A program made the position numbers and the translations under genes. Below, in pieces: positions 1-64,000 of a stretch of DNA of 64,000 nt (position 1 is the first letter of the stretch; every line of letters starts with the position of its first letter). The notes below the pieces were generated by a model. It made no database searches. It saw only the letters and a list, made by a program, of their open reading frames with translations, and was not told the DNA's origin. The DNA is taken from positions 124,001 through 188,000 of the forward strand of contig NZ_JASISS010000002.1 in NCBI RefSeq assembly GCF_030063195.1, written 5' to 3'. Source of the stretch: Cryobacterium sp. PH31-AA6. Lineage in GTDB: Bacteria > Actinomycetota > Actinomycetes > Actinomycetales > Microbacteriaceae.

Positions 1-227
1 AAGGCGACCAGCCGACCGTCGGGCGAAAATCGGGGGGCGGCGTCCCGATGCCCGCGGGTCAGCAGCCGAGGCCGTGGCATGCCCGCCAGGAACACCGTCC
101 ACAGCTGGCCGACGTAGTCGTCGGCGGCGAAGTCCGGCCGGACGACAGAAACGACCACCCGATCACCCTCCGGGTGGATGGTCGGGTCAGAAACCGAGGT
201 GAGGAGCGGAAGGTCGGCAGCCTTCAT
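1..227 (-). CDS. S9-family peptidase (acylaminoacyl-peptidase-like), N-terminal part only
   Basis: The reading frame starts at an ATG whose reverse complement is at 225-227 and runs off the left edge, giving about 75 codons with no stop. The start (MKAADLPLLTSVSDPTIHPE) and the later stretch HRDAAPRFSPDG resemble the opening beta-propeller blades of prolyl-oligopeptidase/acylaminoacyl-peptidase (S9) enzymes, where a P.fSPDG blade motif recurs. The catalytic alpha/beta-hydrolase domain would lie outside the window. It begins 12 bp downstream of the SDR stop codon, so the two genes are probably cotranscribed and the peptidase translated by coupling. Family assignment rests on the propeller motif alone; another WD40/TolB-like propeller protein is possible. 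Confidence 0.65.
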   Translation of the reverse strand, partial: MKAADLPLLTSVSDPTIHPEGDRVVVSVVRPDFAADDYVGQLWTVFLAGMPRPRLLTRGHRDAAPRFSPDGRLVA

Positions 228-239
228 CCGTCGTACTTT

Positions 240-1004
240 CTAGTCGGCGACCAGGTCGGTCGTGTCGCCAACATAGCGCGTGTTGTCGGTCGGCAGGGGC
301 TCGACGGCGGCGAGAGCCACCTCGGCGGCGAACTCCTCCACGTTGTACAGGCGTCCGGCCGCGTCCTTGCGGGCGCTCATGGTTCCCGGGCTGGCACGCT
401 CGAGCAGCGTCGCGGTGACGGTGCCCTCGATGATGTCGCCGGAGACGACGACGAAGCCGAGCCCTGCCTCTTCCAGCTCGGGAATGAGGGCGCGGAGAGC
501 GTCCTCGCCGGCGCGCTTGCTGCGGGCAACGGGCACATACTCCGGCATGGTCTCCGCGGTCCCGAAGAAGTGCGCCTGGTGGCTCGTGACGAACACGACC
601 CTGGCGCCCGGTGCGAGCAGCGGCCGGGCGGTGGCGAGCAGGTTGAGCTGCGCATCCCGGTTCAGCTTCATCGCGTAGTCATCGGCCATGCCGCTCTCCA
701 TGCCGCCGGAGGCATTCATCACGAGGATGTCGAGGCCGCCGAATTCCGCACGGATGGTGTCGAACATGGCGGTGACGGCATCCGCGTCGGTGAGGTCCGC
801 ACCGATCGTGATGGCCGTGCCACCCTGCGCGCGGATGGCGTCGGCGACCTTGATCGCACGCGCCTCCTTGTTGCGGAAGTTGATGGCGACGCTGGCACCT
901 GCCCCGGCGAAGTAGCCGATGGTGGCCGCACCAACCCCTCGAGATGATCCGGTGACGAGCACACGCTTGCCGTCAAGTGATCCTGCTGCAAGTGGATTGG
1001 TCAC
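240..1004 (-). CDS. Atypical SDR-family oxidoreductase, 254 aa
   Basis: Short-chain dehydrogenase fold. TGSSRGVG (residues 18-25) is the glycine-rich cofactor loop, NASGG (98-102) corresponds to the NAG motif, and VTSHQ carries the usual catalytic serine at 141. The GTG start is chosen because AAGGAG lies just upstream at 1011-1016; longer frames extend into the divergent intergenic region without similarity. Oddity: the canonical YxxxK is absent. The lysine (K163, in VARSK) has valine at the tyrosine position, and the nearest tyrosine is Y156, seven residues before the lysine. The protein may use a shifted tyrosine or may bind cofactor without normal catalysis. The S9 peptidase gene follows 12 bp downstream. 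Confidence 0.8.
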   Translation of the reverse strand: MTNPLAAGSLDGKRVLVTGSSRGVGAATIGYFAGAGASVAINFRNKEARAIKVADAIRAQGGTAITIGADLTDADAVTAMFDTIRAEFGGLDILVMNASGGMESGMADDYAMKLNRDAQLNLLATARPLLAPGARVVFVTSHQAHFFGTAETMPEYVPVARSKRAGEDALRALIPELEEAGLGFVVVSGDIIEGTVTATLLERASPGTMSARKDAAGRLYNVEEFAAEVALAAVEPLPTDNTRYVGDTTDLVAD

Positions 1005-1119
1005 GCGAACTCCTTGAGATAACGAATAGGTCTGGCAGACGACCTTACCAAGAAGCCCCGCTCCCCTACCCGACGCACCTGCTAGTTTCAAGGGAGAGAA
1101 CAATATGGGAGGGGTCACC

Positions 1120-1590
1120 ATGGATGCGTTCGCAGCGGAATATGCGTGGATTGTCTGGCTGGTTCTGATCCTGATCTTCGTCACCATCGAAATGGTGACG
1201 CTCGACCTCACCTTCCTGATGATCGCCGCCGGCAGCCTCGGCGCTCTCCTTTCCGGCCTGCTTGGAGCGCCCTGGTGGCTCCAGCTGGTGATCGCGGCCG
1301 TGCTGACGATCACCCTGCTCCTGGCTATCCGTCCGCCTTTGCTGCGCCTGCTCAAACGTGGCGGCGACCCGGCAAGGACCAACGTGGACGCGCTGCTCGG
1401 CCTGGACGGTCGGGTGGTCAGCACCATCGGTGCGACCGGCGGTCAGGTTCGGCTCGCGAACGGGGAGACCTGGACCGCACGGCTCTCCCCCGGCACGGAC
1501 GGCGTCGCCGAACCCGGCGAACGAGTTCTCGTCACCGAAATCGACGGGGCGACCGCAGTGGTCGTCCCGATGGAAAGGAACGTTCCATGA
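1120..1590 (+). CDS. NfeD-like membrane protein, 156 aa
   Basis: Residues 8-70 form two to three hydrophobic helices containing VTIEMVTLDLTFLMIAAGSL, typical of short NfeD proteins. They are followed by a soluble C-terminal OB-fold-like domain (GLDGRVVSTI, then GETWTARL, then PGERVLVTEIDGATAVV). GGGAGGGG at 1107-1114 sits five bases before the ATG at 1120, so that start is preferred; an in-frame ATG at 1105 would add five residues. The stop overlaps the start of the SPFH gene (ATGA, 1587-1590). NfeD/SPFH pairs are classically adjacent and act together in membrane microdomain organisation. The intergenic space from 1005 to 1119 must hold divergent promoters for this operon and the SDR gene. 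Confidence 0.9.
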   Translation: MDAFAAEYAWIVWLVLILIFVTIEMVTLDLTFLMIAAGSLGALLSGLLGAPWWLQLVIAAVLTITLLLAIRPPLLRLLKRGGDPARTNVDALLGLDGRVVSTIGATGGQVRLANGETWTARLSPGTDGVAEPGERVLVTEIDGATAVVVPMERNVP

Positions 1591-2555
1591 CCGACGCAGG
1601 CCAGCTCATTACGCAGGTGATCGTCTTCATCGCCGTCGCGGCCCTGATCCTGTTCGTCATCGTCACCCTGGCGAAGTCGATTCGGATCATCCCGCAGGCC
1701 AGAGCGGGCGTCGTCGAACGCCTCGGCCGGTACCACAAGACGCTCATGCCGGGACTCAACGTCCTGATCCCGTTCGTCGACCGGCTCCGGCCGTTGATCG
1801 ACATGCGAGAGCAGGTGGTGTCGTTCCCGCCGCAGCCGGTGATCACAGAGGACAACCTCGTTGTCTCCATCGACACCGTCGTCTACTTCCAGGTGACGGA
1901 TGCCCGGGCGGCGACCTACGAGATCGCCAACTACCTCGGGGCGGTCGAGCAGCTCACCACGACGACGCTTCGTAACGTCGTCGGTGGGTTGAACCTCGAA
2001 GAGGCCCTGACCAGCCGGGACAACATCAACGGGCAGTTGCGGATCGTCCTCGACGAGGCCACCGGCAAATGGGGCATCCGCGTTGGCCGGGTGGAGCTCA
2101 AGGCGATCGATCCGCCCGTCTCGATCCAGGACTCGATGGAGAAGCAGATGCGCGCCGAGCGTGACCGCCGGGCATTGATCCTCACCGCCGAGGGAACGAA
2201 GCAGTCCGCGATCCTGACCGCGGAGGGCGCACGCCAGGCCGCCATCCTCTCGGCGGAGGGCGACGCGAAGGCGGCCGTTCTGCGCGCGCAAGGTGAGGCC
2301 GAGGCCATCACGACCGTGTTCAAGGCCATCCACGACGGCGACCCCGACCCGAAGCTGTTGGCCTACCAGTACCTGTTGACGCTGCCCAAGCTGGCCGAGG
2401 GAAGCGCGAACAAGCTCTGGATCGTGCCCAGCGAACTCACTGAGGCGATGAAGGGCGTCGGCCGCGCCTTTGGCCAGGCTCCCGTACCCGGCTCCCATGT
2501 CGGTGCACCCCAGGCGGCGCAGAGCCCGACGACAGACACCGCGCCGGGCGCCTAG
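1587..2555 (+). CDS. SPFH/Band 7 (stomatin-like) membrane protein, 322 aa
   Basis: One N-terminal membrane helix (about residues 8-30) precedes a full SPFH domain: RIIPQARAGVVERLGRYHKT, then PFVDRLRPLIDMREQV, and VELKAIDPPVSIQDSMEKQM near residue 175. A charged, Ala/Glu-rich coiled coil follows (AEGTKQSAILTAEGARQAAI and AEGDAKAAVLRAQGEAEAI), then a low-complexity Pro/Ala tail. This is the standard layout of bacterial stomatin/QmcA-type proteins, which oligomerise on the inner face of the membrane. The start codon overlaps the NfeD stop by 4 bp, indicating coupled translation. A glycerophosphodiesterase gene begins 10 bp after the stop, so the three genes are probably one transcript. Confidence 0.93.
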   Translation: MTDAGQLITQVIVFIAVAALILFVIVTLAKSIRIIPQARAGVVERLGRYHKTLMPGLNVLIPFVDRLRPLIDMREQVVSFPPQPVITEDNLVVSIDTVVYFQVTDARAATYEIANYLGAVEQLTTTTLRNVVGGLNLEEALTSRDNINGQLRIVLDEATGKWGIRVGRVELKAIDPPVSIQDSMEKQMRAERDRRALILTAEGTKQSAILTAEGARQAAILSAEGDAKAAVLRAQGEAEAITTVFKAIHDGDPDPKLLAYQYLLTLPKLAEGSANKLWIVPSELTEAMKGVGRAFGQAPVPGSHVGAPQAAQSPTTDTAPGA

Positions 2556-2564
2556 GCGATCAGC

Positions 2565-3326
2565 GTGTCTGGGGGTGAGTCCCGGTTCCTGGACGGGCCA
2601 GGGCCCCGGGTGTTCGCGCACCGGGGGCTGTCGTTGAACGCCGCCGAGAACACCATTCTCGCCTTCGAGCATGCGCTCCTCGCCGGTGCGACGCACCTGG
2701 AAACGGATGTCAGGGCCAGCGACGACGGCATCGCGGTCCTCAGCCACGACGCCGACTTCGCCGTTCCGGGAGCGCGGATCCGGGTAGACAGGCTCAGGAT
2801 GGCCGAACTCCGCCGAATCAACCTCGGTCATGGCCAACCGTTCGCCGGGCTCGGCGAGGCCCTGGACACCTTTCCGGATGCCCGGTTCAACCTTGACGTG
2901 AAGTCGGACGCGGCGGTCGACGCGACGGTCGAGGCGGTCAGGGCGGCGAACGCCACCGACCGGGTGCTGATCACCTCGTTCTCCGACGAACGTCGTGCCC
3001 GCACGGTCGGCCAGCTTCCCGGCGTCGCGACTTCCGCATCCGCCTCGATCGTCGTCCGCGCGTTCCTCGCCGCCGAACTCCGGCTCTCCGGCCAGGTGCG
3101 GCGAGCAATGTCCGGGATTTCCGCGATGCAGATTCCCGAGACGATGAGGTCCCTGCGCGTGCTGACCCCACGCTTCGTGCGCGCCATGCACGCCATCGGC
3201 GTCGAGGTGCACGTCTGGACGGTCAATGATCCGGCGGCGATGCGCCGGATGCTGGATGCCGGGGTCGACGGTCTGGTCACCGACCGTTGCGACCTTGCGG
3301 TGGGCGTGATCGCCGCCCGAAGCTGA
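2565..3326 (+). CDS. Glycerophosphodiester phosphodiesterase family protein, 253 aa
   Basis: The TIM-barrel GDPD signature is visible: FAHRGLSLNAAENTILAF (catalytic His and Glu), THLETDVRASDDGIAVLSHD (metal-binding Glu/Asp and second His), FNLDVKSD (Lys), and VHVWTVNDPAAMRRMLDAGV near the C terminus. No signal peptide is visible, so a cytoplasmic enzyme hydrolysing glycerophosphodiesters to glycerol-3-phosphate and an alcohol is likely. The GTG start is 10 bp downstream of the SPFH stop; no strong ribosome site is seen, consistent with coupling. Length is normal for the cytoplasmic UgpQ-type class. Confidence 0.88.
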   Translation: MSGGESRFLDGPGPRVFAHRGLSLNAAENTILAFEHALLAGATHLETDVRASDDGIAVLSHDADFAVPGARIRVDRLRMAELRRINLGHGQPFAGLGEALDTFPDARFNLDVKSDAAVDATVEAVRAANATDRVLITSFSDERRARTVGQLPGVATSASASIVVRAFLAAELRLSGQVRRAMSGISAMQIPETMRSLRVLTPRFVRAMHAIGVEVHVWTVNDPAAMRRMLDAGVDGLVTDRCDLAVGVIAARS

Positions 3327-3352
3327 GAATTGACCCCGAGAATCTTCGTCAC

Positions 3353-3379
3353 GGAAAGATAACGCCCAGCTTGATGGTT
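3353..3379 (+). promoter_or_regulatory. Candidate sigma-R/SigH-type promoter of rbpA
   Basis: GGAAA at 3353-3357 and GTT at 3377-3379 are separated by 19 bases. This fits the GGAAT-N18/19-GTT pattern of disulfide-stress ECF sigma factors in actinobacteria, with one deviation in the -35. rbpA is a known member of that regulon in Streptomyces. The start codon is 38 bp downstream. Identification is by pattern only. Confidence 0.5.
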
Positions 3380-3416
3380 TAGACATAGGAGTTGCATCGC
3401 GAGAGGAGACCACACA

Positions 3417-3782
3417 ATGGCGGATCGCAGTTTGCGTGGCATGAGGTTGGGCGCACAAAGCCTTCAAAGCGAAGAGGGCGTAACCTTTTCACCACGAGTT
3501 AGTCACACGTATCTGTGTGCGACGTGCGCGCGGGAGACGGTGATGATTTTCTCGGCGGAGGCTGAGGCCCCCGACGAGTGGGAGTGCCGTTTCTGCTCAC
3601 AGACCGCTACGCGTCTGGTGGACTCGAAGCCGGTGATCGTGGATCACTCGGACGAGAAGGTTCCGCGCACACACTGGGACATGCTCCTCGAACGGCGCAC
3701 CCGCGCCGAGCTCGAAGAACTTCTGGAAGAACGACTGACTTTCCTGCGCGCCCGTCGGGGCCAGCAGAAGATCGGCGCCTGA
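3417..3782 (+). CDS. rbpA: RNA polymerase-binding protein RbpA, 121 aa
   Basis: The protein matches RbpA throughout. It has a basic N-terminal tail (MADRSLRGMRLGAQSLQSE), a zinc-binding core with CATCARE and ECRFCSQTA cysteine pairs (residues about 34-60), a linker around SDEKVPRTHWDMLLERRT and a C-terminal sigma-interaction domain ending in RLTFLRARRGQ. RbpA binds principal sigma factors and core RNA polymerase and stabilises open promoter complexes in actinobacteria. A strong ribosome site (GAGAGGAG, 3401-3408) precedes the ATG. The gene is monocistronic and convergent with lnt. Confidence 0.97.
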   Translation: MADRSLRGMRLGAQSLQSEEGVTFSPRVSHTYLCATCARETVMIFSAEAEAPDEWECRFCSQTATRLVDSKPVIVDHSDEKVPRTHWDMLLERRTRAELEELLEERLTFLRARRGQQKIGA

Positions 3783-3795
3783 CGTTTCCACACGG

Positions 3796-5337
3796 TTAAG
3801 CCCTGCGCACTCGACTTTGTCGGGTGCGTAGTGCGTTAACGAGGCAGAGGAGGAATCCGGCGAGGCCGAGCCCGGAGACGAACCACTCGAGCGCCCGGCC
3901 CCCGATCATCGCCGGGGTGACCGTATCGCTGAGCGGCACCGTGTCGACCATCGCACCGGGTGTCCAGGTCGGCAACCGGTCAAGGGTTTCTCCGTCGGGC
4001 GTGATGATGGCGCTCGTTCCCACCGTGGAGATATTCACGACGGTCCGCCCGGCCTCGATGGCCCGGAGTCGGGCGATGGCCAGTTGCTGCACGCTCTCGT
4101 CGGTGCGCCCGAAGTCCGCGTTGTTCGTCTGGGCGAGAATGATCTGGGCGTTGCCGGTAATCATTTCCTGTACGAGCTGGTCGTCGGCGATGTCGAAGCA
4201 GATCGCGATGCCCGCCTTGATCCCGTCGATGTCGAAGACATTGTCCCTGGTGCCGATCGCGTAGTCCCTGGAGATCAGGTCGATCAGGTCCGGGGCGAAC
4301 GGCCGCCAGAAGGCGCGGTCGGGCATGTACTCGGCGAACGGCACGGGGTGAACCTTGTCGTAGATGTCAACGGCGCCCTCGCCCGCCTTCCAGAGCAGGG
4401 AACTGTTGTAGAACTTGCCATCCCGTTGGGTGATCGTGCCGGCGACGATCGGCGCGTTCATTTCCGTGCCCAGGTAATCGAGCACCTTCGCCGCGTCGGC
4501 CGAACGGGTCGGGTCGATGTCGCTGGCGTTTTCCGGCCAGACCACGAAGTCGACCTTCTCCCCGATCAGGGGCAGCGTTGCCGAGGTGTGGTCTGCGAGG
4601 ATCTGGCCCGGCGAGTACCGGGCGAAGAGGCCGGCATCCGAGGCACCCTGGACGGCGGCGATCCGTGCGCTCCCCGAGGTGACGGTTGGCCAGGCCGGCA
4701 CGAGGAGCAGGAGCGCCACGGAGGCCACTCCCAGGCTCCACCGGGTGAGGGCGCCGAGGCCCACCTCCCGCACCAACTGAACGGCCAGGACGCTCAGCCA
4801 GACGATGAGGAAGCTCAAGCCCGACATTCCGACCCAGGCGACCAGGCCGTTGAACGGGCTCTCGGACTGTGAGATCGCGACGCGGCCCCAGGCGAAGCCA
4901 CCGTAGGGCCAGACGGCGGAGATGGCCTCACGGGCGGTCCACAGGCCGGCGACGATGACGGGGATGACGCCGAGCCGGCCGAGCCGGCCGGGCCACACTC
5001 GCGGCCCCACGTTGAGGACCACGCCGATCAGGGCGAGTCCGACACCGAAGAAGATGGATTCGAGGCCGGCGAGGGCCAGCCAGGGCACCGGCCCCAGGTA
5101 CAGGGTGAGCCAGCTGATGTGGATCAACCAGAACGACAGCCCGGCGACCATGCCGATCAGCAGCCCCGCCCACGGTCCCCGGCCCAGCAGGGCGACCATC
5201 ATCAGGGCCACCCCGATCGGCGCCAGGATCCACCAGGACCGGTCGGGAAAACCGGCGTCGAGGATGCCCCCGGTCGCCGCGGCGAGCATGACGGCCGCCT
5301 GGAGCGGAAGTTGCCGCCGCGCGGTCTGCTGATTCAC
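3796..5337 (-). CDS. lnt: Apolipoprotein N-acyltransferase, 513 aa
   Basis: Several N-terminal membrane helices (residues about 12-215) precede a nitrilase-type periplasmic domain, and a final helix lies near the C terminus. The catalytic triad is readable as E269 (in VVWPENASD), K328 (in YDKVHPVPF) and C380 (in IAICFDIAD). The enzyme adds the third acyl chain to the N-terminal cysteine of lipoproteins in the membrane, and several lipoproteins occur in this window. The GTG start is 9 bp downstream of the helY stop, at the end of a long minus-strand gene train. A small imperfect hairpin (about 3807-3829) is formed by the final codons. Confidence 0.93.
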   Translation of the reverse strand: MNQQTARRQLPLQAAVMLAAATGGILDAGFPDRSWWILAPIGVALMMVALLGRGPWAGLLIGMVAGLSFWLIHISWLTLYLGPVPWLALAGLESIFFGVGLALIGVVLNVGPRVWPGRLGRLGVIPVIVAGLWTAREAISAVWPYGGFAWGRVAISQSESPFNGLVAWVGMSGLSFLIVWLSVLAVQLVREVGLGALTRWSLGVASVALLLLVPAWPTVTSGSARIAAVQGASDAGLFARYSPGQILADHTSATLPLIGEKVDFVVWPENASDIDPTRSADAAKVLDYLGTEMNAPIVAGTITQRDGKFYNSSLLWKAGEGAVDIYDKVHPVPFAEYMPDRAFWRPFAPDLIDLISRDYAIGTRDNVFDIDGIKAGIAICFDIADDQLVQEMITGNAQIILAQTNNADFGRTDESVQQLAIARLRAIEAGRTVVNISTVGTSAIITPDGETLDRLPTWTPGAMVDTVPLSDTVTPAMIGGRALEWFVSGLGLAGFLLCLVNALRTRQSRVRRA

Positions 5338-5346
5338 CTCAACGGC

Positions 5347-7794
5347 CTATGCGACGGAGGAATAGGCGACGATGCCGCGGCGGATCGCGTCCATGGCCTG
5401 ACGCGCGGTGCGTCCGACCGGACCGTCGGCGACAACGGAGAGCTGGTCGAGGAGGTCGATGGTCTGCTTGGTCCAGCGCACGAAGTCGCCGGCGGCCATC
5501 TCCGCCTCGTCGAGCACCTCGACGAGAGACCCGTCACGAGCCCATTTCCACATCGCCAGGCTGAGGCCGACCGCGAGCGGGTTGCTGCCGGGAAGCTTGT
5601 TGTCGCGCTCCAGATCGTCGAGGCGACTCCACAGTTCCTCGGTCTTGTCGAGGGCCGGCCGGAACGCACCCTTCGGCAGGTAGCGTTCGTCGATCATGCC
5701 CTCGTCCCGGCGGGGTTCGAAGACCAGGGCGCACGCCATGGCGGCCAGACCGGCCGGGTCGAGGTCATTCCACAGGCCACGGCGCAGGGACTCCGCGACG
5801 AGCAGGTCCCGGTCGGCGTAAATGCGCCGCAGAATGAGCCCACTCTCGCTGAGCGTGACGGATCCCTCGGTGTCTTCCAGCAGGTAGCCGTGGCCGAGGA
5901 GAACATCGGTCACGCGGTCGAACACGCGCGCGACGGCGCCGGTGCGGGTCGTGATCTGCTGGGTCAGCACATCCGTGTCCCGTTTCAATTTCCACCAGCG
6001 CTGGGCCCACCTGGCGTGCTGCTCACGCTCGGGGCAGCTGTGGCAGGGGTGCGCGCGCATCCGTTTGCGCAGGCTGGCGAGTTCTCGTTGGCGCCGCTCC
6101 CTGGCGGCGCGCGCGCCGGTTTCACCGGCCGCACTTTCACGCTCCACATCGGTGAGTTTGCGGCGGATCGCGGAGTATTCGGTGAAGTCGCCGAGGTGGC
6201 AGACCATGGACCTGGCGAAGCCGGCCAGGGACTCCTCCTGCTGGCGCACCTTGCGAGCCATGTCGACGACGGCTCGGTCGGCCTGGAACTGGGCGAAGGA
6301 CGATTCGAGTACGTCCCTGGTGCGTTCCCGCCCGAACTGGTCGATCAGGTTGACGGCCATGTTGTAGGTGGGCTTGAAACTGGAATTGAGCGGGTAGGTG
6401 CGTCGTGACGCGAGTGAGGCGACCGCCTGCGGGTCGAGCCCGGGCGCCCATTGGATGACCGAGTGGCCCTCGATGTCGATGCCGCGGCGACCGGCGCGAC
6501 CGGTGAGCTGGGTGTACTCCCCCGGTGTGATGGGGACGCGTGCCTCGCCGTTGAACTTCTCGAGCTTGTCGAGGACGACGGTGCGGGCGGGCATGTTGAT
6601 GCCCAGGGCCAGCGTTTCGGTGGCGAAGACGGCTTTGACGAGCTTCTTTTGAAAGAGCTCCTCGACCACCTCTTTGAACGCGGGCAGCATGCCGGCGTGG
6701 TGGGCGGCCACCCCGCGCTCGAGACCGTCGAGCCATTCGAAGTAGCCGAGAACGCCAAGGTCCTCATCCAGCAGAGTGCGGCAACGCTCGTCGACGATCT
6801 GCCGGATCTGGTCGCGCTCACGCTCATCGGTGAGCCGCACCCCGGCCCGGAGCACCTGGCGAACGGCCTGGTCGCAGCCGACCCGGCTGAAGATGAAGAA
6901 GATCGCCGGAAGCAGGTGTTTGCCCTCGAGCAGCCGCACGATCTCCGACCGGTCCATCCGTCCCGCGTCGAAGGAGGACTGCCGGGCAGCCCGATCGCGG
7001 CCGCTCCCCCGCCGCCCGCCGCCGCCGGTGCGGATCGGCGTACCGCGACCGCCGGCCTGTGCGAGGCGCACCAGCTCCGGGTTGACCTGATGGGTACCGG
7101 CCAGGCCGGTCGAGTCGAACAGGTCGAGCATCTTGCTCTTGACGAGCACGTGCTGTTCGAGGGGCACCGGGCGTTCCTCGGAGACGATCACGTCGGTCTC
7201 GCCTCGCACCGCCTGGAGCCAGTCGCCGAATTCCTCGGCGTTGGAGACCGTGGCGCTGAGCGAGACCATGCGCACTGTCTGCGGGAGGTGGATGATGACC
7301 TCCTCCCAGACCGCGCCACGGAAGCGGTCGGCCAGGTAGTGCACCTCATCCATCACCACGAAGGCCAGGTTCGTCAGCAGGTCGGAGTCGGCGTAGAGCA
7401 TGTTGCGCAGAACTTCGGTGGTCATGACGACGATGCGTGCCTGCGCGTTGACGTTCGTGTCCCCGGTGAGCAGCCCCACCTGGTCGGCGCCGTATTCGGC
7501 GACGAGTTCCTGGAACTTCTGGTTGCTCAGCGCCTTCATCGGCGCCGTGTAGAAGACCTTCCGGGACGTTCCCTGCATGGCCAGATAGATGGCGAACTCG
7601 GCGATCAGGGTCTTGCCTGCCCCGGTGGGGGCGGCCACGAGCACGCTGTTCCCGGCCTCGAGCGAGGCGCAGGCGGCCAGCTGGAAGGCGTCGAGGTCGA
7701 ATTTCAGTCCGGCGCGGAACGCCTCGAGCTTCGGAGCCCTGGCACGGTTTCTGGAGGCCGAGAAGCGTTCGGCCGGCGACTGCAGTGAGGTCAT
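5347..7794 (-). CDS. helY: Ski2/Mtr4-like DEVH-box RNA helicase HelY, 815 aa
   Basis: Superfamily 2 helicase: Walker A AAPTGAGKT (residues 54-62), motif Ia YTAPMKALSNQKF, DEVH box at 149-152 (VVMDEVHYLADRFRG), SLSATVSN (motif III), then the second RecA domain with ATETLALGINMPARTVV and the TGRAGRRGID motif VI. The C-terminal third includes a Cys/His patch (HPCHSCPEREQH) and a DSHCT-like domain ending VGRTARQAMDAIRRGIVAY. A Gly/Arg insert sits near residues 250-270. In mycobacteria the same gene lies downstream of tatC, as here (9-bp gap), which supports the symbol. Substrate is inferred to be structured RNA. Confidence 0.93.
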   Translation of the reverse strand: MTSLQSPAERFSASRNRARAPKLEAFRAGLKFDLDAFQLAACASLEAGNSVLVAAPTGAGKTLIAEFAIYLAMQGTSRKVFYTAPMKALSNQKFQELVAEYGADQVGLLTGDTNVNAQARIVVMTTEVLRNMLYADSDLLTNLAFVVMDEVHYLADRFRGAVWEEVIIHLPQTVRMVSLSATVSNAEEFGDWLQAVRGETDVIVSEERPVPLEQHVLVKSKMLDLFDSTGLAGTHQVNPELVRLAQAGGRGTPIRTGGGGRRGSGRDRAARQSSFDAGRMDRSEIVRLLEGKHLLPAIFFIFSRVGCDQAVRQVLRAGVRLTDERERDQIRQIVDERCRTLLDEDLGVLGYFEWLDGLERGVAAHHAGMLPAFKEVVEELFQKKLVKAVFATETLALGINMPARTVVLDKLEKFNGEARVPITPGEYTQLTGRAGRRGIDIEGHSVIQWAPGLDPQAVASLASRRTYPLNSSFKPTYNMAVNLIDQFGRERTRDVLESSFAQFQADRAVVDMARKVRQQEESLAGFARSMVCHLGDFTEYSAIRRKLTDVERESAAGETGARAARERRQRELASLRKRMRAHPCHSCPEREQHARWAQRWWKLKRDTDVLTQQITTRTGAVARVFDRVTDVLLGHGYLLEDTEGSVTLSESGLILRRIYADRDLLVAESLRRGLWNDLDPAGLAAMACALVFEPRRDEGMIDERYLPKGAFRPALDKTEELWSRLDDLERDNKLPGSNPLAVGLSLAMWKWARDGSLVEVLDEAEMAAGDFVRWTKQTIDLLDQLSVVADGPVGRTARQAMDAIRRGIVAYSSVA

Positions 7795-7803
7795 CGGATG
7801 CGC

Positions 7804-8598
7804 CTAAAGCGCCAGCTCCTGTTCGAAGGCACGGTTGCGCCGGGCGGCGCGACGGTCATGCAGGTAGGCGATGCCATAGGCGGCGAAGTAGAGCACCACC
7901 ATCGGGATGGCCAGGAGGAACATCGACACCACATCGGCGGCCGGGGTGGCGATGGCCGTGAACAGGACGATCACGAGGATGGCAACCCGCCAGGACTTGA
8001 TGATCGATTCGGCGCTGATCACGCCCGCGAAGTTGAGCAGAACGATGAAGACCGGCAACACGAATGCGACGCCGATCGCGAAGACGAGTTTCAAGACGAA
8101 ATCGAAGTAGCTCTGGGCTGTGACGAGCGCCGCGTCCTGAGCCGGGGCGAAGCTGGTCATCAACTCGACCACGTGCGGCAACACGAAGAACCCGGCCGCG
8201 CACCCGGCGAGGAACAGGGGCACGGCGGTGAAGAAGAAACCGAAGGTGTACCGCTTTTCGGTGCGGGTGAGGCCGGGCACGAGGAACGCGAAGACCTGGT
8301 AGAGCCACATCGGACTGGACACGACGAGGCCGACGTAGAAGGAGATCTTCAGCTTCAGGTCGAAGGCCGAGGTGATGTCCGGGTAGTTGAGCTGGGCGCT
8401 GCGATTCTGTGCGGTCGCGATGGTGTAAATCGGCTCCCGCAGGGCGTCCCAGACGTAGTCGGAGAGAAACCACCCGACGATGGCACCGAGCAGGATGCCC
8501 GCGGCCGCGAGGAAGAGACGCTTCCGCAGCTCAAGCAGATGCTGCCCGAGCGACATCTTCCCGTCGGCCGACGCGCGCCGAGGAGTGCGCCGTGGCAC
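7804..8598 (-). CDS. tatC: Sec-independent translocase subunit TatC, 264 aa
   Basis: Six membrane helices with the conserved cytoplasmic N terminus MSLGQHLLELRKRL, PIYTIATAQNR in the first periplasmic loop, and YQVFAFLVPGLTRTEKRYTF, the diagnostic loop after helix 2. TatC is the receptor for twin-arginine signal peptides. The annotated GTG start is 5 bp after the tatA stop; the internal ATG at codon 15 (MSLGQ) is an alternative start that keeps the conserved domain whole. A basic C-terminal tail (RRAARRNRAF) is cytoplasmic. Confidence 0.96.
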   Translation of the reverse strand: MPRRTPRRASADGKMSLGQHLLELRKRLFLAAAGILLGAIVGWFLSDYVWDALREPIYTIATAQNRSAQLNYPDITSAFDLKLKISFYVGLVVSSPMWLYQVFAFLVPGLTRTEKRYTFGFFFTAVPLFLAGCAAGFFVLPHVVELMTSFAPAQDAALVTAQSYFDFVLKLVFAIGVAFVLPVFIVLLNFAGVISAESIIKSWRVAILVIVLFTAIATPAADVVSMFLLAIPMVVLYFAAYGIAYLHDRRAARRNRAFEQELAL

Positions 8599-8603
8599 GG
8601 AGC

Positions 8604-8840
8604 TTAGGACTTCGAGTTGGGGTCGGCGGGGCCGGCGGTCTTCGAGGAATCGTTGGCCGACGTGCCCGCATCAGACCCGGGGGTTTGATTCTCGGGTTCG
8701 TCACTCTTGATCTCGCTCTTGAAGATCTTCATCGACTGGCCCAGGCTGCGTGCGAGGCCCGGAAGCTTGGGCGCACCGAAGAGAAGGAGAACGATGACAA
8801 GGATGATCAGGAAATGCCATCCGGTCAGGTTGTTAAGCAT
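8604..8840 (-). CDS. tatA: Twin-arginine translocase subunit TatA, 78 aa
   Basis: One N-terminal transmembrane helix (MLNNLTGWHFLIILVIVLLL) is followed by the FGAPKLPGLARSLGQSMKIFK amphipathic region, which includes the family's FG-x-KLP hinge and the FKSE motif, and then an acidic low-complexity tail. This is a typical actinobacterial TatA. The ATG overlaps the end of the upstream small membrane-protein gene by 8 bp, and tatC follows 5 bp downstream, so pafC, the small protein, tatA and tatC are translated from one message. Confidence 0.96.
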   Translation of the reverse strand: MLNNLTGWHFLIILVIVLLLFGAPKLPGLARSLGQSMKIFKSEIKSDEPENQTPGSDAGTSANDSSKTAGPADPNSKS

Positions 8841-9177
8841 GAGGTTCCGTCCTCTGGGTGGAAGGGGCTTGCTGCAACAGTTTACCTCGGGCCACCAAGC
8901 GATCCCGACGCAGCTGGCGACGGAGCAGCCGTTCGGCGCGGGTGAGCTCGAAGTCGAGCTGGATATCCGCCCTGGTTTCGAACACGGCGGGCCGGAACCG
9001 CGGCTCCGGCGGGAGATCGGGCCGATCCCCGAGCTCGGCGACCTGATCGCCGAGTCGTTCGAGCGCATCGGCCGTGCGGATGGCCTTTCGGAAGAGCGCG
9101 TAGCCGAACCAGGCCAGCATCGCGAGCAGGCCAAGGACCAGACCGGTCCAGATCAGAATCCAACTCCACCAGGGCAT
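8833..9177 (-). CDS. Small single-pass membrane protein of unknown function between pafC and tatA, 114 aa
   Basis: An N-terminal membrane helix (about residues 3-28, beginning MPWWSWILIWTGLVLG) is followed by a charged helical cytosolic segment (KAIRTADALERLGDQVAELG) and a basic Arg/Leu-rich region near the C terminus (RAERLLRRQLRRDRL). I do not recognise a named family. It is placed 3 bp after the pafC stop and overlaps tatA by 8 bp, so it is cotranscribed with the Tat genes. Topology and position suggest a membrane-anchored accessory protein; a role in Tat export is only a guess from location. Confidence 0.75.
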   Translation of the reverse strand: MPWWSWILIWTGLVLGLLAMLAWFGYALFRKAIRTADALERLGDQVAELGDRPDLPPEPRFRPAVFETRADIQLDFELTRAERLLRRQLRRDRLVARGKLLQQAPSTQRTEPHA

Positions 9178-9180
9178 GGG

Positions 9181-10173
9181 TTACTCGTCCTGCACGGGGA
9201 CGACCGCGTCATACCGGGCCGCGCCGGCGGCGGCCCAGTCCCTGGTCAGCGCCCGCGCCTCTGACGGACCGACGACGGTGACGACGCCGGCGAGAGCGGC
9301 GACCATTCGCTTGAGACCGTGAAAGTGGGCGACCCGGAGGGACTGGAGGACCATGCCGTCTTTCCGGCCGGGGCCCGCGCCCTGGGGTGCGTAGTCGGCG
9401 AGCAGCGGAACCGCGGCAGCCGGGAGCTCGACGACGACCTCGAGGTCGGACTCTGACCCCTGGAAGAGCGTGTCGGGCAGCGTCTGCTCGGTGCGGTCCT
9501 CGGTGGGAAGATCCGTGACTCGCAGGCCGCTCATCCGGTCCAGCCGGAACGTGCGCATGGCGCCGCGCAGGTGACACCAGCCGCGCAGGTACCAGTCCTG
9601 GTCGACCGACTCGATGCGCAGCGGATCGACGTGCCGCGCCTCATGGTCGCCGCGGGAGCTGAGGTAGTCGAACTCGATCTGGACGCCGTTTCCGACCGCG
9701 ACCTTGATCAGCGCGATGGCCGCCCCCGGTTCGGTGCTGGACACGGCGACCTGGCTGGGGGTGGCCGATGCGCTGCGGGTGAGTTTGGCCATCAGGGAGG
9801 CGATGGCCTCGATGTCCGCGTTCTCGGGCAGCGACGACAGATACTGCAGGCCCGCGATCAGCGCCGCCGCCTCCCTGGCGGAGAAGCGCGGAGAGTCGTC
9901 GATCGCGACCAGGTGGGTGAGCACGATGTTGTCGTTGGTCTCGAACTCCTCCCAGTGGATGTCGAAGAGGTCGCCGTGCAGGTACTGGCGGGTATCCCCG
10001 GGAATCCCCGACATCGCGATCAGGTTGACCGCGTCGCGCACCCGTTCGGGCGAAACCCCGAAGTGGGCGGCGACCGTACTGACGCTGACCCGTTCGTGAT
10101 CCATCAGGTAGGGAACGAGCGACAGGAGGAACGTCAGTTTGTCGGAGGCCCCCAGGGCCGGTGCCGCGCTCAT
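9181..10173 (-). CDS. pafC: WYL-domain transcriptional regulator PafC, 330 aa
   Basis: An N-terminal winged helix-turn-helix region (residues about 10-60, VSVSTVAAHFGVSPERVRDAV) is followed by a WYL domain (VDPLRIESVDQDWYLRGWCHLRGAMRTFRLDRM) and a C-terminal WCX extension. PafB and PafC form a heterodimeric activator of the mycobacterial DNA-damage response and are encoded together. The ATG overlaps the pafB stop by 4 bp. Order pafB-pafC-tatA-tatC-helY is the standard actinobacterial arrangement, which fixes the identity better than the sequence alone. Confidence 0.93.
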   Translation of the reverse strand: MSAAPALGASDKLTFLLSLVPYLMDHERVSVSTVAAHFGVSPERVRDAVNLIAMSGIPGDTRQYLHGDLFDIHWEEFETNDNIVLTHLVAIDDSPRFSAREAAALIAGLQYLSSLPENADIEAIASLMAKLTRSASATPSQVAVSSTEPGAAIALIKVAVGNGVQIEFDYLSSRGDHEARHVDPLRIESVDQDWYLRGWCHLRGAMRTFRLDRMSGLRVTDLPTEDRTEQTLPDTLFQGSESDLEVVVELPAAAVPLLADYAPQGAGPGRKDGMVLQSLRVAHFHGLKRMVAALAGVVTVVGPSEARALTRDWAAAGAARYDAVVPVQDE

Positions 10174-11204
10174 GCCGTGCCTTCCTGAGCGGGGTCGGTG
10201 TGTGCGTCCCTGACCCCGACCAGGCGGGACAGGACGGCTGCGCGAAGCGCGACCGGCGACCGCACGAGTACCTCGGGCCCGTATCCGGCTAGTTCATCGG
10301 CGAGGATGTTGAGGTCGGTGTAGTGCAGCGCCACCATCGATTCCCCCGCGAGCAGGCCGGGTTCCAGGGCCTGGCGTTTGGAGAGGCGAACCCCGGCGTC
10401 GCTGCCGGGTTCGACCGTGATCTCGGCCAGGTTCGCGCGCCAGAGCGCGTCGAGCTCGGCGAGGGCCTCCTGGCCCTTGCCTTCGCCGTCGGGCACGAAC
10501 GTGGCCCCCGGAACGTTGGTCACCGGGCCGACGATCCGGGACAGGAGGAAGGTGCGCGTCGCCTGGGATTCCTGGTCGGTGCCGAAGAGGTGCCAGCGCC
10601 CTTCGTGCAGCACCACGGCCTGCGGGGCGACCCGGCGACGCCGCGGGGCGCCCTCCCCCGGCTTGAGGTAGTGGAAGGCGACGATCTGGCCTCGGTCCAT
10701 CGCCTTGCTCAGCGGCTCGAAGGACGCGTCCCGAACGCGCAGGGTCGGCGAGTAGCCGAGCACGGGGTCGGTTGAGTCGACGCCGAGGGAATTGAGCTTG
10801 GTGAGCGCGCGTCGGGACTCGCCTGAGAGCGAGCCCTCGCGCCACACGGTGGCGGCGAGTTTCAGGAGCATGAGCTCGTCAGCCGAGAAACTCACATCGG
10901 CCGGGAGCTCGTAGAGCCCCTTGGGGATGCGGTAACGCAGATGATGGTTACTTCCCGGATCGTCCGGCGGTTCGACGGTCTCGAGCGGAATGCCCAGTTC
11001 GCGGATGTCGTCCTTGTCGCGCTCGAACTGGCGCTCCAGGCTGGCATTGTCGCCACCGACCGCGTAGCGCTGCCGATAGCCCTGCACGGTGGAGAGAATC
11101 TCGGACTTGGACAGGCCGATCTCGGTCGCGATGAGCGCGAGAACGAGGCTGAACAGGCGTTCTTCAACCGAGATACGGCTGGGCTTCTCCGGGATGGTGG
11201 ACAC
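10170..11204 (-). CDS. pafB: WYL-domain transcriptional regulator PafB, 344 aa
   Basis: The layout matches PafC: a helix-turn-helix start (EERLFSLVLALIATEIGLSKSEILSTVQGY), a middle region with FSADELMLLKLAATVW, a WYL domain (RVAPQAVVLHEGRWHLFGTD), and a WCX tail. The GTG start lies in the gap from the FKBP gene stop at 11242. PafB and PafC act together at RecA-independent DNA-damage promoters in mycobacteria. The pafA ligase gene that normally sits just upstream in proteasome-containing actinobacteria is absent here; a lipoprotein FKBP occupies that place. Confidence 0.93.
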   Translation of the reverse strand: MSTIPEKPSRISVEERLFSLVLALIATEIGLSKSEILSTVQGYRQRYAVGGDNASLERQFERDKDDIRELGIPLETVEPPDDPGSNHHLRYRIPKGLYELPADVSFSADELMLLKLAATVWREGSLSGESRRALTKLNSLGVDSTDPVLGYSPTLRVRDASFEPLSKAMDRGQIVAFHYLKPGEGAPRRRRVAPQAVVLHEGRWHLFGTDQESQATRTFLLSRIVGPVTNVPGATFVPDGEGKGQEALAELDALWRANLAEITVEPGSDAGVRLSKRQALEPGLLAGESMVALHYTDLNILADELAGYGPEVLVRSPVALRAAVLSRLVGVRDAHTDPAQEGTA

Positions 11205-11241
11205 GGTGCGAGTCTACCGAACCGTTGCCCGAGGCTCTCGC

Positions 11242-12210
11242 CTAGTCGGTCCCGAGAATATCGGCCACGAAGATGAGCGTCGAACCCGCGGGGATCGACC
11301 CTTGGGCGGTGTCACCGTAGGCCAGGTTCGGCGGGATCACGGTGACGATCTGCGATCCGACGGTCTGGCCGATCAGCGCGTTGGCGAAGCCGGGAATGAT
11401 CCCGCCCTGGGTCTTGGACCCGTCCGCGGCGAGGAACTGTACCGGACCGTTCTTGGCCCAGCTCGAGTCGAAGACGGTCTTCTCGGACCAGAGCACCCCC
11501 GTGTAGTGCACGGTCACGGTGTCGCCCTCGGCAACCTTACGGCCGGTGCCCTTTTTGAGCACGCCGATCTGCTGCTTGGTCGGAGCGGCGCCGGACGGGA
11601 CGGAGATGCCGGGCGTGCCGTCTGCGGCGAGCACGACTCCGGGCAGTCCGTTGGCGACGGGCTGGCCAGCGCCGTCTGCGCGAGGCAGGTAGGACTTCAC
11701 CACGTCGATCACGAAGACCAGGGCGTCGGTCGCGGCCACGCCGATCTGATCGTTTCCGCCCTGCGGGCCGAATGCGTCGTCGGGCGTGACGACCACGGCG
11801 ACCCGCGACCCGACCTGGGCGCACTGGAGGCCCTCGGCGAGGCCCTTGATCGTCTTGTCGTTGAGCACGAATGACGTGGCGCTGGTGCCGTCATACTTGC
11901 TCGCGTCGATGACGGCGCCGGTCGTGCCGTTGTACACGGAGAGTTCGATCTTGACCTGTTGTCCGGAGACGAGGCCGGGGCCCGTGCCGGGCAGGATCTC
12001 GCTGCGCTGGGTGGTGCCGGACTTCAGCGGGGTCGGAAAGCTGACCGTGGGAGCACTGCCGGCCTCGCCGGTGACCGAGACCAGTTTGGCGGCCGCGCCA
12101 TCCGTGACCGGCGACTGGCAGGACGCGGCGGCTGAGCCGTCGGTGCTGCAACCGCTGAGGACGGTCATCAGCAGCGCCGCGGTTGCGACGAGTACAGGAG
12201 CTCTGCGCAC
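11242..12210 (-). CDS. FKBP-type peptidyl-prolyl isomerase lipoprotein, 322 aa
   Basis: A lipoprotein signal with lipobox LSGC (cleavage before Cys at about residue 21) is followed by a degenerate FKBP-like module (QQVKIELSVYNGTTGAVIDA, VGSRVAVVVTPDDAFGPQG) and a canonical C-terminal FKBP domain (GDTVTVHYTGVLWSEKTVFD, IIPGFANALIGQTVGSQIV, IPPNLAYGD, STLIFVADILG). It should act as an extracytoplasmic prolyl isomerase or chaperone anchored by Lnt/Lgt-processed lipid. It lies between trmI and pafB. The GTG start directly precedes the positively charged n-region. Confidence 0.92.
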   Translation of the reverse strand: MRRAPVLVATAALLMTVLSGCSTDGSAAASCQSPVTDGAAAKLVSVTGEAGSAPTVSFPTPLKSGTTQRSEILPGTGPGLVSGQQVKIELSVYNGTTGAVIDASKYDGTSATSFVLNDKTIKGLAEGLQCAQVGSRVAVVVTPDDAFGPQGGNDQIGVAATDALVFVIDVVKSYLPRADGAGQPVANGLPGVVLAADGTPGISVPSGAAPTKQQIGVLKKGTGRKVAEGDTVTVHYTGVLWSEKTVFDSSWAKNGPVQFLAADGSKTQGGIIPGFANALIGQTVGSQIVTVIPPNLAYGDTAQGSIPAGSTLIFVADILGTD

Positions 12211-12332
12211 GGGTTCTCATTTCTGGGGGAAGTCCGGGTGGTGCGGGAAGTTTGCGGCGATTCGCGGCCGGAGCCAATCCTAACCGGCGCCGGTCGCGGC
12301 CGCCGCCTGTCCAGGCCGGCCCGGCCCGGGGA

Positions 12333-13376
12333 TCAGTCTTCGGGTTCGCCGGAGTCCGCTTCCCGGGGCTCGATCTCGTCGCCGGCCAGGTTGCGTGCCT
12401 TGGAGAGCGCCGCTCCCGTTTCGGCGATGCGGATCCTCTTGCGCATCACCTTGGGGCTGATGCTGCGTTCGCCGAGGGCGCCCGGGGTCCAGGCCTCCAC
12501 GTCGGCGTCGGAGAAGTCGGTCTTGGACGGGCGGCGTTTGAGCTCCGGCAGGATGGTGTCCGGGGCGAGGCGCCGGGCCGTGATCAGGAATCCGGTGTGC
12601 CCGATCATCCGGTGGTCGGGGCGCACGGCCAGTCCTTCGACGTGCCAGCCGCGCACCATGGTCTCGTGCGAGTCGGGGTTCGTGTACTGCCCGGTTGCGC
12701 GGATGGCCTCCGCAACCCGCGAAAGCTGGGTCACCGTAGCCACGTAGCAGAGCAGTACTCCCCCGGGTTTGAGGGCGGCGGAGACGACCTCGAGGCATTC
12801 CCACGGCGCGAGCATGTCGAGAACGACCCGGTCGACACTCTGGTCGGGCATGGTCTCCGGCAGGGTGGCCGCGAGGTCGCCGAGCGTGATCGACCAGTTC
12901 TGCGGGTCGGAGCCGAGGAACGTGGCGACGTTGTCGCGGGCGACATCGGCGAATTCCTCGCGGCGTTCGAAGGAGGCCAGCCGGCCGGCGGGACCGATGG
13001 CCCTGAGCAGCCAGATCGAGAGGGCGCCGGAGCCGACGCCGGCCTCGACCACGGTGGCGCCGGGGAAAATATCGGCCTGCGCGAGGATCTGGGCCGCATC
13101 CTTCGGGTAGATGATGGCGGCGCCGCGCGGCATGGACATGACGAAGTCGATCAGGAGCGGTCGCAGGGCGAGGTGCTCGACGCCGACGTTGTTGGTCACG
13201 ACGGAGCCGTCCGGCAGGCCGATGATGTCGTCGTGGGCCAGGATGCCGCGGTGCGTGTGGAAGACCTTGCCCGGCTCGAGGGTGATCGTGTTCAGCTTGT
13301 TCTTGGGGCCGGTCAACTGCACCCGGTCGCCGATCCGGAACGGACCGCTGTTCTGGATGACCTGGTTGTCGCTCAT
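12333..13376 (-). CDS. trmI: tRNA (adenine(58)-N(1))-methyltransferase TrmI, 347 aa
   Basis: An N-terminal beta domain (FRIGDRVQLTGPKNKLNTI, FHTHRGILAHDDIIG) is followed by a Rossmann SAM-binding fold (YPKDAAQI, ATVVEAGVGSGALSIWL) and the catalytic/adenine-binding region DRVVLDMLAPWECLE. This matches bacterial/archaeal TrmI, which makes m1A58 in the T-loop of tRNAs. The last 70 residues are a charged tail rich in Glu/Arg. The ATG overlaps the stop of the HAD gene by 4 bp. In many actinobacteria this gene begins the proteasome locus; here that locus is missing downstream. Confidence 0.94.
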   Translation of the reverse strand: MSDNQVIQNSGPFRIGDRVQLTGPKNKLNTITLEPGKVFHTHRGILAHDDIIGLPDGSVVTNNVGVEHLALRPLLIDFVMSMPRGAAIIYPKDAAQILAQADIFPGATVVEAGVGSGALSIWLLRAIGPAGRLASFERREEFADVARDNVATFLGSDPQNWSITLGDLAATLPETMPDQSVDRVVLDMLAPWECLEVVSAALKPGGVLLCYVATVTQLSRVAEAIRATGQYTNPDSHETMVRGWHVEGLAVRPDHRMIGHTGFLITARRLAPDTILPELKRRPSKTDFSDADVEAWTPGALGERSISPKVMRKRIRIAETGAALSKARNLAGDEIEPREADSGEPED

Positions 13377-14131
13377 ACGCTGCTTACGTCCTCGTGGTTG
13401 GCCGATTCGGGATCGGGCTGAATCGGTGTTCGTTCGGGTCGGCCGCGCCGCTCACCGAAGACGGCGGTGAGTCCCGCCAGGGTCCGCCCGGAGAGGGTCG
13501 GCCACAGATCGTAGTGTGCGCTTTCCGGGAGGGAGACAATGTGGGGCACGCCGATGACGACCGCACCGGAGGCGACGGCAGCAGCGATCCCGGGCAGGGA
13601 GTCCTCCACGGCGAGGCACCACCCGGGGTCGACGCCCAGGTGGCCGGCCGCGGAGAGGTAGGCCTCCGGATGCGGTTTGCTGTTGGTGACCATATCCCCC
13701 GCGACGATCGTGTCGAAGGCGGAGAATCCGACGAGGTCGGCGACCTGGCGCGCCATCCGTTCGGTGGACATGGTGACGAGCGCCATGGGAACGCCGGCCG
13801 CCTTGAGTTCGGTGAGCAGGGGCAGTGCGCCGGGGCGCCACGGCGGTCCGAGGTCACGCAGCAGCTCCTGCACCCGGTCGGTGAGCCGGTTCACGATCGC
13901 GTCTGCGTCGAGGTCGACCCCGCGCCCCTGCAGGATCGACGCGGACCCCCACAGGCCGGAGCCGACGAGCAGCATGCCGTCGCTGTGGGTCCAGGCGCCG
14001 CCGAACGACTCGACGAGCTCGGTCTCCGCCCGCATCCAGTACGGCTCGGAGTCGACGATGGTCCCATCCATGTCCCACAGCACGGCCGCAGGCAGGAGTG
14101 TTTTGGAACGGATCGGGTGCACGGAGTCCAA
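13373..14131 (-). CDS. HAD-superfamily hydrolase (beta-phosphoglucomutase-like), 252 aa
   Basis: The HAD motifs are LWDMDGTIVDSEP (nucleophile and acid Asp, residues about 18-30), ALVTMSTERM (motif II region), and SKPHPEAYLSAAGHLG with VEDSLPGIAAAVASGA (motifs III/IV). The alpha-helical cap lies between motifs I and II. It is probably a phosphatase of a small phosphorylated metabolite; the substrate cannot be read from sequence. The start is uncertain: TTG at 14131 or GTG three codons in (14122). It is translated into trmI with a 4-bp overlap and is divergent from the PAC2 gene. Confidence 0.88.
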   Translation of the reverse strand: MDSVHPIRSKTLLPAAVLWDMDGTIVDSEPYWMRAETELVESFGGAWTHSDGMLLVGSGLWGSASILQGRGVDLDADAIVNRLTDRVQELLRDLGPPWRPGALPLLTELKAAGVPMALVTMSTERMARQVADLVGFSAFDTIVAGDMVTNSKPHPEAYLSAAGHLGVDPGWCLAVEDSLPGIAAAVASGAVVIGVPHIVSLPESAHYDLWPTLSGRTLAGLTAVFGERRGRPERTPIQPDPESANHEDVSSV

Positions 14132-14204
14132 GTGTAGAGGGCACCGCCTATCCTTGACTGATGGTGCGCCGGGTGGCGCGCTCCCGGGATCGAGGTTTCA
14201 CGCA

Positions 14205-15158
14205 GTGACAGATGGCAACGGATTCCTCAGCGAACGCCTCCTTGTGGTCGCGTTCGAGGGCTGGAACGACGCAGGCGAGGCGGCCACCGGGGCGGTCGGC
14301 ACGCTCAAGGACCTGCTCGATGTGTCCCCCCTGGCGGAGATCGACCCGGAGACCTACTTCGATTACCAGTTCAACCGGCCGACCATCTCCGCCGGCGAAG
14401 ACGGCATCCGGGTGCTCGAGTGGCCCAGCGCGGTCATGTACGGGCCGACGACCCCGGGAGACTCTGCGGTGCCGTTGGCCGACGATGCACAGCTGCAGGT
14501 GAGCGGCACCAACGCCGGCAACATCTATCTGCTTCTCGGCACCGAACCCTCGCGCAGCTGGAAGAGCTTCGCGGCGGAGATCCTGGACGCGGCCCTCGCC
14601 GCGGACATCGGCGGCATCGTCTTCCTCGGGGCGATGCTCGCCGACGTGCCGCACACCCGCCCCATCTCGATTTTTGTTTCCAGCGACAACCCGCAGGTGC
14701 GGGCCGAGCTGCAGATCGAACGCAGCTCCTACGAGGGCCCGGTGGGCATTCTCAGCGTGCTCGCGATCGCTGCGGAGGCGCTGGGCATCCCCACCCTCTC
14801 GATCTGGGCATCCGTGCCTCACTACGTGCACAATGCGCCGTCGCCCAAGGCGATGCTGGCGTTGATCGACAAGCTCGAAGAGATCATCGACGTGGTCATT
14901 CCCCGTGGAGACCTGGTCAACGAGGCCTCGGAATGGCAGAGCGGGATCGATCTTCTGGCCGCCGAGGACGAGGAGATGGCCGCCTACATCGCCCAGCTGG
15001 AGCAGGCCAGGGACACCGTTGATTCCCCGGAGGCCAGCGGCGAGGCGATCGCCCAGGAGTTCGAGAAGTACCTTCGCAAGCGCGGCGACGGCAGGGACGG
15101 CCGCGGCGACGGCCGGGCGGACGGTCGACCCGGCCCCGAGGGGCCGCGCCAGCCCTGA
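14205..15158 (+). CDS. PAC2-family protein (proteasome-assembly-chaperone-like), 317 aa
   Basis: The PAC2 domain is recognised by VVAFEGWNDAGEAATGAV at residues about 11-28, FDYQFNRPTI, the ligand-loop segment PSRSWKSFAAEILD, and GVLADVPH-like LGAMLADVPHTRP, followed by YEGPVGILSVLAIAAEALG. A C-terminal acidic helix ends in a low-complexity GDGRDGRGDGR tail. The GTG start is taken because it opens the conserved domain and upstream codons look intergenic. Actinobacteria encode this family next to mshC and trmI, as here. Function is unknown despite the chaperone-derived name. Confidence 0.85.
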   Translation: MTDGNGFLSERLLVVAFEGWNDAGEAATGAVGTLKDLLDVSPLAEIDPETYFDYQFNRPTISAGEDGIRVLEWPSAVMYGPTTPGDSAVPLADDAQLQVSGTNAGNIYLLLGTEPSRSWKSFAAEILDAALAADIGGIVFLGAMLADVPHTRPISIFVSSDNPQVRAELQIERSSYEGPVGILSVLAIAAEALGIPTLSIWASVPHYVHNAPSPKAMLALIDKLEEIIDVVIPRGDLVNEASEWQSGIDLLAAEDEEMAAYIAQLEQARDTVDSPEASGEAIAQEFEKYLRKRGDGRDGRGDGRADGRPGPEGPRQP

Positions 15159-15168
15159 TCCGGTCCGG

Positions 15169-16452
15169 CTACAGGGTCACGCCGAGCAGCGCGTCCACGG
15201 CCAGCGCCACGGACGCCGGATCGTCGACGGCACCGGCAGCGGCGGCGGCGTCGAGCACGGCCAGCGCACCCGGGGTGTCCAGGTCGGCGACCAGGGCGGC
15301 ACGGAGCGCCTCGATCACCGTGCCGGAATCCGCCTGCCCCGGACGTGCGTCGACGCCGAACGCGGCGATCCACGCCGCCAGCCGGGCGATCGCGGCGTCG
15401 AGGTGCGCGTCCGTCCATTCCCAGTCGGTGCGGTAGTGCTGGCCCAGTAGGGCGATGCGGATGGCCCGCGCGTCCACTCCGGCGGCGCGCAGTCCGGAGA
15501 CCAGCACCAGGTTGCCGAGTGACTTGCTCATCTTCTCGCCCTGGTAGGCGACCATGCCGGTGTGGCTGTACACCCCGGCGAGCGGATGGCCGGACAGCGC
15601 CGCAGCGTGCCCGGCGCTCATGTCATGGTGCGGGAAGACCAGGTCGCTCCCACCGCCCTGCACGGTGAAGTCGGTGCCGAGCTCCTTCAGCGCGATCACG
15701 GAGCATTCGATGTGCCAGCCGGGGCGTCCAGCGCCGACCGGTGAGGGCCAGAACGGTTCGCCGGCCCGCTGGGCACGCCAGAGCAGCGGGTCGAGGGGGT
15801 CCCGCTTGCCGGGGCGCTCCGGGTCTCCGCCGCGCTGGGCGGACAGGGCGAGCATCTCCGGCCTGGCCAGGTTGCTCTCGTCGCCGAGGGTCCACGGCGC
15901 GAGGCGCTCCGCTGCGGCGATGTCGAAGTAGATATCCGAACCTGCGGTTTCGACCGTGCCGAGTCGAGCGGTGTCGACGATGGAGTCATCGGTCGGCACC
16001 GTGTAGGCCATGCCGGCGTCCCAGAGCTGGGCGACGGCCGCGGCGATCTCGTCGACGACGTCGGTGACGGCGACGTAGTCGTTGGGCGGGATGATGCCCA
16101 GGGCTTCCATGTCCGATCGGAACAGGTCGACCTGACTGGCGGCGAGTACCTGCCAGTCGACCCCGGTCGCGGTGGCGCGCTCGAGCAGCGGATCGTCCAC
16201 ATCGGTGACGTTCTGGGCGTAGTGAACCCGGAAGCCGGCGTCGAGCCAGACCCGCTGGAGCGTGTCAAAGGCCAGGTAGGTGGCCGCGTGGCCGAGATGA
16301 GTCGCGTCGTACGGGGTGATGCCGCAGACGTAGAGCCGGGCGGCGGCCTCGGGGCGCGCCTCCACGAGCGCCTGCGTCGCGGTGTCGTAGAGCCAGGGTG
16401 CGGCTGACTGGCCGGGGAGTTTCGGGATTTCGGGTCGTTGCCAGGCGCGCAT
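15169..16452 (-). CDS. mshC: L-cysteine:GlcN-Ins ligase MshC (mycothiol biosynthesis), 427 aa
   Basis: A cysteinyl-tRNA-synthetase paralogue: [16 protein letters not shown] (zinc-binding C43 and HLGH, residues 52-55), [17 protein letters not shown], the [14 protein letters not shown] and [11 protein letters not shown] zinc motifs, and [10 protein letters not shown]. The distinctive THLGH sequence and shortened C-terminal region separate MshC from true CysS. The enzyme joins cysteine to glucosaminyl-inositol with ATP in mycothiol synthesis. It lies 9 bp after uppP, which also agrees with MshC in other actinobacteria. Confidence 0.95.
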
Positions 16453-16461
16453 CCAACCAGC

Positions 16462-17319
16462 CTAGCTAGCCGGGATGGTGTTGGTCGCCAGCAGGGCGAA
16501 GAGCCCGAGTCCGAGGGCGATCCGGTAGATCACGAACGGCAGGAAGCTGCGCTTGGAGATGTAGTTCATGAAGAAACCGATCACGAACAGGGCCACGACG
16601 AACGCGATGACCGTGGCGACCAGGGTTTCGAACGGGCTGAAGACCTCGGGGGCGCAGTTGGCGGCGGCGGCGATGCAGGGGTTCGCGATCGACTTGTACA
16701 TCTGGTAGAAACCGCTGCCCAGGACCGCGGGGATGGCGAGCAGGAAGGCGTAGCGGGCGGCGGCGCGGCGCTCATACCCCATGAACAGGCCGGCGGTGAT
16801 GGTGCCGCCCGACCGGGAGACCCCGGGGATCAGGGCGAGAGCCTGGGCGAACCCATAGATGACGCCGTGGGTGACGGTGATGTCCTTGAGCCGGCGCTTC
16901 TTGGCGCCGACGTAGTCGGCGATGCCGAGCAGGATTCCGAAGGCGATCAGGACGCTCGCGGTGATCCACAGGTTGCGGAGCGACGATTCGATCTGATTCT
17001 GGAAGAGCAGCCCGAGCACGACGATCGGCAGGGAGCCGAAGATGATCAGCCAGCCCATCCGGGCATCCGGGTCGGTGCGCGGCACCTTGCCGACGAGCGA
17101 CCGGGACCATTGGCCGATGATGCGCACGATGTCGCGCCAGAAGAAGATGACGACGGCGGCCTCGGTGCCGATCTGGATGATGGCGGTGAACTGGGCGCCC
17201 GGGTCTGCCCCGGTGCCGAGGAAGACGCCCACGATGTGGATGTGGGCGCTTGAGGACACCGGCAGGAACTCGGTCAGCCCCTGGACGAGTCCGAGGATGA
17301 TCGCGTTGATTAGATTCAC
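16462..17319 (-). CDS. uppP: Undecaprenyl-diphosphate phosphatase UppP (BacA), 285 aa
   Basis: The polytopic protein carries both catalytic segments: [19 protein letters not shown] (residues about 13-31, acidic and Ser motif) and [20 protein letters not shown] near the middle. Eight membrane helices are expected. It recycles the lipid carrier by removing phosphate from undecaprenyl diphosphate at the outer membrane face. The ATG is 18 bp after the M20 peptidase stop and mshC follows by 9 bp, forming a three-gene operon. A second C55-PP phosphatase candidate (PAP2) lies at 22.4-23.1 kb. Confidence 0.96.
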
Positions 17320-17337
17320 TTGCCGCTCGCTTCGCTA

Positions 17338-18663
17338 TCAGTAGTTAGAGAGCAGGTCGGTCAGCACCTGCCTGCCAAACACTAACGCGTCGAGCGGGAC
17401 TCGCTCATCGACCCCGTGGAACATCGCCGGAAAATCCAGATCTGCTGGGAGTTTCAGCGGAGCGAAGCCGTACCCTTTGATCCCGAGCGTGCTCAGCGCC
17501 TTGTTGTCGGTGCCCGCCGAGAGCAGGTACGGCAGTACCGGAGCCCCCGGGTCGTGCCGGCCGAGCGTGTCGACGACGGCGTCGACGAGCGGTCCGCCGA
17601 ACTCGGTCTCCAGCCCGATGTCCCGGTGCATGATGACAATCTCGATCTCGGGCCCGACGAGCTCGGCGATCTCGGCCAGCACGGCGTCTTCGTCGCCGGG
17701 AAGGGTCCGGATGTCAATCAGCGCCTCGGCGCGGTCAGGGATGACGTTGTGCTTGTAGCCGGCGTGCAGCACGGTCGGGTTCGTCGTGGTGCGAAGGCTC
17801 GCCTGAATGAAACCGGACGCCGTGCCGGTGGCGAGGGCCAGTTCGTCGGGACCGACCCGCTGCGGATCCACGTCGAGCACCCGGGCCAGTTCGGCCAGGA
17901 GGGCAGTGGTGGTGTCGGTGAGCCGGATCGGCCACTCGCGCCGGCCCACCTTGGCGACCGCCTCGGCCAGGCGGGTGACCGCGTTGGCGTGGATGAGCCG
18001 GGAGCCGTGGGCCGCGTCACCCCGGGCGATGAGCTTGATCCAGATGAGAGCTTTCTCACCCGTTTGCAGCAGATAGGCGCGCTGGCCGCCGAGGGTGATC
18101 GAGTAGCCGCCCACCTCGCTGATGGCCTCGGTGGCGCCCGTTAACAGGTCGGGGTGCGTGTCGACGAGGTAGTGCGAGCCGAGGACTCCCCCGGCCTCCT
18201 CGTCGGCGAAGAACGCGACAATCAGGTCTCGGGCAGGCTGCTGACCCGAGCCGAGGATGTCCTTCAACGAGGCGAGAATCATCGCATCCATGTTCTTCAT
18301 GTCCACGGCGCCGCGGCCCCAGAGCAGCCCGTCCTTGATCACTCCCGCGAACGGGTCGACCGACCAGGCTTCAGGGTCCGCGGGAACGACGTCGAGATGC
18401 CCGTGCACCACGAGCGCACCACGACTCGAGTCGCGACCCGGAACCCGGGCGACGACACTCGTGCGGCCGGGCTCGGAGTCGAACAACTTCGGGGTGAGGC
18501 CGAGGGAGCGGAGGTTGGCGGCGACGTACTCCGCGGCATCCGTTTCGCCGTTGGAACGCCCCTCCCCGTAGTTGGACGTGTCGAAACGGATGAGGTCGCG
18601 AGCGATCTCAGCAGTCAGGTCCAGTGGGGCGTCGGCCGAGGCGTTTTCAGCGGAGGAAAGCAT
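17338..18663 (-). CDS. M20/ArgE/DapE-family metallopeptidase, 441 aa
   Basis: The zinc-binding motifs of M20 peptidases are readable: VVHGHLDVVPAD (His/Asp), WGRGAVDMKNMDAM (bridging Asp), FFADEEAGGVLGS (Glu-Glu) and a final His near FHGVDERVP. The dimerisation lid domain is between them. Likely a cytoplasmic dipeptidase or amidohydrolase; substrate unknown. The ATG at 18663 is preferred because earlier residues look like untranslated leader; an in-frame GTG lies three codons upstream. It starts the uppP-mshC operon and is divergent from tRNA-Leu. Confidence 0.9.
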   Translation of the reverse strand: MLSSAENASADAPLDLTAEIARDLIRFDTSNYGEGRSNGETDAAEYVAANLRSLGLTPKLFDSEPGRTSVVARVPGRDSSRGALVVHGHLDVVPADPEAWSVDPFAGVIKDGLLWGRGAVDMKNMDAMILASLKDILGSGQQPARDLIVAFFADEEAGGVLGSHYLVDTHPDLLTGATEAISEVGGYSITLGGQRAYLLQTGEKALIWIKLIARGDAAHGSRLIHANAVTRLAEAVAKVGRREWPIRLTDTTTALLAELARVLDVDPQRVGPDELALATGTASGFIQASLRTTTNPTVLHAGYKHNVIPDRAEALIDIRTLPGDEDAVLAEIAELVGPEIEIVIMHRDIGLETEFGGPLVDAVVDTLGRHDPGAPVLPYLLSAGTDNKALSTLGIKGYGFAPLKLPADLDFPAMFHGVDERVPLDALVFGRQVLTDLLSNY

Positions 18664-18779
18664 GGCCTTCACGCTACCGGGCCGCGTCGGATACCGGGGA
18701 CGGTGGGAGCGGCCGGACGGCGTGGAAATCCGTGCTAGATTATCTATTCGGCGGCCGGTGAACGGCTTCCGAAGCACCA

Positions 18780-18862
18780 GCCCGGGTGGCGGAATGGCAG
18801 ACGCGCTAGCTTGAGGTGCTAGTGCCCTTATGGGCGTGGGGGTTCAAGTCCCCCCTCGGGCA
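18780..18862 (+). tRNA. tRNA-Leu (anticodon GAG)
   Basis: An 83-nt class II tRNA. The acceptor strand GCCCGGG pairs with CTCGGGC (one G-U), the D-arm follows, the anticodon stem CTAGC/GCTAG has loop TTGAGGT giving anticodon GAG, a long variable arm (TGCCC...GGGCG) and a T-arm GGGGGTTCAAGTCCCCC are present. The discriminator is A (18862), and CCA is not encoded. A strong terminator follows about 40 bp downstream. The 3' flank of this gene is the left end of the duplicated 95-bp repeat. Confidence 0.96.
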
Positions 18863-18955
18863 CAGAGAGAGGTTCGGAGTATTCCGGACTTCCGTTTGGG
18901 AAATAGGTCGAGACAACCGATATCGGTTGTCCGGCCTATTTTTTTGCCCGAAATC
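18861..18955 (+). repeat. 95-bp direct repeat, copy 1 (tRNA-Leu 3' flank)
   Basis: From CACAGAGAGAGG immediately at the tRNA 3' end to GCCCGAAATC, this segment recurs at 45573-45667 with one visible mismatch (T at 18874, C at 45586). A third, diverged copy is at 51245-51326. The repeat contains a full intrinsic terminator. The two near-identical copies bracket 26.7 kb of accessory genes. Confidence 0.93.
18902..18945 (+). terminator. Intrinsic terminator downstream of tRNA-Leu
   Basis: A perfect 10-bp stem GACAACCGAT/ATCGGTTGTC (18912-18931) is embedded in an outer AATAGG/CCTATT stem and followed by seven T residues (18939-18945). A second mini-hairpin GCCCG-AAAT-CGGGC follows at 18946-18959. 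The stem is nearly symmetrical but has the T tract only on the plus strand. Confidence 0.9.
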
Positions 18956-19088
18956 GGGCGCGCAGGACTCCGAGCTCAGCGGCTCGCCATCGGGTTAAAC
19001 ACAAAAAAGGCGTACCTGAGAATTTCAGGTACGCCGAAGTGAATCGATGGTGCGTTGTAAGCGGGGGTGATTGCGATGCCGGCGGTTT

Positions 19089-19715
19089 CTAGCCGGGCGG
19101 CTGCAGGTCTTCGTCGATGATGAGGGCAGGTCCAGCGCTTTGCCAGAAGGTACCGGGGAGTTCTCGGTTCTTCGCCGTCACCGACTTGATCGCGAGTTTG
19201 CGTTTGTAGAAGCTCAACATCTGGCGCATGTTCTCGACGACGGAGGCAAGCGCGACGACAAGGTACGTGAAGGTGTTGCCGCGAACGGCACGTTTGTCCG
19301 GGTTGGCGATGTCTTCATACTGGCTGCGTTTCAGATTCCGGTTGACCGATTCGACCCCATTGCGCATTCCATATGTGGTCCGCCACTGCTCGCTGCCGTA
19401 TGGGTAATACTGCTCGTGTTTGAGGCCGCCGGCGTTGGCGGTCGCAGCGTCCTTACCGCTGGGCAGCTTCATGAGCACACTGTCACCCTGGTGAGCGAGC
19501 GGCTTCGCCTTCCAGAGTTCATAGCCCGGCGCATCCGTGGGGATCATGTAACGGCGCGTGCCATCCGCGCTCATGCGCCCCTTGCTCTTGAGTCGGAACA
19601 GCTCCCGACGCTTCACCTGCTGGGAGTACAGGGTTTCCGCACGGCCCAGAACGCGTGCGCTGCTGCCGTACTTCTGTCGAGCGGCTCGATGGTCAACGTG
19701 AGTTCCTCCTGGTCC
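19089..19715 (-). pseudogene. Truncated DDE transposase (C-terminal part of an IS element)
   Basis: The frame ends in a C-terminal transposase segment: GMRNGVESVNRNLKRSQYED, then RAVRGNTFTYLVVALASVVENMR, like the ERVN...LAA...NLR signature near the catalytic Glu of DDE transposases. It extends upstream of the GTG at 19616 in the same frame (DHRAARQKYGSSARVLGRAE) until an in-frame stop near 19.72 kb, with no start or N-terminal domain. No terminal inverted repeats were recognised. It lies at the left edge of the suspected island, about 130 bp inside the direct repeat. The family within IS transposases is not assigned. Confidence 0.7.
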
Positions 19716-19797
19716 TCCTCGTTCTCAACCAGGTTGCGGAGAGATCCTGCATCGTTGGGCCTTTGCCGTGCACACGCCAATTTTAGACCGCGGAGGC

Positions 19798-20460
19798 TCA
19801 GACGCGAGAACTCTGTCGGCGAGTGACGGCGGTTCGGATGAGGACTGGCACCACGGAAACGACGACAATTCCGATCAGGACGAGGTCGATATAGCGTGCT
19901 GCGAACACGGCAACGCCCGGAATATGAGCCAGCCCGAAGCCGAGGAGAACGATTCCCGTCGTCCACAGCAGAGCGCCGACGACGTTGAACATCGTGAACA
20001 CGCGCCGCGACATCTTGCCGACGCCGGCCGCGACCGGCGCAAAGGTGCGTACTACGGGTACGAAGCGGGCGATCATCACGGCCGCCGGGCCGAACCGGTC
20101 GAAGAAGCGTTGGGTTCGTACGACATTCCGCTGGCTGAAGAGGCCGGAGTCGCGGCGGTCGAAGATCCGCCGGCCAGACGTGAGCCCGATGATGTAGCCG
20201 AGCTGGTCCCCCAGCGCGGCCGACAGGGCAATGGCCGGGATGACGACCCAGAGAGGCTGGCTGATGACTCCGCTGAGGGTGAGCACGCCGGTGAAGAACA
20301 GCAGGGTGTCTCCGGGGAGGAAGAACCCGACGAGCAGGCCGGTCTCGACGAAGACGATGACGCAGACGACGGCCAGGCCCCAGACGCCAGCGCCCGCGAT
20401 CACCGATTGTGGATCGATGAATCCGGATGTGGATAGTGCGGTGGCGATCATGGTTTTCAT
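19798..20460 (-). CDS. DedA-family membrane protein, 220 aa
   Basis: DedA signatures are present: VETGLLVGFFLPGDTLLFFTG (residues about 38-58), ALGDQLGYIIGLTSGRRIFDR, and FFDRFGPAAVMIARFVPVVRTFAPVAAG, the arginine-rich re-entrant region. Five or six membrane helices are expected. DedA proteins include undecaprenyl-phosphate flippases (UptA). The gene is 234 bp downstream of a two-component system and a PAP2 phosphatase on the same strand. The 20461-20694 gap contains nothing else recognisable. Confidence 0.93.
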   Translation of the reverse strand: MKTMIATALSTSGFIDPQSVIAGAGVWGLAVVCVIVFVETGLLVGFFLPGDTLLFFTGVLTLSGVISQPLWVVIPAIALSAALGDQLGYIIGLTSGRRIFDRRDSGLFSQRNVVRTQRFFDRFGPAAVMIARFVPVVRTFAPVAAGVGKMSRRVFTMFNVVGALLWTTGIVLLGFGLAHIPGVAVFAARYIDLVLIGIVVVSVVPVLIRTAVTRRQSSRV

Positions 20461-20694
20461 AGTGCGAGGCTTTCTAGGAGCTTTCCGAGAGGTTCCGAGG
20501 ATCCGTTGCCGCGCGCGGGAGAGTTGAGGTCATGTCCACGAGCTCGCCCGGCAATGCGGTCAATAGAACCAGCGAACACTGCGGCCTCTAAGACTCTTCA
20601 CAGACGGACTTCCACAGACGCGATCTCCGGCAGCAATTACCAATCCTGCGATCACTACTGTGAAGCCCCGATTCCCTGGTCACGGCCCTGGTCT

Positions 20695-21720
20695 TTACTC
20701 GGAATTTCCCGGGACAGGGAGGCGGCCCCGGGGAAAAGTCAGCCTGATGGCCGTGCCCGCGCTGGTGCTCTCGACGACGCTCACGGATCCGCCGTATCGC
20801 ACAGCGATCTCCCTCACGAGCGAAAGTCCGATGCCAAAACCGGTTCGGGCGTTCCCGCTGTCGTCTGCAACGGCCCCGGAGTGAGCAAAACGATCAAAGA
20901 TGCGGGCCGGGTCGATACCGTGGATTCCGGGACCGCGGTCACGCACGGTGACCGACACTGACTTCTTGTCCACTCCCACGCCCACGGAGATGACAGATCC
21001 GCGGGGAGCGAACCGCAACGCGTTGTCCAGCAGAGCTACTACGCACCGCGTCACGCTGGCTGCGGGAACGCGAGCGGGCGCGGATTCTGGAGCATCCAGA
21101 TCGAGCGTGATCTGCTTTTCGACTGCGATGAGTTCGATTGACTGCACGGCGGCACTCACTGCGGGCTTCACATCGACGACAACGGTGTCGTTCACAGCGA
21201 CGCCGCCTGCCTCCGCCGATTCCAGAAGATCATTGACGATGTGGATGAGGTCCTTCGCATCGCCGCGGAGGTCAGCGACGACCAAGGAAGAGGGGTCGCC
21301 TGCGGGCAAGGCGCGTTGCAGAACTTGTAGGCGGGCGTCGAGCACTGCGAGCGGGGTCCGGAGCTCATGGCTGGCGTCGGCGACGAAAGCGCGTTGCATC
21401 CGCAGCACCTCGCCGAGAGGCTGAACGGCCCGCAAGGTGACCAGCCAGCTCATCACGCCGGCAAGAATGATCAAGGCCACACCCAAAACAGTGGCGGCGC
21501 GCAAGAGCCCGCTGGCGCTGACCGTCAAGTTCTCGGTGTCCGGCAGCGGGCCGAACAATTCACCAGCGGATATCTCGGAAAGAATGTAGACAAACATGGC
21601 AACGATGACGAGCGCGACAACGGCGGCGCACACGAGCGCAATCCGGGCTCCGACAATACGGGAGGCTCGCCGGATGGCGAGGGTATCGCTGTCGACCATT
21701 GAATGATTGCTGCGGGTCAT
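20695..21720 (-). CDS. Sensor histidine kinase, 341 aa
   Basis: Two membrane helices (about residues 25-48 and 72-96) enclose a short extracytoplasmic loop of about 24 residues. A HisKA domain (VADASHELRTPLAVLDARLQV, His118), N box DNALRFAP and G-type box TGFGIGLSLVREIA follow. No HAMP domain is evident. The very short sensor loop resembles intramembrane-sensing kinases that monitor envelope stress. The ATG overlaps the stop of the response regulator by 4 bp. Confidence 0.9.
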   Translation of the reverse strand: MTRSNHSMVDSDTLAIRRASRIVGARIALVCAAVVALVIVAMFVYILSEISAGELFGPLPDTENLTVSASGLLRAATVLGVALIILAGVMSWLVTLRAVQPLGEVLRMQRAFVADASHELRTPLAVLDARLQVLQRALPAGDPSSLVVADLRGDAKDLIHIVNDLLESAEAGGVAVNDTVVVDVKPAVSAAVQSIELIAVEKQITLDLDAPESAPARVPAASVTRCVVALLDNALRFAPRGSVISVGVGVDKKSVSVTVRDRGPGIHGIDPARIFDRFAHSGAVADDSGNARTGFGIGLSLVREIAVRYGGSVSVVESTSAGTAIRLTFPRGRLPVPGNSE

Positions 21721-22391
21721 GGTTGTCCTAAGCGGTAGCCCTGGCCGCGCACGGTGAGGACGATGTCGGTGTCTGTTTTGCGACGGAGGTAATGCACATA
21801 GGTATCCACCGTTCCGGCCGTGTCCGCGGCGCTGAACACAGCCGTCAGAATCTGTTGGCGGGAGAACGTGCGCTGTGGTGCTTCAGCCAGGAGTTTGAGC
21901 AGCTCGTTCTCCTTGTCGGTCAAGAGGATGCGCCCGTCGTACGGTGAATAGATCGTGCGGCTGTCTGGGTAATACTCCCAACCGCCCACCAGCAAGGTAC
22001 GGCCCTCGCCGGTGAACACGCGACGGATGGCTCGCAGCCGGGCGAATAGCTCGTCGAACTCGAACGGCTTCACAAGGTAATCGTTTGCGCCGATGTCGAG
22101 CCCCGCGACTTTGTCGTTGGTGGTGCCTAGTGCCGTGAGGAGAAGAATCGGGGTGGTGATCAGCTTGCGGCGGAGGGCCTCAACGACTCCCAATCCATCC
22201 AGCACCGGCAGTCGCCGATCGATGACCATCACCTCGAATTCGCCGCCCAGGCCTGCGGCCAGACCTTCCGCCCCGTCGACGACGAGAGTGACATCGTAAA
22301 TCTCCGTGAGCACATCCCTGATCATCGGACCAAGCTTCGCATCGTCTTCGATCAGCAACAGTCGGGCTCGAGTCGTGCGCTCAATGGGCAC
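21717..22391 (-). CDS. OmpR/PhoB-family response regulator, 224 aa
   Basis: Receiver domain with LLLIEDDAKLGP acidic pocket, phosphoacceptor D58 (VMVIDRRLPVLDG), T in LLLTALGT and K in DYLVKPFEF. The C-terminal winged helix has LTDKENELLKLLAEAPQRTF and VDTYVHYLRRKTDTDIVLTVRGQGYRLG. It overlaps the PAP2 gene by 11 bp and the kinase by 4 bp. The gene set suggests it controls its own operon in response to envelope stress; no operator was identified. Confidence 0.93.
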   Translation of the reverse strand: MPIERTTRARLLLIEDDAKLGPMIRDVLTEIYDVTLVVDGAEGLAAGLGGEFEVMVIDRRLPVLDGLGVVEALRRKLITTPILLLTALGTTNDKVAGLDIGANDYLVKPFEFDELFARLRAIRRVFTGEGRTLLVGGWEYYPDSRTIYSPYDGRILLTDKENELLKLLAEAPQRTFSRQQILTAVFSAADTAGTVDTYVHYLRRKTDTDIVLTVRGQGYRLGQP

Positions 22392-23094
22392 CCTGGGCTC
22401 CTCCGTGGGCGGCTCCGGCGTGGGGGCCGGAGCGACGTTTGGTCCAGTGTGACATCATCAGCGTCCATGAAGCGTTTGCGAGGGTCACGGCGGCGATCGC
22501 ATACACGATCGACGCCACCACGTCGGACGGGTAATGCACCCCCAGGTAGACCCGGGAGGCTGCGGTCCCCAACACGACAACAACGGCAACGCCGATCAGC
22601 AATGGGCGCCGCCCGTGATGAGCCGTCACGACGATGAGGCCGAGGAGGATGCTGGCGGCGAAACTGGTGTGTCCGCTGGGAAAGCTGAGCCCACCCGGTT
22701 CGAGGACCAAGATGTGGGTGAGCGACGGGATGTCAGGGCGAGGGCGGTGCACGATCAACTTGATCACGGCCGCGCCCAGAGTGGGAATAACGACGATCAG
22801 CAGGAACTGGATTGCCGTCCGCGGCCGCCGGGTATCGAAAAGAATCCAGCCGGTCGCGAGCAGCACCACTACCGTCGCAACCTCCGGAGCGAACAGCCAG
22901 TTGATCCCCAGCGCGATCCAGTCGAGGACAGGGGTATGCGCGATATTCACCTGGCGGAGCACGTCCATCTCCGCTGACGTCCACCCGGCCGACGATCGCA
23001 ACAGTATCCCGCAGGCGATAACCGCGACAATGACCACGGCAGCGGGGATAGCGGTCCGTGCGAAACGGATGTGCGGTCGGGTCTCGGTTTCCAT
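22381..23094 (-). CDS. PAP2-family lipid phosphatase, 237 aa
   Basis: All three PAP2 motifs are intact: KLIVHRPRP, FPSGHTSFAAS, and SRVYLGVHYPSDVVAS. Six membrane helices are expected. Members include BcrC-type undecaprenyl-diphosphate phosphatases; substrate here is unknown, though coexpression with a two-component system and a nearby DedA protein favours the C55-P cycle. The C-terminal 20 residues are His/Gly/Ala-rich (GPHAGAAHGGAQGAH). It begins the operon; its stop lies inside the response-regulator gene. Confidence 0.92.
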   Translation of the reverse strand: METETRPHIRFARTAIPAAVVIVAVIACGILLRSSAGWTSAEMDVLRQVNIAHTPVLDWIALGINWLFAPEVATVVVLLATGWILFDTRRPRTAIQFLLIVVIPTLGAAVIKLIVHRPRPDIPSLTHILVLEPGGLSFPSGHTSFAASILLGLIVVTAHHGRRPLLIGVAVVVVLGTAASRVYLGVHYPSDVVASIVYAIAAVTLANASWTLMMSHWTKRRSGPHAGAAHGGAQGAH

Positions 23095-23145
23095 GTTCCC
23101 AGAGTCGACCGGCCCGACACAGAACCTTCTAAGAAACTGCTCTCG

Positions 23146-24096
23146 CTAGTCCACGCTGGGGAATGTCAGTGTCACGACCGTCCCGGCGAGGGATCCCGGC
23201 CGGACGCCGATCGTGCCCGAGTGGGCATCACAGATTTGTTTGACGAGGGCAAGGCCCAGACCGTGGCCTGCCACGGTACGGGATCCATCGCCTCGCCAGA
23301 AGCGTTTGAAGGCGTGGCTAGCCTCATTCGGGGTCATTCCGATGCCGTCGTCGATGACTTCGATGACGGCGGCATCCGCTTGCCTGTCCAGCCGGATGGT
23401 GACGGAACCGGATTCCGGGGTGAACTTGATGGCATTGTCGACGATGTTGCCGACGGCCCGAATAAGAAGTTCGGGGGAACCGGAAATGGCAACGAGGTCC
23501 CGAAGTTCGACGTGGAGGCTCGGCCCATTGCCCGTTGTCGCGAGGTAAGGTCTGACCGCTCGCTCGATCACCATGTTGAGTAGCGTCGGTTCGAACGTTG
23601 CGGTTATTTCCGCGTCGGATCCACGCGCCAAGAGGAGAAGGTCGGTGGTGAGGGTGGCCAGATCGTTCACGACCTCGAGGGTCTCGTCAATGGCGGCCTG
23701 ATAGTACGCGGCGGACCGGGGCCGGGACCGCGCAAGTTCCAGTTCCCCCTGGATAACACTCAGCGGGGTTCGGAATTCGTGCGACGCATCGTCGACGAAA
23801 CGTTGTTGTGCGTTGTAGCTTTCCCGGGCGGGGCGAAGGGCAACCCGCGCCATCAGGTAGCTGATGACGGGGACGATGATCGTCAGTACGGCGGATCCAA
23901 CGAGAAGTCCGATCCGAAGGTTCGCGAACCCCTGTTCGGCGGCATTGACCGCGCTGACGCCGTCCGCCTGGGCGGAGTCGAAGTCGAAGGTTCCGGTGAC
24001 GTAGACGTAGATGCCGAACGCAAACGACCAGAACAACAGTAGTTGGATGAGGGTGAAGGCGATCGTCAGCCGCCTGACCGCACTACGGAAGATCAT
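23146..24096 (-). CDS. Sensor histidine kinase of the first TCS/ABC cassette, 316 aa
   Basis: Two membrane helices (about residues 10-32 and 61-83) flank a 28-residue outside loop containing GTFDFDS. The HisKA motif is VDDASHEFRTPLSVIQGELEL (His106), followed by DNAIKFTP, DDGIGMTP and GHGLGLALVKQICDAHSG. The ATG at 24096 (MIFRSAV) is chosen because the paralogous kinase at the right end begins at the same residue; a TTG four codons upstream is possible. The start overlaps the response-regulator stop. It matches the kinase at 61374-62315 over its whole length, including EQGFANLR in the loop. Confidence 0.92.
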   Translation of the reverse strand: MIFRSAVRRLTIAFTLIQLLLFWSFAFGIYVYVTGTFDFDSAQADGVSAVNAAEQGFANLRIGLLVGSAVLTIIVPVISYLMARVALRPARESYNAQQRFVDDASHEFRTPLSVIQGELELARSRPRSAAYYQAAIDETLEVVNDLATLTTDLLLLARGSDAEITATFEPTLLNMVIERAVRPYLATTGNGPSLHVELRDLVAISGSPELLIRAVGNIVDNAIKFTPESGSVTIRLDRQADAAVIEVIDDGIGMTPNEASHAFKRFWRGDGSRTVAGHGLGLALVKQICDAHSGTIGVRPGSLAGTVVTLTFPSVD

Positions 24097-24772
24097 GCGG
24101 GGCGGCAATCAGGTAACCGAATCCTCGGACCGTCTCGATGATGTCCGATTCCCCGGGGAGGGTGAGTTTCCTTCGCAGGTAACGAATGTAGGTCTGCACG
24201 ACGTTGCTGAATCCGTCGTAGTTGTTGTCCCAGGCGTGGTCGATCAGTTCGCTGGAGCTGACCACGGTCCCTGCATTGCGCATCAGGTACTCGAGTACTG
24301 AGAATTCCTTGGCTGTCAACGGGATGACCCGATCGGCACGTTTCGCCGATCGGGTCGCGGGGTCCAGGCTGAGGTCCCCGACCTGGAGGATAGGGGCCGT
24401 CGCGTGGGGTGCGCGCCGCAAAAGGGCGCGCACCCGAGCGAGCAATTCGACCAGGTGGAACGGTTTGACGAGGTAGTCGTCGGCACCTGCGTCCAGGCCC
24501 TCGACCTTCTTCCGTGGTGAGTCCAGTGCAGTCAGCATCAGGATCGGAACGGAGTTGTCCGTGGCCCGCATGATCCGGCAGACCTCCATCCCCCCACCTG
24601 GCAAGCCAGGCAGGAGCAGATCGAGGATCACGAGGTCGTAGGAGTCGATCTCGAAGGCAGTGATTGCTGCCGGCGCCGAGTGGACGACGTCCACCGCGTA
24701 GCTGGCTTCGGTGAGTGCTCGCCGAACAACATCTGCAATTCGGGTATCGTCCTCGACGACCAGGATCCTCAT
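24083..24772 (-). CDS. OmpR/PhoB-family response regulator of the first TCS/ABC cassette, 229 aa
   Basis: Receiver domain with D51 phosphoacceptor (LVILDLLLPGLPGGGMEVC), TALD and DYLVKPFHLVELLARVRALLRR; winged helix with LTAKEFSVLEYLMRNAGTVV and TYIRYLRRKLTLPGESDII. It lies 12 bp after the exported-protein stop and overlaps the kinase. Direct 11-bp-spaced repeats upstream of the operon are candidate binding sites. The paralogue at 62312-62992 is very similar, including FHLVELLAR and SSSELIDHAWD. Confidence 0.94.
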   Translation of the reverse strand: MRILVVEDDTRIADVVRRALTEASYAVDVVHSAPAAITAFEIDSYDLVILDLLLPGLPGGGMEVCRIMRATDNSVPILMLTALDSPRKKVEGLDAGADDYLVKPFHLVELLARVRALLRRAPHATAPILQVGDLSLDPATRSAKRADRVIPLTAKEFSVLEYLMRNAGTVVSSSELIDHAWDNNYDGFSNVVQTYIRYLRRKLTLPGESDIIETVRGFGYLIAAPHDLP

Positions 24773-24784
24773 CGTGTGGTTCCC

Positions 24785-25363
24785 CTAGTCGACTTTCTCA
24801 CCGGTACCGGGTGACTTCTTCGCTGTTGCGGTCGCGAGTTTCATTCCGGTAGCGCTGGCCTCGATCGTGAAATCGACCTGGTTGGTGGAGCTGCGGTAGA
24901 TACTGAACTTGTTTTCAGGATAGTGGCCGACACCACCCTGGTTGTCGAAGTAGACGGTGGTTTCGGAATTCGGCGCGAGGGTGAGCGGGTCGAGTTTCTG
25001 GTAGTAGGCCTCCCTTTTGCCGGTCGTGGCGTCCGTCTGCTGGTAGTAGATCTCCAGGCCGGTCAGCGTTTGACTGGTGGCATTCTTCAAAGTGAGTTGC
25101 AACCGGTCGGCCATTGCGGTTCCGGTAGCTGGGTCGACGTTGTCTTCGACCATCGCACTGGTGATGCTGAGGCCGGGGGTGGTGCTGGTGTTCGTAATCG
25201 GGTCCGACGTCACCGGGAGCACGGTGCCCGCCGTGGAACTGACAGCGGCCGGTGCGGCAGCCCCGGGGTTGTTGCTGGGGCTGCTACTGAATTGCCAGAT
25301 GGCGAGCCCGCCGATGACGAGGGCGAGGATGGCCGCGATGGGAATGATCTTTTTCCAGTTCAT
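24785..25363 (-). CDS. Exported protein of unknown family in the TCS/ABC cassette, 192 aa
   Basis: An N-terminal hydrophobic segment (MNWKKIIPIAAILALVIGG) acts as a signal anchor or uncleaved signal. A Ser/Pro/Ala linker follows, then a beta-rich domain: DPITNTSTTPGLSITSAMVE, DNVDP, LTGLEIYYQQTDATTGKREA, LAPNSETTVYFDN, HYPENKFSIYRSSTNQVDFT. I do not recognise a named family. The ATG is preceded by GGAGAG and overlaps the stop of the permease. The paralogue at 63022-63588 is a lipoprotein with the same domain. Position between exporter and two-component system suggests a surface ligand-binding or immunity protein; that is inference. Confidence 0.85.
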   Translation of the reverse strand: MNWKKIIPIAAILALVIGGLAIWQFSSSPSNNPGAAAPAAVSSTAGTVLPVTSDPITNTSTTPGLSITSAMVEDNVDPATGTAMADRLQLTLKNATSQTLTGLEIYYQQTDATTGKREAYYQKLDPLTLAPNSETTVYFDNQGGVGHYPENKFSIYRSSTNQVDFTIEASATGMKLATATAKKSPGTGEKVD

Positions 25364-26331
25364 GATTCTCTCCTGAGTAGTGCGCGTTTGGTAGTGGCCA
25401 GGGCCGTGAAGCCGACGGCGCCCATGAAAGCGAGGGTGAGGGTGATTGTGTAGGGGAGCATGCTCGCCCAAACGTCACCGACGGGTTGTTGGTTGTATTG
25501 ATCCTTGATGCCGAGAAGGGCGAATGCCGGGCGTTCGAAGTGTTTGGTGATCGAGGACACTTCCAATCCGTTTCGAATGTCGTCGAAGCCGGCGAAGTTC
25601 GCCATCACCGCCTTTTCGTCAGGTTTGGCGACGGCGAGGCTCTTGAACAGTCCGCCGGGAACCTGGTTGTCGGGATCCATCGTGTCGCCGATCTGGGGAA
25701 TGATCAGCACCACCACGAGCCACGCGACGAGAGCGACGATCAGTCCCGTGCTTGCCCTCCGTGCGCGGGCGGCAAGGCCCATGGCGACGCAGCTCCACAA
25801 CATCAGATAGAGCCAGGCGATGATTGCGGTCAGGGCGAGTCGCTCGAAGTCGATGAGCTGGAGCGGGGCATTACCAATCACGAGCAGCGCCGCAATCATG
25901 GCGACGAAGACGCCGGCGGTCACCACAGCCCATGCCACAGCGAAAGCCAGAACCTTTCCACCGGCCACCGTGAACCGGGAAACCGGGCGGGTAAAGATCA
26001 GGTGAAGCGTTCCATGCTGCTTCTCTTTTGCCACGGTTCCGTAACCGATGATGATGGCGAAGAGAGCGCCGATGAGCTCCAGATACTCGATGCTTCCGCG
26101 CAGCAACTGCAGCGGGAACAATTGTGGTGCAGGCGGTGTCTCGGTGCTCCCGCTTCGTCGAAGGGTGTCCAGGTAGAGGTTGTAATCACCGATTTTGGCC
26201 CGGAAGTCAAAGGAGGCGACGATCACGGAGAGAATCATCACCACGGCGAGGAAGCCGAAGAGGATGAGGTAGAAGCGTGTTCGTTTGAGGTCGGTGAGTT
26301 CCCTGCGGGCAATCACCAGGAGGCTATTCAT
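25360..26331 (-). CDS. ABC-2 type transporter permease, second subunit of the cassette, 323 aa
   Basis: Six or more membrane helices: RFYLILFGFLAVVMILSVIV at the N terminus, then a roughly 50-residue outside loop before IEYLELIGALFAIIIGYG, then EKQHGTLHLIFTRPVSR, the NosY-like cytoplasmic coupling motif, and LIVALVAWLVVVLIIPQIGD. A large periplasmic loop carries GDTMDPDNQVPGGL and FDDIRNGLEVSSITKHFE. The ATG at 26331 overlaps the upstream permease stop; a TTG precedes it directly. A partial paralogue lies at 63585-64000. Confidence 0.9.
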   Translation of the reverse strand: MNSLLVIARRELTDLKRTRFYLILFGFLAVVMILSVIVASFDFRAKIGDYNLYLDTLRRSGSTETPPAPQLFPLQLLRGSIEYLELIGALFAIIIGYGTVAKEKQHGTLHLIFTRPVSRFTVAGGKVLAFAVAWAVVTAGVFVAMIAALLVIGNAPLQLIDFERLALTAIIAWLYLMLWSCVAMGLAARARRASTGLIVALVAWLVVVLIIPQIGDTMDPDNQVPGGLFKSLAVAKPDEKAVMANFAGFDDIRNGLEVSSITKHFERPAFALLGIKDQYNQQPVGDVWASMLPYTITLTLAFMGAVGFTALATTKRALLRRES

Positions 26332-27223
26332 CAAGGGGGCTCCGCATCCGGTCGCGCTGGGTTGTGAGTAAGACGACGAGCATGCACCCGGCGAACGCCA
26401 CCATGACGACCAGGCTCAGCAGAGGGCTGCCGGTCGTCGCGGTGTCGCCGAGCACGAATGCGCTGGCCTGTTTGAAATGCTCGGTCAGCGAGAGCGGCCC
26501 GAGCACAAGATTCGCGAGTTGAAAGACCCCGCCCTGCGAGGCGATAGCCGGCACGGGGTTCAACAACGACACCGGGTGCGCTGCAGTTCCCAACTGAGGA
26601 ACCACAAAAGTCACCACACTCCAGATCACGATTGGAACGAGGAGCGCCGTAGTTTCGCGTCGACTGTAGACGCCGGTCAGCATCCCCAGAATGATGAAGG
26701 GCAGAAGGAACAGCCACGCGAGGGCGTAGAAGCCGAGCAGACGAGCGGTGTCGCCCGGCGACAGGACGCTGCCGACGATCGCACTGATGCTGGTCCAGCT
26801 GATGAGCGCCGAAAGAGCGAGGATTCCCGCCACCCAGCACAGCAGACCGGCGAGCTTCGCCCCCAGATACGAGGCCGGGCGAACCGGGCGACTCAGCACC
26901 AGGTCAAAGGTATGGGCCTTACGGTCCCTGATCGTTGATTGCACGCCCAGCACGATGGCCAGCAGCGCCCCGATCAGAATGATGTAAATGACGGTGTTCT
27001 TCGCGTAATAGAGAGGCGAGACCGCCGAGAACGGATTCGGTTGAGTGGTCAGGCCCGCGGCAAAGGTTCGGTCATACACGCTGGTCACGACCTGATTGGT
27101 CAGCCACCCGATCACGGACGACGCCGTCACCATCCCGACAAATACGGCCAATAGGACCTGCGGCATCCGCTCTCGCCGGGAGCTGAGCAGTTCCTGCCGT
27201 GCGCCGGCGGTAAAGGTTGTCAC
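26324..27223 (-). CDS. ABC-2 type transporter permease, first subunit of the cassette, 299 aa
   Basis: Same fold as its neighbour: N-terminal cytoplasmic RQELLSSRRERMPQVLLAV, helix 1 VFVGMVTASSVIGWL, a long outside loop, then IYIILIGALLAIVLGVQSTI and DRKAHTFDLVLSRPVRPAS. Further helices follow (ISAIVGSVLSP, LAWLFLLPFIILGMLTGVYS). Members are annotated as multi-copper-enzyme maturation (NosY-like) or ABC-2 permeases; they export lipids, peptides or drugs. The substrate is unknown. It overlaps the ATPase gene by 4 bp and the next permease by 8 bp. Confidence 0.9.
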   Translation of the reverse strand: MTTFTAGARQELLSSRRERMPQVLLAVFVGMVTASSVIGWLTNQVVTSVYDRTFAAGLTTQPNPFSAVSPLYYAKNTVIYIILIGALLAIVLGVQSTIRDRKAHTFDLVLSRPVRPASYLGAKLAGLLCWVAGILALSALISWTSISAIVGSVLSPGDTARLLGFYALAWLFLLPFIILGMLTGVYSRRETTALLVPIVIWSVVTFVVPQLGTAAHPVSLLNPVPAIASQGGVFQLANLVLGPLSLTEHFKQASAFVLGDTATTGSPLLSLVVMVAFAGCMLVVLLTTQRDRMRSPLDE

Positions 27224-27957
27224 CGTTCCGGCCGAGCTTCGATGTGGAGGTAAATGTCTTCCAGCGATGCCTCATCCGGGAACGCAGTGAGGGTGGCAGC
27301 CAACGAATCCTGGTAGACCAGTTCGCCCTCCCGCAACACCCCAATGCTCGTGCAGGTTTGGGTCACCTCGGCGAGCAGGTGCGTGTTCATGAAAATCGTC
27401 ATTCCGAAATGCCGGTTCAAGTTCAGGATGATTTCACGCAGATTACGCACACCCTGCGGGTCGAGTCCCGACGTGGGCTCGTCCAGAAAGAGCACCTTCG
27501 GGTTGTGCAGGATGGATTGGGCAATCCCCACCCGCTGCCGCATTCCCTTGCTGAACGTAGACAGCCGCTCGGATTCGTGACCGGTGAAGTCGAGAAACTC
27601 CAGAACCTCCCGAATCCGCGCGTCCGGTTTGTCCAAACCTGACAGCCGGGCGAAGAATCGCAGATTTTCCAGGAGAGTGAGATTGCCGTAGAACTGCACG
27701 TTCTCCGGCAGGTATCCGATGGTCCGACGAACTTCGTCAGCATCGGCGTGGATATCGAGCCCCAAGATCGTCGCGGTCCCCTCGGTAGGCGGGATCAGCG
27801 TGGTCAGCAAGCTGACCGCCGTGGTCTTTCCTGCGCCGTTGTGGCCGAGCAGACCGAAGATCTCTCCCTCCCCCACGCTCAGGTTGAGTCCTTTGAGGGC
27901 GGCCTTGGGCCCGTAGGAGTGCGAGAGCTCAGTGGTCTTTATCGCTGTGTCGTTCAT
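27220..27957 (-). CDS. ABC transporter ATP-binding protein, 245 aa
   Basis: Walker A GHNGAGKTT (residues 38-46), Q-loop IGYLPENVQFYGNLT, signature STFSKGMRQRVGIAQS, Walker B KVLFLDEPTSGLDP and H-loop MNTHLLAEV. It drives the two overlapping permeases and opens a six-gene minus-strand operon: ATPase, permease, permease, exported protein, response regulator, kinase. It is divergent from the GT-C glycosyltransferase; the shared intergenic space has regulatory-looking repeats. Confidence 0.96.
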   Translation of the reverse strand: MNDTAIKTTELSHSYGPKAALKGLNLSVGEGEIFGLLGHNGAGKTTAVSLLTTLIPPTEGTATILGLDIHADADEVRRTIGYLPENVQFYGNLTLLENLRFFARLSGLDKPDARIREVLEFLDFTGHESERLSTFSKGMRQRVGIAQSILHNPKVLFLDEPTSGLDPQGVRNLREIILNLNRHFGMTIFMNTHLLAEVTQTCTSIGVLREGELVYQDSLAATLTAFPDEASLEDIYLHIEARPER

Positions 27958-27980
27958 AAGGTTCAGGCTACGAAATGACC

Positions 27981-28030
27981 GATGAGATGAAGATGAGAGA
28001 GCCGATGTTGGTCTCTCACCTTCCTCTCAC
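27981..28030. promoter_or_regulatory. Two pairs of 11-bp-spaced direct repeats upstream of the ABC/TCS operon
   Basis: GATGAGA occurs at 27981-27987 and 27992-27998, and CTCTCAC at 28013-28019 and 28024-28030. In both pairs the repeat starts are 11 bp apart, the spacing of OmpR/PhoB-class tandem half-sites. The second pair reads GTGAGAG on the minus strand, so the two pairs face each other. They lie 24-73 bp upstream of the ABC ATPase start. They could bind the regulator encoded in the same operon. Confidence 0.5.
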
Positions 28031-28088
28031 GCCCAAAAACCTAACCTCTATATGTGGCAATCCAATGCCGGAATACCGGAGAGTGAAG

Positions 28089-29624
28089 ATGCGGAACGAG
28101 CGCTGCAACGGCACGTTTCCCATCCGCGCCCACCGGCCGCCGCGCACGGCGCAGCTCGCGGCGATCTCGGGTGTCGCCGGCACCCTGGTGTCCCTGCTCG
28201 GTTCATGGGTGCCATCATTGTGGGGCGATGAGGCGGCCAGCTTGATGTCCGCGACTCGCCCACTGCCGAGCCTCTTCGCCATGCTCGGCAACGTCGATGC
28301 AGTGCACGGAACGTACTATCTGGGACTCCACGCGTGGATTTCCCTCTTCGGCAGCTCACCCTTCTCTCTCCGATTCCCCAGCGCTATTGCCGTCGGGCTC
28401 GCCGTCGCGGCGCTGGTTCTGATCGCCGCACGCCTGAGCACCCCCCGGGTTGCTGTGATAGCCGGCGTGATCGCCTGCCTGCTGCCACGGGTCACCTACA
28501 TGGGCGAGGAGGCTCGGCCGTTTGCCTTCAGCGCTGCCATCGCCGCCTGGACCACCCTGCTCCTCATCGAACTGCTCCGTCATCACAGTCCCCCGCGCCG
28601 CCTCTGGATCGCGTATGGCCTGATGTTTACGCTCGGAATCTATGTCTTCCTCTACTTCGCGTTGTTCGCACTTGTGCACGCGATCATCCTGTTCCGCACC
28701 CGACCCACCCGACTCTTCATCAAGCGGTGGTTCTGGGTGATCACGATCGCCGCGGCTGCCTCCTCCCTGGTCATCTATTGGGCGGTCCGGGAACGAAGCC
28801 AAATCGCGTACCTCGGCAACGGCAACCAAGTCACGATCCACTCGATCCTGGTCTCCCTGTGGTTTGGCACGCCCTGGTTCGCTGTCCTCGCCTGGCTCCT
28901 CATCCTGGTCGGGCTCGCGGCGAGCGTGCACCGCCGGTGGGGCCGGAAAAGGGTTCGCATTGCACGGGCGGCCGCAGCTTCGCCTGAGCTGCCCAGCCTG
29001 GAATTCGTAGCCGCCGCCTGGCTCCTCGTCCCCACGGCAGTGCTGGTCGCCGGCGACATTTTCTGGGCAGGTTTCACAGCCCGCTACGCCTCGGACAGCG
29101 CTCCCGCTGCCGCACTCTTGATGGCATCCGGCTTGGCGTGGATCGGCGCCCGGAGGCGATGGATCGTCGCCGCCGGCACCCTCCTCGTCCTCGTAGCCTC
29201 CCTTCCTATCTATGCTTCCCAGCGCGAACCGCACTCGAAGAACAACAGCGATTGGGCCGACATCAGCAGGGTCTTAGGTGCCCAGGCATCGGTGTGGGAT
29301 GCGGTCGCCTTCGATGAACAGGTTCGCCCATCGCGACGCCCCCGTTTGGCACTGCACACCTATCCGGCCGGCTTCGAAGGACTCATCGACGTCTCTCTGC
29401 GCACCCCCTTCTCGCAGAGTTCAACCTGGTACGACCGCAGCTACAGCATCGACGAGGCGGCGGCGCTGGGACGTCTGGACAAGGTGCACCACCTGTGGCT
29501 CGTCGAATACGCCACCCCAACGCACACGGACACGTACGGAATTGCCGCCTTGGAGAACCTTGGATTCTCCAAGTCAGCCCAGTACGCTACCCACCGCAGC
29601 GTCATCTACGAATTCACCCGTTAG
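28089..29624 (+). CDS. GT-C fold membrane glycosyltransferase (ArnT/PMT-like), 511 aa
   Basis: At least ten membrane helices. After the first helix the extracellular loop carries SLWGDEAASLMSA, placing the catalytic acidic residues where GT-C enzymes such as ArnT and mannosyltransferases have them. VHGTYYLGLHAWISLFG follows, and YMGEEARPFAFS continues the pattern. A C-terminal soluble domain (residues about 390-511) is periplasmic. The chosen ATG follows GGAGAG; in-frame starts at 28065 and 27975 would lengthen only the cytoplasmic tail. The donor is probably a polyprenyl-phosphate sugar and the acceptor a surface polymer or protein. An acyltransferase gene follows by 12 bp. Confidence 0.85.
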   Translation: MRNERCNGTFPIRAHRPPRTAQLAAISGVAGTLVSLLGSWVPSLWGDEAASLMSATRPLPSLFAMLGNVDAVHGTYYLGLHAWISLFGSSPFSLRFPSAIAVGLAVAALVLIAARLSTPRVAVIAGVIACLLPRVTYMGEEARPFAFSAAIAAWTTLLLIELLRHHSPPRRLWIAYGLMFTLGIYVFLYFALFALVHAIILFRTRPTRLFIKRWFWVITIAAAASSLVIYWAVRERSQIAYLGNGNQVTIHSILVSLWFGTPWFAVLAWLLILVGLAASVHRRWGRKRVRIARAAAASPELPSLEFVAAAWLLVPTAVLVAGDIFWAGFTARYASDSAPAAALLMASGLAWIGARRRWIVAAGTLLVLVASLPIYASQREPHSKNNSDWADISRVLGAQASVWDAVAFDEQVRPSRRPRLALHTYPAGFEGLIDVSLRTPFSQSSTWYDRSYSIDEAAALGRLDKVHHLWLVEYATPTHTDTYGIAALENLGFSKSAQYATHRSVIYEFTR

Positions 29625-29636
29625 TAGTCCCCGGCA

Positions 29637-30905
29637 ATGACCCACCAATCTCAGGAAACGAGTTCCACAGAACACCCAGAATCAGCAACTACCCTCAAAC
29701 GGGTGACAGGGCAACTCGCAATCGTTCGACCGCCGTCGACCACGCCCGCGCCGGCCCGACGCCTGAGCGCCCTGGACGGCCTCCGGGGCGTCGCGGCCCT
29801 GATCGTCATGTTCCACCATGTCTATCTCGTTGCGGTCCCTGCGCTCCGCAGCGGGGGCGGATCCGCCCCGGGCAGCATCTACTGGTGGGTGTCCGAAACG
29901 CCGGTGAAAATCCTGACCGCGGGGTCCGAAGCCGTCCTGGTCTTCTTTGTCCTGAGCGGACTCGTCGTCGCCCTGCCCGCACTGCGCGCGCCTCGATTCT
30001 CCTGGCCGGGATTCCTGAGCGGCCGAATCGCACGGATCTACCTCCCCGTGTGGGCCTCACTGGCCATCGGCACCGCGCTCATCTGGTTCTTCCCCCGCAA
30101 CATCCGGGTCGTAACGCCCGGCTCCTGGGTTGCCGACACAAACGCGACCTCGACCACGGCGGCAGCTCTGCTCAACCAGGCGAGCCTCACTACCGCATCG
30201 TACGACGTGAACAATGTGCTCTGGTCTTTGCGGTGGGAACTCGCCTTTTCAGTCTTGCTCCCCCTGTTCGTTCTCGTCGCCGTCCTGGTTCGACGCCATT
30301 GGCTGCTCGCCGTGTTCGCCGCGTTCGCCCTCGGCTTGCTGGGGCTGCTCACCAACATCGACGCGCTCCGTTACCTGCCGGTGTTCTTCATCGGAACGCT
30401 CATGGCCGTGCGCTTGGAGTCAATTCAGGACTGGTCCAGGCGATGCCTGTGCCGCCCGAACGCGCACCGCTGGGGCGTTGCCCTTGTTGTCGGATCCCTT
30501 GCCCTCCTTGTCGGACACTGGTGGGCCCAGCCGCTCGCGGCACCCGGATCGCTCCTCGGCAAGGTTCTGACTCAGCTGGCGGTGCTCGGCGCCGCCGGCC
30601 TCGTTCTCTCCGCCATCATCGTTCCGTTTCTGCGCCGAGCATTGGACTCAAGACCGAGCCAGTGGCTGGGGCGAGTGTCCTTCAGTCTCTACCTCGTTCA
30701 CGTCCCCATCCTGGTCACCCTGACCTTTATCTTCGGGGACGATAAGTGGTGGCTGGTCGCACTTATCACCGTGCCGCTCGCGCTCGTGATTTCTTGGGGA
30801 TTCCACGTAGCCGTCGAGCGTCCCTCGCATCGGCTGGCGCGGCGCACCGCCCACACTGTGGCCGCGGGCGCCACGAGAATCGTCGAGCGTGTGACCAAAC
30901 GGTAG
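29637..30905 (+). CDS. Acyltransferase 3 (OafA-like) membrane O-acyltransferase, 422 aa
   Basis: Family motif RRLSALDGLRGVAALIVMFHHV (residues about 41-62) with the catalytic His, then FFVLSGLVVALPALR, FLSGRIARIYLPVW, and a late WLGRVSFSLYLVHVPI helix. Ten membrane helices are expected. The first 40 residues are a hydrophilic Ser/Thr/Pro-rich tail. Members acetylate or succinylate surface polysaccharides or peptidoglycan. The gene is cotranscribed with the preceding GT-C glycosyltransferase, so it probably modifies the same polymer. Confidence 0.92.
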   Translation: MTHQSQETSSTEHPESATTLKRVTGQLAIVRPPSTTPAPARRLSALDGLRGVAALIVMFHHVYLVAVPALRSGGGSAPGSIYWWVSETPVKILTAGSEAVLVFFVLSGLVVALPALRAPRFSWPGFLSGRIARIYLPVWASLAIGTALIWFFPRNIRVVTPGSWVADTNATSTTAAALLNQASLTTASYDVNNVLWSLRWELAFSVLLPLFVLVAVLVRRHWLLAVFAAFALGLLGLLTNIDALRYLPVFFIGTLMAVRLESIQDWSRRCLCRPNAHRWGVALVVGSLALLVGHWWAQPLAAPGSLLGKVLTQLAVLGAAGLVLSAIIVPFLRRALDSRPSQWLGRVSFSLYLVHVPILVTLTFIFGDDKWWLVALITVPLALVISWGFHVAVERPSHRLARRTAHTVAAGATRIVERVTKR

Positions 30906-30937
30906 GACTCCGATGCGGACTGTCCGTGCTCCTCGGG

Positions 30938-32347
30938 TCAGGAGCCCAACAGCCCTCCCGTGGGGGCGAGCGGAAGCCGCACCACGAAGACCGCACCGGC
31001 CCGGCCGTCGGACCGATCCTCGATCGTGATCGTGCCGTGGTGATCCTGAACGATCTGCCTCACGATGGACAGGCCGACCCCGGCGCCACCACCGCGGGCC
31101 GTGCGACTGCGAGCGTCATCGAGTCGGGTGAAACGCTCGAAGACTCTCTCCCGGTCCTCCGCACGGATGCCGTCACCATCATCCGTGATCGAAAATTCCG
31201 CCTCATTCGGGGTAGCCGTCAGCCGAATCGAAACGAGAGAGCGGGAGTGCTCACGGGCATTGTCACCGAGGTTGCGCAAGAGGCGGGCCAAATCGCGCTC
31301 CGAGCCTTGTACCCGTGCCGCACGAACTCCACCGAGATCAACGGCCCGCCCGCCGAGCCCCCGCAGGCGATGCAGTTCCGACAGGACAAGATCGTCAAGA
31401 TCGACAAGAGCCGTCGGCCCCCGCGGCGTGCCCTCCGCGCTGCGCGCTAGGAACAGCAGATCGTCCGTCAACGCTGCCATCCGGACAACCTGCCCGTGAA
31501 CGTCGTCCAAAACGAGGGCCGAACCGGGGTCCTCCGGGTGCGCCAATGCCACCTCCACCTGAACCTGCAGCGCCGCCAACGGACTGCGCAGTTCATGCGA
31601 CGCATCGCCCACGAATTGGCGCTGGCGAAGCGCCGCCGCCTCCAGCCGCTCAAGCATTTCGTTCATCGTTACCGCAAGGCTCGCGATCTCATCGGAGCTG
31701 TCGGGCACAGGGACGCGCTGTGACAGATCTTCCCCACCGATAACCGCAGCCCGTCGACGAATGGCGTCGACCGGACGGATCACCTGACCCGCAGCGCGCC
31801 ACAGCGCCCACACCACAATCAAAAGAATGAGGGGAAGTCCGACTCCGAAGAGGCCGGCCAGGTTGCCGACTGCCACATCGACCTGGCTCGTCGACGTGGC
31901 AACATAGATCCAGCCGTTCCCGGTGGACAACTTCACGGGCGTCGCGACCACCCGAAAGGGACCGTCCCCGGCGGGCATCCGATCCACACTCAGCACCGTC
32001 GTCACTCCAGTCGATGGAGGCTGCGGGAGGATCGGCTCCTCCCCGTCAATGTTGCTGGTCGCCGCAATCACCGAATTCGAGGAGTCGACGACCTGCACGA
32101 GCGAGTTCTCGGAGCCAGTGTTGGTCACTGTGGGCCCCAAGTCCCCTCCGACGGCAAGCGACGCAACCGCCTGCGCTCGGTCCGCGGCCACAGTATCGAG
32201 GCTGGCGATCAGTGACTGGTGCAGAAGCAGGACAAGCGTGATGCCGCTGGCCAACAGTGTGAGGGCCACAACCGCCGATGCGGTGACGGTTACCCGAAAT
32301 CGGATCCCTGAATACCACCGCCGGGGCGTACGCAGTTTGATGGGCAT
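30938..32347 (-). CDS. HAMP-containing sensor histidine kinase, 469 aa
   Basis: TM1 is at residues about 18-43, followed by an extracytoplasmic sensor domain of about 115 residues (44-160), TM2 at 161-184, HAMP at 186-238 (IRPVDAIRRRAAVIGGEDLS), HisKA with VGDASHELRSPLAALQVQVE (His251), N box as GDNAREHS, and GVGLSIVRQIVQDHHG. The N box carries asparagine but is unusual in sequence. It lies 3 bp after the response-regulator stop and between glycosyl/acyltransferase genes and a teichoic-acid-type polymerase gene, so it may govern surface-polymer genes. Confidence 0.93.
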   Translation of the reverse strand: MPIKLRTPRRWYSGIRFRVTVTASAVVALTLLASGITLVLLLHQSLIASLDTVAADRAQAVASLAVGGDLGPTVTNTGSENSLVQVVDSSNSVIAATSNIDGEEPILPQPPSTGVTTVLSVDRMPAGDGPFRVVATPVKLSTGNGWIYVATSTSQVDVAVGNLAGLFGVGLPLILLIVVWALWRAAGQVIRPVDAIRRRAAVIGGEDLSQRVPVPDSSDEIASLAVTMNEMLERLEAAALRQRQFVGDASHELRSPLAALQVQVEVALAHPEDPGSALVLDDVHGQVVRMAALTDDLLFLARSAEGTPRGPTALVDLDDLVLSELHRLRGLGGRAVDLGGVRAARVQGSERDLARLLRNLGDNAREHSRSLVSIRLTATPNEAEFSITDDGDGIRAEDRERVFERFTRLDDARSRTARGGGAGVGLSIVRQIVQDHHGTITIEDRSDGRAGAVFVVRLPLAPTGGLLGS

Positions 32348-32350
32348 CGG

Positions 32351-33031
32351 TCACTCCCCGGATGTTTCCACGAGCCGGTACCCGATTCCTCGGACCGTTT
32401 CGATGAGGCCCTTGGTGCGGCCCTCGTCGAGTTTGCGACGCAGGTAGCCGATGTACACCTCGATCACGTTGGAGTCGATGTCCAGCTCCGAATCCCACAC
32501 ATGCTCAGCGATCGTGTTGCGGCTCACCACCTGACCCTTGCGGCGGATCAGGAACTCCGCAAGGGAGAATTCACGGGTCGTCAGCATGATCTCCGTCTCC
32601 CCGCGCCAGCAACGCCTGGCTGCAGGGTCGAGGCGGATGCTGCCCGCCGTGAGTACTGGCTCGCGATCAACCGGCGCCCGCCGCAGAAGCGCTCGGAGGC
32701 GGGCGAGCAAGACGATGAACGAGAACGGTTTTGACAGGAAATCATCCGCGCCCAGATCCAGGGCATCCGCTTCGTCGAATTCGCCGTCCTTCGCCGTCAA
32801 CATCAGGATCGGCACCGTCGAACCACCCGCGCGCAACCTCCGGCACACCTCGTAACCGGATAGCCCCGGGAGCATGATGTCGAGGATGATGACATCGAAA
32901 TCGTTCTCTTGGGCCATCCAGAGGCCGTCAACCCCGTTCATCGCGGCGTCGGTCACAAATCCCTCCGCCGTGAGCCCGCGCTGCAACGCGTCGACCATCG
33001 CGGCTTCGTCTTCGACGAGAAGTACTTTCAT
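32351..33031 (-). CDS. OmpR/PhoB-family response regulator, 226 aa
   Basis: Receiver with D51 (VIILDIMLPGLSGYEVCRRL), TAKDGE and DFLSKPFSFIVLLARLRALLRR; DNA-binding wing with LTTREFSLAEFLIRRKGQVV and VIEVYIGYLRRKLDEGRTKG. The pattern follows the MprA/PrrA-type actinobacterial regulators. The start ATG is 87 bp upstream-facing from the end of the glycerophosphotransferase-type gene on the same strand, so a separate promoter is possible. Confidence 0.94.
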   Translation of the reverse strand: MKVLLVEDEAAMVDALQRGLTAEGFVTDAAMNGVDGLWMAQENDFDVIILDIMLPGLSGYEVCRRLRAGGSTVPILMLTAKDGEFDEADALDLGADDFLSKPFSFIVLLARLRALLRRAPVDREPVLTAGSIRLDPAARRCWRGETEIMLTTREFSLAEFLIRRKGQVVSRNTIAEHVWDSELDIDSNVIEVYIGYLRRKLDEGRTKGLIETVRGIGYRLVETSGE

Positions 33032-33118
33032 GGGATTCCCTCACCTGACGCACCGGGCTGCGCGATCGACACGTTCAGCATCCCATCACCAAGATAAGGA
33101 GACGCTAAGCCGCGCCCC

Positions 33119-35632
33119 TCACCTCCTCGTGAGTGTCGCCCCAATCGCGCTTTCGAACTCGTCCAGCGCCTCGGCGTTATAGGCCTGGTCGTCGAATTTT
33201 ACGGTCGGAACAGATCCGGACAGGTATGCGCTCATACCCGCTGCCAGCCCCTGATCTGTGGTCGGCACGATGAGTCCGGTACCTTCCGGGAGAGCGTCCC
33301 GGGCAGAACCGAACGCGACCGTGATGATGGGGAGGTCAAGGATGCGCGCTTCGAGGAGAACCATCGGCTGGCCCTCATAGTCGCTCGAGAGCACGAAACA
33401 GTCCGCAGCGGCCATGATCGCATACGGGTTATACCGGTGCCCGGTAAGTGCGACCGATTCCTCGACACCCACTTCACGGATCAGACCCTCCAAGGTCGTC
33501 CTCAACGGCCCGTCGCCGACGATTACCAATCGGGTGTCTGAACGCTGCTTGTGGAGCTGCGCAAAGGCACGAATCAGCCTCACCTGGTTCTTTTCGGACG
33601 ACAAACGCCCAACGGTGACGAAGTGCACGAGCGAGGACTCCCCGGCAAGACTGTCCAGCCAATCAGGTGCCGTGTCCGTCGGATCGTCGAGGACAGCCTC
33701 CCGGAGGTCGACGGCCGCAGCACGGCGGATGCGTGCGGAATCAACAAGATTGCGCGCTGAGACGAACTTCTCTCGGGGTGCAAAGCGGGCGAGTTCGCGG
33801 GCGTTGACTTCTTCGAGGGCCGGGGAAACGGAGACGAGATTGTCGTACTCACGGTACAACGAAAAGACGCTCGAGAGGCTCTTCAGCAGCCGGCGGCGCC
33901 CGTCGTTACTCCGTTGCGCGTCCGCAACCATGTCGTTGTGCAACCAAATAGACCGTTTGGCCAGCGGCGCGTGCAACATCAACGTTGCCCAGAATGGTCC
34001 GTACCCGCTGAAATCGATGACGTAGTCGAACCGGCTGTCACCAAAGCAGCGCGTCCATTCCTCATCCCACAGCCTCTTCTGCCGGGAATCGCGCGAGTGC
34101 GCACTGAGGTCGCCTCGATACCAGTGGAGCCGTCGCTTGAGGTGGTCGACTTTTGAACCGTTCATTCCCCCGACCCGGACGAATTGTCGGACCGAGGGAT
34201 GGATCTGCGCCTGATTCTCCAAGGCGACGGGCACTCGACTGTTTGAGAACACGGCAGACACGTCGTACCGCCGATGATCGATCGAGTTCAGGAGGTTCAG
34301 GGCAGAAGTCGTAATGCCGTTCGGCTTCATGCTGCCGACATGGACGAGCACGGATTGTCGCTCGTCGCGGGCCACCGGCGCGACAGTGTAGCCGTCACGT
34401 CTGCCCCGAAAGACGATGTCGATGATCCGCTCAGTTGCGCGGCCGTCCTCGTGCCCGGAGTATTTGTTCCGCATGGCGATGTAGTTCTGAGTGATCTCAG
34501 GTCGCGGCCCGGAGCGGGCGATGAAGTTCAATTCGGTGGCGAGTTCACTGACGGTGTGAACGACTGGCCCTGGCCATTCCTCAGGTTCCATATAGAGCCC
34601 GCGGTAGCCGGCGTAGTCGCGGATGTCCGGTGTCAGGAACACGATGGGTCGCCCCGTTGCCAGGAAGTCGAAAAAAGTACTTGAGTAGTCAGTGACGAGA
34701 ATGTCAGTCGCGGCCAGGACCGCGTTCGTCGGAATTTCGTTGGGGACCAGACTGCCGCGAAAGTCTGCGCGTGCGGCGGCGAATCTGTAGACCACCTGGT
34801 GGACCTTGAGCAGAACGACGTACCGGGTCGTGTCGATCAATGATTCGAGCTCGGTCACCCGGCCGAGCAGCTCGTCCGCATCGTCACGAGGGTGGGCGAA
34901 CGATTCACCCTTCCACGTCGGCGCGTACAGGATGATCTTCCGTCCGGCAATGGGCAGGCCGGCCCCTTCGAGGGTTTCTATCATCGACGCGACACCGCTC
35001 GAATCAAGGAACTGCCGGTCGATCCGGGGATACCCTTCCTCGATGATCTCGCCGCGGTAGATATTACGCAGCAGGTGGGCAGATTCATACATTTGTTCGG
35101 TCATGAACCGGTTTGCCGCGAGCAGATAGTCGGCAGCCAGGAAGTTCCGGATCACATTGCCTACGCGAGATGCGGGATCACCGATGTCGAAGCCCATGCG
35201 TTTCAACGGGGTGCCATGCCAGGTATTGAGGTAGACCTGACCTTCGCGTTTGTTGAACTGCACCGGAAAGGTCGCGTTGTTGATGAGAAATCCGCTGGTG
35301 GCCAAGGCCCTGTAGTAGCCGAGGGAGTTCGGGCGAACGAATCGGACTGACGAATCCCGAGCGAATTCGTGAACGACGGTCGGGTTCTCGTCTTCCCTGG
35401 CGAGCACCCACACGTGCTTGAGATGCGTGAAATCTGGTGCCTCACGCAATCCCCGGAAGATCGCCTCAGGGTTGCACAGCATCCCATTGCCCGAGAACGA
35501 CTCATAGAGGACAACGTTGCGATCCACCGGCCGTCTGCTCCAGAACGCGTACATTTCTGAAGCTGCAGCCCGACGAAGCCTGCTCACAACTCGTTTCACC
35601 CGAACAAGAACCGCGCGCGGCAACATCTGCAT
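33119..35632 (-). CDS. Bifunctional CDP-glycerol-type glycerophosphotransferase and GT4 glycosyltransferase, 837 aa
   Basis: The N-terminal half (residues about 35-410) is a TagB/TagF-like polymerase: NTWHGTPLK at 136-144, EEGYPRID at 198-205, YAPTWKG at 236-242, VVLLKVHQ at 272-279, and TDYSSTFFD at 314-322. The C-terminal half (about 425-830) is a GT-B glycosyltransferase: GSMKPNGITTS, VGRLSSEKNQ at 674-683 and SSDYEGQPMVLLEA at 749-762. The fused enzyme probably builds a glycosylated poly(polyol-phosphate) wall teichoic acid. No membrane helix is visible. It is divergent from a full-length paralogue at 36414-38957. Confidence 0.92.
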   Translation of the reverse strand: MQMLPRAVLVRVKRVVSRLRRAAASEMYAFWSRRPVDRNVVLYESFSGNGMLCNPEAIFRGLREAPDFTHLKHVWVLAREDENPTVVHEFARDSSVRFVRPNSLGYYRALATSGFLINNATFPVQFNKREGQVYLNTWHGTPLKRMGFDIGDPASRVGNVIRNFLAADYLLAANRFMTEQMYESAHLLRNIYRGEIIEEGYPRIDRQFLDSSGVASMIETLEGAGLPIAGRKIILYAPTWKGESFAHPRDDADELLGRVTELESLIDTTRYVVLLKVHQVVYRFAAARADFRGSLVPNEIPTNAVLAATDILVTDYSSTFFDFLATGRPIVFLTPDIRDYAGYRGLYMEPEEWPGPVVHTVSELATELNFIARSGPRPEITQNYIAMRNKYSGHEDGRATERIIDIVFRGRRDGYTVAPVARDERQSVLVHVGSMKPNGITTSALNLLNSIDHRRYDVSAVFSNSRVPVALENQAQIHPSVRQFVRVGGMNGSKVDHLKRRLHWYRGDLSAHSRDSRQKRLWDEEWTRCFGDSRFDYVIDFSGYGPFWATLMLHAPLAKRSIWLHNDMVADAQRSNDGRRRLLKSLSSVFSLYREYDNLVSVSPALEEVNARELARFAPREKFVSARNLVDSARIRRAAAVDLREAVLDDPTDTAPDWLDSLAGESSLVHFVTVGRLSSEKNQVRLIRAFAQLHKQRSDTRLVIVGDGPLRTTLEGLIREVGVEESVALTGHRYNPYAIMAAADCFVLSSDYEGQPMVLLEARILDLPIITVAFGSARDALPEGTGLIVPTTDQGLAAGMSAYLSGSVPTVKFDDQAYNAEALDEFESAIGATLTRR

Positions 35633-35832
35633 GCCTTCATGCTATCCAGCCAGCCCTCACGATCACCGGGACCACTACCGAATGTCCACATGAGGCGGCG
35701 GCGAGGAACGCGCCCGCTTTCGACGTTCCGCGCACGATCTCAGCCTCCTGCCAGTCGCACTTACCGCGCTCTTACCCAGCATTGCGAGAGTCGTACTTGT
35801 TCCCCCATCCAACCGAACCTCAAGGAGACCTC

Positions 35833-36108
35833 ATGAACAAGAAAAAGATCGCCGCCGCAGCCATCGTCGTCCTCGCCCTGACCGGCATCGGGAGCGGCGC
35901 CGCATTGGCCGCAACTCCCGCAGCGCCCGCGTCCGGCACCGCCGTGACCAGCACGGCCACGCCCGGCACCACGGAAGCGCCCGACTCCGAGTCCGCAGAC
36001 GAAACCCCGGGTACCGAGGCGGCTAATCCGGGTGACGGAAACGACGGAGGCCACGCGGACCCCGAAGGCGTCGACGTAAACCACGAGGGTGGAGCCGACG
36101 AGAAGTAG
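35833..36108 (+). CDS. Small exported acidic protein, 91 aa
   Basis: AAGGAG directly precedes the ATG. A typical signal peptide (MNKKKIAAAAIVVLALTGIG, cleavage predicted after ALA near residue 27) is followed by an Ala/Thr/Pro-rich, strongly acidic, low-complexity chain (TPGTTEAPDSESADETPGTE) ending GVDVNHEGGADEK. No family is recognised. Its position between two divergent teichoic-acid-type polymerases suggests a small secreted wall-associated protein, perhaps a cation-binding surface peptide; function is unknown. Confidence 0.75.
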   Translation: MNKKKIAAAAIVVLALTGIGSGAALAATPAAPASGTAVTSTATPGTTEAPDSESADETPGTEAANPGDGNDGGHADPEGVDVNHEGGADEK

Positions 36109-36113
36109 CCCCC

Positions 36114-36158
36114 AGAGCGGCCATGGCCGGCACCACCGTGCGAACGGCCATGGCCTCT
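36114..36158 (+). terminator. Hairpin after the small acidic protein gene
   Basis: GGCCATGGCC occurs at 36119-36128 and 36146-36155, flanked by AGAG and TCT, so the transcript can form a long GC-rich stem with a 17-nt loop. There is no T tract. It may act as an attenuating or stabilising hairpin between the two small genes. Confidence 0.4.
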
Positions 36159-36196
36159 CGGCAACACTCCCTCCGACGAACCAAAGGAATCCACAC

Positions 36197-36316
36197 GTGA
36201 ATACGCACATTCTGCCGGCGGTCGCAGCTATCACCGTCCTCGTGACCACGGCCATGTGGGGCTTCGTCACGCTGCTCTCTGAAATTGCCCAGCAGCAAGC
36301 CGATGCGGATGCGTAA
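36197..36316 (+). CDS. Mini single-pass membrane protein, 39 aa
   Basis: A GTG start has AAAGGAA seven bases upstream (36183-36189). The product is a 39-residue peptide with one hydrophobic helix (ILPAVAAITVLVTTAMWGFV) and a polar Gln/Asp-rich tail (SEIAQQQADADA). No homologue is recognised. It lies 97 bp before the second bifunctional glycosyltransferase and may be its cotranscribed leader gene. Confidence rests on the ribosome site and membrane-helix composition. Confidence 0.55.
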   Translation: MNTHILPAVAAITVLVTTAMWGFVTLLSEIAQQQADADA

Positions 36317-36413
36317 AACGCGGTTGCACGAGCCAGCTCTCTCGTGGACCCCGGGGCTGCTGCCGACCCCGACACATGTGTGAACGACCGAAACCAACGA
36401 GGCGCCCTGCACC

Positions 36414-38957
36414 ATGAAACCGATCCGTCTCAAGAACATCCCCTCACGAGCAAAGCGCTTCGTCAATTCCCAGTTCCACGCCCATTGGCGCAAAGAGCCA
36501 ATCAGAGCGGGGACAGTTCTCTACGAGTCCTTCGCCGGCAACGGCATGCTCTGCAATCCTGAAGCCATCTTCCGCCAGCTACTGGTGGCGCCCGACATGC
36601 AGCGGCTCCACCACATTTGGGTTCTCTCAGATCTACGCCACTATCGCCAGACGGTCGCGGAGTTCGCGGCAACGCCCAACGTCACGTTCGTGCGCCATGG
36701 CACCCCGTCGTACTACCGTGCCCTGGCCACGAGCGAATACCTCATCAACAACGCGACGTTCCCGGCCCAGTTCAGCAAGCGACCCGGCCAGACCTATCTG
36801 AACACCTGGCATGGCACCCCGTTGAAACGCATGGGCTACGACATCATCCGTGGCGCGCTCGGCACTGCCAACATCATCAGGAACTTCGTTGCCGCTGACT
36901 ATCTGCTGGCCGCTAACCCGTTCATGGCCGAGCAGATGTATGAGACGGCATACAAGCTCAGCGGCATCTCCCGAAGCCTGATCATCGAGGAAGGGTACCC
37001 GCGGATCGACCGGCAAACCCTCGACGTTGGCGGCGTTGAGGCTGGACGAGCGCGCTTGACTACCGCCGGTATCCCTCTCGGTGACCGCACGATCGTGCTC
37101 TACGCGCCGACCTGGAAGGGTGCGTCCTTCGCTCGGCCCGAGGACGACATCGACCAGCTTCTCGATCACGTCGCCCGGCTGACGGCACGGATCGACACGA
37201 GCAAATACGTGGTACTCCTCAAAACCCACCAGATTGTTCACGCCTTCGCGGCGTTACGGCCCGAGTTGGCTCGCGTGCTTGTGCCGAACGATATTCCCAC
37301 AAATGTCGTCCTGGGGCTCAGCGATGTCCTGATCACAGACTATTCGAGCATCCTCTTCGACTTCCTGGCCACTGGCCGCCCGATTCTCTTCTTCACCCCG
37401 GACCTTGACGACTACTCTGGCACGCGAGGTCTCTATTTCGACCCCGAGAACTGGCCCGGCCCGGTCTGCCTGACCGTTGACCAGTTGGCGGTCGAGCTCG
37501 TTGGGACCCTCACGACCGGCGATCTCCCGGCTGAGTCGGCCGAACGCTATCGCACCAGCCAGCAGCAGTTCTGCGGTGTGGACGATGGGCGCGCCAGCGC
37601 CCGGATAGTCGACATTGTCTTCCGCGAAAATGCCCGACACCATCATGTTCGCCCCGTCGTATCCCTGAACCGCCCATCACTCCTGGTGTACCTGGGCGGG
37701 ATGCGCTCAAACGGCATAACCACGTCCGTCCTCAACCTCCTCAATAGCATCGACCACTCGCGGTTCGACGTATCAGCCTGTTTCGACCAGAGCAAAGCGC
37801 CCGCCGCGATCGAGAACCAACTCGCGATCAATCCCGCCGTGCGCCAGTTCCCCCGCGTTGGCGGAATGAATGGCTCCGCGTTGGATCAGCTGAGAAGGCG
37901 CCTCGACTTCCGGCGCGGCAGAATCAACCGGCACCAGACTGAGCCGGCCCAGAAGACGCTCTGGGATGACGAGTGGACGCGATGCTTCGGAGATAGCCGC
38001 TTTGACTTCGTTGTGGATTTCAGTGGTTATGGTCCGTTCTGGGCGGCACTACTTCTCCATTCCCCGACGGCAATCCGTTCGATCTGGCTGCACAATGACC
38101 TGGCCGCCGACGCCCATCGCGAGATCAACGGCAAAAAGAAGATGTTGCACAGCCTGACCGAGGTCTTCACCCTATACCGGCAATACGACCACCTGGTTTC
38201 CGTCTCGCCGACACTGTCGACCATCAACCGTCGTAAGCTTTCCGCATACGCGGACCCGGAGCAATTCACGTTCGCACTCAACGCTGCGGACGCCAAGCAC
38301 ATTCTCCGTGCCGCAAGCCAGGACCTGCGCGAAACGGTTCGAGACCCGGACACAGGAATAACTCCCCCATGGGCCGACGCCCTCCTCGCCGACGACACGG
38401 TCACTACGTTTGTGTCGGTGGGGCGCCTCTCGCCCGAAAAGAATCAGGCACGCCTCATCCGTGCCTTCAGCAGAGTCCACAGGACAACACCGACAACGCG
38501 ACTCGTGCTCGTTGGAGACGGCCCGCTGAAGAGCGAACTGGAGGCACTGATCGCGAGCCTCGGGCTCGAGGGGTCGGTCATTCTCACGGGTGAGCAACGC
38601 AACCCCCACGCGATCATGGCTGCGGCCGACTGCTTCGCCCTCTCGAGTGATTACGAGGGCCAGCCCATGGTCATCCTCGAGGCGTTGGTACTCGGCCTGC
38701 CAATCGTCACAGTCGAATTCGAGTCGGTGAAGAACGCACTCCCAGCGGGCTTCGGATTGGTCGTGCCGCAAACCGACCAGAACCTCGCGCAGGGGTTGAC
38801 CGCATTTCTCAACGGAGAAGTGCCCACGGGAACGTTCGATCACGCCGCCTACACTCGACGTGCCCTCAACCAATTCCACACTGCAATCGGCGCTGCCTCC
38901 GTGCTGACGGATGCTACGGGTTCAGGGTTCCGAACAGGCCTTGCCCCAGCTCGGTGA
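36414..38957 (+). CDS. Second bifunctional CDP-glycerol-type glycerophosphotransferase and GT4 glycosyltransferase, 847 aa
   Basis: Full-length paralogue of 33119-35632 in the opposite orientation: ESFAGNGMLCNPEAIF, NTWHGTPLKRMGYD, EEGYPRID, YAPTWKG, VLLKTHQIVHAF, TDYSSILFD in the polymerase half; GMRSNGITTS, VGRLSPEKNQARLIRAF and SSDYEGQPMVILEA in the GT4 half. Probably a wall-teichoic-acid chain-building and decorating enzyme. Oddity: compared with the paralogue, the last 20 residues (SVLTDATGSGFRTGLAPAR) are extra and overlap, antisense, the final 44 bp of a broken phosphoesterase gene, so the 3' end was probably altered by recombination. Confidence 0.9.
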   Translation: MKPIRLKNIPSRAKRFVNSQFHAHWRKEPIRAGTVLYESFAGNGMLCNPEAIFRQLLVAPDMQRLHHIWVLSDLRHYRQTVAEFAATPNVTFVRHGTPSYYRALATSEYLINNATFPAQFSKRPGQTYLNTWHGTPLKRMGYDIIRGALGTANIIRNFVAADYLLAANPFMAEQMYETAYKLSGISRSLIIEEGYPRIDRQTLDVGGVEAGRARLTTAGIPLGDRTIVLYAPTWKGASFARPEDDIDQLLDHVARLTARIDTSKYVVLLKTHQIVHAFAALRPELARVLVPNDIPTNVVLGLSDVLITDYSSILFDFLATGRPILFFTPDLDDYSGTRGLYFDPENWPGPVCLTVDQLAVELVGTLTTGDLPAESAERYRTSQQQFCGVDDGRASARIVDIVFRENARHHHVRPVVSLNRPSLLVYLGGMRSNGITTSVLNLLNSIDHSRFDVSACFDQSKAPAAIENQLAINPAVRQFPRVGGMNGSALDQLRRRLDFRRGRINRHQTEPAQKTLWDDEWTRCFGDSRFDFVVDFSGYGPFWAALLLHSPTAIRSIWLHNDLAADAHREINGKKKMLHSLTEVFTLYRQYDHLVSVSPTLSTINRRKLSAYADPEQFTFALNAADAKHILRAASQDLRETVRDPDTGITPPWADALLADDTVTTFVSVGRLSPEKNQARLIRAFSRVHRTTPTTRLVLVGDGPLKSELEALIASLGLEGSVILTGEQRNPHAIMAAADCFALSSDYEGQPMVILEALVLGLPIVTVEFESVKNALPAGFGLVVPQTDQNLAQGLTAFLNGEVPTGTFDHAAYTRRALNQFHTAIGAASVLTDATGSGFRTGLAPAR

Positions 38958-39396
38958 GTGCGTTGAAGGCGTCTTCGTAGCTGTCGGGAACCGGGTCGGC
39001 GGAGTTCCCGAACTTCGTGATCAACAGCCCGAGCAGTCCCGTGGCGGGGTTGCTGAGCTTCTTCGCCTTGTTTTGTTCAGCTTTCGGATCCATCTCCCCA
39101 TCGATGTCTGCGGGAACATAGGCCGCTTGGGTGATCGTCCACTCCGCAAGCGGCCGCGCTGAGGTGCGGTTGATGGCGTCGAACATGTCCGGCCCCTCCG
39201 CATCGCGGTGGGTCAGCGGCTCAAGGCCATGTTGCCGGGTGAGGGTGGCGATCAGCGACCCATGATGTTTAGTCTCGTTGACGATCGTGTTCCGTGCCGT
39301 GTAGGCGGAGATCAGGATGGCGGGCACGCGAGGACCGAGCCGGTCGAACGCGAATCCAATCTCGCCCTTCTCCCCGGTGCCCGGCGGTTCCTCGCC
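38914..39396 (-). pseudogene. C-terminal remnant of a phosphoesterase (phospholipase C-like)
   Basis: The minus-strand frame ending at 38914 contains [40 protein letters not shown] and [17 protein letters not shown]. The [11 protein letters not shown]-type segment followed by a His before SLIA is typical of the C-terminal catalytic part of alkaline-phosphatase-superfamily phosphoesterases (PF04185). The N-terminal two thirds are missing: near 39396 the sequence changes abruptly into a copper-ATPase fragment on the other strand. No start codon supports an intact protein. Confidence 0.7.
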
Positions 39397-40530
39397 GGCG
39401 CAACGCCCCGCGACGCGTTCGGAACGGGCATAGCGGTCCTGATCATCGCGTGCCCCTGCGCACTCGGGCTGGCAACCCCCACAGCATTGATGGTCGGCAT
39501 CGGCCGGGGCGCGCAACTTGGCATCCTAATTAAGGGACAGGACGCCCTGGAAGCCAGCGGGACGATCGACACAGTTGTCCTTGACAAGACCGGTACCGTC
39601 ACGACCGGCGACATGAGGATCACCACAATCACCGCCCTCGGCTCGATGACCCGCACCGAGATTCTGCGCATGGCCGCGTCCCTTGAGACCGGCTCTGAGC
39701 ACGCCATTGCCGCAGCGATAGTGAAAGCCGGCAGGAAGGACTCCCTCCCACTCGATGACGTCACCGATTTCACGGCGCTGCCCGGCCTCGGGGCGCGCGG
39801 AACGATTGACGGCAGCAGCATCATTGTCGGCAGCCCCCGCCTCTTCACTGAACAAGGCTTTCCGGCCACCGCCTCCCTGCAGGCGGCCATAGCCGATCAC
39901 ACCCGCGCCGGGGAAACCGTAGTCCTGCTCGGACGCGGTGGCACCGTCGAGGCCGTCATCTCGGTCGCTGACACCATCAAACCCTCAGCCGGGCCGGCAA
40001 TCCGCTACCTGAAAGACTTGGGGCTGACCACCATTCTGCTCACCGGGGACGGAGAGCAGGCCGCCCGCCGGGTTGCCGACGAGGTCGGCATTGAGAAAGT
40101 TCTGGCGGGCGTGCTCCCCGCCGAGAAAGCCGCCGCCATCAAAACGCTTCAGGATGCCGGGAAACGAGTCGCAATGGTTGGTGACGGAATCAATGATGCG
40201 GCCGCCCTCGCGACCGCGAATCTGGGCCTGGCCATGGTCCACGGCACTGACATTGCGATGCGGTCGGCCGACATCATCCTCGTTCGTGACGATCTCCACG
40301 TCATCGGCGATGCCGTGTCCCTGTCCCGACAAACGCTCCGAACGATCCGCAGCAACCTCCTCTGGGCCTTCGGCTACAACGTTGCAGCTATCCCCCTCGC
40401 CGCGGCCGGCCTCCTCAACCCCCTGATCGCAGCTGCAGCCATGTCCCTGTCGTCAGTTCTCGTTGTTTCCAACAGTCTCCGACTCCGAAACTTTGAAACC
40501 CGTCATGAAACGTCCACCAGCGACGAGTAA
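39397..40530 (+). pseudogene. 5'-truncated heavy-metal (copper) P-type ATPase
   Basis: The frame holds a P1B-ATPase from just before transmembrane helix 6 onward: [20 protein letters not shown] (CPC metal site), the phosphorylation site [12 protein letters not shown], the HP dipeptide replaced by EHAIAAA context ([10 protein letters not shown]), [11 protein letters not shown] and the final two helices ending [16 protein letters not shown]. The metal-binding domain and the first five helices are absent; upstream codons in this frame are the antisense of the phosphoesterase fragment. Transport is therefore unlikely. CPC and [13 protein letters not shown] indicate the copper/silver class. Confidence 0.85.
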
Positions 40531-40589
40531 CGACATCGACCACGACCGGTTGCTAAATACAACAGCAGCGCTTTCGGGCCGCATCGGGA

Positions 40590-41348
40590 CTACAAGTCGG
40601 GTACTCCCGCGCCGAACGTTGCGGTCACGGAATACCGCTCGCCCAGAATATGGCTGCAGCGAACTTCAACGGCGATTCCGCGGTGGTAGCCAATTCTCTG
40701 GATCCGAAACATGGGGGCACCCAGAGCGCAGTCAAGGCGTTCGACGTCCACGGCCGAGGCGGTATCGGCGCGTAGCTCCTCGAGCCCGCCGTCCACCGTG
40801 ATGCCGCACCGTTCTCTCAGCTCCTTGTAGAGCGCCGTTTCAGCGAAGTCGACATCGAGGAGCGGACGGACGCGATCAGCGGGCAGCCAGACGTGATCGA
40901 CCGCGAACGGTTCCTCGTCGGCGAGACGCAAGCGAGACAGTTTGAGCAACTCCTGGGTCGGAGGGAGCGAAAGGAGTCCGGCGATGACCGGATCGGTGAC
41001 AAGCCGGCGCTCCAATACCACGCTGCGCTGGGTCATCCCAGATTCCTGCACGGACGCGAACAGGCTGTACACGGGGCCGAAGGCGCTGCCCATACCGCCC
41101 ACAATCACCCGAGGCTTCTTGCCTCTCTGAGCGGTAACGGACCCCTTCTCTCTGAGGGGGCGCAAGGCGCTGCGGATCGTACCCCGGCTGACGCCGTAGG
41201 TGTCAGCCAGTTCCAACTCGCCAGGGAACCCGTCGGGGAATTCTCCCCTGGCAACGCGATCCGCGAGGTCCGCGCCGATGCTCTCCCACAACGGCCTGCG
41301 TGGGTGCGACTCAACGGCGGGTGCGCCGACCTGAGTATGTGCTGCCAC
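40590..41348 (-). CDS. GntR/HutC-family regulator with UTRA domain, 252 aa
   Basis: N-terminal winged helix (PLWESIGADLADRVARGEFP, GELELADTYGVSRGTIRSAL) and C-terminal UTRA effector domain (LLKLSRLRLADEEPFAVDHV, FRIQRIGYHRGIAVEVRCSH). The GTG at 41348 is chosen because GAAAGGA precedes it; a TTG further up is possible. It is divergent from the dsbA-ccdA operon, with a TGT-N4-ACA palindrome between them, so it probably represses both. The ligand is unknown. Confidence 0.9.
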   Translation of the reverse strand: MAAHTQVGAPAVESHPRRPLWESIGADLADRVARGEFPDGFPGELELADTYGVSRGTIRSALRPLREKGSVTAQRGKKPRVIVGGMGSAFGPVYSLFASVQESGMTQRSVVLERRLVTDPVIAGLLSLPPTQELLKLSRLRLADEEPFAVDHVWLPADRVRPLLDVDFAETALYKELRERCGITVDGGLEELRADTASAVDVERLDCALGAPMFRIQRIGYHRGIAVEVRCSHILGERYSVTATFGAGVPDL

Positions 41349-41368
41349 GGCTGTCCTTTCTCGCAAAA

Positions 41369-41378
41369 TGTCTATACA
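41369..41378. promoter_or_regulatory. Candidate GntR/HutC operator
   Basis: TGTCTATACA has the TGT-N4-ACA dyad of HutC-type operators and lies between the divergent GntR and DsbA genes, about 20 bp from the GntR start and 40 bp from the DsbA start. It is embedded in an AT-rich stretch (ATACATTAGAATTG) that could hold promoter elements. Confidence 0.5.
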
Positions 41379-41418
41379 TTAGAATTGTCTCTGTAAAAAC
41401 CCCGGAAGGTCGAAAGCC

Positions 41419-42156
41419 ATGGCGCCTGTGCAACCGAAGAACGCGTCGTCGGGCTCTCCCCGCCGCGGCCGCGTCTACTTGATCGCTAGTGCTGTCGCGA
41501 TTGTAGTCGTGCTCGGCGTCGGGTTCGCGGCGCAGTCCGGAACGGCGGAACAGGGTTCGACGGCAGGGGGCACCAGTGAGCAGGGCTCCGATGAACCCAC
41601 CATCGACATGTCTCGTCGCATTGACGGCGATCCGACGGCGTTTGGCAACAGAAATGCCCCGGTTGTCCTGGTGGAGTATTCGGACTACCGGTGCCCATTC
41701 TGTGGAGTGTACGCACGGGACACCCTCCCGGTTCTCATTGACGAGTACGTGAAATCGGGGAAGGTGCGCATCGAATGGCGAGACTTCACGGTCTTTGGCC
41801 AGCAGTCCATTGACGCGGCCGTCGCCGGCAGGGCCGCAGGCAACCAGGGCTTGTTCTGGGAATTCAACGCGGCTGTTTACAAGGACGCTCCCGAGCGGGC
41901 GCACATTGACCTTCCGCGGGAGCGCCTGCTCCAAATCGGCAGGGACATCGGGGTTCCTGACATGGCTCGCTACGAGGGAGATCTGAGCAGTCCAGCTCTC
42001 CTCAAGCTCGTTACCGCCGACACGGCGGAAGCCCAGGCGATCGGCGCGACGGGCACGCCGCTCTTTCTCGTCAACAGCACTCCCATTTCCGGTGCCCAAC
42101 CCGTCGACGCCTTCCGTCAGGCCGTTGATCGAGAACTCGCCAAAGCGGCGAAGTAA
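41419..42156 (+). CDS. DsbA-family thioredoxin-fold thiol oxidoreductase, membrane-anchored, 245 aa
   Basis: An N-terminal signal anchor (VYLIASAVAIVVVLGVGF, residues 19-36) is followed by a Gly/Ser/Glu linker and a DsbA-like domain: PVVLVEYSDYRCPFCGVYAR with CPFC at 92-95, an inserted helical region and cis-Pro loop ATGTPLFLVNSTPISGAQP. It would form or shuffle disulfides outside the membrane. The stop overlaps the ccdA ATG by 1 bp. The CcdA protein that follows is a natural electron partner. Confidence 0.93.
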   Translation: MAPVQPKNASSGSPRRGRVYLIASAVAIVVVLGVGFAAQSGTAEQGSTAGGTSEQGSDEPTIDMSRRIDGDPTAFGNRNAPVVLVEYSDYRCPFCGVYARDTLPVLIDEYVKSGKVRIEWRDFTVFGQQSIDAAVAGRAAGNQGLFWEFNAAVYKDAPERAHIDLPRERLLQIGRDIGVPDMARYEGDLSSPALLKLVTADTAEAQAIGATGTPLFLVNSTPISGAQPVDAFRQAVDRELAKAAK

Positions 42157-43031
42157 TGGATATCGGTTACACGGGCGCCCTGATCGGCGGGGTACTGACT
42201 TTGCTCAGTCCGTGCTCGGTCATGCTCCTCCCGGCGTTCTTCGCCTACGCATTCTCGACGCCCACGAAACTTCTCGCCCGCACCGGACTCTTCTATCTGG
42301 GGCTCATCACTACGCTCGTGCCGATCGGCGTTCTCGCTGGCACGCTCGGCGCGTTTCTCACCCAGAACCGAGCCGGGTTCGTAGCCGTCGCCGCGTCACT
42401 CGTGATCGCACTCGGCTTGGTCCAGCTCATCGGCATCAAGCTGCCGGCGTTCGCCAGGGGCGGCGGAGCTGAGGGCACCTCCTCAGCCTCGGTATTCCTC
42501 TTGGGATCTGTTTACGGGGTCGCCGGGGTGTGTGCGGGCCCCATTCTCGGGTCCGTCCTCACTGTCGCCGCCGTGGGCGGAAACGCCGCATACGGCGGCA
42601 TCCTGCTGGCCATCTATGCGCTCGGGATGACCGTCCCCTTGTTCGCCCTGGCGCTCGTCTGGGACCGACTCAGGATCACGGAACGAGGCTGGCTGCGGCC
42701 GCGAATGGTGCGCATCGGACGCTGGCAGAACTCGTGGCTGCTGATCGTGTCCGGCCTGCTCTCGATCGGAATCGGAGCGCTCCTCCTCCTGACCGACGGC
42801 ACCGCCGGACTAGGCGGCGTCTTGACCATCGGCGATCAGTTCGCCGCCGAGTCCTTCGTATTGAACGTCTCCTCGGGCGTCTCCAACCTCCTCTTCGGTC
42901 TCGCGGCGATCGGCGTACTGATCGTCATCGCCGTGATCTACTTCGTGCGCGGTCGACAACCAGGAGGTCCAGGGCGACCGGCAGGGCGGGTCGAGCAGGG
43001 GCAGTCAGCAGAGTCGATCGACCGGCGATGA
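42156..43031 (+). CDS. CcdA/DsbD-like transmembrane thiol reductase, 291 aa
   Basis: Six or more helices with the paired conserved cysteines: LLSPCSVMLLPAFFAYAF (C20) and GVAGVCAGPILGS (C126). The Pro residues beside them (SPC, AGP) match CcdA-type electron carriers that pass reducing power from cytoplasmic thioredoxin to extracytoplasmic thiol proteins. A basic, disordered C terminus follows. It overlaps dsbA by 1 bp and the next gene by 4 bp, so all are translated together. Confidence 0.92.
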   Translation: MDIGYTGALIGGVLTLLSPCSVMLLPAFFAYAFSTPTKLLARTGLFYLGLITTLVPIGVLAGTLGAFLTQNRAGFVAVAASLVIALGLVQLIGIKLPAFARGGGAEGTSSASVFLLGSVYGVAGVCAGPILGSVLTVAAVGGNAAYGGILLAIYALGMTVPLFALALVWDRLRITERGWLRPRMVRIGRWQNSWLLIVSGLLSIGIGALLLLTDGTAGLGGVLTIGDQFAAESFVLNVSSGVSNLLFGLAAIGVLIVIAVIYFVRGRQPGGPGRPAGRVEQGQSAESIDRR

Positions 43032-44254
43032 CTGCGGGCCGCGTCACCGCCGCCCGCTGCGCCGTCGTCATCCTTGCGTCGACGCTCACCGGGTGCACGC
43101 CCACCGCCCACACACTCGGGGCCCGGACGGTGCGGCCGCAGTCCGTCACCGTCAACAGCGCCGCAACGACGACGAGAGTCACACCGGGCCTCACCACTTC
43201 GAGCACGGTCGAATTGGATCGTGCGCCCGCCGCCTCCGGAGGTGTCTTCGTGTCGATGGTCTTTCCCAACAAGCGACACGGACAGTTGAGCTTCGTCGGT
43301 GCAACGGACGCCGGCATCCGCTAGCAGATTGAGACGAACCCGTCGTGCGTGGGTTCGGCGCACACCCGGGTGGGCGAGGAGGAGATGATCGTCGTTCTGG
43401 ATTCGGATGCTCAGGTTGCCGGTGGCCGCCTCGCCACACACACGGTGGCCACGGCATTCCGCACCGACACCGGCAAACAGGTGTGGGGGCCAGTCGAGGT
43501 GCCCGGCCCTATCCAAGGCCTCGGACTAATCTTCGCCGACACTCCCAAAGCGATCGTTTCGGTCGATGCCGCCTCTCGCGTGATGCTCAACGCTTCTGAC
43601 GGTTCAGTCGTGGCGGACGAAAGCACGACCGGCGACGTTCAGATCGACTACGAGAGCAACGGTGTCGGCCTCATCCGCATCGACGGCGAACTCCAAGCCA
43701 TGGACACGCGCACGTCACTCACGCTCTGGAATTCCACCTCCCTCCCTCGGCCGGACGGGACGGACTCCACCTGGTCAGCCGGCGTCGACGAAACCGTGGA
43801 GACGTCGCGAGGAGACGTGGTCTTCCTTCGATGGACCGCTCCCGATGGCGAGTGGGTCACGGCAGCGCACAATGCACGCACCGGTAATTTCCTCGGCTCG
43901 ATCCCAGGCGGACTCATCCCGGCAACCGTCGAGAGTCCCAGCCGGAACCGGATCGTCGAGGCATCCATGCCGGCACCTGCGACAACGATCCTCACTGCAC
44001 TCGATCCCGACGAAGGCATCCTGTGGGCGAAGAATGTCTCCGGCACGGTCACCTTGGAATCGGCGTCCGACAACAAGCTCTACCTGCGCAACGGCGCACA
44101 AGGCGTAGCCCTGACCTTGGATAGCGGGGACGAACTTGCCCGCGGTGACTTCGCCGTACCTCGTGCCGTTCTTGCCGACGGAACAGCGATTCTGCCCACC
44201 GGAAACCAATCTAAGTACCTGCTTGCCAGACCAACACCGAAGGATCGTCAATGA
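43028..44254 (+). pseudogene. PQQ-like beta-propeller lipoprotein interrupted by one amber codon
   Basis: The frame opens with a lipoprotein signal ending in LTGC (residues 20-23) and continues for 98 codons to TAG at 43322-43324. It then continues in the same frame, without any shift, to 44254: QIETNPSCVGSAHTRVGEEE, then propeller repeats DTGKQVWGPVEVPGPI, MDTRTSLTLWNST, DPDEGILWAKNV. TGG to TAG would explain it (IR-W-QIE). The gene overlaps ccdA and dsrE-like genes by 4 bp each, so it was part of the operon. It could be expressed by readthrough, restart or be simply inactive; sequencing error is possible. Confidence 0.8.
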
Positions 44255-44592
44255 ACAACACGGGACTACTGCTGCACGTTAGCGGCGCCGATGCAATTCA
44301 CATTCAGGCCGGCATCCGGGCCGCCATCAACGCTCGGGCGCAGTTGCCGACAGTCTCCATTGAACTCGTGATCCAGGGACCGTGCGTCACATTCCTGGCG
44401 ACCGGATCCGTCCTCGAATCCGAACTGGCCGCACTCGGAGATGGGCTCGTACACATTCTGGCCTGCAACAACAGCATGCGGTCGGCCGGGCTGCAAGCCG
44501 ACCAGCTGCCTGGCGCCGTGAGCGTTGTCCCGGCCGCCGTCGCCCATCTGGCCGCGCGGCAGTTCACCGGCTGGGCCTACGTTCGAGTGTGA
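44251..44592 (+). CDS. DsrE/YchN-like small sulfur-transfer-fold protein, 113 aa
   Basis: A DsrE-fold protein: NTGLLLHVSGADAIHIQAGI, VSIELVIQGPCVTFLA, VHILACNNSMRSAGLQADQL with a conserved cysteine in the ACxNSM loop, and WAYVRV at the C terminus. No signal peptide is visible, so it is cytoplasmic. Related proteins carry persulfide sulfur or act as small redox partners. The ATGA overlap with the propeller gene makes it the last member of a dsbA-ccdA-propeller-dsrE operon. Confidence 0.85.
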   Translation: MNNTGLLLHVSGADAIHIQAGIRAAINARAQLPTVSIELVIQGPCVTFLATGSVLESELAALGDGLVHILACNNSMRSAGLQADQLPGAVSVVPAAVAHLAARQFTGWAYVRV

Positions 44593-45490
44593 ATGTCAGC
44601 GTCACCGCAGACGAAACTGCCTTAGGGGATAACGGATGGCACATCACATTCGATCCGTGTTCCACTCGGATTTCCACTGCGATAATTTACACCGCAATCC
44701 ACCGGGCGACACCGCCTGCCAATTCCGGCCCCGCGCCATCCGCCGCCGCCATCAGAAATGGAGTCGATGGCCCCAGTTGGGCTGATCCCCGGCGACGACT
44801 GCCGCTTCACAGTTGACGTCTCCTACTTCACTACTGGCATGGTTCATGTTCGGGCCGCAAACAGCAATACTTCAGCGGGATAATGGACGGTTGACGACGA
44901 GCGGCCGCATATTCCGCCCCAGGGCGTGATGGCACGAGTTGCGGTCGAACTGGCCCGCCAAGAGGCCGAGAAGGATCTAACGAGGCGGGTTGATCCTGAC
45001 GGTGCCGACTCGACCCTCGATGTGTCGGATGCAATCAATAGATCGAAGACCAATTACACATGAAGCCTGACTTGACCGGCCGGCCGACCATCGACCCATG
45101 ACGGAAGAGCAGGGGGATGACGGCACCGAGTTGGCCCTCTGTGCCACAAGACGGTATGGCGACTGATCCCGCTCCGAGGCGCCGGCATCGCTCTCTCACC
45201 TGTGGGCGGGAAAGCGATTGTTATGGCCGTGAAGAACTTGCGCTTGGGCATCTTCGCGCGTATCCGTGACTTGCTCCAGCCGGGGTTGAAAATTGATCAC
45301 GCCCGTCCTATCACCCTGCAGACTGGGACGAAATGACGCGCCTCGTTGTGATCTGAGCGTGAGCCCAACGTAACTCAGCTCATCGACTCAATGTCGAGTT
45401 GTGGCATCAGCGGTGCTTCCCGAGAAGAATTCGTTCGACCTGCGTTCGGCGTCACGCTGCGGATCGTGGGCGGGCCCTCGTGGAAAACGC
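44593..45490. other. Degenerate stretch with gene relics, no intact gene
   Basis: Nothing intact is seen. One readable frame spans 44758-45063 (listed separately). A second runs 45202-45336 on the plus strand, with GGKAIVMAVKNLRLGIFARI and KIDHARPITLQTGTK, ending in TGA; preceding bases in another frame (from ATG 45099, MTEEQGDDGTELALCATRRY) look like the same decayed gene after a frameshift. Neither is assigned. The stretch sits at the right margin of the suspected island. Confidence 0.5.
44758..45063 (+). pseudogene. Unassigned gene remnant with an internal stop
   Basis: From ATG 44758 the frame reads MESMAPVGLIPGDDCRFTVD and SYFTTGMVHVRAANSNTSAG, stops at TAA 44881-44883, and continues in phase with WTVDDERPHIPPQGVMARVA, ELARQEAEKDLTRRV and a TGA at 45061-45063. 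The composition is protein-like on both sides of the stop, so this is probably the 3' part of a decayed gene. I cannot name the family. The 44-residue downstream piece could be expressed alone from ATG 44929 but has no ribosome site. Confidence 0.4.
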
Positions 45491-45566
45491 GGAGTTATTC
45501 GCTGGAACGCCTACGAGCCAGGGCATGCAACTCCCCCGCCCCCACTGGCCAATAGGGATTTCCCGA
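45491..45566 (+). repeat. Short repeat family, copy A
   Basis: GGAGTTATTCGCTGGAAC at the left and ACTCCCCCG, CCACTG and GGATTTCCCGAA at the right recur at 46902-46978 (copy B, closest) and more loosely at 51157-51240 (copy C). Copy A is followed directly by copy 2 of the 95-bp terminator repeat, and copy C by copy 3. No coding potential is seen. Confidence 0.6.
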
Positions 45567-45572
45567 ACCACC

Positions 45573-45667
45573 CACAGAGAGAGGTCCGGAGTATTCCGGA
45601 CTTCCGTTTGGGAAATAGGTCGAGACAACCGATATCGGTTGTCCGGCCTATTTTTTTGCCCGAAATC
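45573..45667 (+). repeat. 95-bp direct repeat, copy 2 (right bracket of the island)
   Basis: This segment matches 18861-18955 except for one base and includes the complete GACAACCGAT/ATCGGTTGTC hairpin followed by seven T residues. No tRNA precedes it and no obvious gene is terminated by it. It bounds the accessory region on the right. Confidence 0.93.
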
Positions 45668-45990
45668 CAGTGCGTGGAACTCCTCGTCGAACAACTGAAC
45701 CTTTGGTTCGCTTGGGTGCGTCGACGGCAAAAGCGGGAGGCCCGCAAACTTCGAGGCTCGTATTCGCGTTACAGCGGGGCAGACCAACGACCGGCGGCTA
45801 ACGAGCCTGGCGGCCGGTTGTCCGAGATAGGTGGCAGAAGCCCGAACTGGACTCTCACGCGACACGTGGAACGTTTGACGATCATGGGTGAGCCTCTGAC
45901 GGTGAGCCCAGTTGGCCGCCCTGCACGCACCCTGTGCCTGAGTCCCACGGTACCCTCGAACGACCGATCCCCTAGATTTGGAGCCCCCTT
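45668..45990. other. No gene seen
   Basis: No start with ribosome site, no recognisable family fragment and no strong hairpin was found between the repeat and the acidic hypothetical gene. The promoter of that gene should lie in the last 100 bp. Confidence 0.5.
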
Positions 45991-46752
45991 GTGACCGACG
46001 ACTCTCTCCGCCTCCCGGACACGGTGTTCCGCGCCGTCCTCGACCTTGGCGTGGTACCGGTGGCCTTGCCGGAGCTGCCCGCCGGCCTGGGGACACCGCT
46101 GTTGCACGCGGACTGGGAGGAAGACGAGAAGATCGCGTACCTCTATGTGAGCTTCGACTCCGGCGATATCCACATGGAGATCATGGAGACTGCCCTCGAC
46201 ATCCATTTCGGCGCCGACGGTGAATGCTCGGAGGAGGCCCCGTGGTCGGAGGAGGTGACGGAGGCCATCATCCGGTGGGCGACGACGCTGATGTCCGCAG
46301 TCCTCCCGGTCCTCCCCCAACTCGTTGAAGACGCGGAGGAAGCCGCCGCGTGGTCCGATGAGGGTTTGCCCCTCTATTCCCGGGATTACGGCCCGGTCCC
46401 CCTCGAGATGCTCGAAGTTCACGTGGAAGGGAAGCAGATGATGCTTCCGTGGCTCGGCTCCGGCCATGTCGACCACCGGCACGCTGACGGGGCGAATCAC
46501 CCGATCGAGCTGGTCTGGGACCCGGAGCATGAAGAACCGCACATCGTCATCGCCCGGTCGTGGTCGGACCCGAAGTCCGGGGAACCGAGATCCCGGGCGG
46601 TACCCGGCACCGACTGGGACGCCGTCGGCCTCACCCGCACAGAGGTCCTCGCGTGGACCGAAGGACTCTACCTGAACGGCCATGTGATCGTTGACGCGGC
46701 GGAGCTGATCATCGCCGCTGCACTCGACCGGATCGCCGGGATCACCCGATAG
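45991..46752 (+). CDS. Acidic hypothetical protein, 253 aa
   Basis: A GTG start gives a strongly acidic, tryptophan-containing soluble protein without membrane helix or signal peptide: LRLPDTVFRAVLDLGVVPVA, HADWEEDEKIAYLYVSFDSG, VTEAIIRWATTLMSAVLPVL, LYSRDYGPVPLEMLEVHVEG, IELVWDPEHEEPHIVIARSW. No family is recognised. It is flanked on both sides by repeats and gene relics and has no operon partner. Codon usage looks ordinary for the region, so it is probably a real gene. Confidence 0.65.
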   Translation: MTDDSLRLPDTVFRAVLDLGVVPVALPELPAGLGTPLLHADWEEDEKIAYLYVSFDSGDIHMEIMETALDIHFGADGECSEEAPWSEEVTEAIIRWATTLMSAVLPVLPQLVEDAEEAAAWSDEGLPLYSRDYGPVPLEMLEVHVEGKQMMLPWLGSGHVDHRHADGANHPIELVWDPEHEEPHIVIARSWSDPKSGEPRSRAVPGTDWDAVGLTRTEVLAWTEGLYLNGHVIVDAAELIIAAALDRIAGITR

Positions 46753-46901
46753 CCCGGCGCGGGGGCACGGGCCCCGACGTGAACCGGCGGCCCTGGCCTA
46801 TCCTTATCTGGACTCGAACTCGTTCTGTCCCGCTGCCAGAACCGCCTCCGGAGCGTCGCGCAGGCTGAGATTGGAAGGCTTCAAGCATTCGCGGAAGAGT
46901 T

Positions 46902-46978
46902 GGAGTTTTTCTCTGGAACACCCGGGTGACCCACTAGGCAATTCCCCCGCGTCCACTGCCCAGAGAGGATTTCCCGAA
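46902..46978 (+). repeat. Short repeat family, copy B
   Basis: GGAGTTTTTCTCTGGAAC then ATTCCCCCGCGTCCACTG and GAGAGGATTTCCCGAA match copy A (45491-45566) at both ends with a slightly longer middle. Unlike copies A and C it is not followed by the terminator repeat. The surrounding 46753-47197 interval holds no gene I can support. Confidence 0.6.
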
Positions 46979-47197
46979 TGAGCCGCGCCGGGCCTTGCGC
47001 CGGTGCGACGGCGACCGCCAGCGAGAAATGATCCCAGGCGACGAAGGCAGGCGATTCCGCGACCGCGCCCGCGAAGGTGAGCGTCCGGATGGACCCGGTC
47101 GGAGTGTGCACGTCCACCACCGCGCACTGAAAGTTGACGCACGCCGCGTGCATGCTCGCTGCGTCCTCGCCGATCATCGCGGCCACGTCGGCTGTTA

Positions 47198-47350
47198 GTG
47201 ACCGCGCAGTACCCGCGGGTTCTCTTTGACCTACTCATGGGCATCAACCGCTGGATCTACCGGGTGCTTGCTTACGTCGCGCTTCTGCGCGATGAATACC
47301 CACCCTTCCGGCTCGATCCGGGTGGGCAGACGTTGGAGGATGCTTCCGCT
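47198..47350 (+). pseudogene. C-terminal relic of a DUF4389-type membrane protein
   Basis: The frame reads YPRVLFDLLMGINRWIYRVL and AYVALLRDEYPPFRLDPGG. LFD...G.NRW..RV.AYVALL...YPPFRLD is the end of DUF4389 proteins, normally preceded by two or more membrane helices that are missing here. Downstream codons to the TGA at about 47432 look non-native. This is a relic, not a gene. Confidence 0.6.
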
Positions 47351-47452
47351 CAGAATCGGCGCCCGGACTCGAAAACGCGCTGGCCGACGCGATCCGAATT
47401 CGGCACTCCGTCGGTCCGGGCTTATCGCGATTGATTCTGCCCCCGGACCCGG

Positions 47453-48217
47453 TTAGATCGCATCCGTGAGGCCTGCTGCCACCTCCCGGCCGACCAACCA
47501 CGCACGCAACGAGTCGTTGAACAGCTCGACATTCTCGATGTTCCACTGGTGATGCAGCGCCGGGGCCGTCGCGACGAGACTGCCCCGGATACCCGCGGCC
47601 ACTCGGTGGAGTGAGGCGCGCACGATTGCTGCGGAGTCGGCTCCGCCTGCCACTGCGATCGTCGGAGCGGTCACGCTTTCGAGGAGGACGGAGGGAATGC
47701 CGAGCGCGACTTCCTCCAGAATTGCGCGCGCTGTTTCCCGCTTTATCCCGAGGCCGGTGGTGACGAACAGTTCCGCGTCGTCGCCGGTCAAACCATAGCT
47801 TCGTGCCTGAGTCGTCCAGAAGCTGCGCTGGTTCCAGAGCAGCAGCATCAGGCGTCCGATCAGAACGTCGCGTCGGGCGGGCGGCGCGACCTGGGCGCTG
47901 GCGAGGAAGAGGCTCGCGACCTTCCGAGGGTGTCTGGCCGCAAGGTGCAGCGCAACGCTCGAGCCGAGGGAGAGCCCCACGATGTGCGCTGCGTCAGGCA
48001 GTAGAGTGGCGAGCTCATCGGCTGTCTCCTCTATCGATCTCCACTCAACCTGGTTGCTCGCACCGAAACCGGGTAGGTCGGGTACGAGGACGCGGTATTC
48101 GGGGAATGCCGGGATCTGTTGTCCCCACATCCAGCCGGCCACGTTCCCGCCATGGAGGAAGACGATGGTTTCGGTGGAGCCGGTTTCCCCGGCCGTGCGA
48201 GGAACGAAGGTGAGCAT
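47453..48217 (-). CDS. Alpha/beta-hydrolase fold enzyme, 254 aa
   Basis: Oxyanion and nucleophile motifs: TIVFLHGGNVAGWMWGQQI, VLVPDLPGFGASN and HIVGLSLGSSVALHLAAR (nucleophile Ser). The late histidine lies in APALHHQWNIENVELFND. It is a cytoplasmic esterase/hydrolase of unknown substrate. Start ATG 48217 is preferred by length to the HG motif; ATG 48250 would add 11 residues. It follows a LysR gene on the same strand by about 90 bp. Confidence 0.88.
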   Translation of the reverse strand: MLTFVPRTAGETGSTETIVFLHGGNVAGWMWGQQIPAFPEYRVLVPDLPGFGASNQVEWRSIEETADELATLLPDAAHIVGLSLGSSVALHLAARHPRKVASLFLASAQVAPPARRDVLIGRLMLLLWNQRSFWTTQARSYGLTGDDAELFVTTGLGIKRETARAILEEVALGIPSVLLESVTAPTIAVAGGADSAAIVRASLHRVAAGIRGSLVATAPALHHQWNIENVELFNDSLRAWLVGREVAAGLTDAI

Positions 48218-48308
48218 TTTCACAATCCGAGGATACTGGCTCCGATCCATCAGGCTCGCCTTCTGCCTGGCGACTCGCGGTTCGATCGCCCGAAGTCGTC
48301 GCCACGAA

Positions 48309-49223
48309 TCAGTTGGACATCGATGTCGCCCCAACGTCGTTGGCCGTGCAAACGCTCCGGACACAGGCACGGAGCCATCGATGCGCCGGGTCGACCTCCA
48401 GCCGCGGGTGCCAGAGCATCGAGACGGTGACCTCCGGTGTCGGGATCGGGAGAGCAAATGTGTGCAGGTCGGCGCGCAGACTCCTCGTGTGCTGTTCGGG
48501 AACGGTAGCGATCAGATCTGACGTGCGAGCCAGGGCCAGCGCCGCTCCGAAGTCGCCGACGATCACGGCGATCTGTCGTTCCATGCCATACGGCTTGAGT
48601 GCGTCGTCGATGGCCCCTCTCTCAACACCGCGCCGCGAGACACGGATGTGGCTGCCCGACGCATACCGCACGGGGGTGATCCTGGCTCGGGACAGGGGAT
48701 GTCCCAGCCGGATGACGCCGACGAAACGATCCGTGAACAGGGGCTCAGTGCGCACCTCGTTCGTCTCCTCCACCACGCCGATTTCGAGGTCAGCCGTGCC
48801 GTCGCGCAGGGAGGCAGCGTCCTTTTTCACCTTCTGCATGAAGCGCAGTCGAACGCCGGGGGCTTTCATAAAGACCCGGCTGATGAGGTCAGGCCCAAAG
48901 CTCTCGACGAACCCATCACTGGTCCGCAGGGTGAACGTCCTGACCAGGCCGGCGAGGTCGACCGTCTCGGGCGGCCCCAGTACCGCCTCAGCCTCCTGCA
49001 CAAGCTGACCGACGCGTTCGCGCAGCTCGAGCGCGTGCGGCGTAGGTACAAGACCACGACCGGCCCTGACCAACAGCGGATCGCCCGTCGTCACGCGCAA
49101 ACGGGCGAGCGCCCTGCTCATCGCCGAGGGGCTCAGGTTCAGCCGTTCCCCCGCCCTCGTGACATTGCCCTCCTGGAGCAGCACGTCCAGCGTAACCAGC
49201 AGGTTCAGGTCGGGTCTTGTCAT
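48309..49223 (-). CDS. LysR-family transcriptional regulator, 304 aa
   Basis: LysR helix-turn-helix: LNLLVTLDVLLQEGNVTRAG and RLNLSPSAMSRALARLRVTT, then GDPLLVRAGRGLVPTPHALE. The effector-binding domain follows (FTLRTSDGFVESFGPDLISR, DLEIGVVEETNEVRTEPLF). It is divergent from a DHA2-type MFS exporter with 138 bp between, the usual arrangement for a regulator of an efflux gene, and its downstream neighbour is the alpha/beta hydrolase. Confidence 0.93.
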   Translation of the reverse strand: MTRPDLNLLVTLDVLLQEGNVTRAGERLNLSPSAMSRALARLRVTTGDPLLVRAGRGLVPTPHALELRERVGQLVQEAEAVLGPPETVDLAGLVRTFTLRTSDGFVESFGPDLISRVFMKAPGVRLRFMQKVKKDAASLRDGTADLEIGVVEETNEVRTEPLFTDRFVGVIRLGHPLSRARITPVRYASGSHIRVSRRGVERGAIDDALKPYGMERQIAVIVGDFGAALALARTSDLIATVPEQHTRSLRADLHTFALPIPTPEVTVSMLWHPRLEVDPAHRWLRACVRSVCTANDVGATSMSN

Positions 49224-49361
49224 AGAACCAACAATCGCACATCAGATTGGACTATGGCGTGAAACGCATGACTCTTTTGCAAACCTTGCGCCTTCCGCCA
49301 TCTCCGATGCAGCCATACGCTGAAAAAACAATTCAGAAATCGCACGGAAGCAGGATCCAGA

Positions 49362-50807
49362 ATGAGAACGACCAACGTGGAACATGGCACTGTGAACGGG
49401 GCTAAGACGTATCGGTGGGCGCTGCTCACCCTCTCGCTGACCATGTTGCTGCCCTCCCTCAGCACCAGCATCGTCAATGTTGCCCTGCCGACCATGGCGG
49501 AGGGATTCTCGGCCTCCTTCCAGCAGGTCCAGTGGATTGTCCTCGCCTACCTCCTCGCCATCTCCACCCTGATCGTCGGCATCGGACGCCTCGGCGACAT
49601 CACGGGTCGCCGGCGGCTCTTGCTGGCCGGAATCGCCCTCTTCACGGCGGCCACGTTCCTCAGCGGCGTGGCGCCGACACTGTGGCTACTCATTGCCGCC
49701 CGAGCGGCGCAGGGCCTCGGCGCGGCCAGCATGATGGCGCTGAGCATGGCATTCGTCGCAGAGACGGTCCCGCCGACACGAACCGGCAGCGCCATGGGAC
49801 TACTGGGGACGATGTCCGCGATCGGCACCGCCCTCGGGCCATCGCTGGGCGGCGTCCTGATCACCGGGTTCGGATGGAGGGCGATCTTCCTCGTCACCGC
49901 ACCCCTGGGTATCCTGACCCTCGTCCTCGCCTATCGTCATCTGCCTACCGACCGTTCGGCACCGAAGGCCCGACGAGTCGGTTTCGACTACCTGGGGACA
50001 CTGCTGCTCGCCCTGACGCTGGGCGCCTACGCGCTCGCCATGACCATCCAACACGGTGGATTCGGCGTGCTCGGCCTGGCCCTGCTCCTGGCCGCCGTCG
50101 TCGGCCTGGGACTGTTCGTGCTCGCCGAGCAGAGAGCGACATCACCGCTGATCCACCTGAAGAACTTACGAGACCCCGTGCTCAGCTCAGGTCTCCTGAT
50201 GAGCGCGATCGTCTCGACGGTGATGATGGCGACGCTGGTGGTCGGTCCGTTCCACCTGTCCCTCGCGCTCGGGATCCAACCGGCCCTCATCGGGCTCGTC
50301 ATGTCGGTTGGTCCCGTCGTTGCCGCACTTACCGGCGTGCCCGCCGGGCGCATCGCCGACCGACTGGGCACCGGACGCATGGTTATCGTCGGGCTCATCG
50401 GAATGGCCATCGGGTCCCTCTCCCTGTCCCTGGTCCCGGTAACGCTCGGTATTTCGGGCTACATTGCTTCCCTCATCATCATCACCGCAAGCTACGCAGT
50501 GTTTCAGACGGCCAACAACACCATGGTCATGACCGGCGTCCGCGCCGACCAGCGCGGTGTCATCTCCGGGATGCTCAACCTGTCCCGCAACCTCGGGCTC
50601 CTGACCGGTGCCTCCGTGATGGGCGCTATCTTCGCATTCGCCTCAGGGGCGAGCGACATCACCACTGCGGGGGCAGGTGACGTTGCGACCGGCACGCGGT
50701 GGACATTCGCGGTCGCGGCAGCACTCATCGCCGTCGCGCTCGCGGTCGCCGTAGCAAGCAGAATCCGCGCAACGCCCGGCTCGTTGCCGAAGGAAATGTC
50801 GCGGTAG
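49362..50807 (+). CDS. MFS transporter, DHA2 (14-helix drug exporter) type, 481 aa
   Basis: Start of the major facilitator fold: LSTSIVNVALPTMAEGFSAS, the QVQWIVLAYLLAISTLIVGI antiporter-type motif, and GRLGDITGRRRLLLAGIALF (motif A). AARAAQGLGAASMMALSMAF and GPSLGGVLITGFGWRAIFLV (motif C) mark a proton-antiport exporter of the EmrB/QacA type. About 14 helices are expected. AGGA precedes the ATG. A LysR gene is divergent and a small two-helix membrane protein follows 78 bp downstream. Confidence 0.94.
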   Translation: MRTTNVEHGTVNGAKTYRWALLTLSLTMLLPSLSTSIVNVALPTMAEGFSASFQQVQWIVLAYLLAISTLIVGIGRLGDITGRRRLLLAGIALFTAATFLSGVAPTLWLLIAARAAQGLGAASMMALSMAFVAETVPPTRTGSAMGLLGTMSAIGTALGPSLGGVLITGFGWRAIFLVTAPLGILTLVLAYRHLPTDRSAPKARRVGFDYLGTLLLALTLGAYALAMTIQHGGFGVLGLALLLAAVVGLGLFVLAEQRATSPLIHLKNLRDPVLSSGLLMSAIVSTVMMATLVVGPFHLSLALGIQPALIGLVMSVGPVVAALTGVPAGRIADRLGTGRMVIVGLIGMAIGSLSLSLVPVTLGISGYIASLIIITASYAVFQTANNTMVMTGVRADQRGVISGMLNLSRNLGLLTGASVMGAIFAFASGASDITTAGAGDVATGTRWTFAVAAALIAVALAVAVASRIRATPGSLPKEMSR

Positions 50808-50885
50808 GCACAAGAACTTCGACATCGCATTTGCGAGTCGCTGCTGACCGAGATCCCTCGGTCGATCAATCGAAAGGAAAAAACC

Positions 50886-51134
50886 ATGTCACTAACCAGC
50901 ACTCCCCGAGGCAATGCCGGGCCGCCATCGGTCCACGCGAGGGCGGTGATCACGTGGATCGCCATCTTCCCCCTGGTCACCCTCGGCTTCTTCGCGATCG
51001 CGCCGTTCGCCGGCGACTGGAACCCCGTTCTCCGCGCCTTCGTTCTGTCCATCGTCGTCGTGCCGGTCGCCGTTTACCTCGTTGTGCCCCAGTTGATGCG
51101 GGCCCACGGCCGCATCCGAGCAACGCGTCGGTAG
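50886..51134 (+). CDS. Small two-helix membrane protein, 82 aa
   Basis: AAAGGAAAAA precedes the ATG. Two membrane helices (VITWIAIFPLVTLGFFAIAP and VLSIVVVPVAVYLVVPQLM) and a basic end (RAHGRIRATRR) are visible. No named family is certain; short proteins of this kind often follow efflux or antibiotic-monooxygenase genes. It is probably cotranscribed with the MFS gene. Confidence 0.75.
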   Translation: MSLTSTPRGNAGPPSVHARAVITWIAIFPLVTLGFFAIAPFAGDWNPVLRAFVLSIVVVPVAVYLVVPQLMRAHGRIRATRR

Positions 51135-51156
51135 AGCAGCAACCCATCTGGAGGGT

Positions 51157-51240
51157 GCGGAATTATCTCGTGAAATAGCTTCATGAGTGGGCTCAGCACT
51201 CCCCCGTGCGTCCGGCCCCAAATGGATTCCCCGAAGCCCT
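51157..51240 (+). repeat. Short repeat family, copy C (diverged)
   Basis: GGAATTATCTCGTGAAAT and CACTCCCCCGTGCGTCCGG with GGATTCCCCGAA line up with copies A and B. It is followed immediately by copy 3 of the terminator repeat, repeating the A-plus-terminator order seen at 45.5 kb. Confidence 0.5.
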
Positions 51241-51244
51241 CCCC

Positions 51245-51326
51245 GAGAGAAGCTCGGAGAGAAGCGGGCTTCAGTCTGGAAAATAGGTCGAGACAGCCGT
51301 TACGCGGATGTCCGGCCTATTTTTTT
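51245..51326 (+). terminator. Diverged copy 3 of the terminator repeat
   Basis: GAGAGAAGCTCGGAG, CTTCAGTCTGGAAAATAGG and GAGACA...TGTCCGGCCTATT align without gaps to 18865-18945. The inner stem has changed (GCCGTTACGCGGA) but remains partly paired, and seven T residues follow (51319-51326). It would end transcription of the MFS/small-protein operon. The rest of the 51135-51509 gap holds no gene. Confidence 0.75.
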
Positions 51327-51509
51327 CGACGGGTCCGACATCTCGGCCGGGTCTTGTCCTGGCGCTGCCGCTACGGATCTGAACTGAGGCCTCGGCGATG
51401 AACTGCATGTCCGGGTCCTCGATGCCGGGTCCTCGATGCCGCCGTGGATCAACGTGACAAACATTCACGCGGCCGGTGCACGACCTTGTTCGTGTGGAAT
51501 CATTGAGCG

Positions 51510-52778
51510 ATGACCGATTCTGCCCCGGATTCTTCGCGCGCGCTCCGTCTGCGGCGAATGACAGGGCGCAATCCACGCGAGGTGAACCGGGCGGCGACGC
51601 CACTGGAACTACTCTTCGATCTCTCGTTCGTCGTCGCACTCGGCGTGGCCGCCGACCAATTCGCGTACCTCGTCGCGGCCCGCCATTTCGGGGAGGGGCT
51701 GCTCGGATTCGCCTTCGCGATGCTCGCGATCTGCTGGGCCTGGATCAACTTCTCCTGGTTCTCCTCCGCCTACGACACCGACGACTGGTTCTACCGCCTG
51801 GCGACGATGGTGCAGATGGTCGGCGTCATCGTGCTCGCGCTCGGACTTCCGGCGCTCTTCCACTCGCTCGACGAAGGCGCCCACGTCGATAGCCGGGTTG
51901 TTGTCGCCGGGTACGTCGTGATGCGGGTGGCGCTGATCACCCAGTGGCTCCGCGTGTCGGCGCAGGATCCAGTACGGCGCCTCACCTCGCTGACCTATGC
52001 GGGGTGGGTGGGCCTCGCGCAGGTCGGCTGGGTCGTTCTCTCCATCATCGACCTCGCCCTCGTTCCCACGGTCGCACTGGCGGCCGTGCTCTTCATCGTC
52101 GAGTTCACCGGCCCCGTCATCGCCGAGCGTCGGATCGGGGGGACTCCGTGGCATCCCCTCCACATTGCCGAGCGCTACGGACTTTTCGCTATCATCGCGC
52201 TCGGCGAGGGGGTCTTCGGCACGGTCACCACCGTTTCCGCAATCGTGCAGCGCCAAAGCTGGAGCGCAGAGTCGATCATCATCATCATCGCCGGGATGGG
52301 GCTGACCTTCGGGATGTGGTGGACCTACTTTCTCCTTCCCTCCGGAACTCTGCTGGCCCATCGCCGCGGCAAACGGTTCGTCTGGGGCTACGGCCACATC
52401 CTGGTCTACACGTCGATCGCGGCGATGGGCGCCGGGCTTCACGTCGCGGCCTACGTGATCGAGGGAGAAACGGCGCTCGGCACCCTCGGTGCGATCCTCG
52501 CCGTCTCGATCCCCGTCGCGATCTACTCGATCGCCCTCTTCGCGTTGTATTACTACCTTCTCGAGGAGTGGGACCCGCTGCACGTCGTGCTCTTGATCGG
52601 CGCGATCCTGGTGCTCGTGATCGCCGCCGGGCTCGCCGTAGCAGGGGCGTCCCTCGGACTCTGCCTCATCATCGTCACGCTGTCGCCGGCCGTCGTCGTC
52701 GTCGGTTTCGAGACAGCCGGTCACCGCCATCAGGCGGCCGCGCTTGGGCGCCTCGAGGCGCCCGACACCGCGTCTTAG
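51510..52778 (+). CDS. Low temperature requirement protein A (LtrA) family membrane protein, 422 aa
   Basis: LtrA-family signature ATPLELLFDLSFVVALGVAA at residues about 28-47, FFGTPWHPLHIAERYGLFAI-like RIGGTPWHPLHIAERYGLFA, and IALGEGVFGTVTTVSAIV. About ten helices are expected. The name comes from a Listeria mutant; the molecular function is unknown. It has its own promoter region downstream of the terminator repeat and no operon partner. Confidence 0.92.
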   Translation: MTDSAPDSSRALRLRRMTGRNPREVNRAATPLELLFDLSFVVALGVAADQFAYLVAARHFGEGLLGFAFAMLAICWAWINFSWFSSAYDTDDWFYRLATMVQMVGVIVLALGLPALFHSLDEGAHVDSRVVVAGYVVMRVALITQWLRVSAQDPVRRLTSLTYAGWVGLAQVGWVVLSIIDLALVPTVALAAVLFIVEFTGPVIAERRIGGTPWHPLHIAERYGLFAIIALGEGVFGTVTTVSAIVQRQSWSAESIIIIIAGMGLTFGMWWTYFLLPSGTLLAHRRGKRFVWGYGHILVYTSIAAMGAGLHVAAYVIEGETALGTLGAILAVSIPVAIYSIALFALYYYLLEEWDPLHVVLLIGAILVLVIAAGLAVAGASLGLCLIIVTLSPAVVVVGFETAGHRHQAAALGRLEAPDTAS

Positions 52779-53003
52779 AGCGGCTGGGGCGTCGAATCTC
52801 GACTCCGAGATCGGCTGGATTGGACTGCATGGTCGCGTCCGTCAGTGTGTCGCTGAGGGCTGCGGCCAGCAGCTGAATCGCGGGTTGCCGGCGCGGAACG
52901 GCTGCGTCGGCGCTCTACGCGGGCTGCGCCGCTCTGGAACTGCACCTTTCTCTGGTCGCCGCGCTCGAATCTGCGCCACGGCCGGATGCGCGAGACTGGG
53001 CGT

Positions 53004-53657
53004 ATGCCCGATCTCACACTGCACGGCGGCGTCGGTAGCCGCGTTGACGCCGAGATCGAGGTAAAGCGATCCAGATTTCTCTGCCGCCTGGTCCGAACCG
53101 CGACCGAGGATGCCGCGCGTGCTGCGATCGACGACGCACGCAAGGAACACTGGAATGCTCGCCACCACTGCTCGGCATTCGTGATCGGGCCGACCGGGGC
53201 TCCCGATCAGGTGCGTCGTTCCAGTGACGACGGTGAACCGTCAGGAACCGCGGGTCGGCCCATGCTCGAGGCGTTGTCCGGGCGCGATTTCGTCGACTGC
53301 GTAGCCGTCGTCACCCGCTATTTCGGCGGCACGCTTCTCGGTGCCGGCGGCCTCGTGCGCGCCTACTCTGAGGCGGTTCTGACCGCGATCGACCAGGCCC
53401 AGTCTCTTGGGCTGGTCGTGGAGCTCGAACGCCGTGAACTGTTCACGCTCGCACTCCCCCACTCGGATGCCGGTCGTATCGAGGCCGAATTGCGCCAGCG
53501 CGGAGTGCTCATCCTGGGTACGGACTACGGTCAGGCGGCCGTGCTCCACATTGCGGACGACGACGCCGCACGTCTGGCCGCGATCGTCGCCCGTGTGACG
53601 GCCGGAAGCGCACAACTGGAGCCCGTCGGCCACGAATGGGTCGACGTCGAACGGTAG
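53004..53657 (+). CDS. YigZ/IMPACT-family (UPF0029) protein, 217 aa
   Basis: UPF0029 signature: KRSRFLCRLVRTATEDAARA, ARHHCSAFVIGPTGAPDQVR, SSDDGEPSGTAGRPMLEALS, VAVVTRYFGGTLLGAGGLVR. A C-terminal DUF1949-like ferredoxin-fold domain follows. The ATG is chosen because it begins the conserved domain; an ATG six codons upstream is possible. The family is linked to translation and stress in eukaryotes (IMPACT); in bacteria function is unclear. Positions 52779-53003 hold nothing recognisable. Confidence 0.94.
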   Translation: MPDLTLHGGVGSRVDAEIEVKRSRFLCRLVRTATEDAARAAIDDARKEHWNARHHCSAFVIGPTGAPDQVRRSSDDGEPSGTAGRPMLEALSGRDFVDCVAVVTRYFGGTLLGAGGLVRAYSEAVLTAIDQAQSLGLVVELERRELFTLALPHSDAGRIEAELRQRGVLILGTDYGQAAVLHIADDDAARLAAIVARVTAGSAQLEPVGHEWVDVER

Positions 53658-53823
53658 TCACGCCACGGCCTCGGGCCCACAGGGGCTCCCCGGCGGCGCC
53701 TCAGCTTTGCGGGATGCGGCACGCCTCGCACTGCCCGGGAGGCGGTGGCGGTTGCGGTAGAAGGTTGCCTGTCGGAGCGATGCGCTTCGTCATGCGGTCG
53801 GCAATGTCTCCTTGTGCTTCGGG

Positions 53824-54966
53824 TCAGGTTCCTCCACCCGGTGGTTGGCCTGCAAGTCCTGGTTCGGTGGGTAGCGTGATCGTGAAGCTGGACCCAGTGC
53901 CGGCTCCAGCGCTCTCGACTCGGATGCGACCACCGTGCGCCTCAACCAGGGCCCGCGAGATGGCCAGTCCGATGCCGCTGCCGCCCCGGGCCCGAGAGCG
54001 GCCGGAGTCCACGCGGTAAAATCTTTCAAAGACCCGTGGCAGGTGCTCGGCCGCGATGCCTTCGCCGGTGTCGGTGACGCGTAGCCGGGCGGTGTCGTTG
54101 CTGCAGGCGGCGCTCAGAGTGACCCGACCCCCGGCCGCGGTGTGGCGTAGCGCGTTCTCGAGCAGGTTGGTCAGGATCTCCTGGAACCGATCCGGGTCTG
54201 CCATGACGACGCAGTCGTGCGGAATATCACAGGCCAGGGTCACGCCGTGTTCCTGAAAGGACCGGGCGGCAGAGGCACTGGCGGTTTCAAGCAACTCCGT
54301 GACGTGAACCCGCTTCAGTCGAAGCTCGTAGCGGCGTTCCTCGATGACCGAGACGCGGGCGATGTCGCCGACCAGTCGTTCCACACGGCTCAGTTCGGCC
54401 TCGATCACGGCGTAGGTTTCCCGGTTTGCGGTCAGCACGCCGTCGGCCAGCGCCTCATGGTATCCGCGGATCGTGGTCAGCGGCGTCCGGAGTTCGTGGG
54501 CCAGGTCGCGCAGGATCTCGACCCGCGTGCGTTCGGTGGCTGCGAGAGTGCGGGCCATCCGGTTGAAGGCCTGGCCGACCGCGTCAAACTCAACTCCGAG
54601 CCCGGATTCGGTCAGCCGCGCGTCGTATTGGCCCTCGGCAAGGTCTGAAGCAGCCCGCGCCATCGCCGTGATCGGGCCCATTACCCGGCGGGTGACGTAC
54701 CAGCTGACCGCCAGTCCGGCGAGGGCGGCCACCAGGATGCCGATCAGCAAGGAGGTCAGCGTCGCACCGGCGAACGCGATCTGCAGGTGCCGCGCGAGGT
54801 CCTCGGGGATCGGTCCGACGGTCTGGTCGATGTGGGCACGAAACAGTCCTGGTGCGAGCAACAGTGAAACTGTGAGCAGGGTGACGCTGCCGGCCAGGAT
54901 GACCAGCCCCTGGGCCATCAGCAGTTTGGGCCCGAAGCCCGCTGCCGGGCGCCGTCTGCCGCCCAT
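53824..54966 (-). CDS. HAMP-containing sensor histidine kinase, 380 aa
   Basis: TM1 at about residues 17-40, an extracytoplasmic loop of only about 25 residues, TM2 at about 66-91, HAMP (VTRRVMGPITAMARAASDLA), HisKA with LRDLAHELRTPLTTIRGYHE (His157), N box LENALRHTA, GIGLAISRALVEAHGG. The layout is BaeS-like. Its ATG overlaps the regulator stop by one base. It forms an operon with a response regulator, a PepSY-like membrane protein and a SHOCT protein. Confidence 0.94.
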   Translation of the reverse strand: MGGRRRPAAGFGPKLLMAQGLVILAGSVTLLTVSLLLAPGLFRAHIDQTVGPIPEDLARHLQIAFAGATLTSLLIGILVAALAGLAVSWYVTRRVMGPITAMARAASDLAEGQYDARLTESGLGVEFDAVGQAFNRMARTLAATERTRVEILRDLAHELRTPLTTIRGYHEALADGVLTANRETYAVIEAELSRVERLVGDIARVSVIEERRYELRLKRVHVTELLETASASAARSFQEHGVTLACDIPHDCVVMADPDRFQEILTNLLENALRHTAAGGRVTLSAACSNDTARLRVTDTGEGIAAEHLPRVFERFYRVDSGRSRARGGSGIGLAISRALVEAHGGRIRVESAGAGTGSSFTITLPTEPGLAGQPPGGGT

Positions 54967-55703
54967 CAGCCCGCGCCCATCCGGTAGCCGACCCCGCGGA
55001 TCGTGCGAATGTAGCGCGGCGCCTGGGGATCGTCGCCGAGTTTGCGACGCAGGTTGGCCACGTGGACCTCGACCACATGGTCGTCACCGAACCAGTCTCC
55101 ACCCCAGACATCCTCGAGCAGGAGACGCCGCGCGAAGACCCTGCGCGGATGGGCCGATAGCCCCTCCAGCAGGTCGAATTCGGTGCGGGTCAACTCGACC
55201 AACTCGCCGTCGAGCAGCACCTCCCGAGCCACTGGATCGATCTGGAGGGCGCCGAACCGCCGGATCGGCTCGATACCGGGATCCGCTGCGTGAGGACGGC
55301 GCAGCATCGCCCGAATCCGTGCGACGAGCTCTCGCGGAGAAAACGGCTTGCCGATGTAGTCGTCGGCGCCCACCGACAGGCCGATCAAACGGTCGATCTC
55401 CTCGATCCGCGCGGTCAGCATGACGACGTAGGCATCGGAAAAGGTTCGGATCTGGCGGCAGACCTCGATCCCGTCCATTCCTGGGAGCATGAGATCGAGT
55501 ACTACGACGTCCGGCCGCCAGGACCGGGTCAGCTCCACAGCCGTTTCGCCGTCACCCGCAACATCGACGAGGAAGCCCTCTCGCTCCAGGTAGCTGGCGA
55601 CCAGCTGGGAGATGGACGGGTCGTCCTCCACGACCAGAACCCGCGCCCCTGACGGGTGCGGGTCCTGGCGGGCTGGCCCAGGGGACGGGGTTGCGCCGCT
55701 CAC
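54966..55703 (-). CDS. OmpR/PhoB-family response regulator, 245 aa
   Basis: A short N-terminal extension (MSGATPSPGPARQDPHPSGA) precedes the receiver: VLVVEDDPSISQL, D70 in VVVLDLMLPGMDGIEV, TARIEE, DYIGKPFSPRELVARIRAML. The winged helix includes LTRTEFDLLEGLSAHPRRVF and VVEVHVANLRRKLGDDPQAP. It overlaps the PepSY-like gene by 4 bp. Tandem CTCAA repeats 11 bp apart upstream of the operon (56718-56733) are candidate binding sites. Confidence 0.94.
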   Translation of the reverse strand: MSGATPSPGPARQDPHPSGARVLVVEDDPSISQLVASYLEREGFLVDVAGDGETAVELTRSWRPDVVVLDLMLPGMDGIEVCRQIRTFSDAYVVMLTARIEEIDRLIGLSVGADDYIGKPFSPRELVARIRAMLRRPHAADPGIEPIRRFGALQIDPVAREVLLDGELVELTRTEFDLLEGLSAHPRRVFARRLLLEDVWGGDWFGDDHVVEVHVANLRRKLGDDPQAPRYIRTIRGVGYRMGAG

Positions 55704-56359
55704 GAGTGCTCCGACATCTCCACGAAATCACCGTGCCAGGAGTGGAACCACACATCACCGGTGCTGGCACGTACCGACAGCATCCCGGTGATCTCACCAT
55801 CGCGCACGGTGTGAAGCGTGTAATATCCGGGGAACTTTGTGGCGTCCTCGGAGGTGAGCCCCTCGTCGTGGTCCGCCAGCCAGCGATCGGCGATCTGCTG
55901 GGCCTGGGTGGCGCTCATGTCCGACTCCGAGCCGGCACTGCCGCCCATCATCGAGAACCGGGTGTTCCACATCGTGGCCGGACCCATCTCGGGCTGCACC
56001 GCCCCGGAGCGGGAATTGATGAGCACTTCGGTGACCTTCGACCCGTCGGGCTCCTGCAGGTCAGCGTAGTAGTGGTTCTCAAACCGCATCACCTCGCCGA
56101 CCTCCAGCCCGGGCTGGAGGGTCTCCGCATAGGCTGCGGCTCGCTCCCTGGCCTGCTTGAGGTTCTCAACCGGGCCGGCTCCGTCGTCCACCCAGCCGTT
56201 ACCGCCCATCCCGCTCTGATCCCAGCCGGACCCCGGACCCCAGCCGGAAGAGGGCTGCTGGCTGACCAGCCAGCCCCCTGAGATCAGTAGTGCGACCAGC
56301 GCGACAGCCGGAATCCACCACCTGCGACGCCAACCACCTCTGGTGTCTGTGCTTGCCAT
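55700..56359 (-). CDS. Membrane-anchored PepSY-like domain protein, 219 aa
   Basis: A signal anchor (WWIPAVALVALLISGGWLVS, residues about 14-33) and a Gly/Ser/Trp-rich linker precede a PepSY-type domain (ARERAAAYAETLQPGLEVGE, ENHYYADLQEPDGSKVTEVL, GAVQPEMGPATMWNTRFSMM). A second module ending GEITGMLSVRASTGDVWFHS follows. The domain would sit outside the membrane. Position between SHOCT protein and response regulator suggests a sensor accessory or periplasmic inhibitor; function is not known. The ATG is preceded by GAGGCC. Confidence 0.8.
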   Translation of the reverse strand: MASTDTRGGWRRRWWIPAVALVALLISGGWLVSQQPSSGWGPGSGWDQSGMGGNGWVDDGAGPVENLKQARERAAAYAETLQPGLEVGEVMRFENHYYADLQEPDGSKVTEVLINSRSGAVQPEMGPATMWNTRFSMMGGSAGSESDMSATQAQQIADRWLADHDEGLTSEDATKFPGYYTLHTVRDGEITGMLSVRASTGDVWFHSWHGDFVEMSEHS

Positions 56360-56366
56360 GATGGCC

Positions 56367-56639
56367 TCACTGTCCCATGCTCTTCGGCGAACGTCCTGAG
56401 CGGAGGGTTTCACGCGTGCGGTGGTAGGTGTCCTCGTCGATCTCACCGGCGGCGAACCGGCGGTCGAGCACCTGATCGGCGCTCTCCTGCCACCCGCTGT
56501 CCTGGCGAGACTGAGGCTGGTTTCTTCCGGGGCTGAAGGCACGCGCCACCAACCAGACGATCAAAACCAGTAGGGCAACCCAGAAGATCGCCATGGCAAT
56601 CCAACCGCCGACACCCATTCCCCATCCATAACCCATCAT
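56367..56639 (-). CDS. SHOCT-domain small membrane protein, 90 aa
   Basis: An N-terminal Met/Gly-rich stretch (MGYGWGMGVGGW) and one membrane helix (IAMAIFWVALLVLIVWLVAR) are followed by a C-terminal SHOCT motif (DQVLDRRFAAGEIDEDTYHR). AGAGGAG lies six bases before the ATG at 56639; a GTG one codon upstream is also close. It is the first gene of the SHOCT-PepSY-regulator-kinase operon. SHOCT domains are oligomerisation modules of unknown specificity. Confidence 0.85.
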   Translation of the reverse strand: MMGYGWGMGVGGWIAMAIFWVALLVLIVWLVARAFSPGRNQPQSRQDSGWQESADQVLDRRFAAGEIDEDTYHRTRETLRSGRSPKSMGQ

Positions 56640-56717
56640 CACGAACTCCTCTCTTCGTTACCTTGTGTTGATAACTCCATCCTCCGCCACCGCCCTCAGG
56701 GTCCTGTCCGGTCTTTC

Positions 56718-56733
56718 CTCAAGATCGGCTCAA
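56718..56733. promoter_or_regulatory. Candidate response-regulator site upstream of the SHOCT operon
   Basis: CTCAA at 56718-56722 is repeated at 56729-56733, an 11-bp step (TTGAG on the transcribed strand). It lies about 80-95 bp upstream of the SHOCT start, where an OmpR-family regulator could bind. Short and unproven. Confidence 0.35.
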
Positions 56734-56783
56734 CATCGATCAGGGCCGTGCGAAGAAGAGGCTGTGCACCCCGTGGTAACGGC

Positions 56784-57776
56784 TCACGCCCGCAGCAGCA
56801 CCTTACCGATTCGCCCGGCCTCGCCGCTCGCTGCGACCGCAGCACCGATCTCATCGAGGTCGAAGGTCGCCGACACCGGCAGGGTCAGCGTTCCGTCGAG
56901 AACTCGCCCCATCAGCTCCTGGAAGAGCTGCCCCTTGATTTCGGCGGGCATCTCTCGGCTGACGACGCTGCCCCAGAAGCCCTTGACCGTGGCCTGGTTG
57001 AAGATGAGGTCGCCGGAGGCGAGCTGGAGGCTCGGCGACGCCATCGCGCCGAAGACCACGAGAGTGCCGTTGGTCGCCAGGGCGGACAGGACGTCGCCCG
57101 CGGATGTGCCTCCGACGGAGTCGACGCCCACGTTGATGGGGGCGCCGCCAGTGATTTCGGCGAGAGTGGCGCGCCAGTCGTCGGTGTCGGTGGCGATGAC
57201 GCGCTCGATGCCCTGGGCGCGGAGTTCGTCGACACCGGCTGCTCGACGGACGAGCCCGACGACGTTGATGCCACGTGCCTTGCCCAGCTGCGCGACCATC
57301 CGGCCCACTGCGCCGTTGGCGGCGTTCTGAATGAGCCAGTCCCCCGCGTGGAGGTCGAGAGAATGCAACAGGCTGATGGCGCTGAACGGCATGGAGACAA
57401 GTTGGGCCGCGGACTCGTCAGGCAGGCCATCCGGCACCCGGATGAGACCGGCCGCATCGGCCACGAAATGCTCGGCCCACACGCCGAAGGTTCCGCCCGT
57501 GGCGACCCGCTGGCCGACCTCAAGCTGATCGACGCCGGCGCCGAGCGCATCTACGACGCCGACGGCCTCGGTTCCCGCCAGGGCCGGCAGGTCGGGCTTG
57601 AAGCCGTAGGTGCCGCGCACGGTCCAGAGATCATGGTTGTGGATGGCTGAGAGCAGGGTGCGTACGCGGACCTGGCCGGGGCCGGGCTGCGGGAGAGGTT
57701 GTTCCTCGACCGTGAGGACAACGGCGGGGTCGCCGAACTCGTGGTGGACGAGGGCGCGCATCGTATTGGCGGTCAT
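56784..57776 (-). CDS. Zinc-independent quinone-oxidoreductase-like MDR enzyme, 330 aa
   Basis: Medium-chain dehydrogenase/reductase fold: RALVHHEFGDPAVVLTVEEQ, ALAGTEAVGVVDALGAGVDQ, the GDWLIQNAANGAVGRMVAQL cofactor loop (AANGAVG), and a final FDLDEIGAAVAASGEAGRIG. The catalytic zinc cysteine is absent, as in quinone reductase/enoyl-reductase branches. NADPH is the probable cofactor. It lies 4 bp after the ohr gene stop, so it joins the OhrR-Ohr peroxide-stress operon. Confidence 0.9.
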   Translation of the reverse strand: MTANTMRALVHHEFGDPAVVLTVEEQPLPQPGPGQVRVRTLLSAIHNHDLWTVRGTYGFKPDLPALAGTEAVGVVDALGAGVDQLEVGQRVATGGTFGVWAEHFVADAAGLIRVPDGLPDESAAQLVSMPFSAISLLHSLDLHAGDWLIQNAANGAVGRMVAQLGKARGINVVGLVRRAAGVDELRAQGIERVIATDTDDWRATLAEITGGAPINVGVDSVGGTSAGDVLSALATNGTLVVFGAMASPSLQLASGDLIFNQATVKGFWGSVVSREMPAEIKGQLFQELMGRVLDGTLTLPVSATFDLDEIGAAVAASGEAGRIGKVLLRA

Positions 57777-57780
57777 CTGC

Positions 57781-58203
57781 TCAATCCTCCGAAACCGTGA
57801 TGGTGACGTCGATGTTTCCGCGTGTGGCGTTGGAGTACGGGCAGACCTGGTGGGCTGCGTCCGCGAGCGACTGGGCCTGGTCGAGCTCGATCCCGGGCAG
57901 CACGACCTCCAGCAGCACGGAGAGCTGGTAGCCGCCCGCTCCGTTCGGGCTGATCTGAACGCGGCTACCGACCGATGAGTCCGAGAGCTTCACCTTCTGG
58001 CCGCGCGCGACGGACTGCAGAGCAGAGTGGAAGCATGCGGCATACCCGGCGGCGAAGAGCTGCTCGGGATTTGTGCCGGTGCCGGAGCCACCCATCTCTT
58101 TCGGGATGGCGAGGTCGAGGGCGAACGAGTCGTCGCTGGTGGCGACGCGCCCGTCGCGGCCGGCGCCCGTTGAGAGTGCTTCTGCGGTGTAGAGAACGTT
58201 CAT
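57781..58203 (-). CDS. ohr: Organic hydroperoxide reductase Ohr/OsmC family, 140 aa
   Basis: Ohr motifs: YTAEALSTGAGRDGRV, TNPEQLFAAGYAACFHSAL with the first reactive cysteine C57, and VCPYSNATRGNIDVTI with the second, C121. Both cysteines required for lipid-hydroperoxide reduction are present. The start overlaps the stop of ohrR by 4 bp. Length is standard for Ohr rather than the longer OsmC branch. Confidence 0.95.
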   Translation of the reverse strand: MNVLYTAEALSTGAGRDGRVATSDDSFALDLAIPKEMGGSGTGTNPEQLFAAGYAACFHSALQSVARGQKVKLSDSSVGSRVQISPNGAGGYQLSVLLEVVLPGIELDQAQSLADAAHQVCPYSNATRGNIDVTITVSED

Positions 58204-58676
58204 TGCTGCTTTTCTGCTTTCGGTTCAGTTTCGTCGCCCGTGTGCTGAGGGCTCACGGCGTGCATCGTCTCGGTGAGACGGTGAAGTGTTTCGATGAGGG
58301 CGGTGGCGGATTGTTCGTCGGGCAGCCCTGTGCCAGCGGCGATCCTGGCCGGAATGTGAGCCAGTTCGGCTCGGAGGTCATGACCTCGATCGCCGACCGT
58401 CACGGTCACGATGCGCTCGTCGAGGAGTCGTCGCTCGCGCCGGACCAGACCCGCCTGCTCCATCCGCCGGAGCAGCGGCGAGAGCGTTCCCGAATCCAGC
58501 TGCAGGTGCTCCCCCAGCGATGACACCGTCTGATCGCCCTCGATCCACAACGTCACCAGCACCAGGTACTGCGGATAGGTCAACTTCCACGGTTCGAGGA
58601 GGGAACGATAGGCCTGGGTCGTCGCTCGGGTGGCGGAGTACAGGGCGAAACACACCATCTCATCGGTTACGGGCAT
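58200..58676 (-). CDS. ohrR: MarR-family organic-hydroperoxide sensor OhrR, 158 aa
   Basis: The start MPVTDEMVCFALYSATRATT places the sensing cysteine at position 9 exactly where OhrR proteins have it. TYPQYLVLVTLWIEGDQTVS, LGEHLQLDSGTLSPLLRRME and ERRLLDERIVTVTVGDRGHD form the MarR winged helix. ATG 58676 is chosen over an upstream ATG because it matches the family N terminus. A perfect 20-bp palindrome lies 20 bp upstream and should be its own operator. Confidence 0.95.
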   Translation of the reverse strand: MPVTDEMVCFALYSATRATTQAYRSLLEPWKLTYPQYLVLVTLWIEGDQTVSSLGEHLQLDSGTLSPLLRRMEQAGLVRRERRLLDERIVTVTVGDRGHDLRAELAHIPARIAAGTGLPDEQSATALIETLHRLTETMHAVSPQHTGDETEPKAEKQQ

Positions 58677-58696
58677 GGTTATATCATTGCACGCAA

Positions 58697-58716
58697 TTGA
58701 ATTGTGCACAATTCAA
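58697..58716. promoter_or_regulatory. Probable OhrR operator, perfect 20-bp palindrome
   Basis: TTGAATTGTGCACAATTCAA is identical to its reverse complement, sits 20 bp upstream of the ohrR ATG, and contains the ACAATT/AATTGT arms typical of OhrR operators. A partial second copy (CGCAATTGAATT) overlaps its left side. The remaining 58717-58829 holds no gene. Confidence 0.8.
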
Positions 58717-58829
58717 GTACAGCGAGTGGGGGCCAGGGACGCGCTCGTCGTGCCGAGCGGCGTCCGTGAGACCGGCCCTACCCGGTAGGCAGCGGAGGGA
58801 GCAAGACGAGGGCGACTACGAGTGCCGGC

Positions 58830-60116
58830 TCACTCGCCGTGCGTCCGCACGCGGGTCGCGATGGTCTGCTCGATGATGATCGCCGCGGCGACCGATACAG
58901 CGACGATCACGGTGAGAAGGTCGTTCTGAAGTTTCAGGGTCGTGAAGGGGATCAGGATCGCGAGATCGAGCACGATTGTCAGTATTGGAACCCAGGATTT
59001 CGCCTGGATCTTCGACCGGAGGTGGCGGATGACCGCCCACTGTACGGAGATGTCCATGGCCAGGTAGAGGAATGCGCCCATCGAGGCGATCTGGCTGAGG
59101 TCGAGGAATGCGGTGGCCAGGATGCCGAGACTCGCCGTGATGATCATCGGCTGGTGCGAGATGCTCCTGGGTAGTGATGGCGCCTGCTTCATCTCCTGCA
59201 GCATCTCGTAGAGGCGTGACACCGAGTAGAGGCTGGCGAGGAGACCCGACAGGGTCGCGACGACGGCGATCGCGACGGTGATCCCGACTCCCCACGCGCC
59301 GAAGAGAGGTTCGGCGGCTTGCGCGAGCGCGTAGTCGCGCGCTTTGACGACACCGTCGGCGCCGATGCTCGACGCCACCGACACGGTGATGAGCAGATAC
59401 AGAATCGTGCAGATGAGCAGCGAGATGATGATCGACCGGGCGATATTCTTCTTCGGGTCGCGGATGTCGTCGCCCTGGTTGGTGATGGTGGTGAAGCCCT
59501 TGTAGGCGAGAACGCACAGTGTCGTGCCGGCCAGGAGCCCGGCGATGCCGAGGGAGCCACCGGACGATTTCGAGAAGAGCCCGTCGCCGGATACCGCAGT
59601 GCCGATGAGGCCGGCAATCGCGAGCACGGCGATGCCCAGGATCTTCAGCACCGCCGTGCTGGTCGCTGAGCCTTCGACGATCTTGTTGCCGATGAGGTTC
59701 ACGATCGCGGCGGCGACGATCGCGGCCACGCCCAGCACGGGCACGAGTATCGCGGAGTCCTGCAGGCCGAAGGGGCGAAGCAGGTAGGTGCCGAATGTGC
59801 GCGCGAGGAGGCTCTCCGCGACCACCATCGACACGTACATGAACAGCGAGAATGACCCGGCGACCACACCTGATCCATACGCATCCTTCAACAGCATTGC
59901 GATGCCGCCGGAGGAAGGGTTCACGCTCGAGTAGCGCACATAGGAATAGGAACTCACTCCGGCGACAATGGCGCCGAGGAGGAACGCGAGTGGGAACCAG
60001 TCTCCGGCGAATTCGGCGACCTGGCCGACGAGTGCGAAGATCCCCGCGCCGATCATCACCCCGGTACCGAGTGAGATCGATCCTGTCAGTGAAATCTTGT
60101 CTGCGCGCTTGGACAT
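58830..60116 (-). CDS. APC-family amino-acid/polyamine permease, 428 aa
   Basis: APC fold from the first helix: LTGSISLGTGVMIGAGIFAL with the unwound GAG-type helix 1, AIVAGVSSYSYVRYSSVNPS, YVSMVVAESLLARTFGTYLL, and TTLCVLAYKGFTTITNQGDD on helix 6. Twelve helices are expected. Substrate not assignable. A 21-bp palindrome covers the start codon, with no clear ribosome site, implying tight regulation. The gene stands alone between ohrR and a divergent dehydrogenase. Confidence 0.92.
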   Translation of the reverse strand: MSKRADKISLTGSISLGTGVMIGAGIFALVGQVAEFAGDWFPLAFLLGAIVAGVSSYSYVRYSSVNPSSGGIAMLLKDAYGSGVVAGSFSLFMYVSMVVAESLLARTFGTYLLRPFGLQDSAILVPVLGVAAIVAAAIVNLIGNKIVEGSATSTAVLKILGIAVLAIAGLIGTAVSGDGLFSKSSGGSLGIAGLLAGTTLCVLAYKGFTTITNQGDDIRDPKKNIARSIIISLLICTILYLLITVSVASSIGADGVVKARDYALAQAAEPLFGAWGVGITVAIAVVATLSGLLASLYSVSRLYEMLQEMKQAPSLPRSISHQPMIITASLGILATAFLDLSQIASMGAFLYLAMDISVQWAVIRHLRSKIQAKSWVPILTIVLDLAILIPFTTLKLQNDLLTVIVAVSVAAAIIIEQTIATRVRTHGE

Positions 60117-60134
60117 GGGGACATTGTCCCCATG
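60114..60134. promoter_or_regulatory. 21-bp perfect palindrome over the APC permease start codon
   Basis: The arms CATGGGGACA and TGTCCCCATG (60114-60123 and 60125-60134) are perfect reverse complements around one central base, and include the permease ATG. It may be an operator, or an mRNA hairpin that hides the start codon. Confidence 0.6.
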
Positions 60135-60235
60135 GCTGTGCCTTCTCTGCTCGGACCGTTGACGGCGAGTCGGCCAAAACGACCGTGGTTCACGTCGTCC
60201 GACCGTCCCGCTGTCCCTCCTGAGAGACTGGAGTG

Positions 60236-61351
60236 ATGAGCAAGCGACAGACTAATCACGCCCCCCGCGCGGACGCGGTGACCATGACCGCCGTCGTCAC
60301 CAACGGTGTTGGCGACTTCGACCAGCTTGTTGTGCGGGAGGTCCCCAGGCCCGCGGCCGGCCCCGGAGAGGTCCTCGTTCAGGTGCTCGCGGCCGGCGTC
60401 AACAACACCGATATCAACACTCGACTCGGCTGGTACTCGTCGACCGTGTCCACGCCCACCAACGAATCATCCGACGGGATCGACGATTTGGAGGCGGGTC
60501 GCACGGACGGCGGCTGGAACGGGGCAACACCGTTTCCGCTGATCCAGGGCGCTGACTGCTGCGGTCGTGTCGCCGCGGTCGGCGCCGGCGTCGACCAGGG
60601 AATCGTCGGCGCACGCGTGCTCATCCGTTCGTGCATGCCACTGGACCCGGCGGATTCACCCGCGACAGAGTGGCTCGGTTCAGATCGTGATGGCGCATTC
60701 GCACAGTTCACGGTTGTGCGGGCCCGCGACGTGTTCCCGGTCGAGACCACGTGGAGCGACGCCGAGCTCGCAACGATTCCCTGTGCCAACGGCACCGCGG
60801 AGAACATGGTGAGCCGCGCCGGGATCGCCGTGGGCACGCGGGTGCTCGTCCCCGGCGCATCGGGCGGCGTCGGATCGGCCGTCGTGCAGCTTGCGAAACG
60901 ACGTGGCGCGTACGTCATCGGGATCGCGAGCGGCGCGAAACGTGAGCGTGTCCTCGAGATCGGTGCGGACGAGGTCCTCGAGCGGGGCGAGGACCCGGTT
61001 GCGCGACTCGGCGCCCGGAGCATCGACGTCGTGATCGACAACGTGGCAGGCGACGGGTTTGGCAGCATGCTCGGCGTGCTCCGCAACGGAGGCGCCTATG
61101 TGACGTCTGGCGCAATCGCCGGCCCCATCGTCGAGCTCGACCTGCGAACGCTCTACCTGGCTGACCTGAGGCTCATCGGCTGTACCGCCTGGGACGAGCA
61201 TGTGTTCGCCGACGTCGTCTCGTACATCGAACGCGGCGAGATTCGACCGCTGCTCGAGCGCACCTACCCGCTGGACGACATCGTCGCCGCGCAGCGCGAT
61301 TTCCTGAAAAAGCGCCACGTGGGAAACGTTGTGCTGCTTCCGCCCGAGTGA
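60236..61351 (+). CDS. Zinc-type alcohol dehydrogenase-like MDR enzyme, 371 aa
   Basis: MDR fold: VVREVPRPAAGPGEVLVQVL, AAGVNNTDINTRLGWY, FPLIQGADCCGRVAAVGAGV, VLVPGASGGVGSAVVQLAKR (cofactor loop) and a C-terminal YPLDDIVAAQRDFLKKRHVG. The family usually begins MKAVV; here MTAVVTNGVGDF is preceded by a 14-residue tail. A cysteine-rich DCCGR segment replaces the typical zinc ligand context, so zinc binding is uncertain. GTG at 60233 is an alternative start. It is convergent with the right-hand sensor kinase. Confidence 0.88.
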   Translation: MSKRQTNHAPRADAVTMTAVVTNGVGDFDQLVVREVPRPAAGPGEVLVQVLAAGVNNTDINTRLGWYSSTVSTPTNESSDGIDDLEAGRTDGGWNGATPFPLIQGADCCGRVAAVGAGVDQGIVGARVLIRSCMPLDPADSPATEWLGSDRDGAFAQFTVVRARDVFPVETTWSDAELATIPCANGTAENMVSRAGIAVGTRVLVPGASGGVGSAVVQLAKRRGAYVIGIASGAKRERVLEIGADEVLERGEDPVARLGARSIDVVIDNVAGDGFGSMLGVLRNGGAYVTSGAIAGPIVELDLRTLYLADLRLIGCTAWDEHVFADVVSYIERGEIRPLLERTYPLDDIVAAQRDFLKKRHVGNVVLLPPE

Positions 61352-61373
61352 GAACGTCGGATCTTCCGAACGC

Positions 61374-62315
61374 TCACAGCGCGAAAGCAGGAATAGTCAG
61401 CATGACGGTCGTCCCCTCGCCCGGCTTCGACTGCAGCGAGACATGCCCGTGATGTGCGGCACAGATCTGTTTCACCAGCGATAATCCCAGGCCGTGGCCC
61501 GGCGTAGCTCGTGCATCCGGGGCCCGCCAGAAGCGGTCGAAGGCGTGGTCGATTTCGGCTGGAGTCAGACCAACCCCGTGGTCTTCAATAATGAGCTGAA
61601 CGAACTTTCCCTTCCGCCGCACGGTAATCCGGATCGGCTTGTCGGATGCCGTGAACTTGATCGCATTATCGAGCACGTTGGCGGCCGCCCGCCCCAGCAA
61701 CTCTGCCGAGCCAATCACCCACAGGGGTTCGTGTGCGGTCACCGAGATGTCCCGCCCCGCGCTGGCCCGCACGCCCACGGCCGAATCGACGATGTCGGTG
61801 AGCAACACGCGCTCGAAAGTGGCTTCGAGTTCACTCGGGTCGTCACGCGTGAGCAGAAGCAGGTCGTTGGTCAGGCGGATCAGGCTCCCGACCGCATCCA
61901 GAGAGGTCGCCATCGCGGCCCGGTATTCCGCAGGGGTTCGCGACCGGGACAGCCCGAGTTCCAGCTCGCCCTGGATCACGCTGAGGGGGCTGCGGAACTC
62001 GTGGGACGCCCCCTCGACGAAGCTCTGCTGGAGGTCGTAGCTGCGCCGAATCGGTATGAGAGCGGTTCGCGCCATCAGGTAGCTGGAGAGGGGGAGCAGG
62101 ATCACCAGGATGCTGTATCCGACGATGAGGCCAACGCGCAGATTGGCGAAGCCCTGTTCGGCGGTAGTGATCGACGTGCTGTTCCGTTCCCCCGAGTCCA
62201 AGTCGAAGGTGCCGGTGACGTAGCCGTAGATCCCGAGCGCAAAGCCACCAAAGAGCAACAGCTGAACGACGGTGTACGTGAGAGTGAGGCGGATCAGCGC
62301 CCGACGAAAAATCAC
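61374..62315 (-). CDS. Sensor histidine kinase of the second TCS/ABC cassette, 313 aa
   Basis: Paralogue of 23146-24096: two helices (about 10-32, 61-82), outside loop with GTFDLDSGERN and EQGFANLR, HisKA VEGASHEFRSPLSVIQGELE (His105), DNAIKFTA, DHGVGLTP and GHGLGLSLVKQICAAHHG. The GTG start overlaps the regulator stop by 4 bp. Retention of the short loop sequence in both kinases suggests both sense a related membrane or accessory-protein cue. Confidence 0.93.
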   Translation of the reverse strand: MIFRRALIRLTLTYTVVQLLLFGGFALGIYGYVTGTFDLDSGERNSTSITTAEQGFANLRVGLIVGYSILVILLPLSSYLMARTALIPIRRSYDLQQSFVEGASHEFRSPLSVIQGELELGLSRSRTPAEYRAAMATSLDAVGSLIRLTNDLLLLTRDDPSELEATFERVLLTDIVDSAVGVRASAGRDISVTAHEPLWVIGSAELLGRAAANVLDNAIKFTASDKPIRITVRRKGKFVQLIIEDHGVGLTPAEIDHAFDRFWRAPDARATPGHGLGLSLVKQICAAHHGHVSLQSKPGEGTTVMLTIPAFAL

Positions 62316-62992
62316 CGGTCCGCGGCGATCAGATAGCCGGACCCCCGGCGGGTTTCGATGATCTCCACCTCACCGGGGAGGGTGAGTTTCTGGCGCAGAT
62401 ACCGGATGTAGGTCTGCACGACGTTGCTGAACCCCTCGTAGTTGCTGTCCCAGGCATGATCAATCAACTCGGATGAGCTGATGATCTGGCCGGCGTTACT
62501 CATCAGGTATTCGAGCACGGCGTACTCTTTGGCGGTGAGGGCGATGCTGCGTCCGGCTCGCGTCGCGGTCCTGGTCGCGGGCTCCAAGGTCACGCCCTGG
62601 GCGTGGAGCACCGGCGAGAGGGCGCGAGGTGCGCGACGGAGCAGTGCTCTCACTCTCGCGAGAAGCTCCACCAGGTGGAACGGCTTGACGAGGTAGTCGT
62701 CGGCACCCGCGTCGAGACCCTCGACCCGGTTTCGTGCGGAATCCAACGCGGTCAGCATCAGGATGGGAATGTTCTTGTTCAGGTCCCGGATTCGATCGCA
62801 GACATCCATCCCACCGCGCGGCAACCCGGGCAACATCAGATCCAGCACGACCAGGTCGTAGGTCTCGATCTCGAAGGCTTCGACGCCGGCCGGCGCCGAG
62901 TGCACGACGTCAACGGCGTACCCGGCTTCGGCGAGCGTGCGACGGACGATGTCGGCGATCCGCAGGTCGTCCTCGACTACCAGTAGCTTCAT
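62312..62992 (-). CDS. OmpR/PhoB-family response regulator of the second TCS/ABC cassette, 226 aa
   Basis: Receiver with D51 (LVVLDLMLPGLPRGGMDVC), TALDSARNRVEG and DYLVKPFHLVELLARVRALL; winged helix LTAKEYAVLEYLMSNAGQII and TYIRYLRQKLTLPGEVEIIE. It follows the lipoprotein gene by 29 bp. It resembles 24083-24772 along its full length, including the recognition helix area FSNVVQTYIRYLR, so cross-regulation between cassettes is possible. Confidence 0.95.
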   Translation of the reverse strand: MKLLVVEDDLRIADIVRRTLAEAGYAVDVVHSAPAGVEAFEIETYDLVVLDLMLPGLPRGGMDVCDRIRDLNKNIPILMLTALDSARNRVEGLDAGADDYLVKPFHLVELLARVRALLRRAPRALSPVLHAQGVTLEPATRTATRAGRSIALTAKEYAVLEYLMSNAGQIISSSELIDHAWDSNYEGFSNVVQTYIRYLRQKLTLPGEVEIIETRRGSGYLIAADR

Positions 62993-63021
62993 GGGTTTCC
63001 GTTCCAGGCCAAGGATGCCAG

Positions 63022-63588
63022 TTAGTCCGCTGCATCACCAGCGCCGGAGCCCTTTGTCGCCGTCGCGTGGGCGGGCTTCACTCCGGGCGCGCTGACCTCG
63101 AGGGTGAAATCGACCTGGTTCTTCGAACTTCGGTAGATGCTGAAGGAATTCTCCGGAAAGTGCCCCGGCCCGGATTCCGAATCGAACGAGACGGTGGTTT
63201 GGGACTTCGGCGCCAGCGTCACCCCGGCGAGTGCCTGATAGTAGGCCTCGCTCTGCCTGGTGGTGACGTCGGTCATCACATAGTAGATCTCGAACGACGT
63301 CAGTTCGGCGTCGGTGTCGTTGCGCAGGGTCACCTGCAGGCGGTCCTTGATCGCGGCGTGGGTCCGGGGATCCACGTTGTCCTCAACCGCGGCAGACACG
63401 ATCGTGAGCCCGGGAGCCGTGCTGGTGTTGGTGATCGGGTTCGAATTGACCGGGAGCACCGCGGACGCCGACGTTTCGGACCCGGCCGGTGCCTGCGAGC
63501 TCGAGGGAGTCGCTGCCTGGCAGCCGGTCAGACCGGTCACCGCGAGCGTCACGATCAGTGCGACGGGGAAAAGGAGTCGTGCTTTCAT
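63022..63588 (-). CDS. Lipoprotein of the second TCS/ABC cassette, 188 aa
   Basis: A lipoprotein signal (LIVTLAVTGLTGC, Cys at about residue 23) is followed by an Ala/Ser/Pro linker and the same unnamed beta-rich domain as 24785-25363: NPITNTSTAPGLTIVSAAVE, DNVDP, TSFEIYYVMTDVTTRQSEAY, LAPKSQTTVSFDSESG, HFPENSFSIYRSSKNQVDFT. The first-cassette protein has an uncleaved anchor instead of a lipobox, so anchoring mode differs but surface display is conserved. It overlaps the permease by 4 bp. Confidence 0.9.
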   Translation of the reverse strand: MKARLLFPVALIVTLAVTGLTGCQAATPSSSQAPAGSETSASAVLPVNSNPITNTSTAPGLTIVSAAVEDNVDPRTHAAIKDRLQVTLRNDTDAELTSFEIYYVMTDVTTRQSEAYYQALAGVTLAPKSQTTVSFDSESGPGHFPENSFSIYRSSKNQVDFTLEVSAPGVKPAHATATKGSGAGDAAD

Positions 63589-64000
63589 GAGATCTTCCTT
63601 TGGAGAGTGCGACGAGTTGTTGCGCCGACGGCGAAGGTCACGGAGGCGAGAGTCGCGACCGCGAGGGTGAACGCGTAGCCCCACATGTCAGCCCAGACGA
63701 AGTCCAGGGGCTGCTGGTTGTACTTGTCCTTGATTCCCAGGAAGGTAAACGACAGCCTCTCGAAGTGCTTGGTTATCGACGAGACTTCCAGGCCGTTACG
63801 GATCCCGTCGAAGCCGGCGAAATTCGCGAGAACCGTCAACTCATCGGCTTTCTTGATCTGAAGCGTCGCGAACAGCCCGCCGGGCACCTGATTGTCGGGG
63901 TCCATCGTATCGCCGATCTGGGGAATGATCAGCACAAATGCGAGCCACACCACGATTGACACGATCAGGCCGGTGCTCAGCCTCGGCGCGAGGGCCGTGA
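63585..64000 (-). CDS. ABC-2 permease of the second TCS/ABC cassette, C-terminal part
   Basis: The frame is open to the right edge and matches the C-terminal 138 residues of 25360-26331: STGLIVSIVVWLAFVLIIPQ, GDTMDPDNQVPGGLFATL, FDGIRNGLEVSSITKHFE, FLGIKDKYNQQPLDFVWADM and a last helix. The second permease and ATPase genes are expected just beyond the window. Confidence 0.9.
   Translation of the reverse strand, partial: TALAPRLSTGLIVSIVVWLAFVLIIPQIGDTMDPDNQVPGGLFATLQIKKADELTVLANFAGFDGIRNGLEVSSITKHFERLSFTFLGIKDKYNQQPLDFVWADMWGYAFTLAVATLASVTFAVGATTRRTLQRKIS

Follow-up and report, generated by a model that had tools for sequence, protein, structure and literature searches.

Here, we report that a surface protein that matches no known family (SP) and a NosY-like permease (PermB) form the constant core of a six-gene cassette in Cryobacterium sp. 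PH31-AA6, and that the cassette is preceded by a direct repeat, TCTCAY-N5-TCTCAY, which is a new finding of this analysis. The cassette was analysed in a stretch of 64,000 nucleotides (contig NZ_JASISS010000002.1, positions 124,001 to 188,000; hereafter the window) and in related loci of other genomes. We give an even chance to the reading that it is an autoregulated NosFY-like ABC-lipoprotein module serving envelope defence against cationic membrane-active compounds.

Organization of the cassette and its two copies

Copy 1 (23146-27957, reverse strand) comprises six same-strand genes that overlap or closely abut: an ABC ATPase (27220..27957; ABC_tran 6.5e-33), the ABC-2 permease PermA (26324..27223; ABC2_membrane_2 5.7e-12), PermB (25360..26334; ABC2_membrane_2 2.7e-16; model pLDDT 86), SP (24785..25363), an OmpR-type response regulator (RR, 24083..24772; Response_reg 2.5e-25, Trans_reg_C 2.7e-25) and a histidine kinase with HisKA and HATPase domains (HK, 23146..24108; HATPase_c 1.5e-27, HisKA 1e-10). 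Both gene order and Pfam matches agree with the original prediction, in which a two-component system, a surface protein and an ABC-2 exporter were joined in one cassette, and since the same gene order is found in many other genomes, the arrangement is more than chance. The SP start most likely lies at 25363, where its ATGA overlaps the PermB stop, so that the 24785-25471 open reading frame would be 36 codons too long.

A second copy had been noticed at 61374-64000 (reverse strand), where HK (61374..62315), RR (62312..62992), SP (63022..63588; lipobox LTGC, start set by alignment) and PermB (63585..64000) run out of the window. The whole copy was recovered from the genome (L003 2387-7195), including PermB (4586-5569), PermA (5562-6461), the ATPase (about 6473-7195) and a putative operator (7219-7235). 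Its identity to copy 1 is 68% for the ATPase, 57% for PermA, 59% for PermB, 51% for SP, 75% for RR and 50% for HK. Recent local duplication was considered as the source of the two copies; in a PermB tree (one gene, FastTree, without support values), copy 1 pairs with a locus of another genus (L060) and copy 2 with one of the same genus (L080), and they therefore do not look like products of such an event.

The surface protein and its linkage to PermB

As in the original prediction, SP matches no known family, scoring under every Pfam and NCBIfam cut-off, and the motifs quoted for it are present in the sequence. DUF7136, WxLIP_HBD and PhrK (E 0.015-0.08) were rejected as its family, all being under every cut-off, and the best E values in a profile search against solved sequences were 0.62 and 0.70. 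PADLOC returned nothing for SP or PermB, no SP was found in phage records, and no paper on the cassette or SP was found in the open-access literature covered with the terms used. SP is modelled by AF2 as a seven-strand Ig-like sandwich; the folds that match it are Ig domains of a generic kind (factor XIII with the best Z, 9.7; WxLIP Z 8.3), and these were discarded as a clue to function. The copy 1 protein has a single N-terminal hydrophobic segment (residues 6-24), and SP N-termini are of the ordinary Sec type, with a lipobox in 23 of 47 SPs by a simple pattern (L066, counted without one, has a lipobox-like AAGC). Every one of the 46 complete ABC-linked SPs keeps a conserved C-terminal tail (KSPGTGEKVD in copy 1), which both SPs standing by UppP without an ABC of their own lack; the search pattern was derived from these very sequences, and the count leaves out the truncated L070 and the remnant L073, and keeps the contig-end piece L072 and L088 (PermB fragment only) as ABC-linked.

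SP was located beside every full-length PermB place found in the genus sample (14/14; 57 genomes), the family sample (16/16; 398 genomes) and the phylum sample (9/9; 396 genomes), the best few candidates having been scored per genome (at most 5 in the family and phylum samples). Of 51 SP rows, 48 have PermB adjoining SP (46 by script, plus L069 and L071 with abutting PermB ORFs); within 8 kb, 40 of the rows have an RR scoring 100 bits or more and 38 have an HK. It follows that SP belongs with the transporter. These rows leave out 7 loci repeating the same place and matches below 100 bits, L073 among them, and the counts do not represent independent events because the loci are related. PermB-SP adjacency is obligate within the sampled genomes. 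As for the proposed check of whether permease, regulator and kinase are always adjacent, the permease is near-constant, whereas RR and HK vary in place or are missing. HK, a frequent but mobile neighbour, may be downstream, upstream or divergent and is absent in L052; it was accordingly rejected as an obligate partner of SP. Cases of SP without PermB are G462, G477 (a second SP) and G723 (a remnant); a weak match in G013 (E 7e-4, 28%) was left out of the SP counts. Both actinobacteria and proteobacteria have relatives on plasmids, 14 in all.

PermA and PermB each have 6 hydrophobic segments, with a longest stretch of 83 residues. In PermB, the loop of 83 residues before the last hydrophobic segment carries PQIGDTMDPDNQVPGGLF, and residues 212-232 have a mean majority fraction of 0.94 compared to 0.68 for the whole protein (26 rows). 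Likeness to NosY would place this loop on the outer side.

A putative direct-repeat operator and its predicted targets

In 23/23 Microbacteriaceae/Cellulomonas loci, the repeat precedes the ATPase start by 24-26 nt, and all of these loci keep 10/10 letters of the half-sites. The main period is 11 (z 9.9), with a secondary signal at 13 (z 4.9). There are 40 exact sites in 400 kb of cassette neighbourhoods, where about 0.16 were expected; controls over the same 400 kb gave 1 for the reversed repeat and 0-2 for each of nine other spacings. This predicted site has the features of an OmpR-family operator, namely a direct repeat at the promoter with a period of 11 bp. The operator is weak in some loci of other classes and was not found before the ATPase in the 6/6 proteobacterial loci examined.

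In copy 1, the putative operator TCTCATCTTCATCTCAT (27982..27998, reverse strand) precedes the start codon of the ATPase by 25 nt. A second, divergent putative operator, TCTCACCTTCCTCTCAC (28014..28030, forward strand), lies 34 nt ahead of an in-frame ATG of a GT39-type (PMT_2) glycosyltransferase gene (28065..29624, forward strand; PMT_2 6.7e-10), directly behind which is an acyltransferase gene (29637..30905, forward strand; Acyl_transf_3 1.9e-32). Judging from the position of this site, the GT39 gene is probably under the cassette regulator. The whole genome (3.68 Mb) contains only 5 exact sites, three of them at the cassettes (one each) and at the divergent GT39 gene. Of the other two, one lies 20 nt ahead of a PTS-like gene and the second near an HTH-type ORF; both may have arisen by chance and were treated as such.

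Among the 40 sites, 17 are not before an ATPase gene; these stand ahead of genes encoding GT39, MprF, an esterase and secreted proteins that are either very acidic or of the PepSY type, with one site lacking an assigned target. The MprF and esterase sites both come from one locus (L060). At the two cassettes of PH31-AA6, no acidic gene or MprF stands under the operator, and this link comes from relatives.

Genomic neighbourhood

Beside copy 1 are a PAP2 lipid-phosphatase-type gene (22381..23094, reverse strand; PAP2 1.6e-20), a second two-component pair (20695..22391, reverse strand; HK 20695-21720, RR 21717-22391; labelled-library matches) and a DedA (VTT) gene (19798..20460, reverse strand; VTT_dom 4e-18). 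Control of this run by the cassette RR was considered and dropped because no exact operator stands there. DedA, PAP2, UppP and DUF347 are recurrent neighbours of the cassette. DedA is within 8 kb at 8/26 SP loci (expected 0.53) and DUF347 at 7/26 (expected 0.10), the background being drawn from 23 genomes, with 8 of the 31 SP-holding genomes left out, and the DUF347 repeats being grouped by hand into 18 genes without a weak below-cut-off match in G005. UppP lies within 8 kb in 7/51 SP rows; in L069 it is on the same strand, 129 nt behind SP, and it adjoins the two solitary SPs. MprF stands beside several cassettes. The survey relied on a labelled library of chosen genes, so other recurring neighbours could be missed.

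Proposed function

We infer complex formation, RR binding, substrate and function as follows. The ATPase, PermA and PermB would form one NosFY-like ABC machine, a view supported by the modelled NosY fold of PermB, with SP as a dedicated extracytoplasmic partner that would be held by a lipid or an N-terminal segment and whose tail probably docks close to the outer loop conserved in PermB. The RR may bind the 11-bp-phased repeat overlapping the -35 region and drive its own operon, along with genes for secreted acidic or PepSY proteins, MprF and an esterase in relatives and the GT39-acyltransferase pair in this genome. The module would sense and counter cationic membrane-active compounds, such as antimicrobial peptides and polymyxin- or bacitracin-like agents, with the transporter taking them out of the membrane or freeing their lipid target, and the co-regulated genes lowering surface attractiveness and recycling undecaprenyl phosphate. 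A more far-reaching version is rather tentative: SP, as a new family, and its obligate transporter may constitute a separate class of ABC machine that depends on SP. The invariant tail would couple to the PermB outer loop, and a dedicated two-component system would command secreted polyanionic "decoy" proteins and MprF, as a mobile cross-phylum defence against cationic peptides.

The SP tail, the PQIGDT-DPDNQ loop of PermB and the TCTCAY-N5-TCTCAY operator provide a sequence-level definition of a plasmid-borne ABC-lipoprotein-TCS module that occurs in actinobacteria as well as proteobacteria and has a regulon readable straight from DNA. Should its role be protection against cationic antimicrobials, it would amount to a mobile form of resistance that has so far gone unrecognised, and its acidic secreted proteins would be a testable anionic decoy. 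The little-understood DUF347, PAP2 and DedA genes also gain a common genomic context.

Alternative explanations

The main rival, which we consider unlikely, is a defence island against metals such as lead or copper, in which PAP2/UppP-type phosphatases would supply phosphate to precipitate metal outside, acidic proteins bind cations and the ABC-SP unit aid export or sensing. DedA, PAP2, DUF347 and phosphatases fit such a role too, DUF347 is close to SP, and copper or chromate genes are near the cassette on plasmids, several of which have metal genes nearby. On the other hand, MprF and GT39, for which we know of no metal role, share the operator, and SP has no evident metal-binding cluster and no invariant Cys in alignment A1. 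Under lead stress, three paralogous operons with UppP and DUF347 are raised in Frankia (PMC4531530), and metals including lead are tolerated by Arthrobacter FB24 (PMC3910542), one of whose plasmids bears the cassette; the portions of these two reports used here do not tie the cassette to metals.

A NosDFY-like maturation role, in which the ABC unit would move SP mechanically and SP would load or assemble an envelope component without any compound export, appears improbable. It is suggested by an obligate, external SP and by PermB, whose fold is nearest to NosY (Z 24.8, rmsd 3.0, 252 aligned, 18% identity; next unrelated entry Z 19.2) and whose sole solved-sequence match is NosY of NosDFY(L) complexes (E 0.0093). 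The ATPase also resembles NosF (1.5e-45), which follows ABCA3, ABCA4, ABCA1 and ABCA7 among the nearest solved chains by sequence, and in both systems an extracytoplasmic partner is coded with the ABC genes. However, NosD is a beta-helix and SP is modelled as an Ig-like seven-strand sandwich, the cassette has two unlike permeases and is self-regulated by a two-component system, and its labelled neighbours include neither nos genes nor a common client gene. PermB resembles efflux and lipid transporters as well (Z 19 and below).

Self-immunity of a peptide-antibiotic producer, as the original prediction had allowed, lacks support and is very improbable, although a conserved surface protein is indeed associated with both an ABC exporter and a two-component system. 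In lantibiotic immunity, LanI and LanFEG are the two immunity parts (PMC4828448), and with LanRK they share kinds of parts (an ATPase, two permeases, a lipoprotein and a two-component system) and operon logic with the cassette. The scores are nowhere near the cut-offs of the lantibiotic families (ATPase, lantibiotic-protection model TIGR03740, 180.8 bits against 309.75; PermB, lantibiotic-immunity permease model TIGR03732, 11.5 bits against 145.2), and PermA matches nothing in NCBIfam to E 1. Moreover, in 12 annotated plasmid neighbourhoods, many of whose products are "hypothetical", none is named as peptide-antibiotic or bacteriocin biosynthesis, and cassette neighbours are varied, span two phyla and include lipid-cycle genes. 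Defence or envelope stress is a better fit than producer immunity, since envelope and lipid genes recur, some of them share the operator and no biosynthesis product is named in those 12 neighbourhoods.

That SP is mere exporter cargo, an anchored surface protein with no transport role, is least credible of all: it is last in the ABC operon in every complete locus, but its Sec-type N-termini, many with a lipobox, make ABC export unnecessary, and the tail is restricted to ABC-linked SPs.

Comparison with other defence transporters

In bcrABDR, an ABC-2 exporter is linked with a UppP-type (undecaprenyl-pyrophosphatase) gene (PMC3435297), as in L069; compared to the Bcr bacitracin transporters (BcrABD, BcrABC), the cassette adds SP, has two permeases and mostly has UppP outside its operon. 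With the BceRS-BceAB sensing and resistance modules it shares a transporter and short-loop kinase coded together in a co-regulated defence. Bce systems are described by an intramembrane kinase loop of at most 12 residues and one permease of 10 segments with a large loop (about 200 residues; criterion >170) (PMC3023708), whereas the cassette HK has 34 residues between its two hydrophobic segments and each of its permeases has 6 segments.

The cassette and its surface protein

All six genes foreseen by the original prediction at 23146-27957 are present on the minus strand, encoding an ATPase (27220-27957), two NosY-like ABC-2 permeases, PermA (26324-27223) and PermB (25360-26334), a surface protein (SP, probable true start at 25363 in an ATGA overlap), an OmpR-type response regulator (RR, 24083-24772) and a kinase (HK, 23146-24108). 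The second copy (61374-64000) does leave the window, and is complete in the genome. The lack of a known family for SP also held, as no Pfam or NCBIfam model scored above its cut-off.

In the AlphaFold model of SP, 97 residues with a pLDDT of at least 90 form a seven-strand Ig-like sandwich, residues 1-42 lie below 50, and the chain finishes in coil whose confidence declines to 46 at the terminus. Matches to solved structures were generic Ig domains. By a simple pattern, a lipobox is found in 23 of 47 SPs and absent from 15, including window copy 1, which has an N-terminal hydrophobic segment instead. TSP3-type repeats occur in nine of the 47 (TSP3_bac Pfam-confirmed at loci L087 and L069); such a segment (DTDGDG) precedes the Ig-like domain in the SPs of L085, L086, L087, L069 and L071. 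A C-terminal tail of approximately K-x-x-G-x(0-2)-E/D, a pattern drawn up after inspection of the tails themselves, is present in all 46 complete ABC-linked SPs and in neither of two solitary UppP-linked ones, both from one lineage.

The predicted structure of PermB (pLDDT 86) most closely resembles NosY (Foldseek E 7.7e-6; Z 24.8, rmsd 3.0, 252 aligned), which was also the only match among solved sequences (E 0.0093), and the ATPase is closest to ABCA lipid transporters, followed by NosF. The PermB loop preceding the last segment starts with PQIGDTMDPDNQVPGGLF. Over residues 212-232, the first 21 of this loop, the majority fraction averages 0.94 versus 0.68 overall (26 sequences), and PQ-GDT-PDNQ is invariant across 34 sequences, proteobacteria included. 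SP may dock to PermB.

Elsewhere in the window, a third RR/HK pair (30938-33031, minus) adjoins GT39-acyltransferase genes. Two similar divergent genes of about 840 codons each (33119-35632, minus; 36414-38957, plus), which we take to resemble fused polymer-glycerophosphotransferase and glycosyltransferase, flank a small acidic secreted ORF (about 35833-36108, plus). Judged by eye, 41419-43031 (plus) encodes a secreted thioredoxin-fold-like protein and then a CcdA-like membrane protein.

Co-occurrence of SP with the transporter

The ABC transporter and SP form an obligate pair, usually accompanied by a two-component system. Besides the two copies of the window's own genome, SP was found in 12 of the 57 genomes of the genus sample, at 14 strong places (plus one weak match, G013), in 15 of 398 genomes of the family sample, at 16 places, and in 10 of 396 genomes of the phylum sample, a tally that takes in one remnant and two genomes where SP occurs at two places or in two pieces. 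Full-length PermB occupies 14 and 16 places in the identical 12 and 15 genomes, and nine places in eight genomes of the phylum sample, every one adjoining an SP by coordinates. On the SP side, exceptions to the pairing are the SP of G462, which is divergent from UppP in a genome lacking PermB, the remnant in G723 and the second SP of G477.

Over 51 SP rows (50 distinct loci), PermB adjoins SP in 48 and the ATPase lies within 3.5 kb in 47, while RR and HK lie within 8 kb in 40 and 38; SP thus goes with the transporter, and the kinase is a common neighbour that varies in position. RR-HK is downstream in most Microbacteriaceae, upstream at L064, L066 and L070, and partly divergent in Arthrobacter; at L052 (G420) it is absent, and an RR 71% identical to that of the window lies about 120 kb away.

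Operator and regulon

The cassette's own promoter is marked by an operator, the direct repeat TCTCAY-N5-TCTCAY followed by a -10-like stretch, 24-26 nt upstream of the ATPase start codon at all 23 Microbacteriaceae/Cellulomonas loci. At all six Micrococcaceae loci, 8-9 of the 10 half-site letters are conserved at a distance of 24-25 nt, and seven loci from other classes match 6-10. The signal at period 11 reaches z 9.9 among 21 non-redundant Microbacteriaceae sequences (period 13, z 4.9), 3.1 in seven from other classes, 1.1 in four Micrococcaceae and 0.8 in six proteobacteria. The predicted operator is probably bound by the cassette RR.

Across 23 neighbourhoods (399,519 bp) the exact site occurs 40 times; the reversed pattern occurs once, and nine alternative spacings yield 0-2 sites apiece. 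In the entire genome from which the window comes there are five exact sites, one at each cassette, one at the divergent GT39 gene and two at apparently unrelated places.

These sites define a small regulon. The ATPase is the target of 23 of the 40, and 12 lie directly behind HK on its strand (22 loci have RR-HK downstream), followed by a secreted acidic ORF in seven, a 51-residue relic of one in L075, and an acidic PepSY-type secreted protein in L058, L059 and L079 (Pfam-confirmed for L058 and L079); the twelfth is in L080. The other five comprise one before GT39 in the window, three in L060, before an esterase, MprF (confirmed as LPG_synthase_C) and an acidic ORF, and one in L084, before an acidic ORF close to PAP2. 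Nine acidic proteins examined carry 15-27 Asp/Glu and 0-1 Lys/Arg beyond an approximately positioned signal cleavage site. No such acidic gene lies behind HK in either of the window genome's own cassettes.

Neighbouring genes and possible function

Of 26 SP loci, eight have DedA within 8 kb, against 0.53 expected, and seven have DUF347, against 0.10 expected. These figures cover 23 of 31 SP-holding genomes, and the loci are not independent because most are from Cryobacterium. The 51 rows include DedA (16), DUF347 (14), PAP2 (13), MprF (8), UppP (7), esterase (5) and GT39 (4). UppP (BacA) lies behind SP on the same strand in L069, and divergent from the solitary, tail-less relatives at L065 2738-3280 and L068 8004-8489. 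One report describes COG0586 DedA proteins as putative undecaprenyl-phosphate flippases and mentions their PAP2 fusions (PMC10127716).

The strongest rival explanation is metal defence, since DUF347/UppP operons are described as lead-responsive in Frankia (PMC4531530) and metal genes are present on several of the host plasmids. The best fit is that the module would counter cationic membrane-active compounds, its likely target, given MprF, the anionic secreted proteins, the undecaprenyl-phosphate recycling genes and the envelope glycosyltransferases. The module would work like Bcr, and also like LanFEG-LanI and Bce, yet does not pass tests that define the Lan and Bce groups.

Mobility

SP had no match in phage records and was found on 14 plasmid records (seven conjugative, two mobilizable, five non-mobilizable), including NZ_CP016283.1 of C. 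arcticum, from Arthrobacter, Pseudarthrobacter, Cryobacterium, Rhizobium, Agrobacterium, Roseibium, Haematobacter, Thioclava, Aestuarium and Comamonadaceae. The three ABC genes are apparently intact on 11 of these, incomplete or disrupted by frame breaks in L112 and L113, and reduced to a PermB fragment in L088. This last locus (9339-10435, Rhizobium sullae) belongs to a conjugative plasmid, where SP and the fragment come immediately after nif genes.
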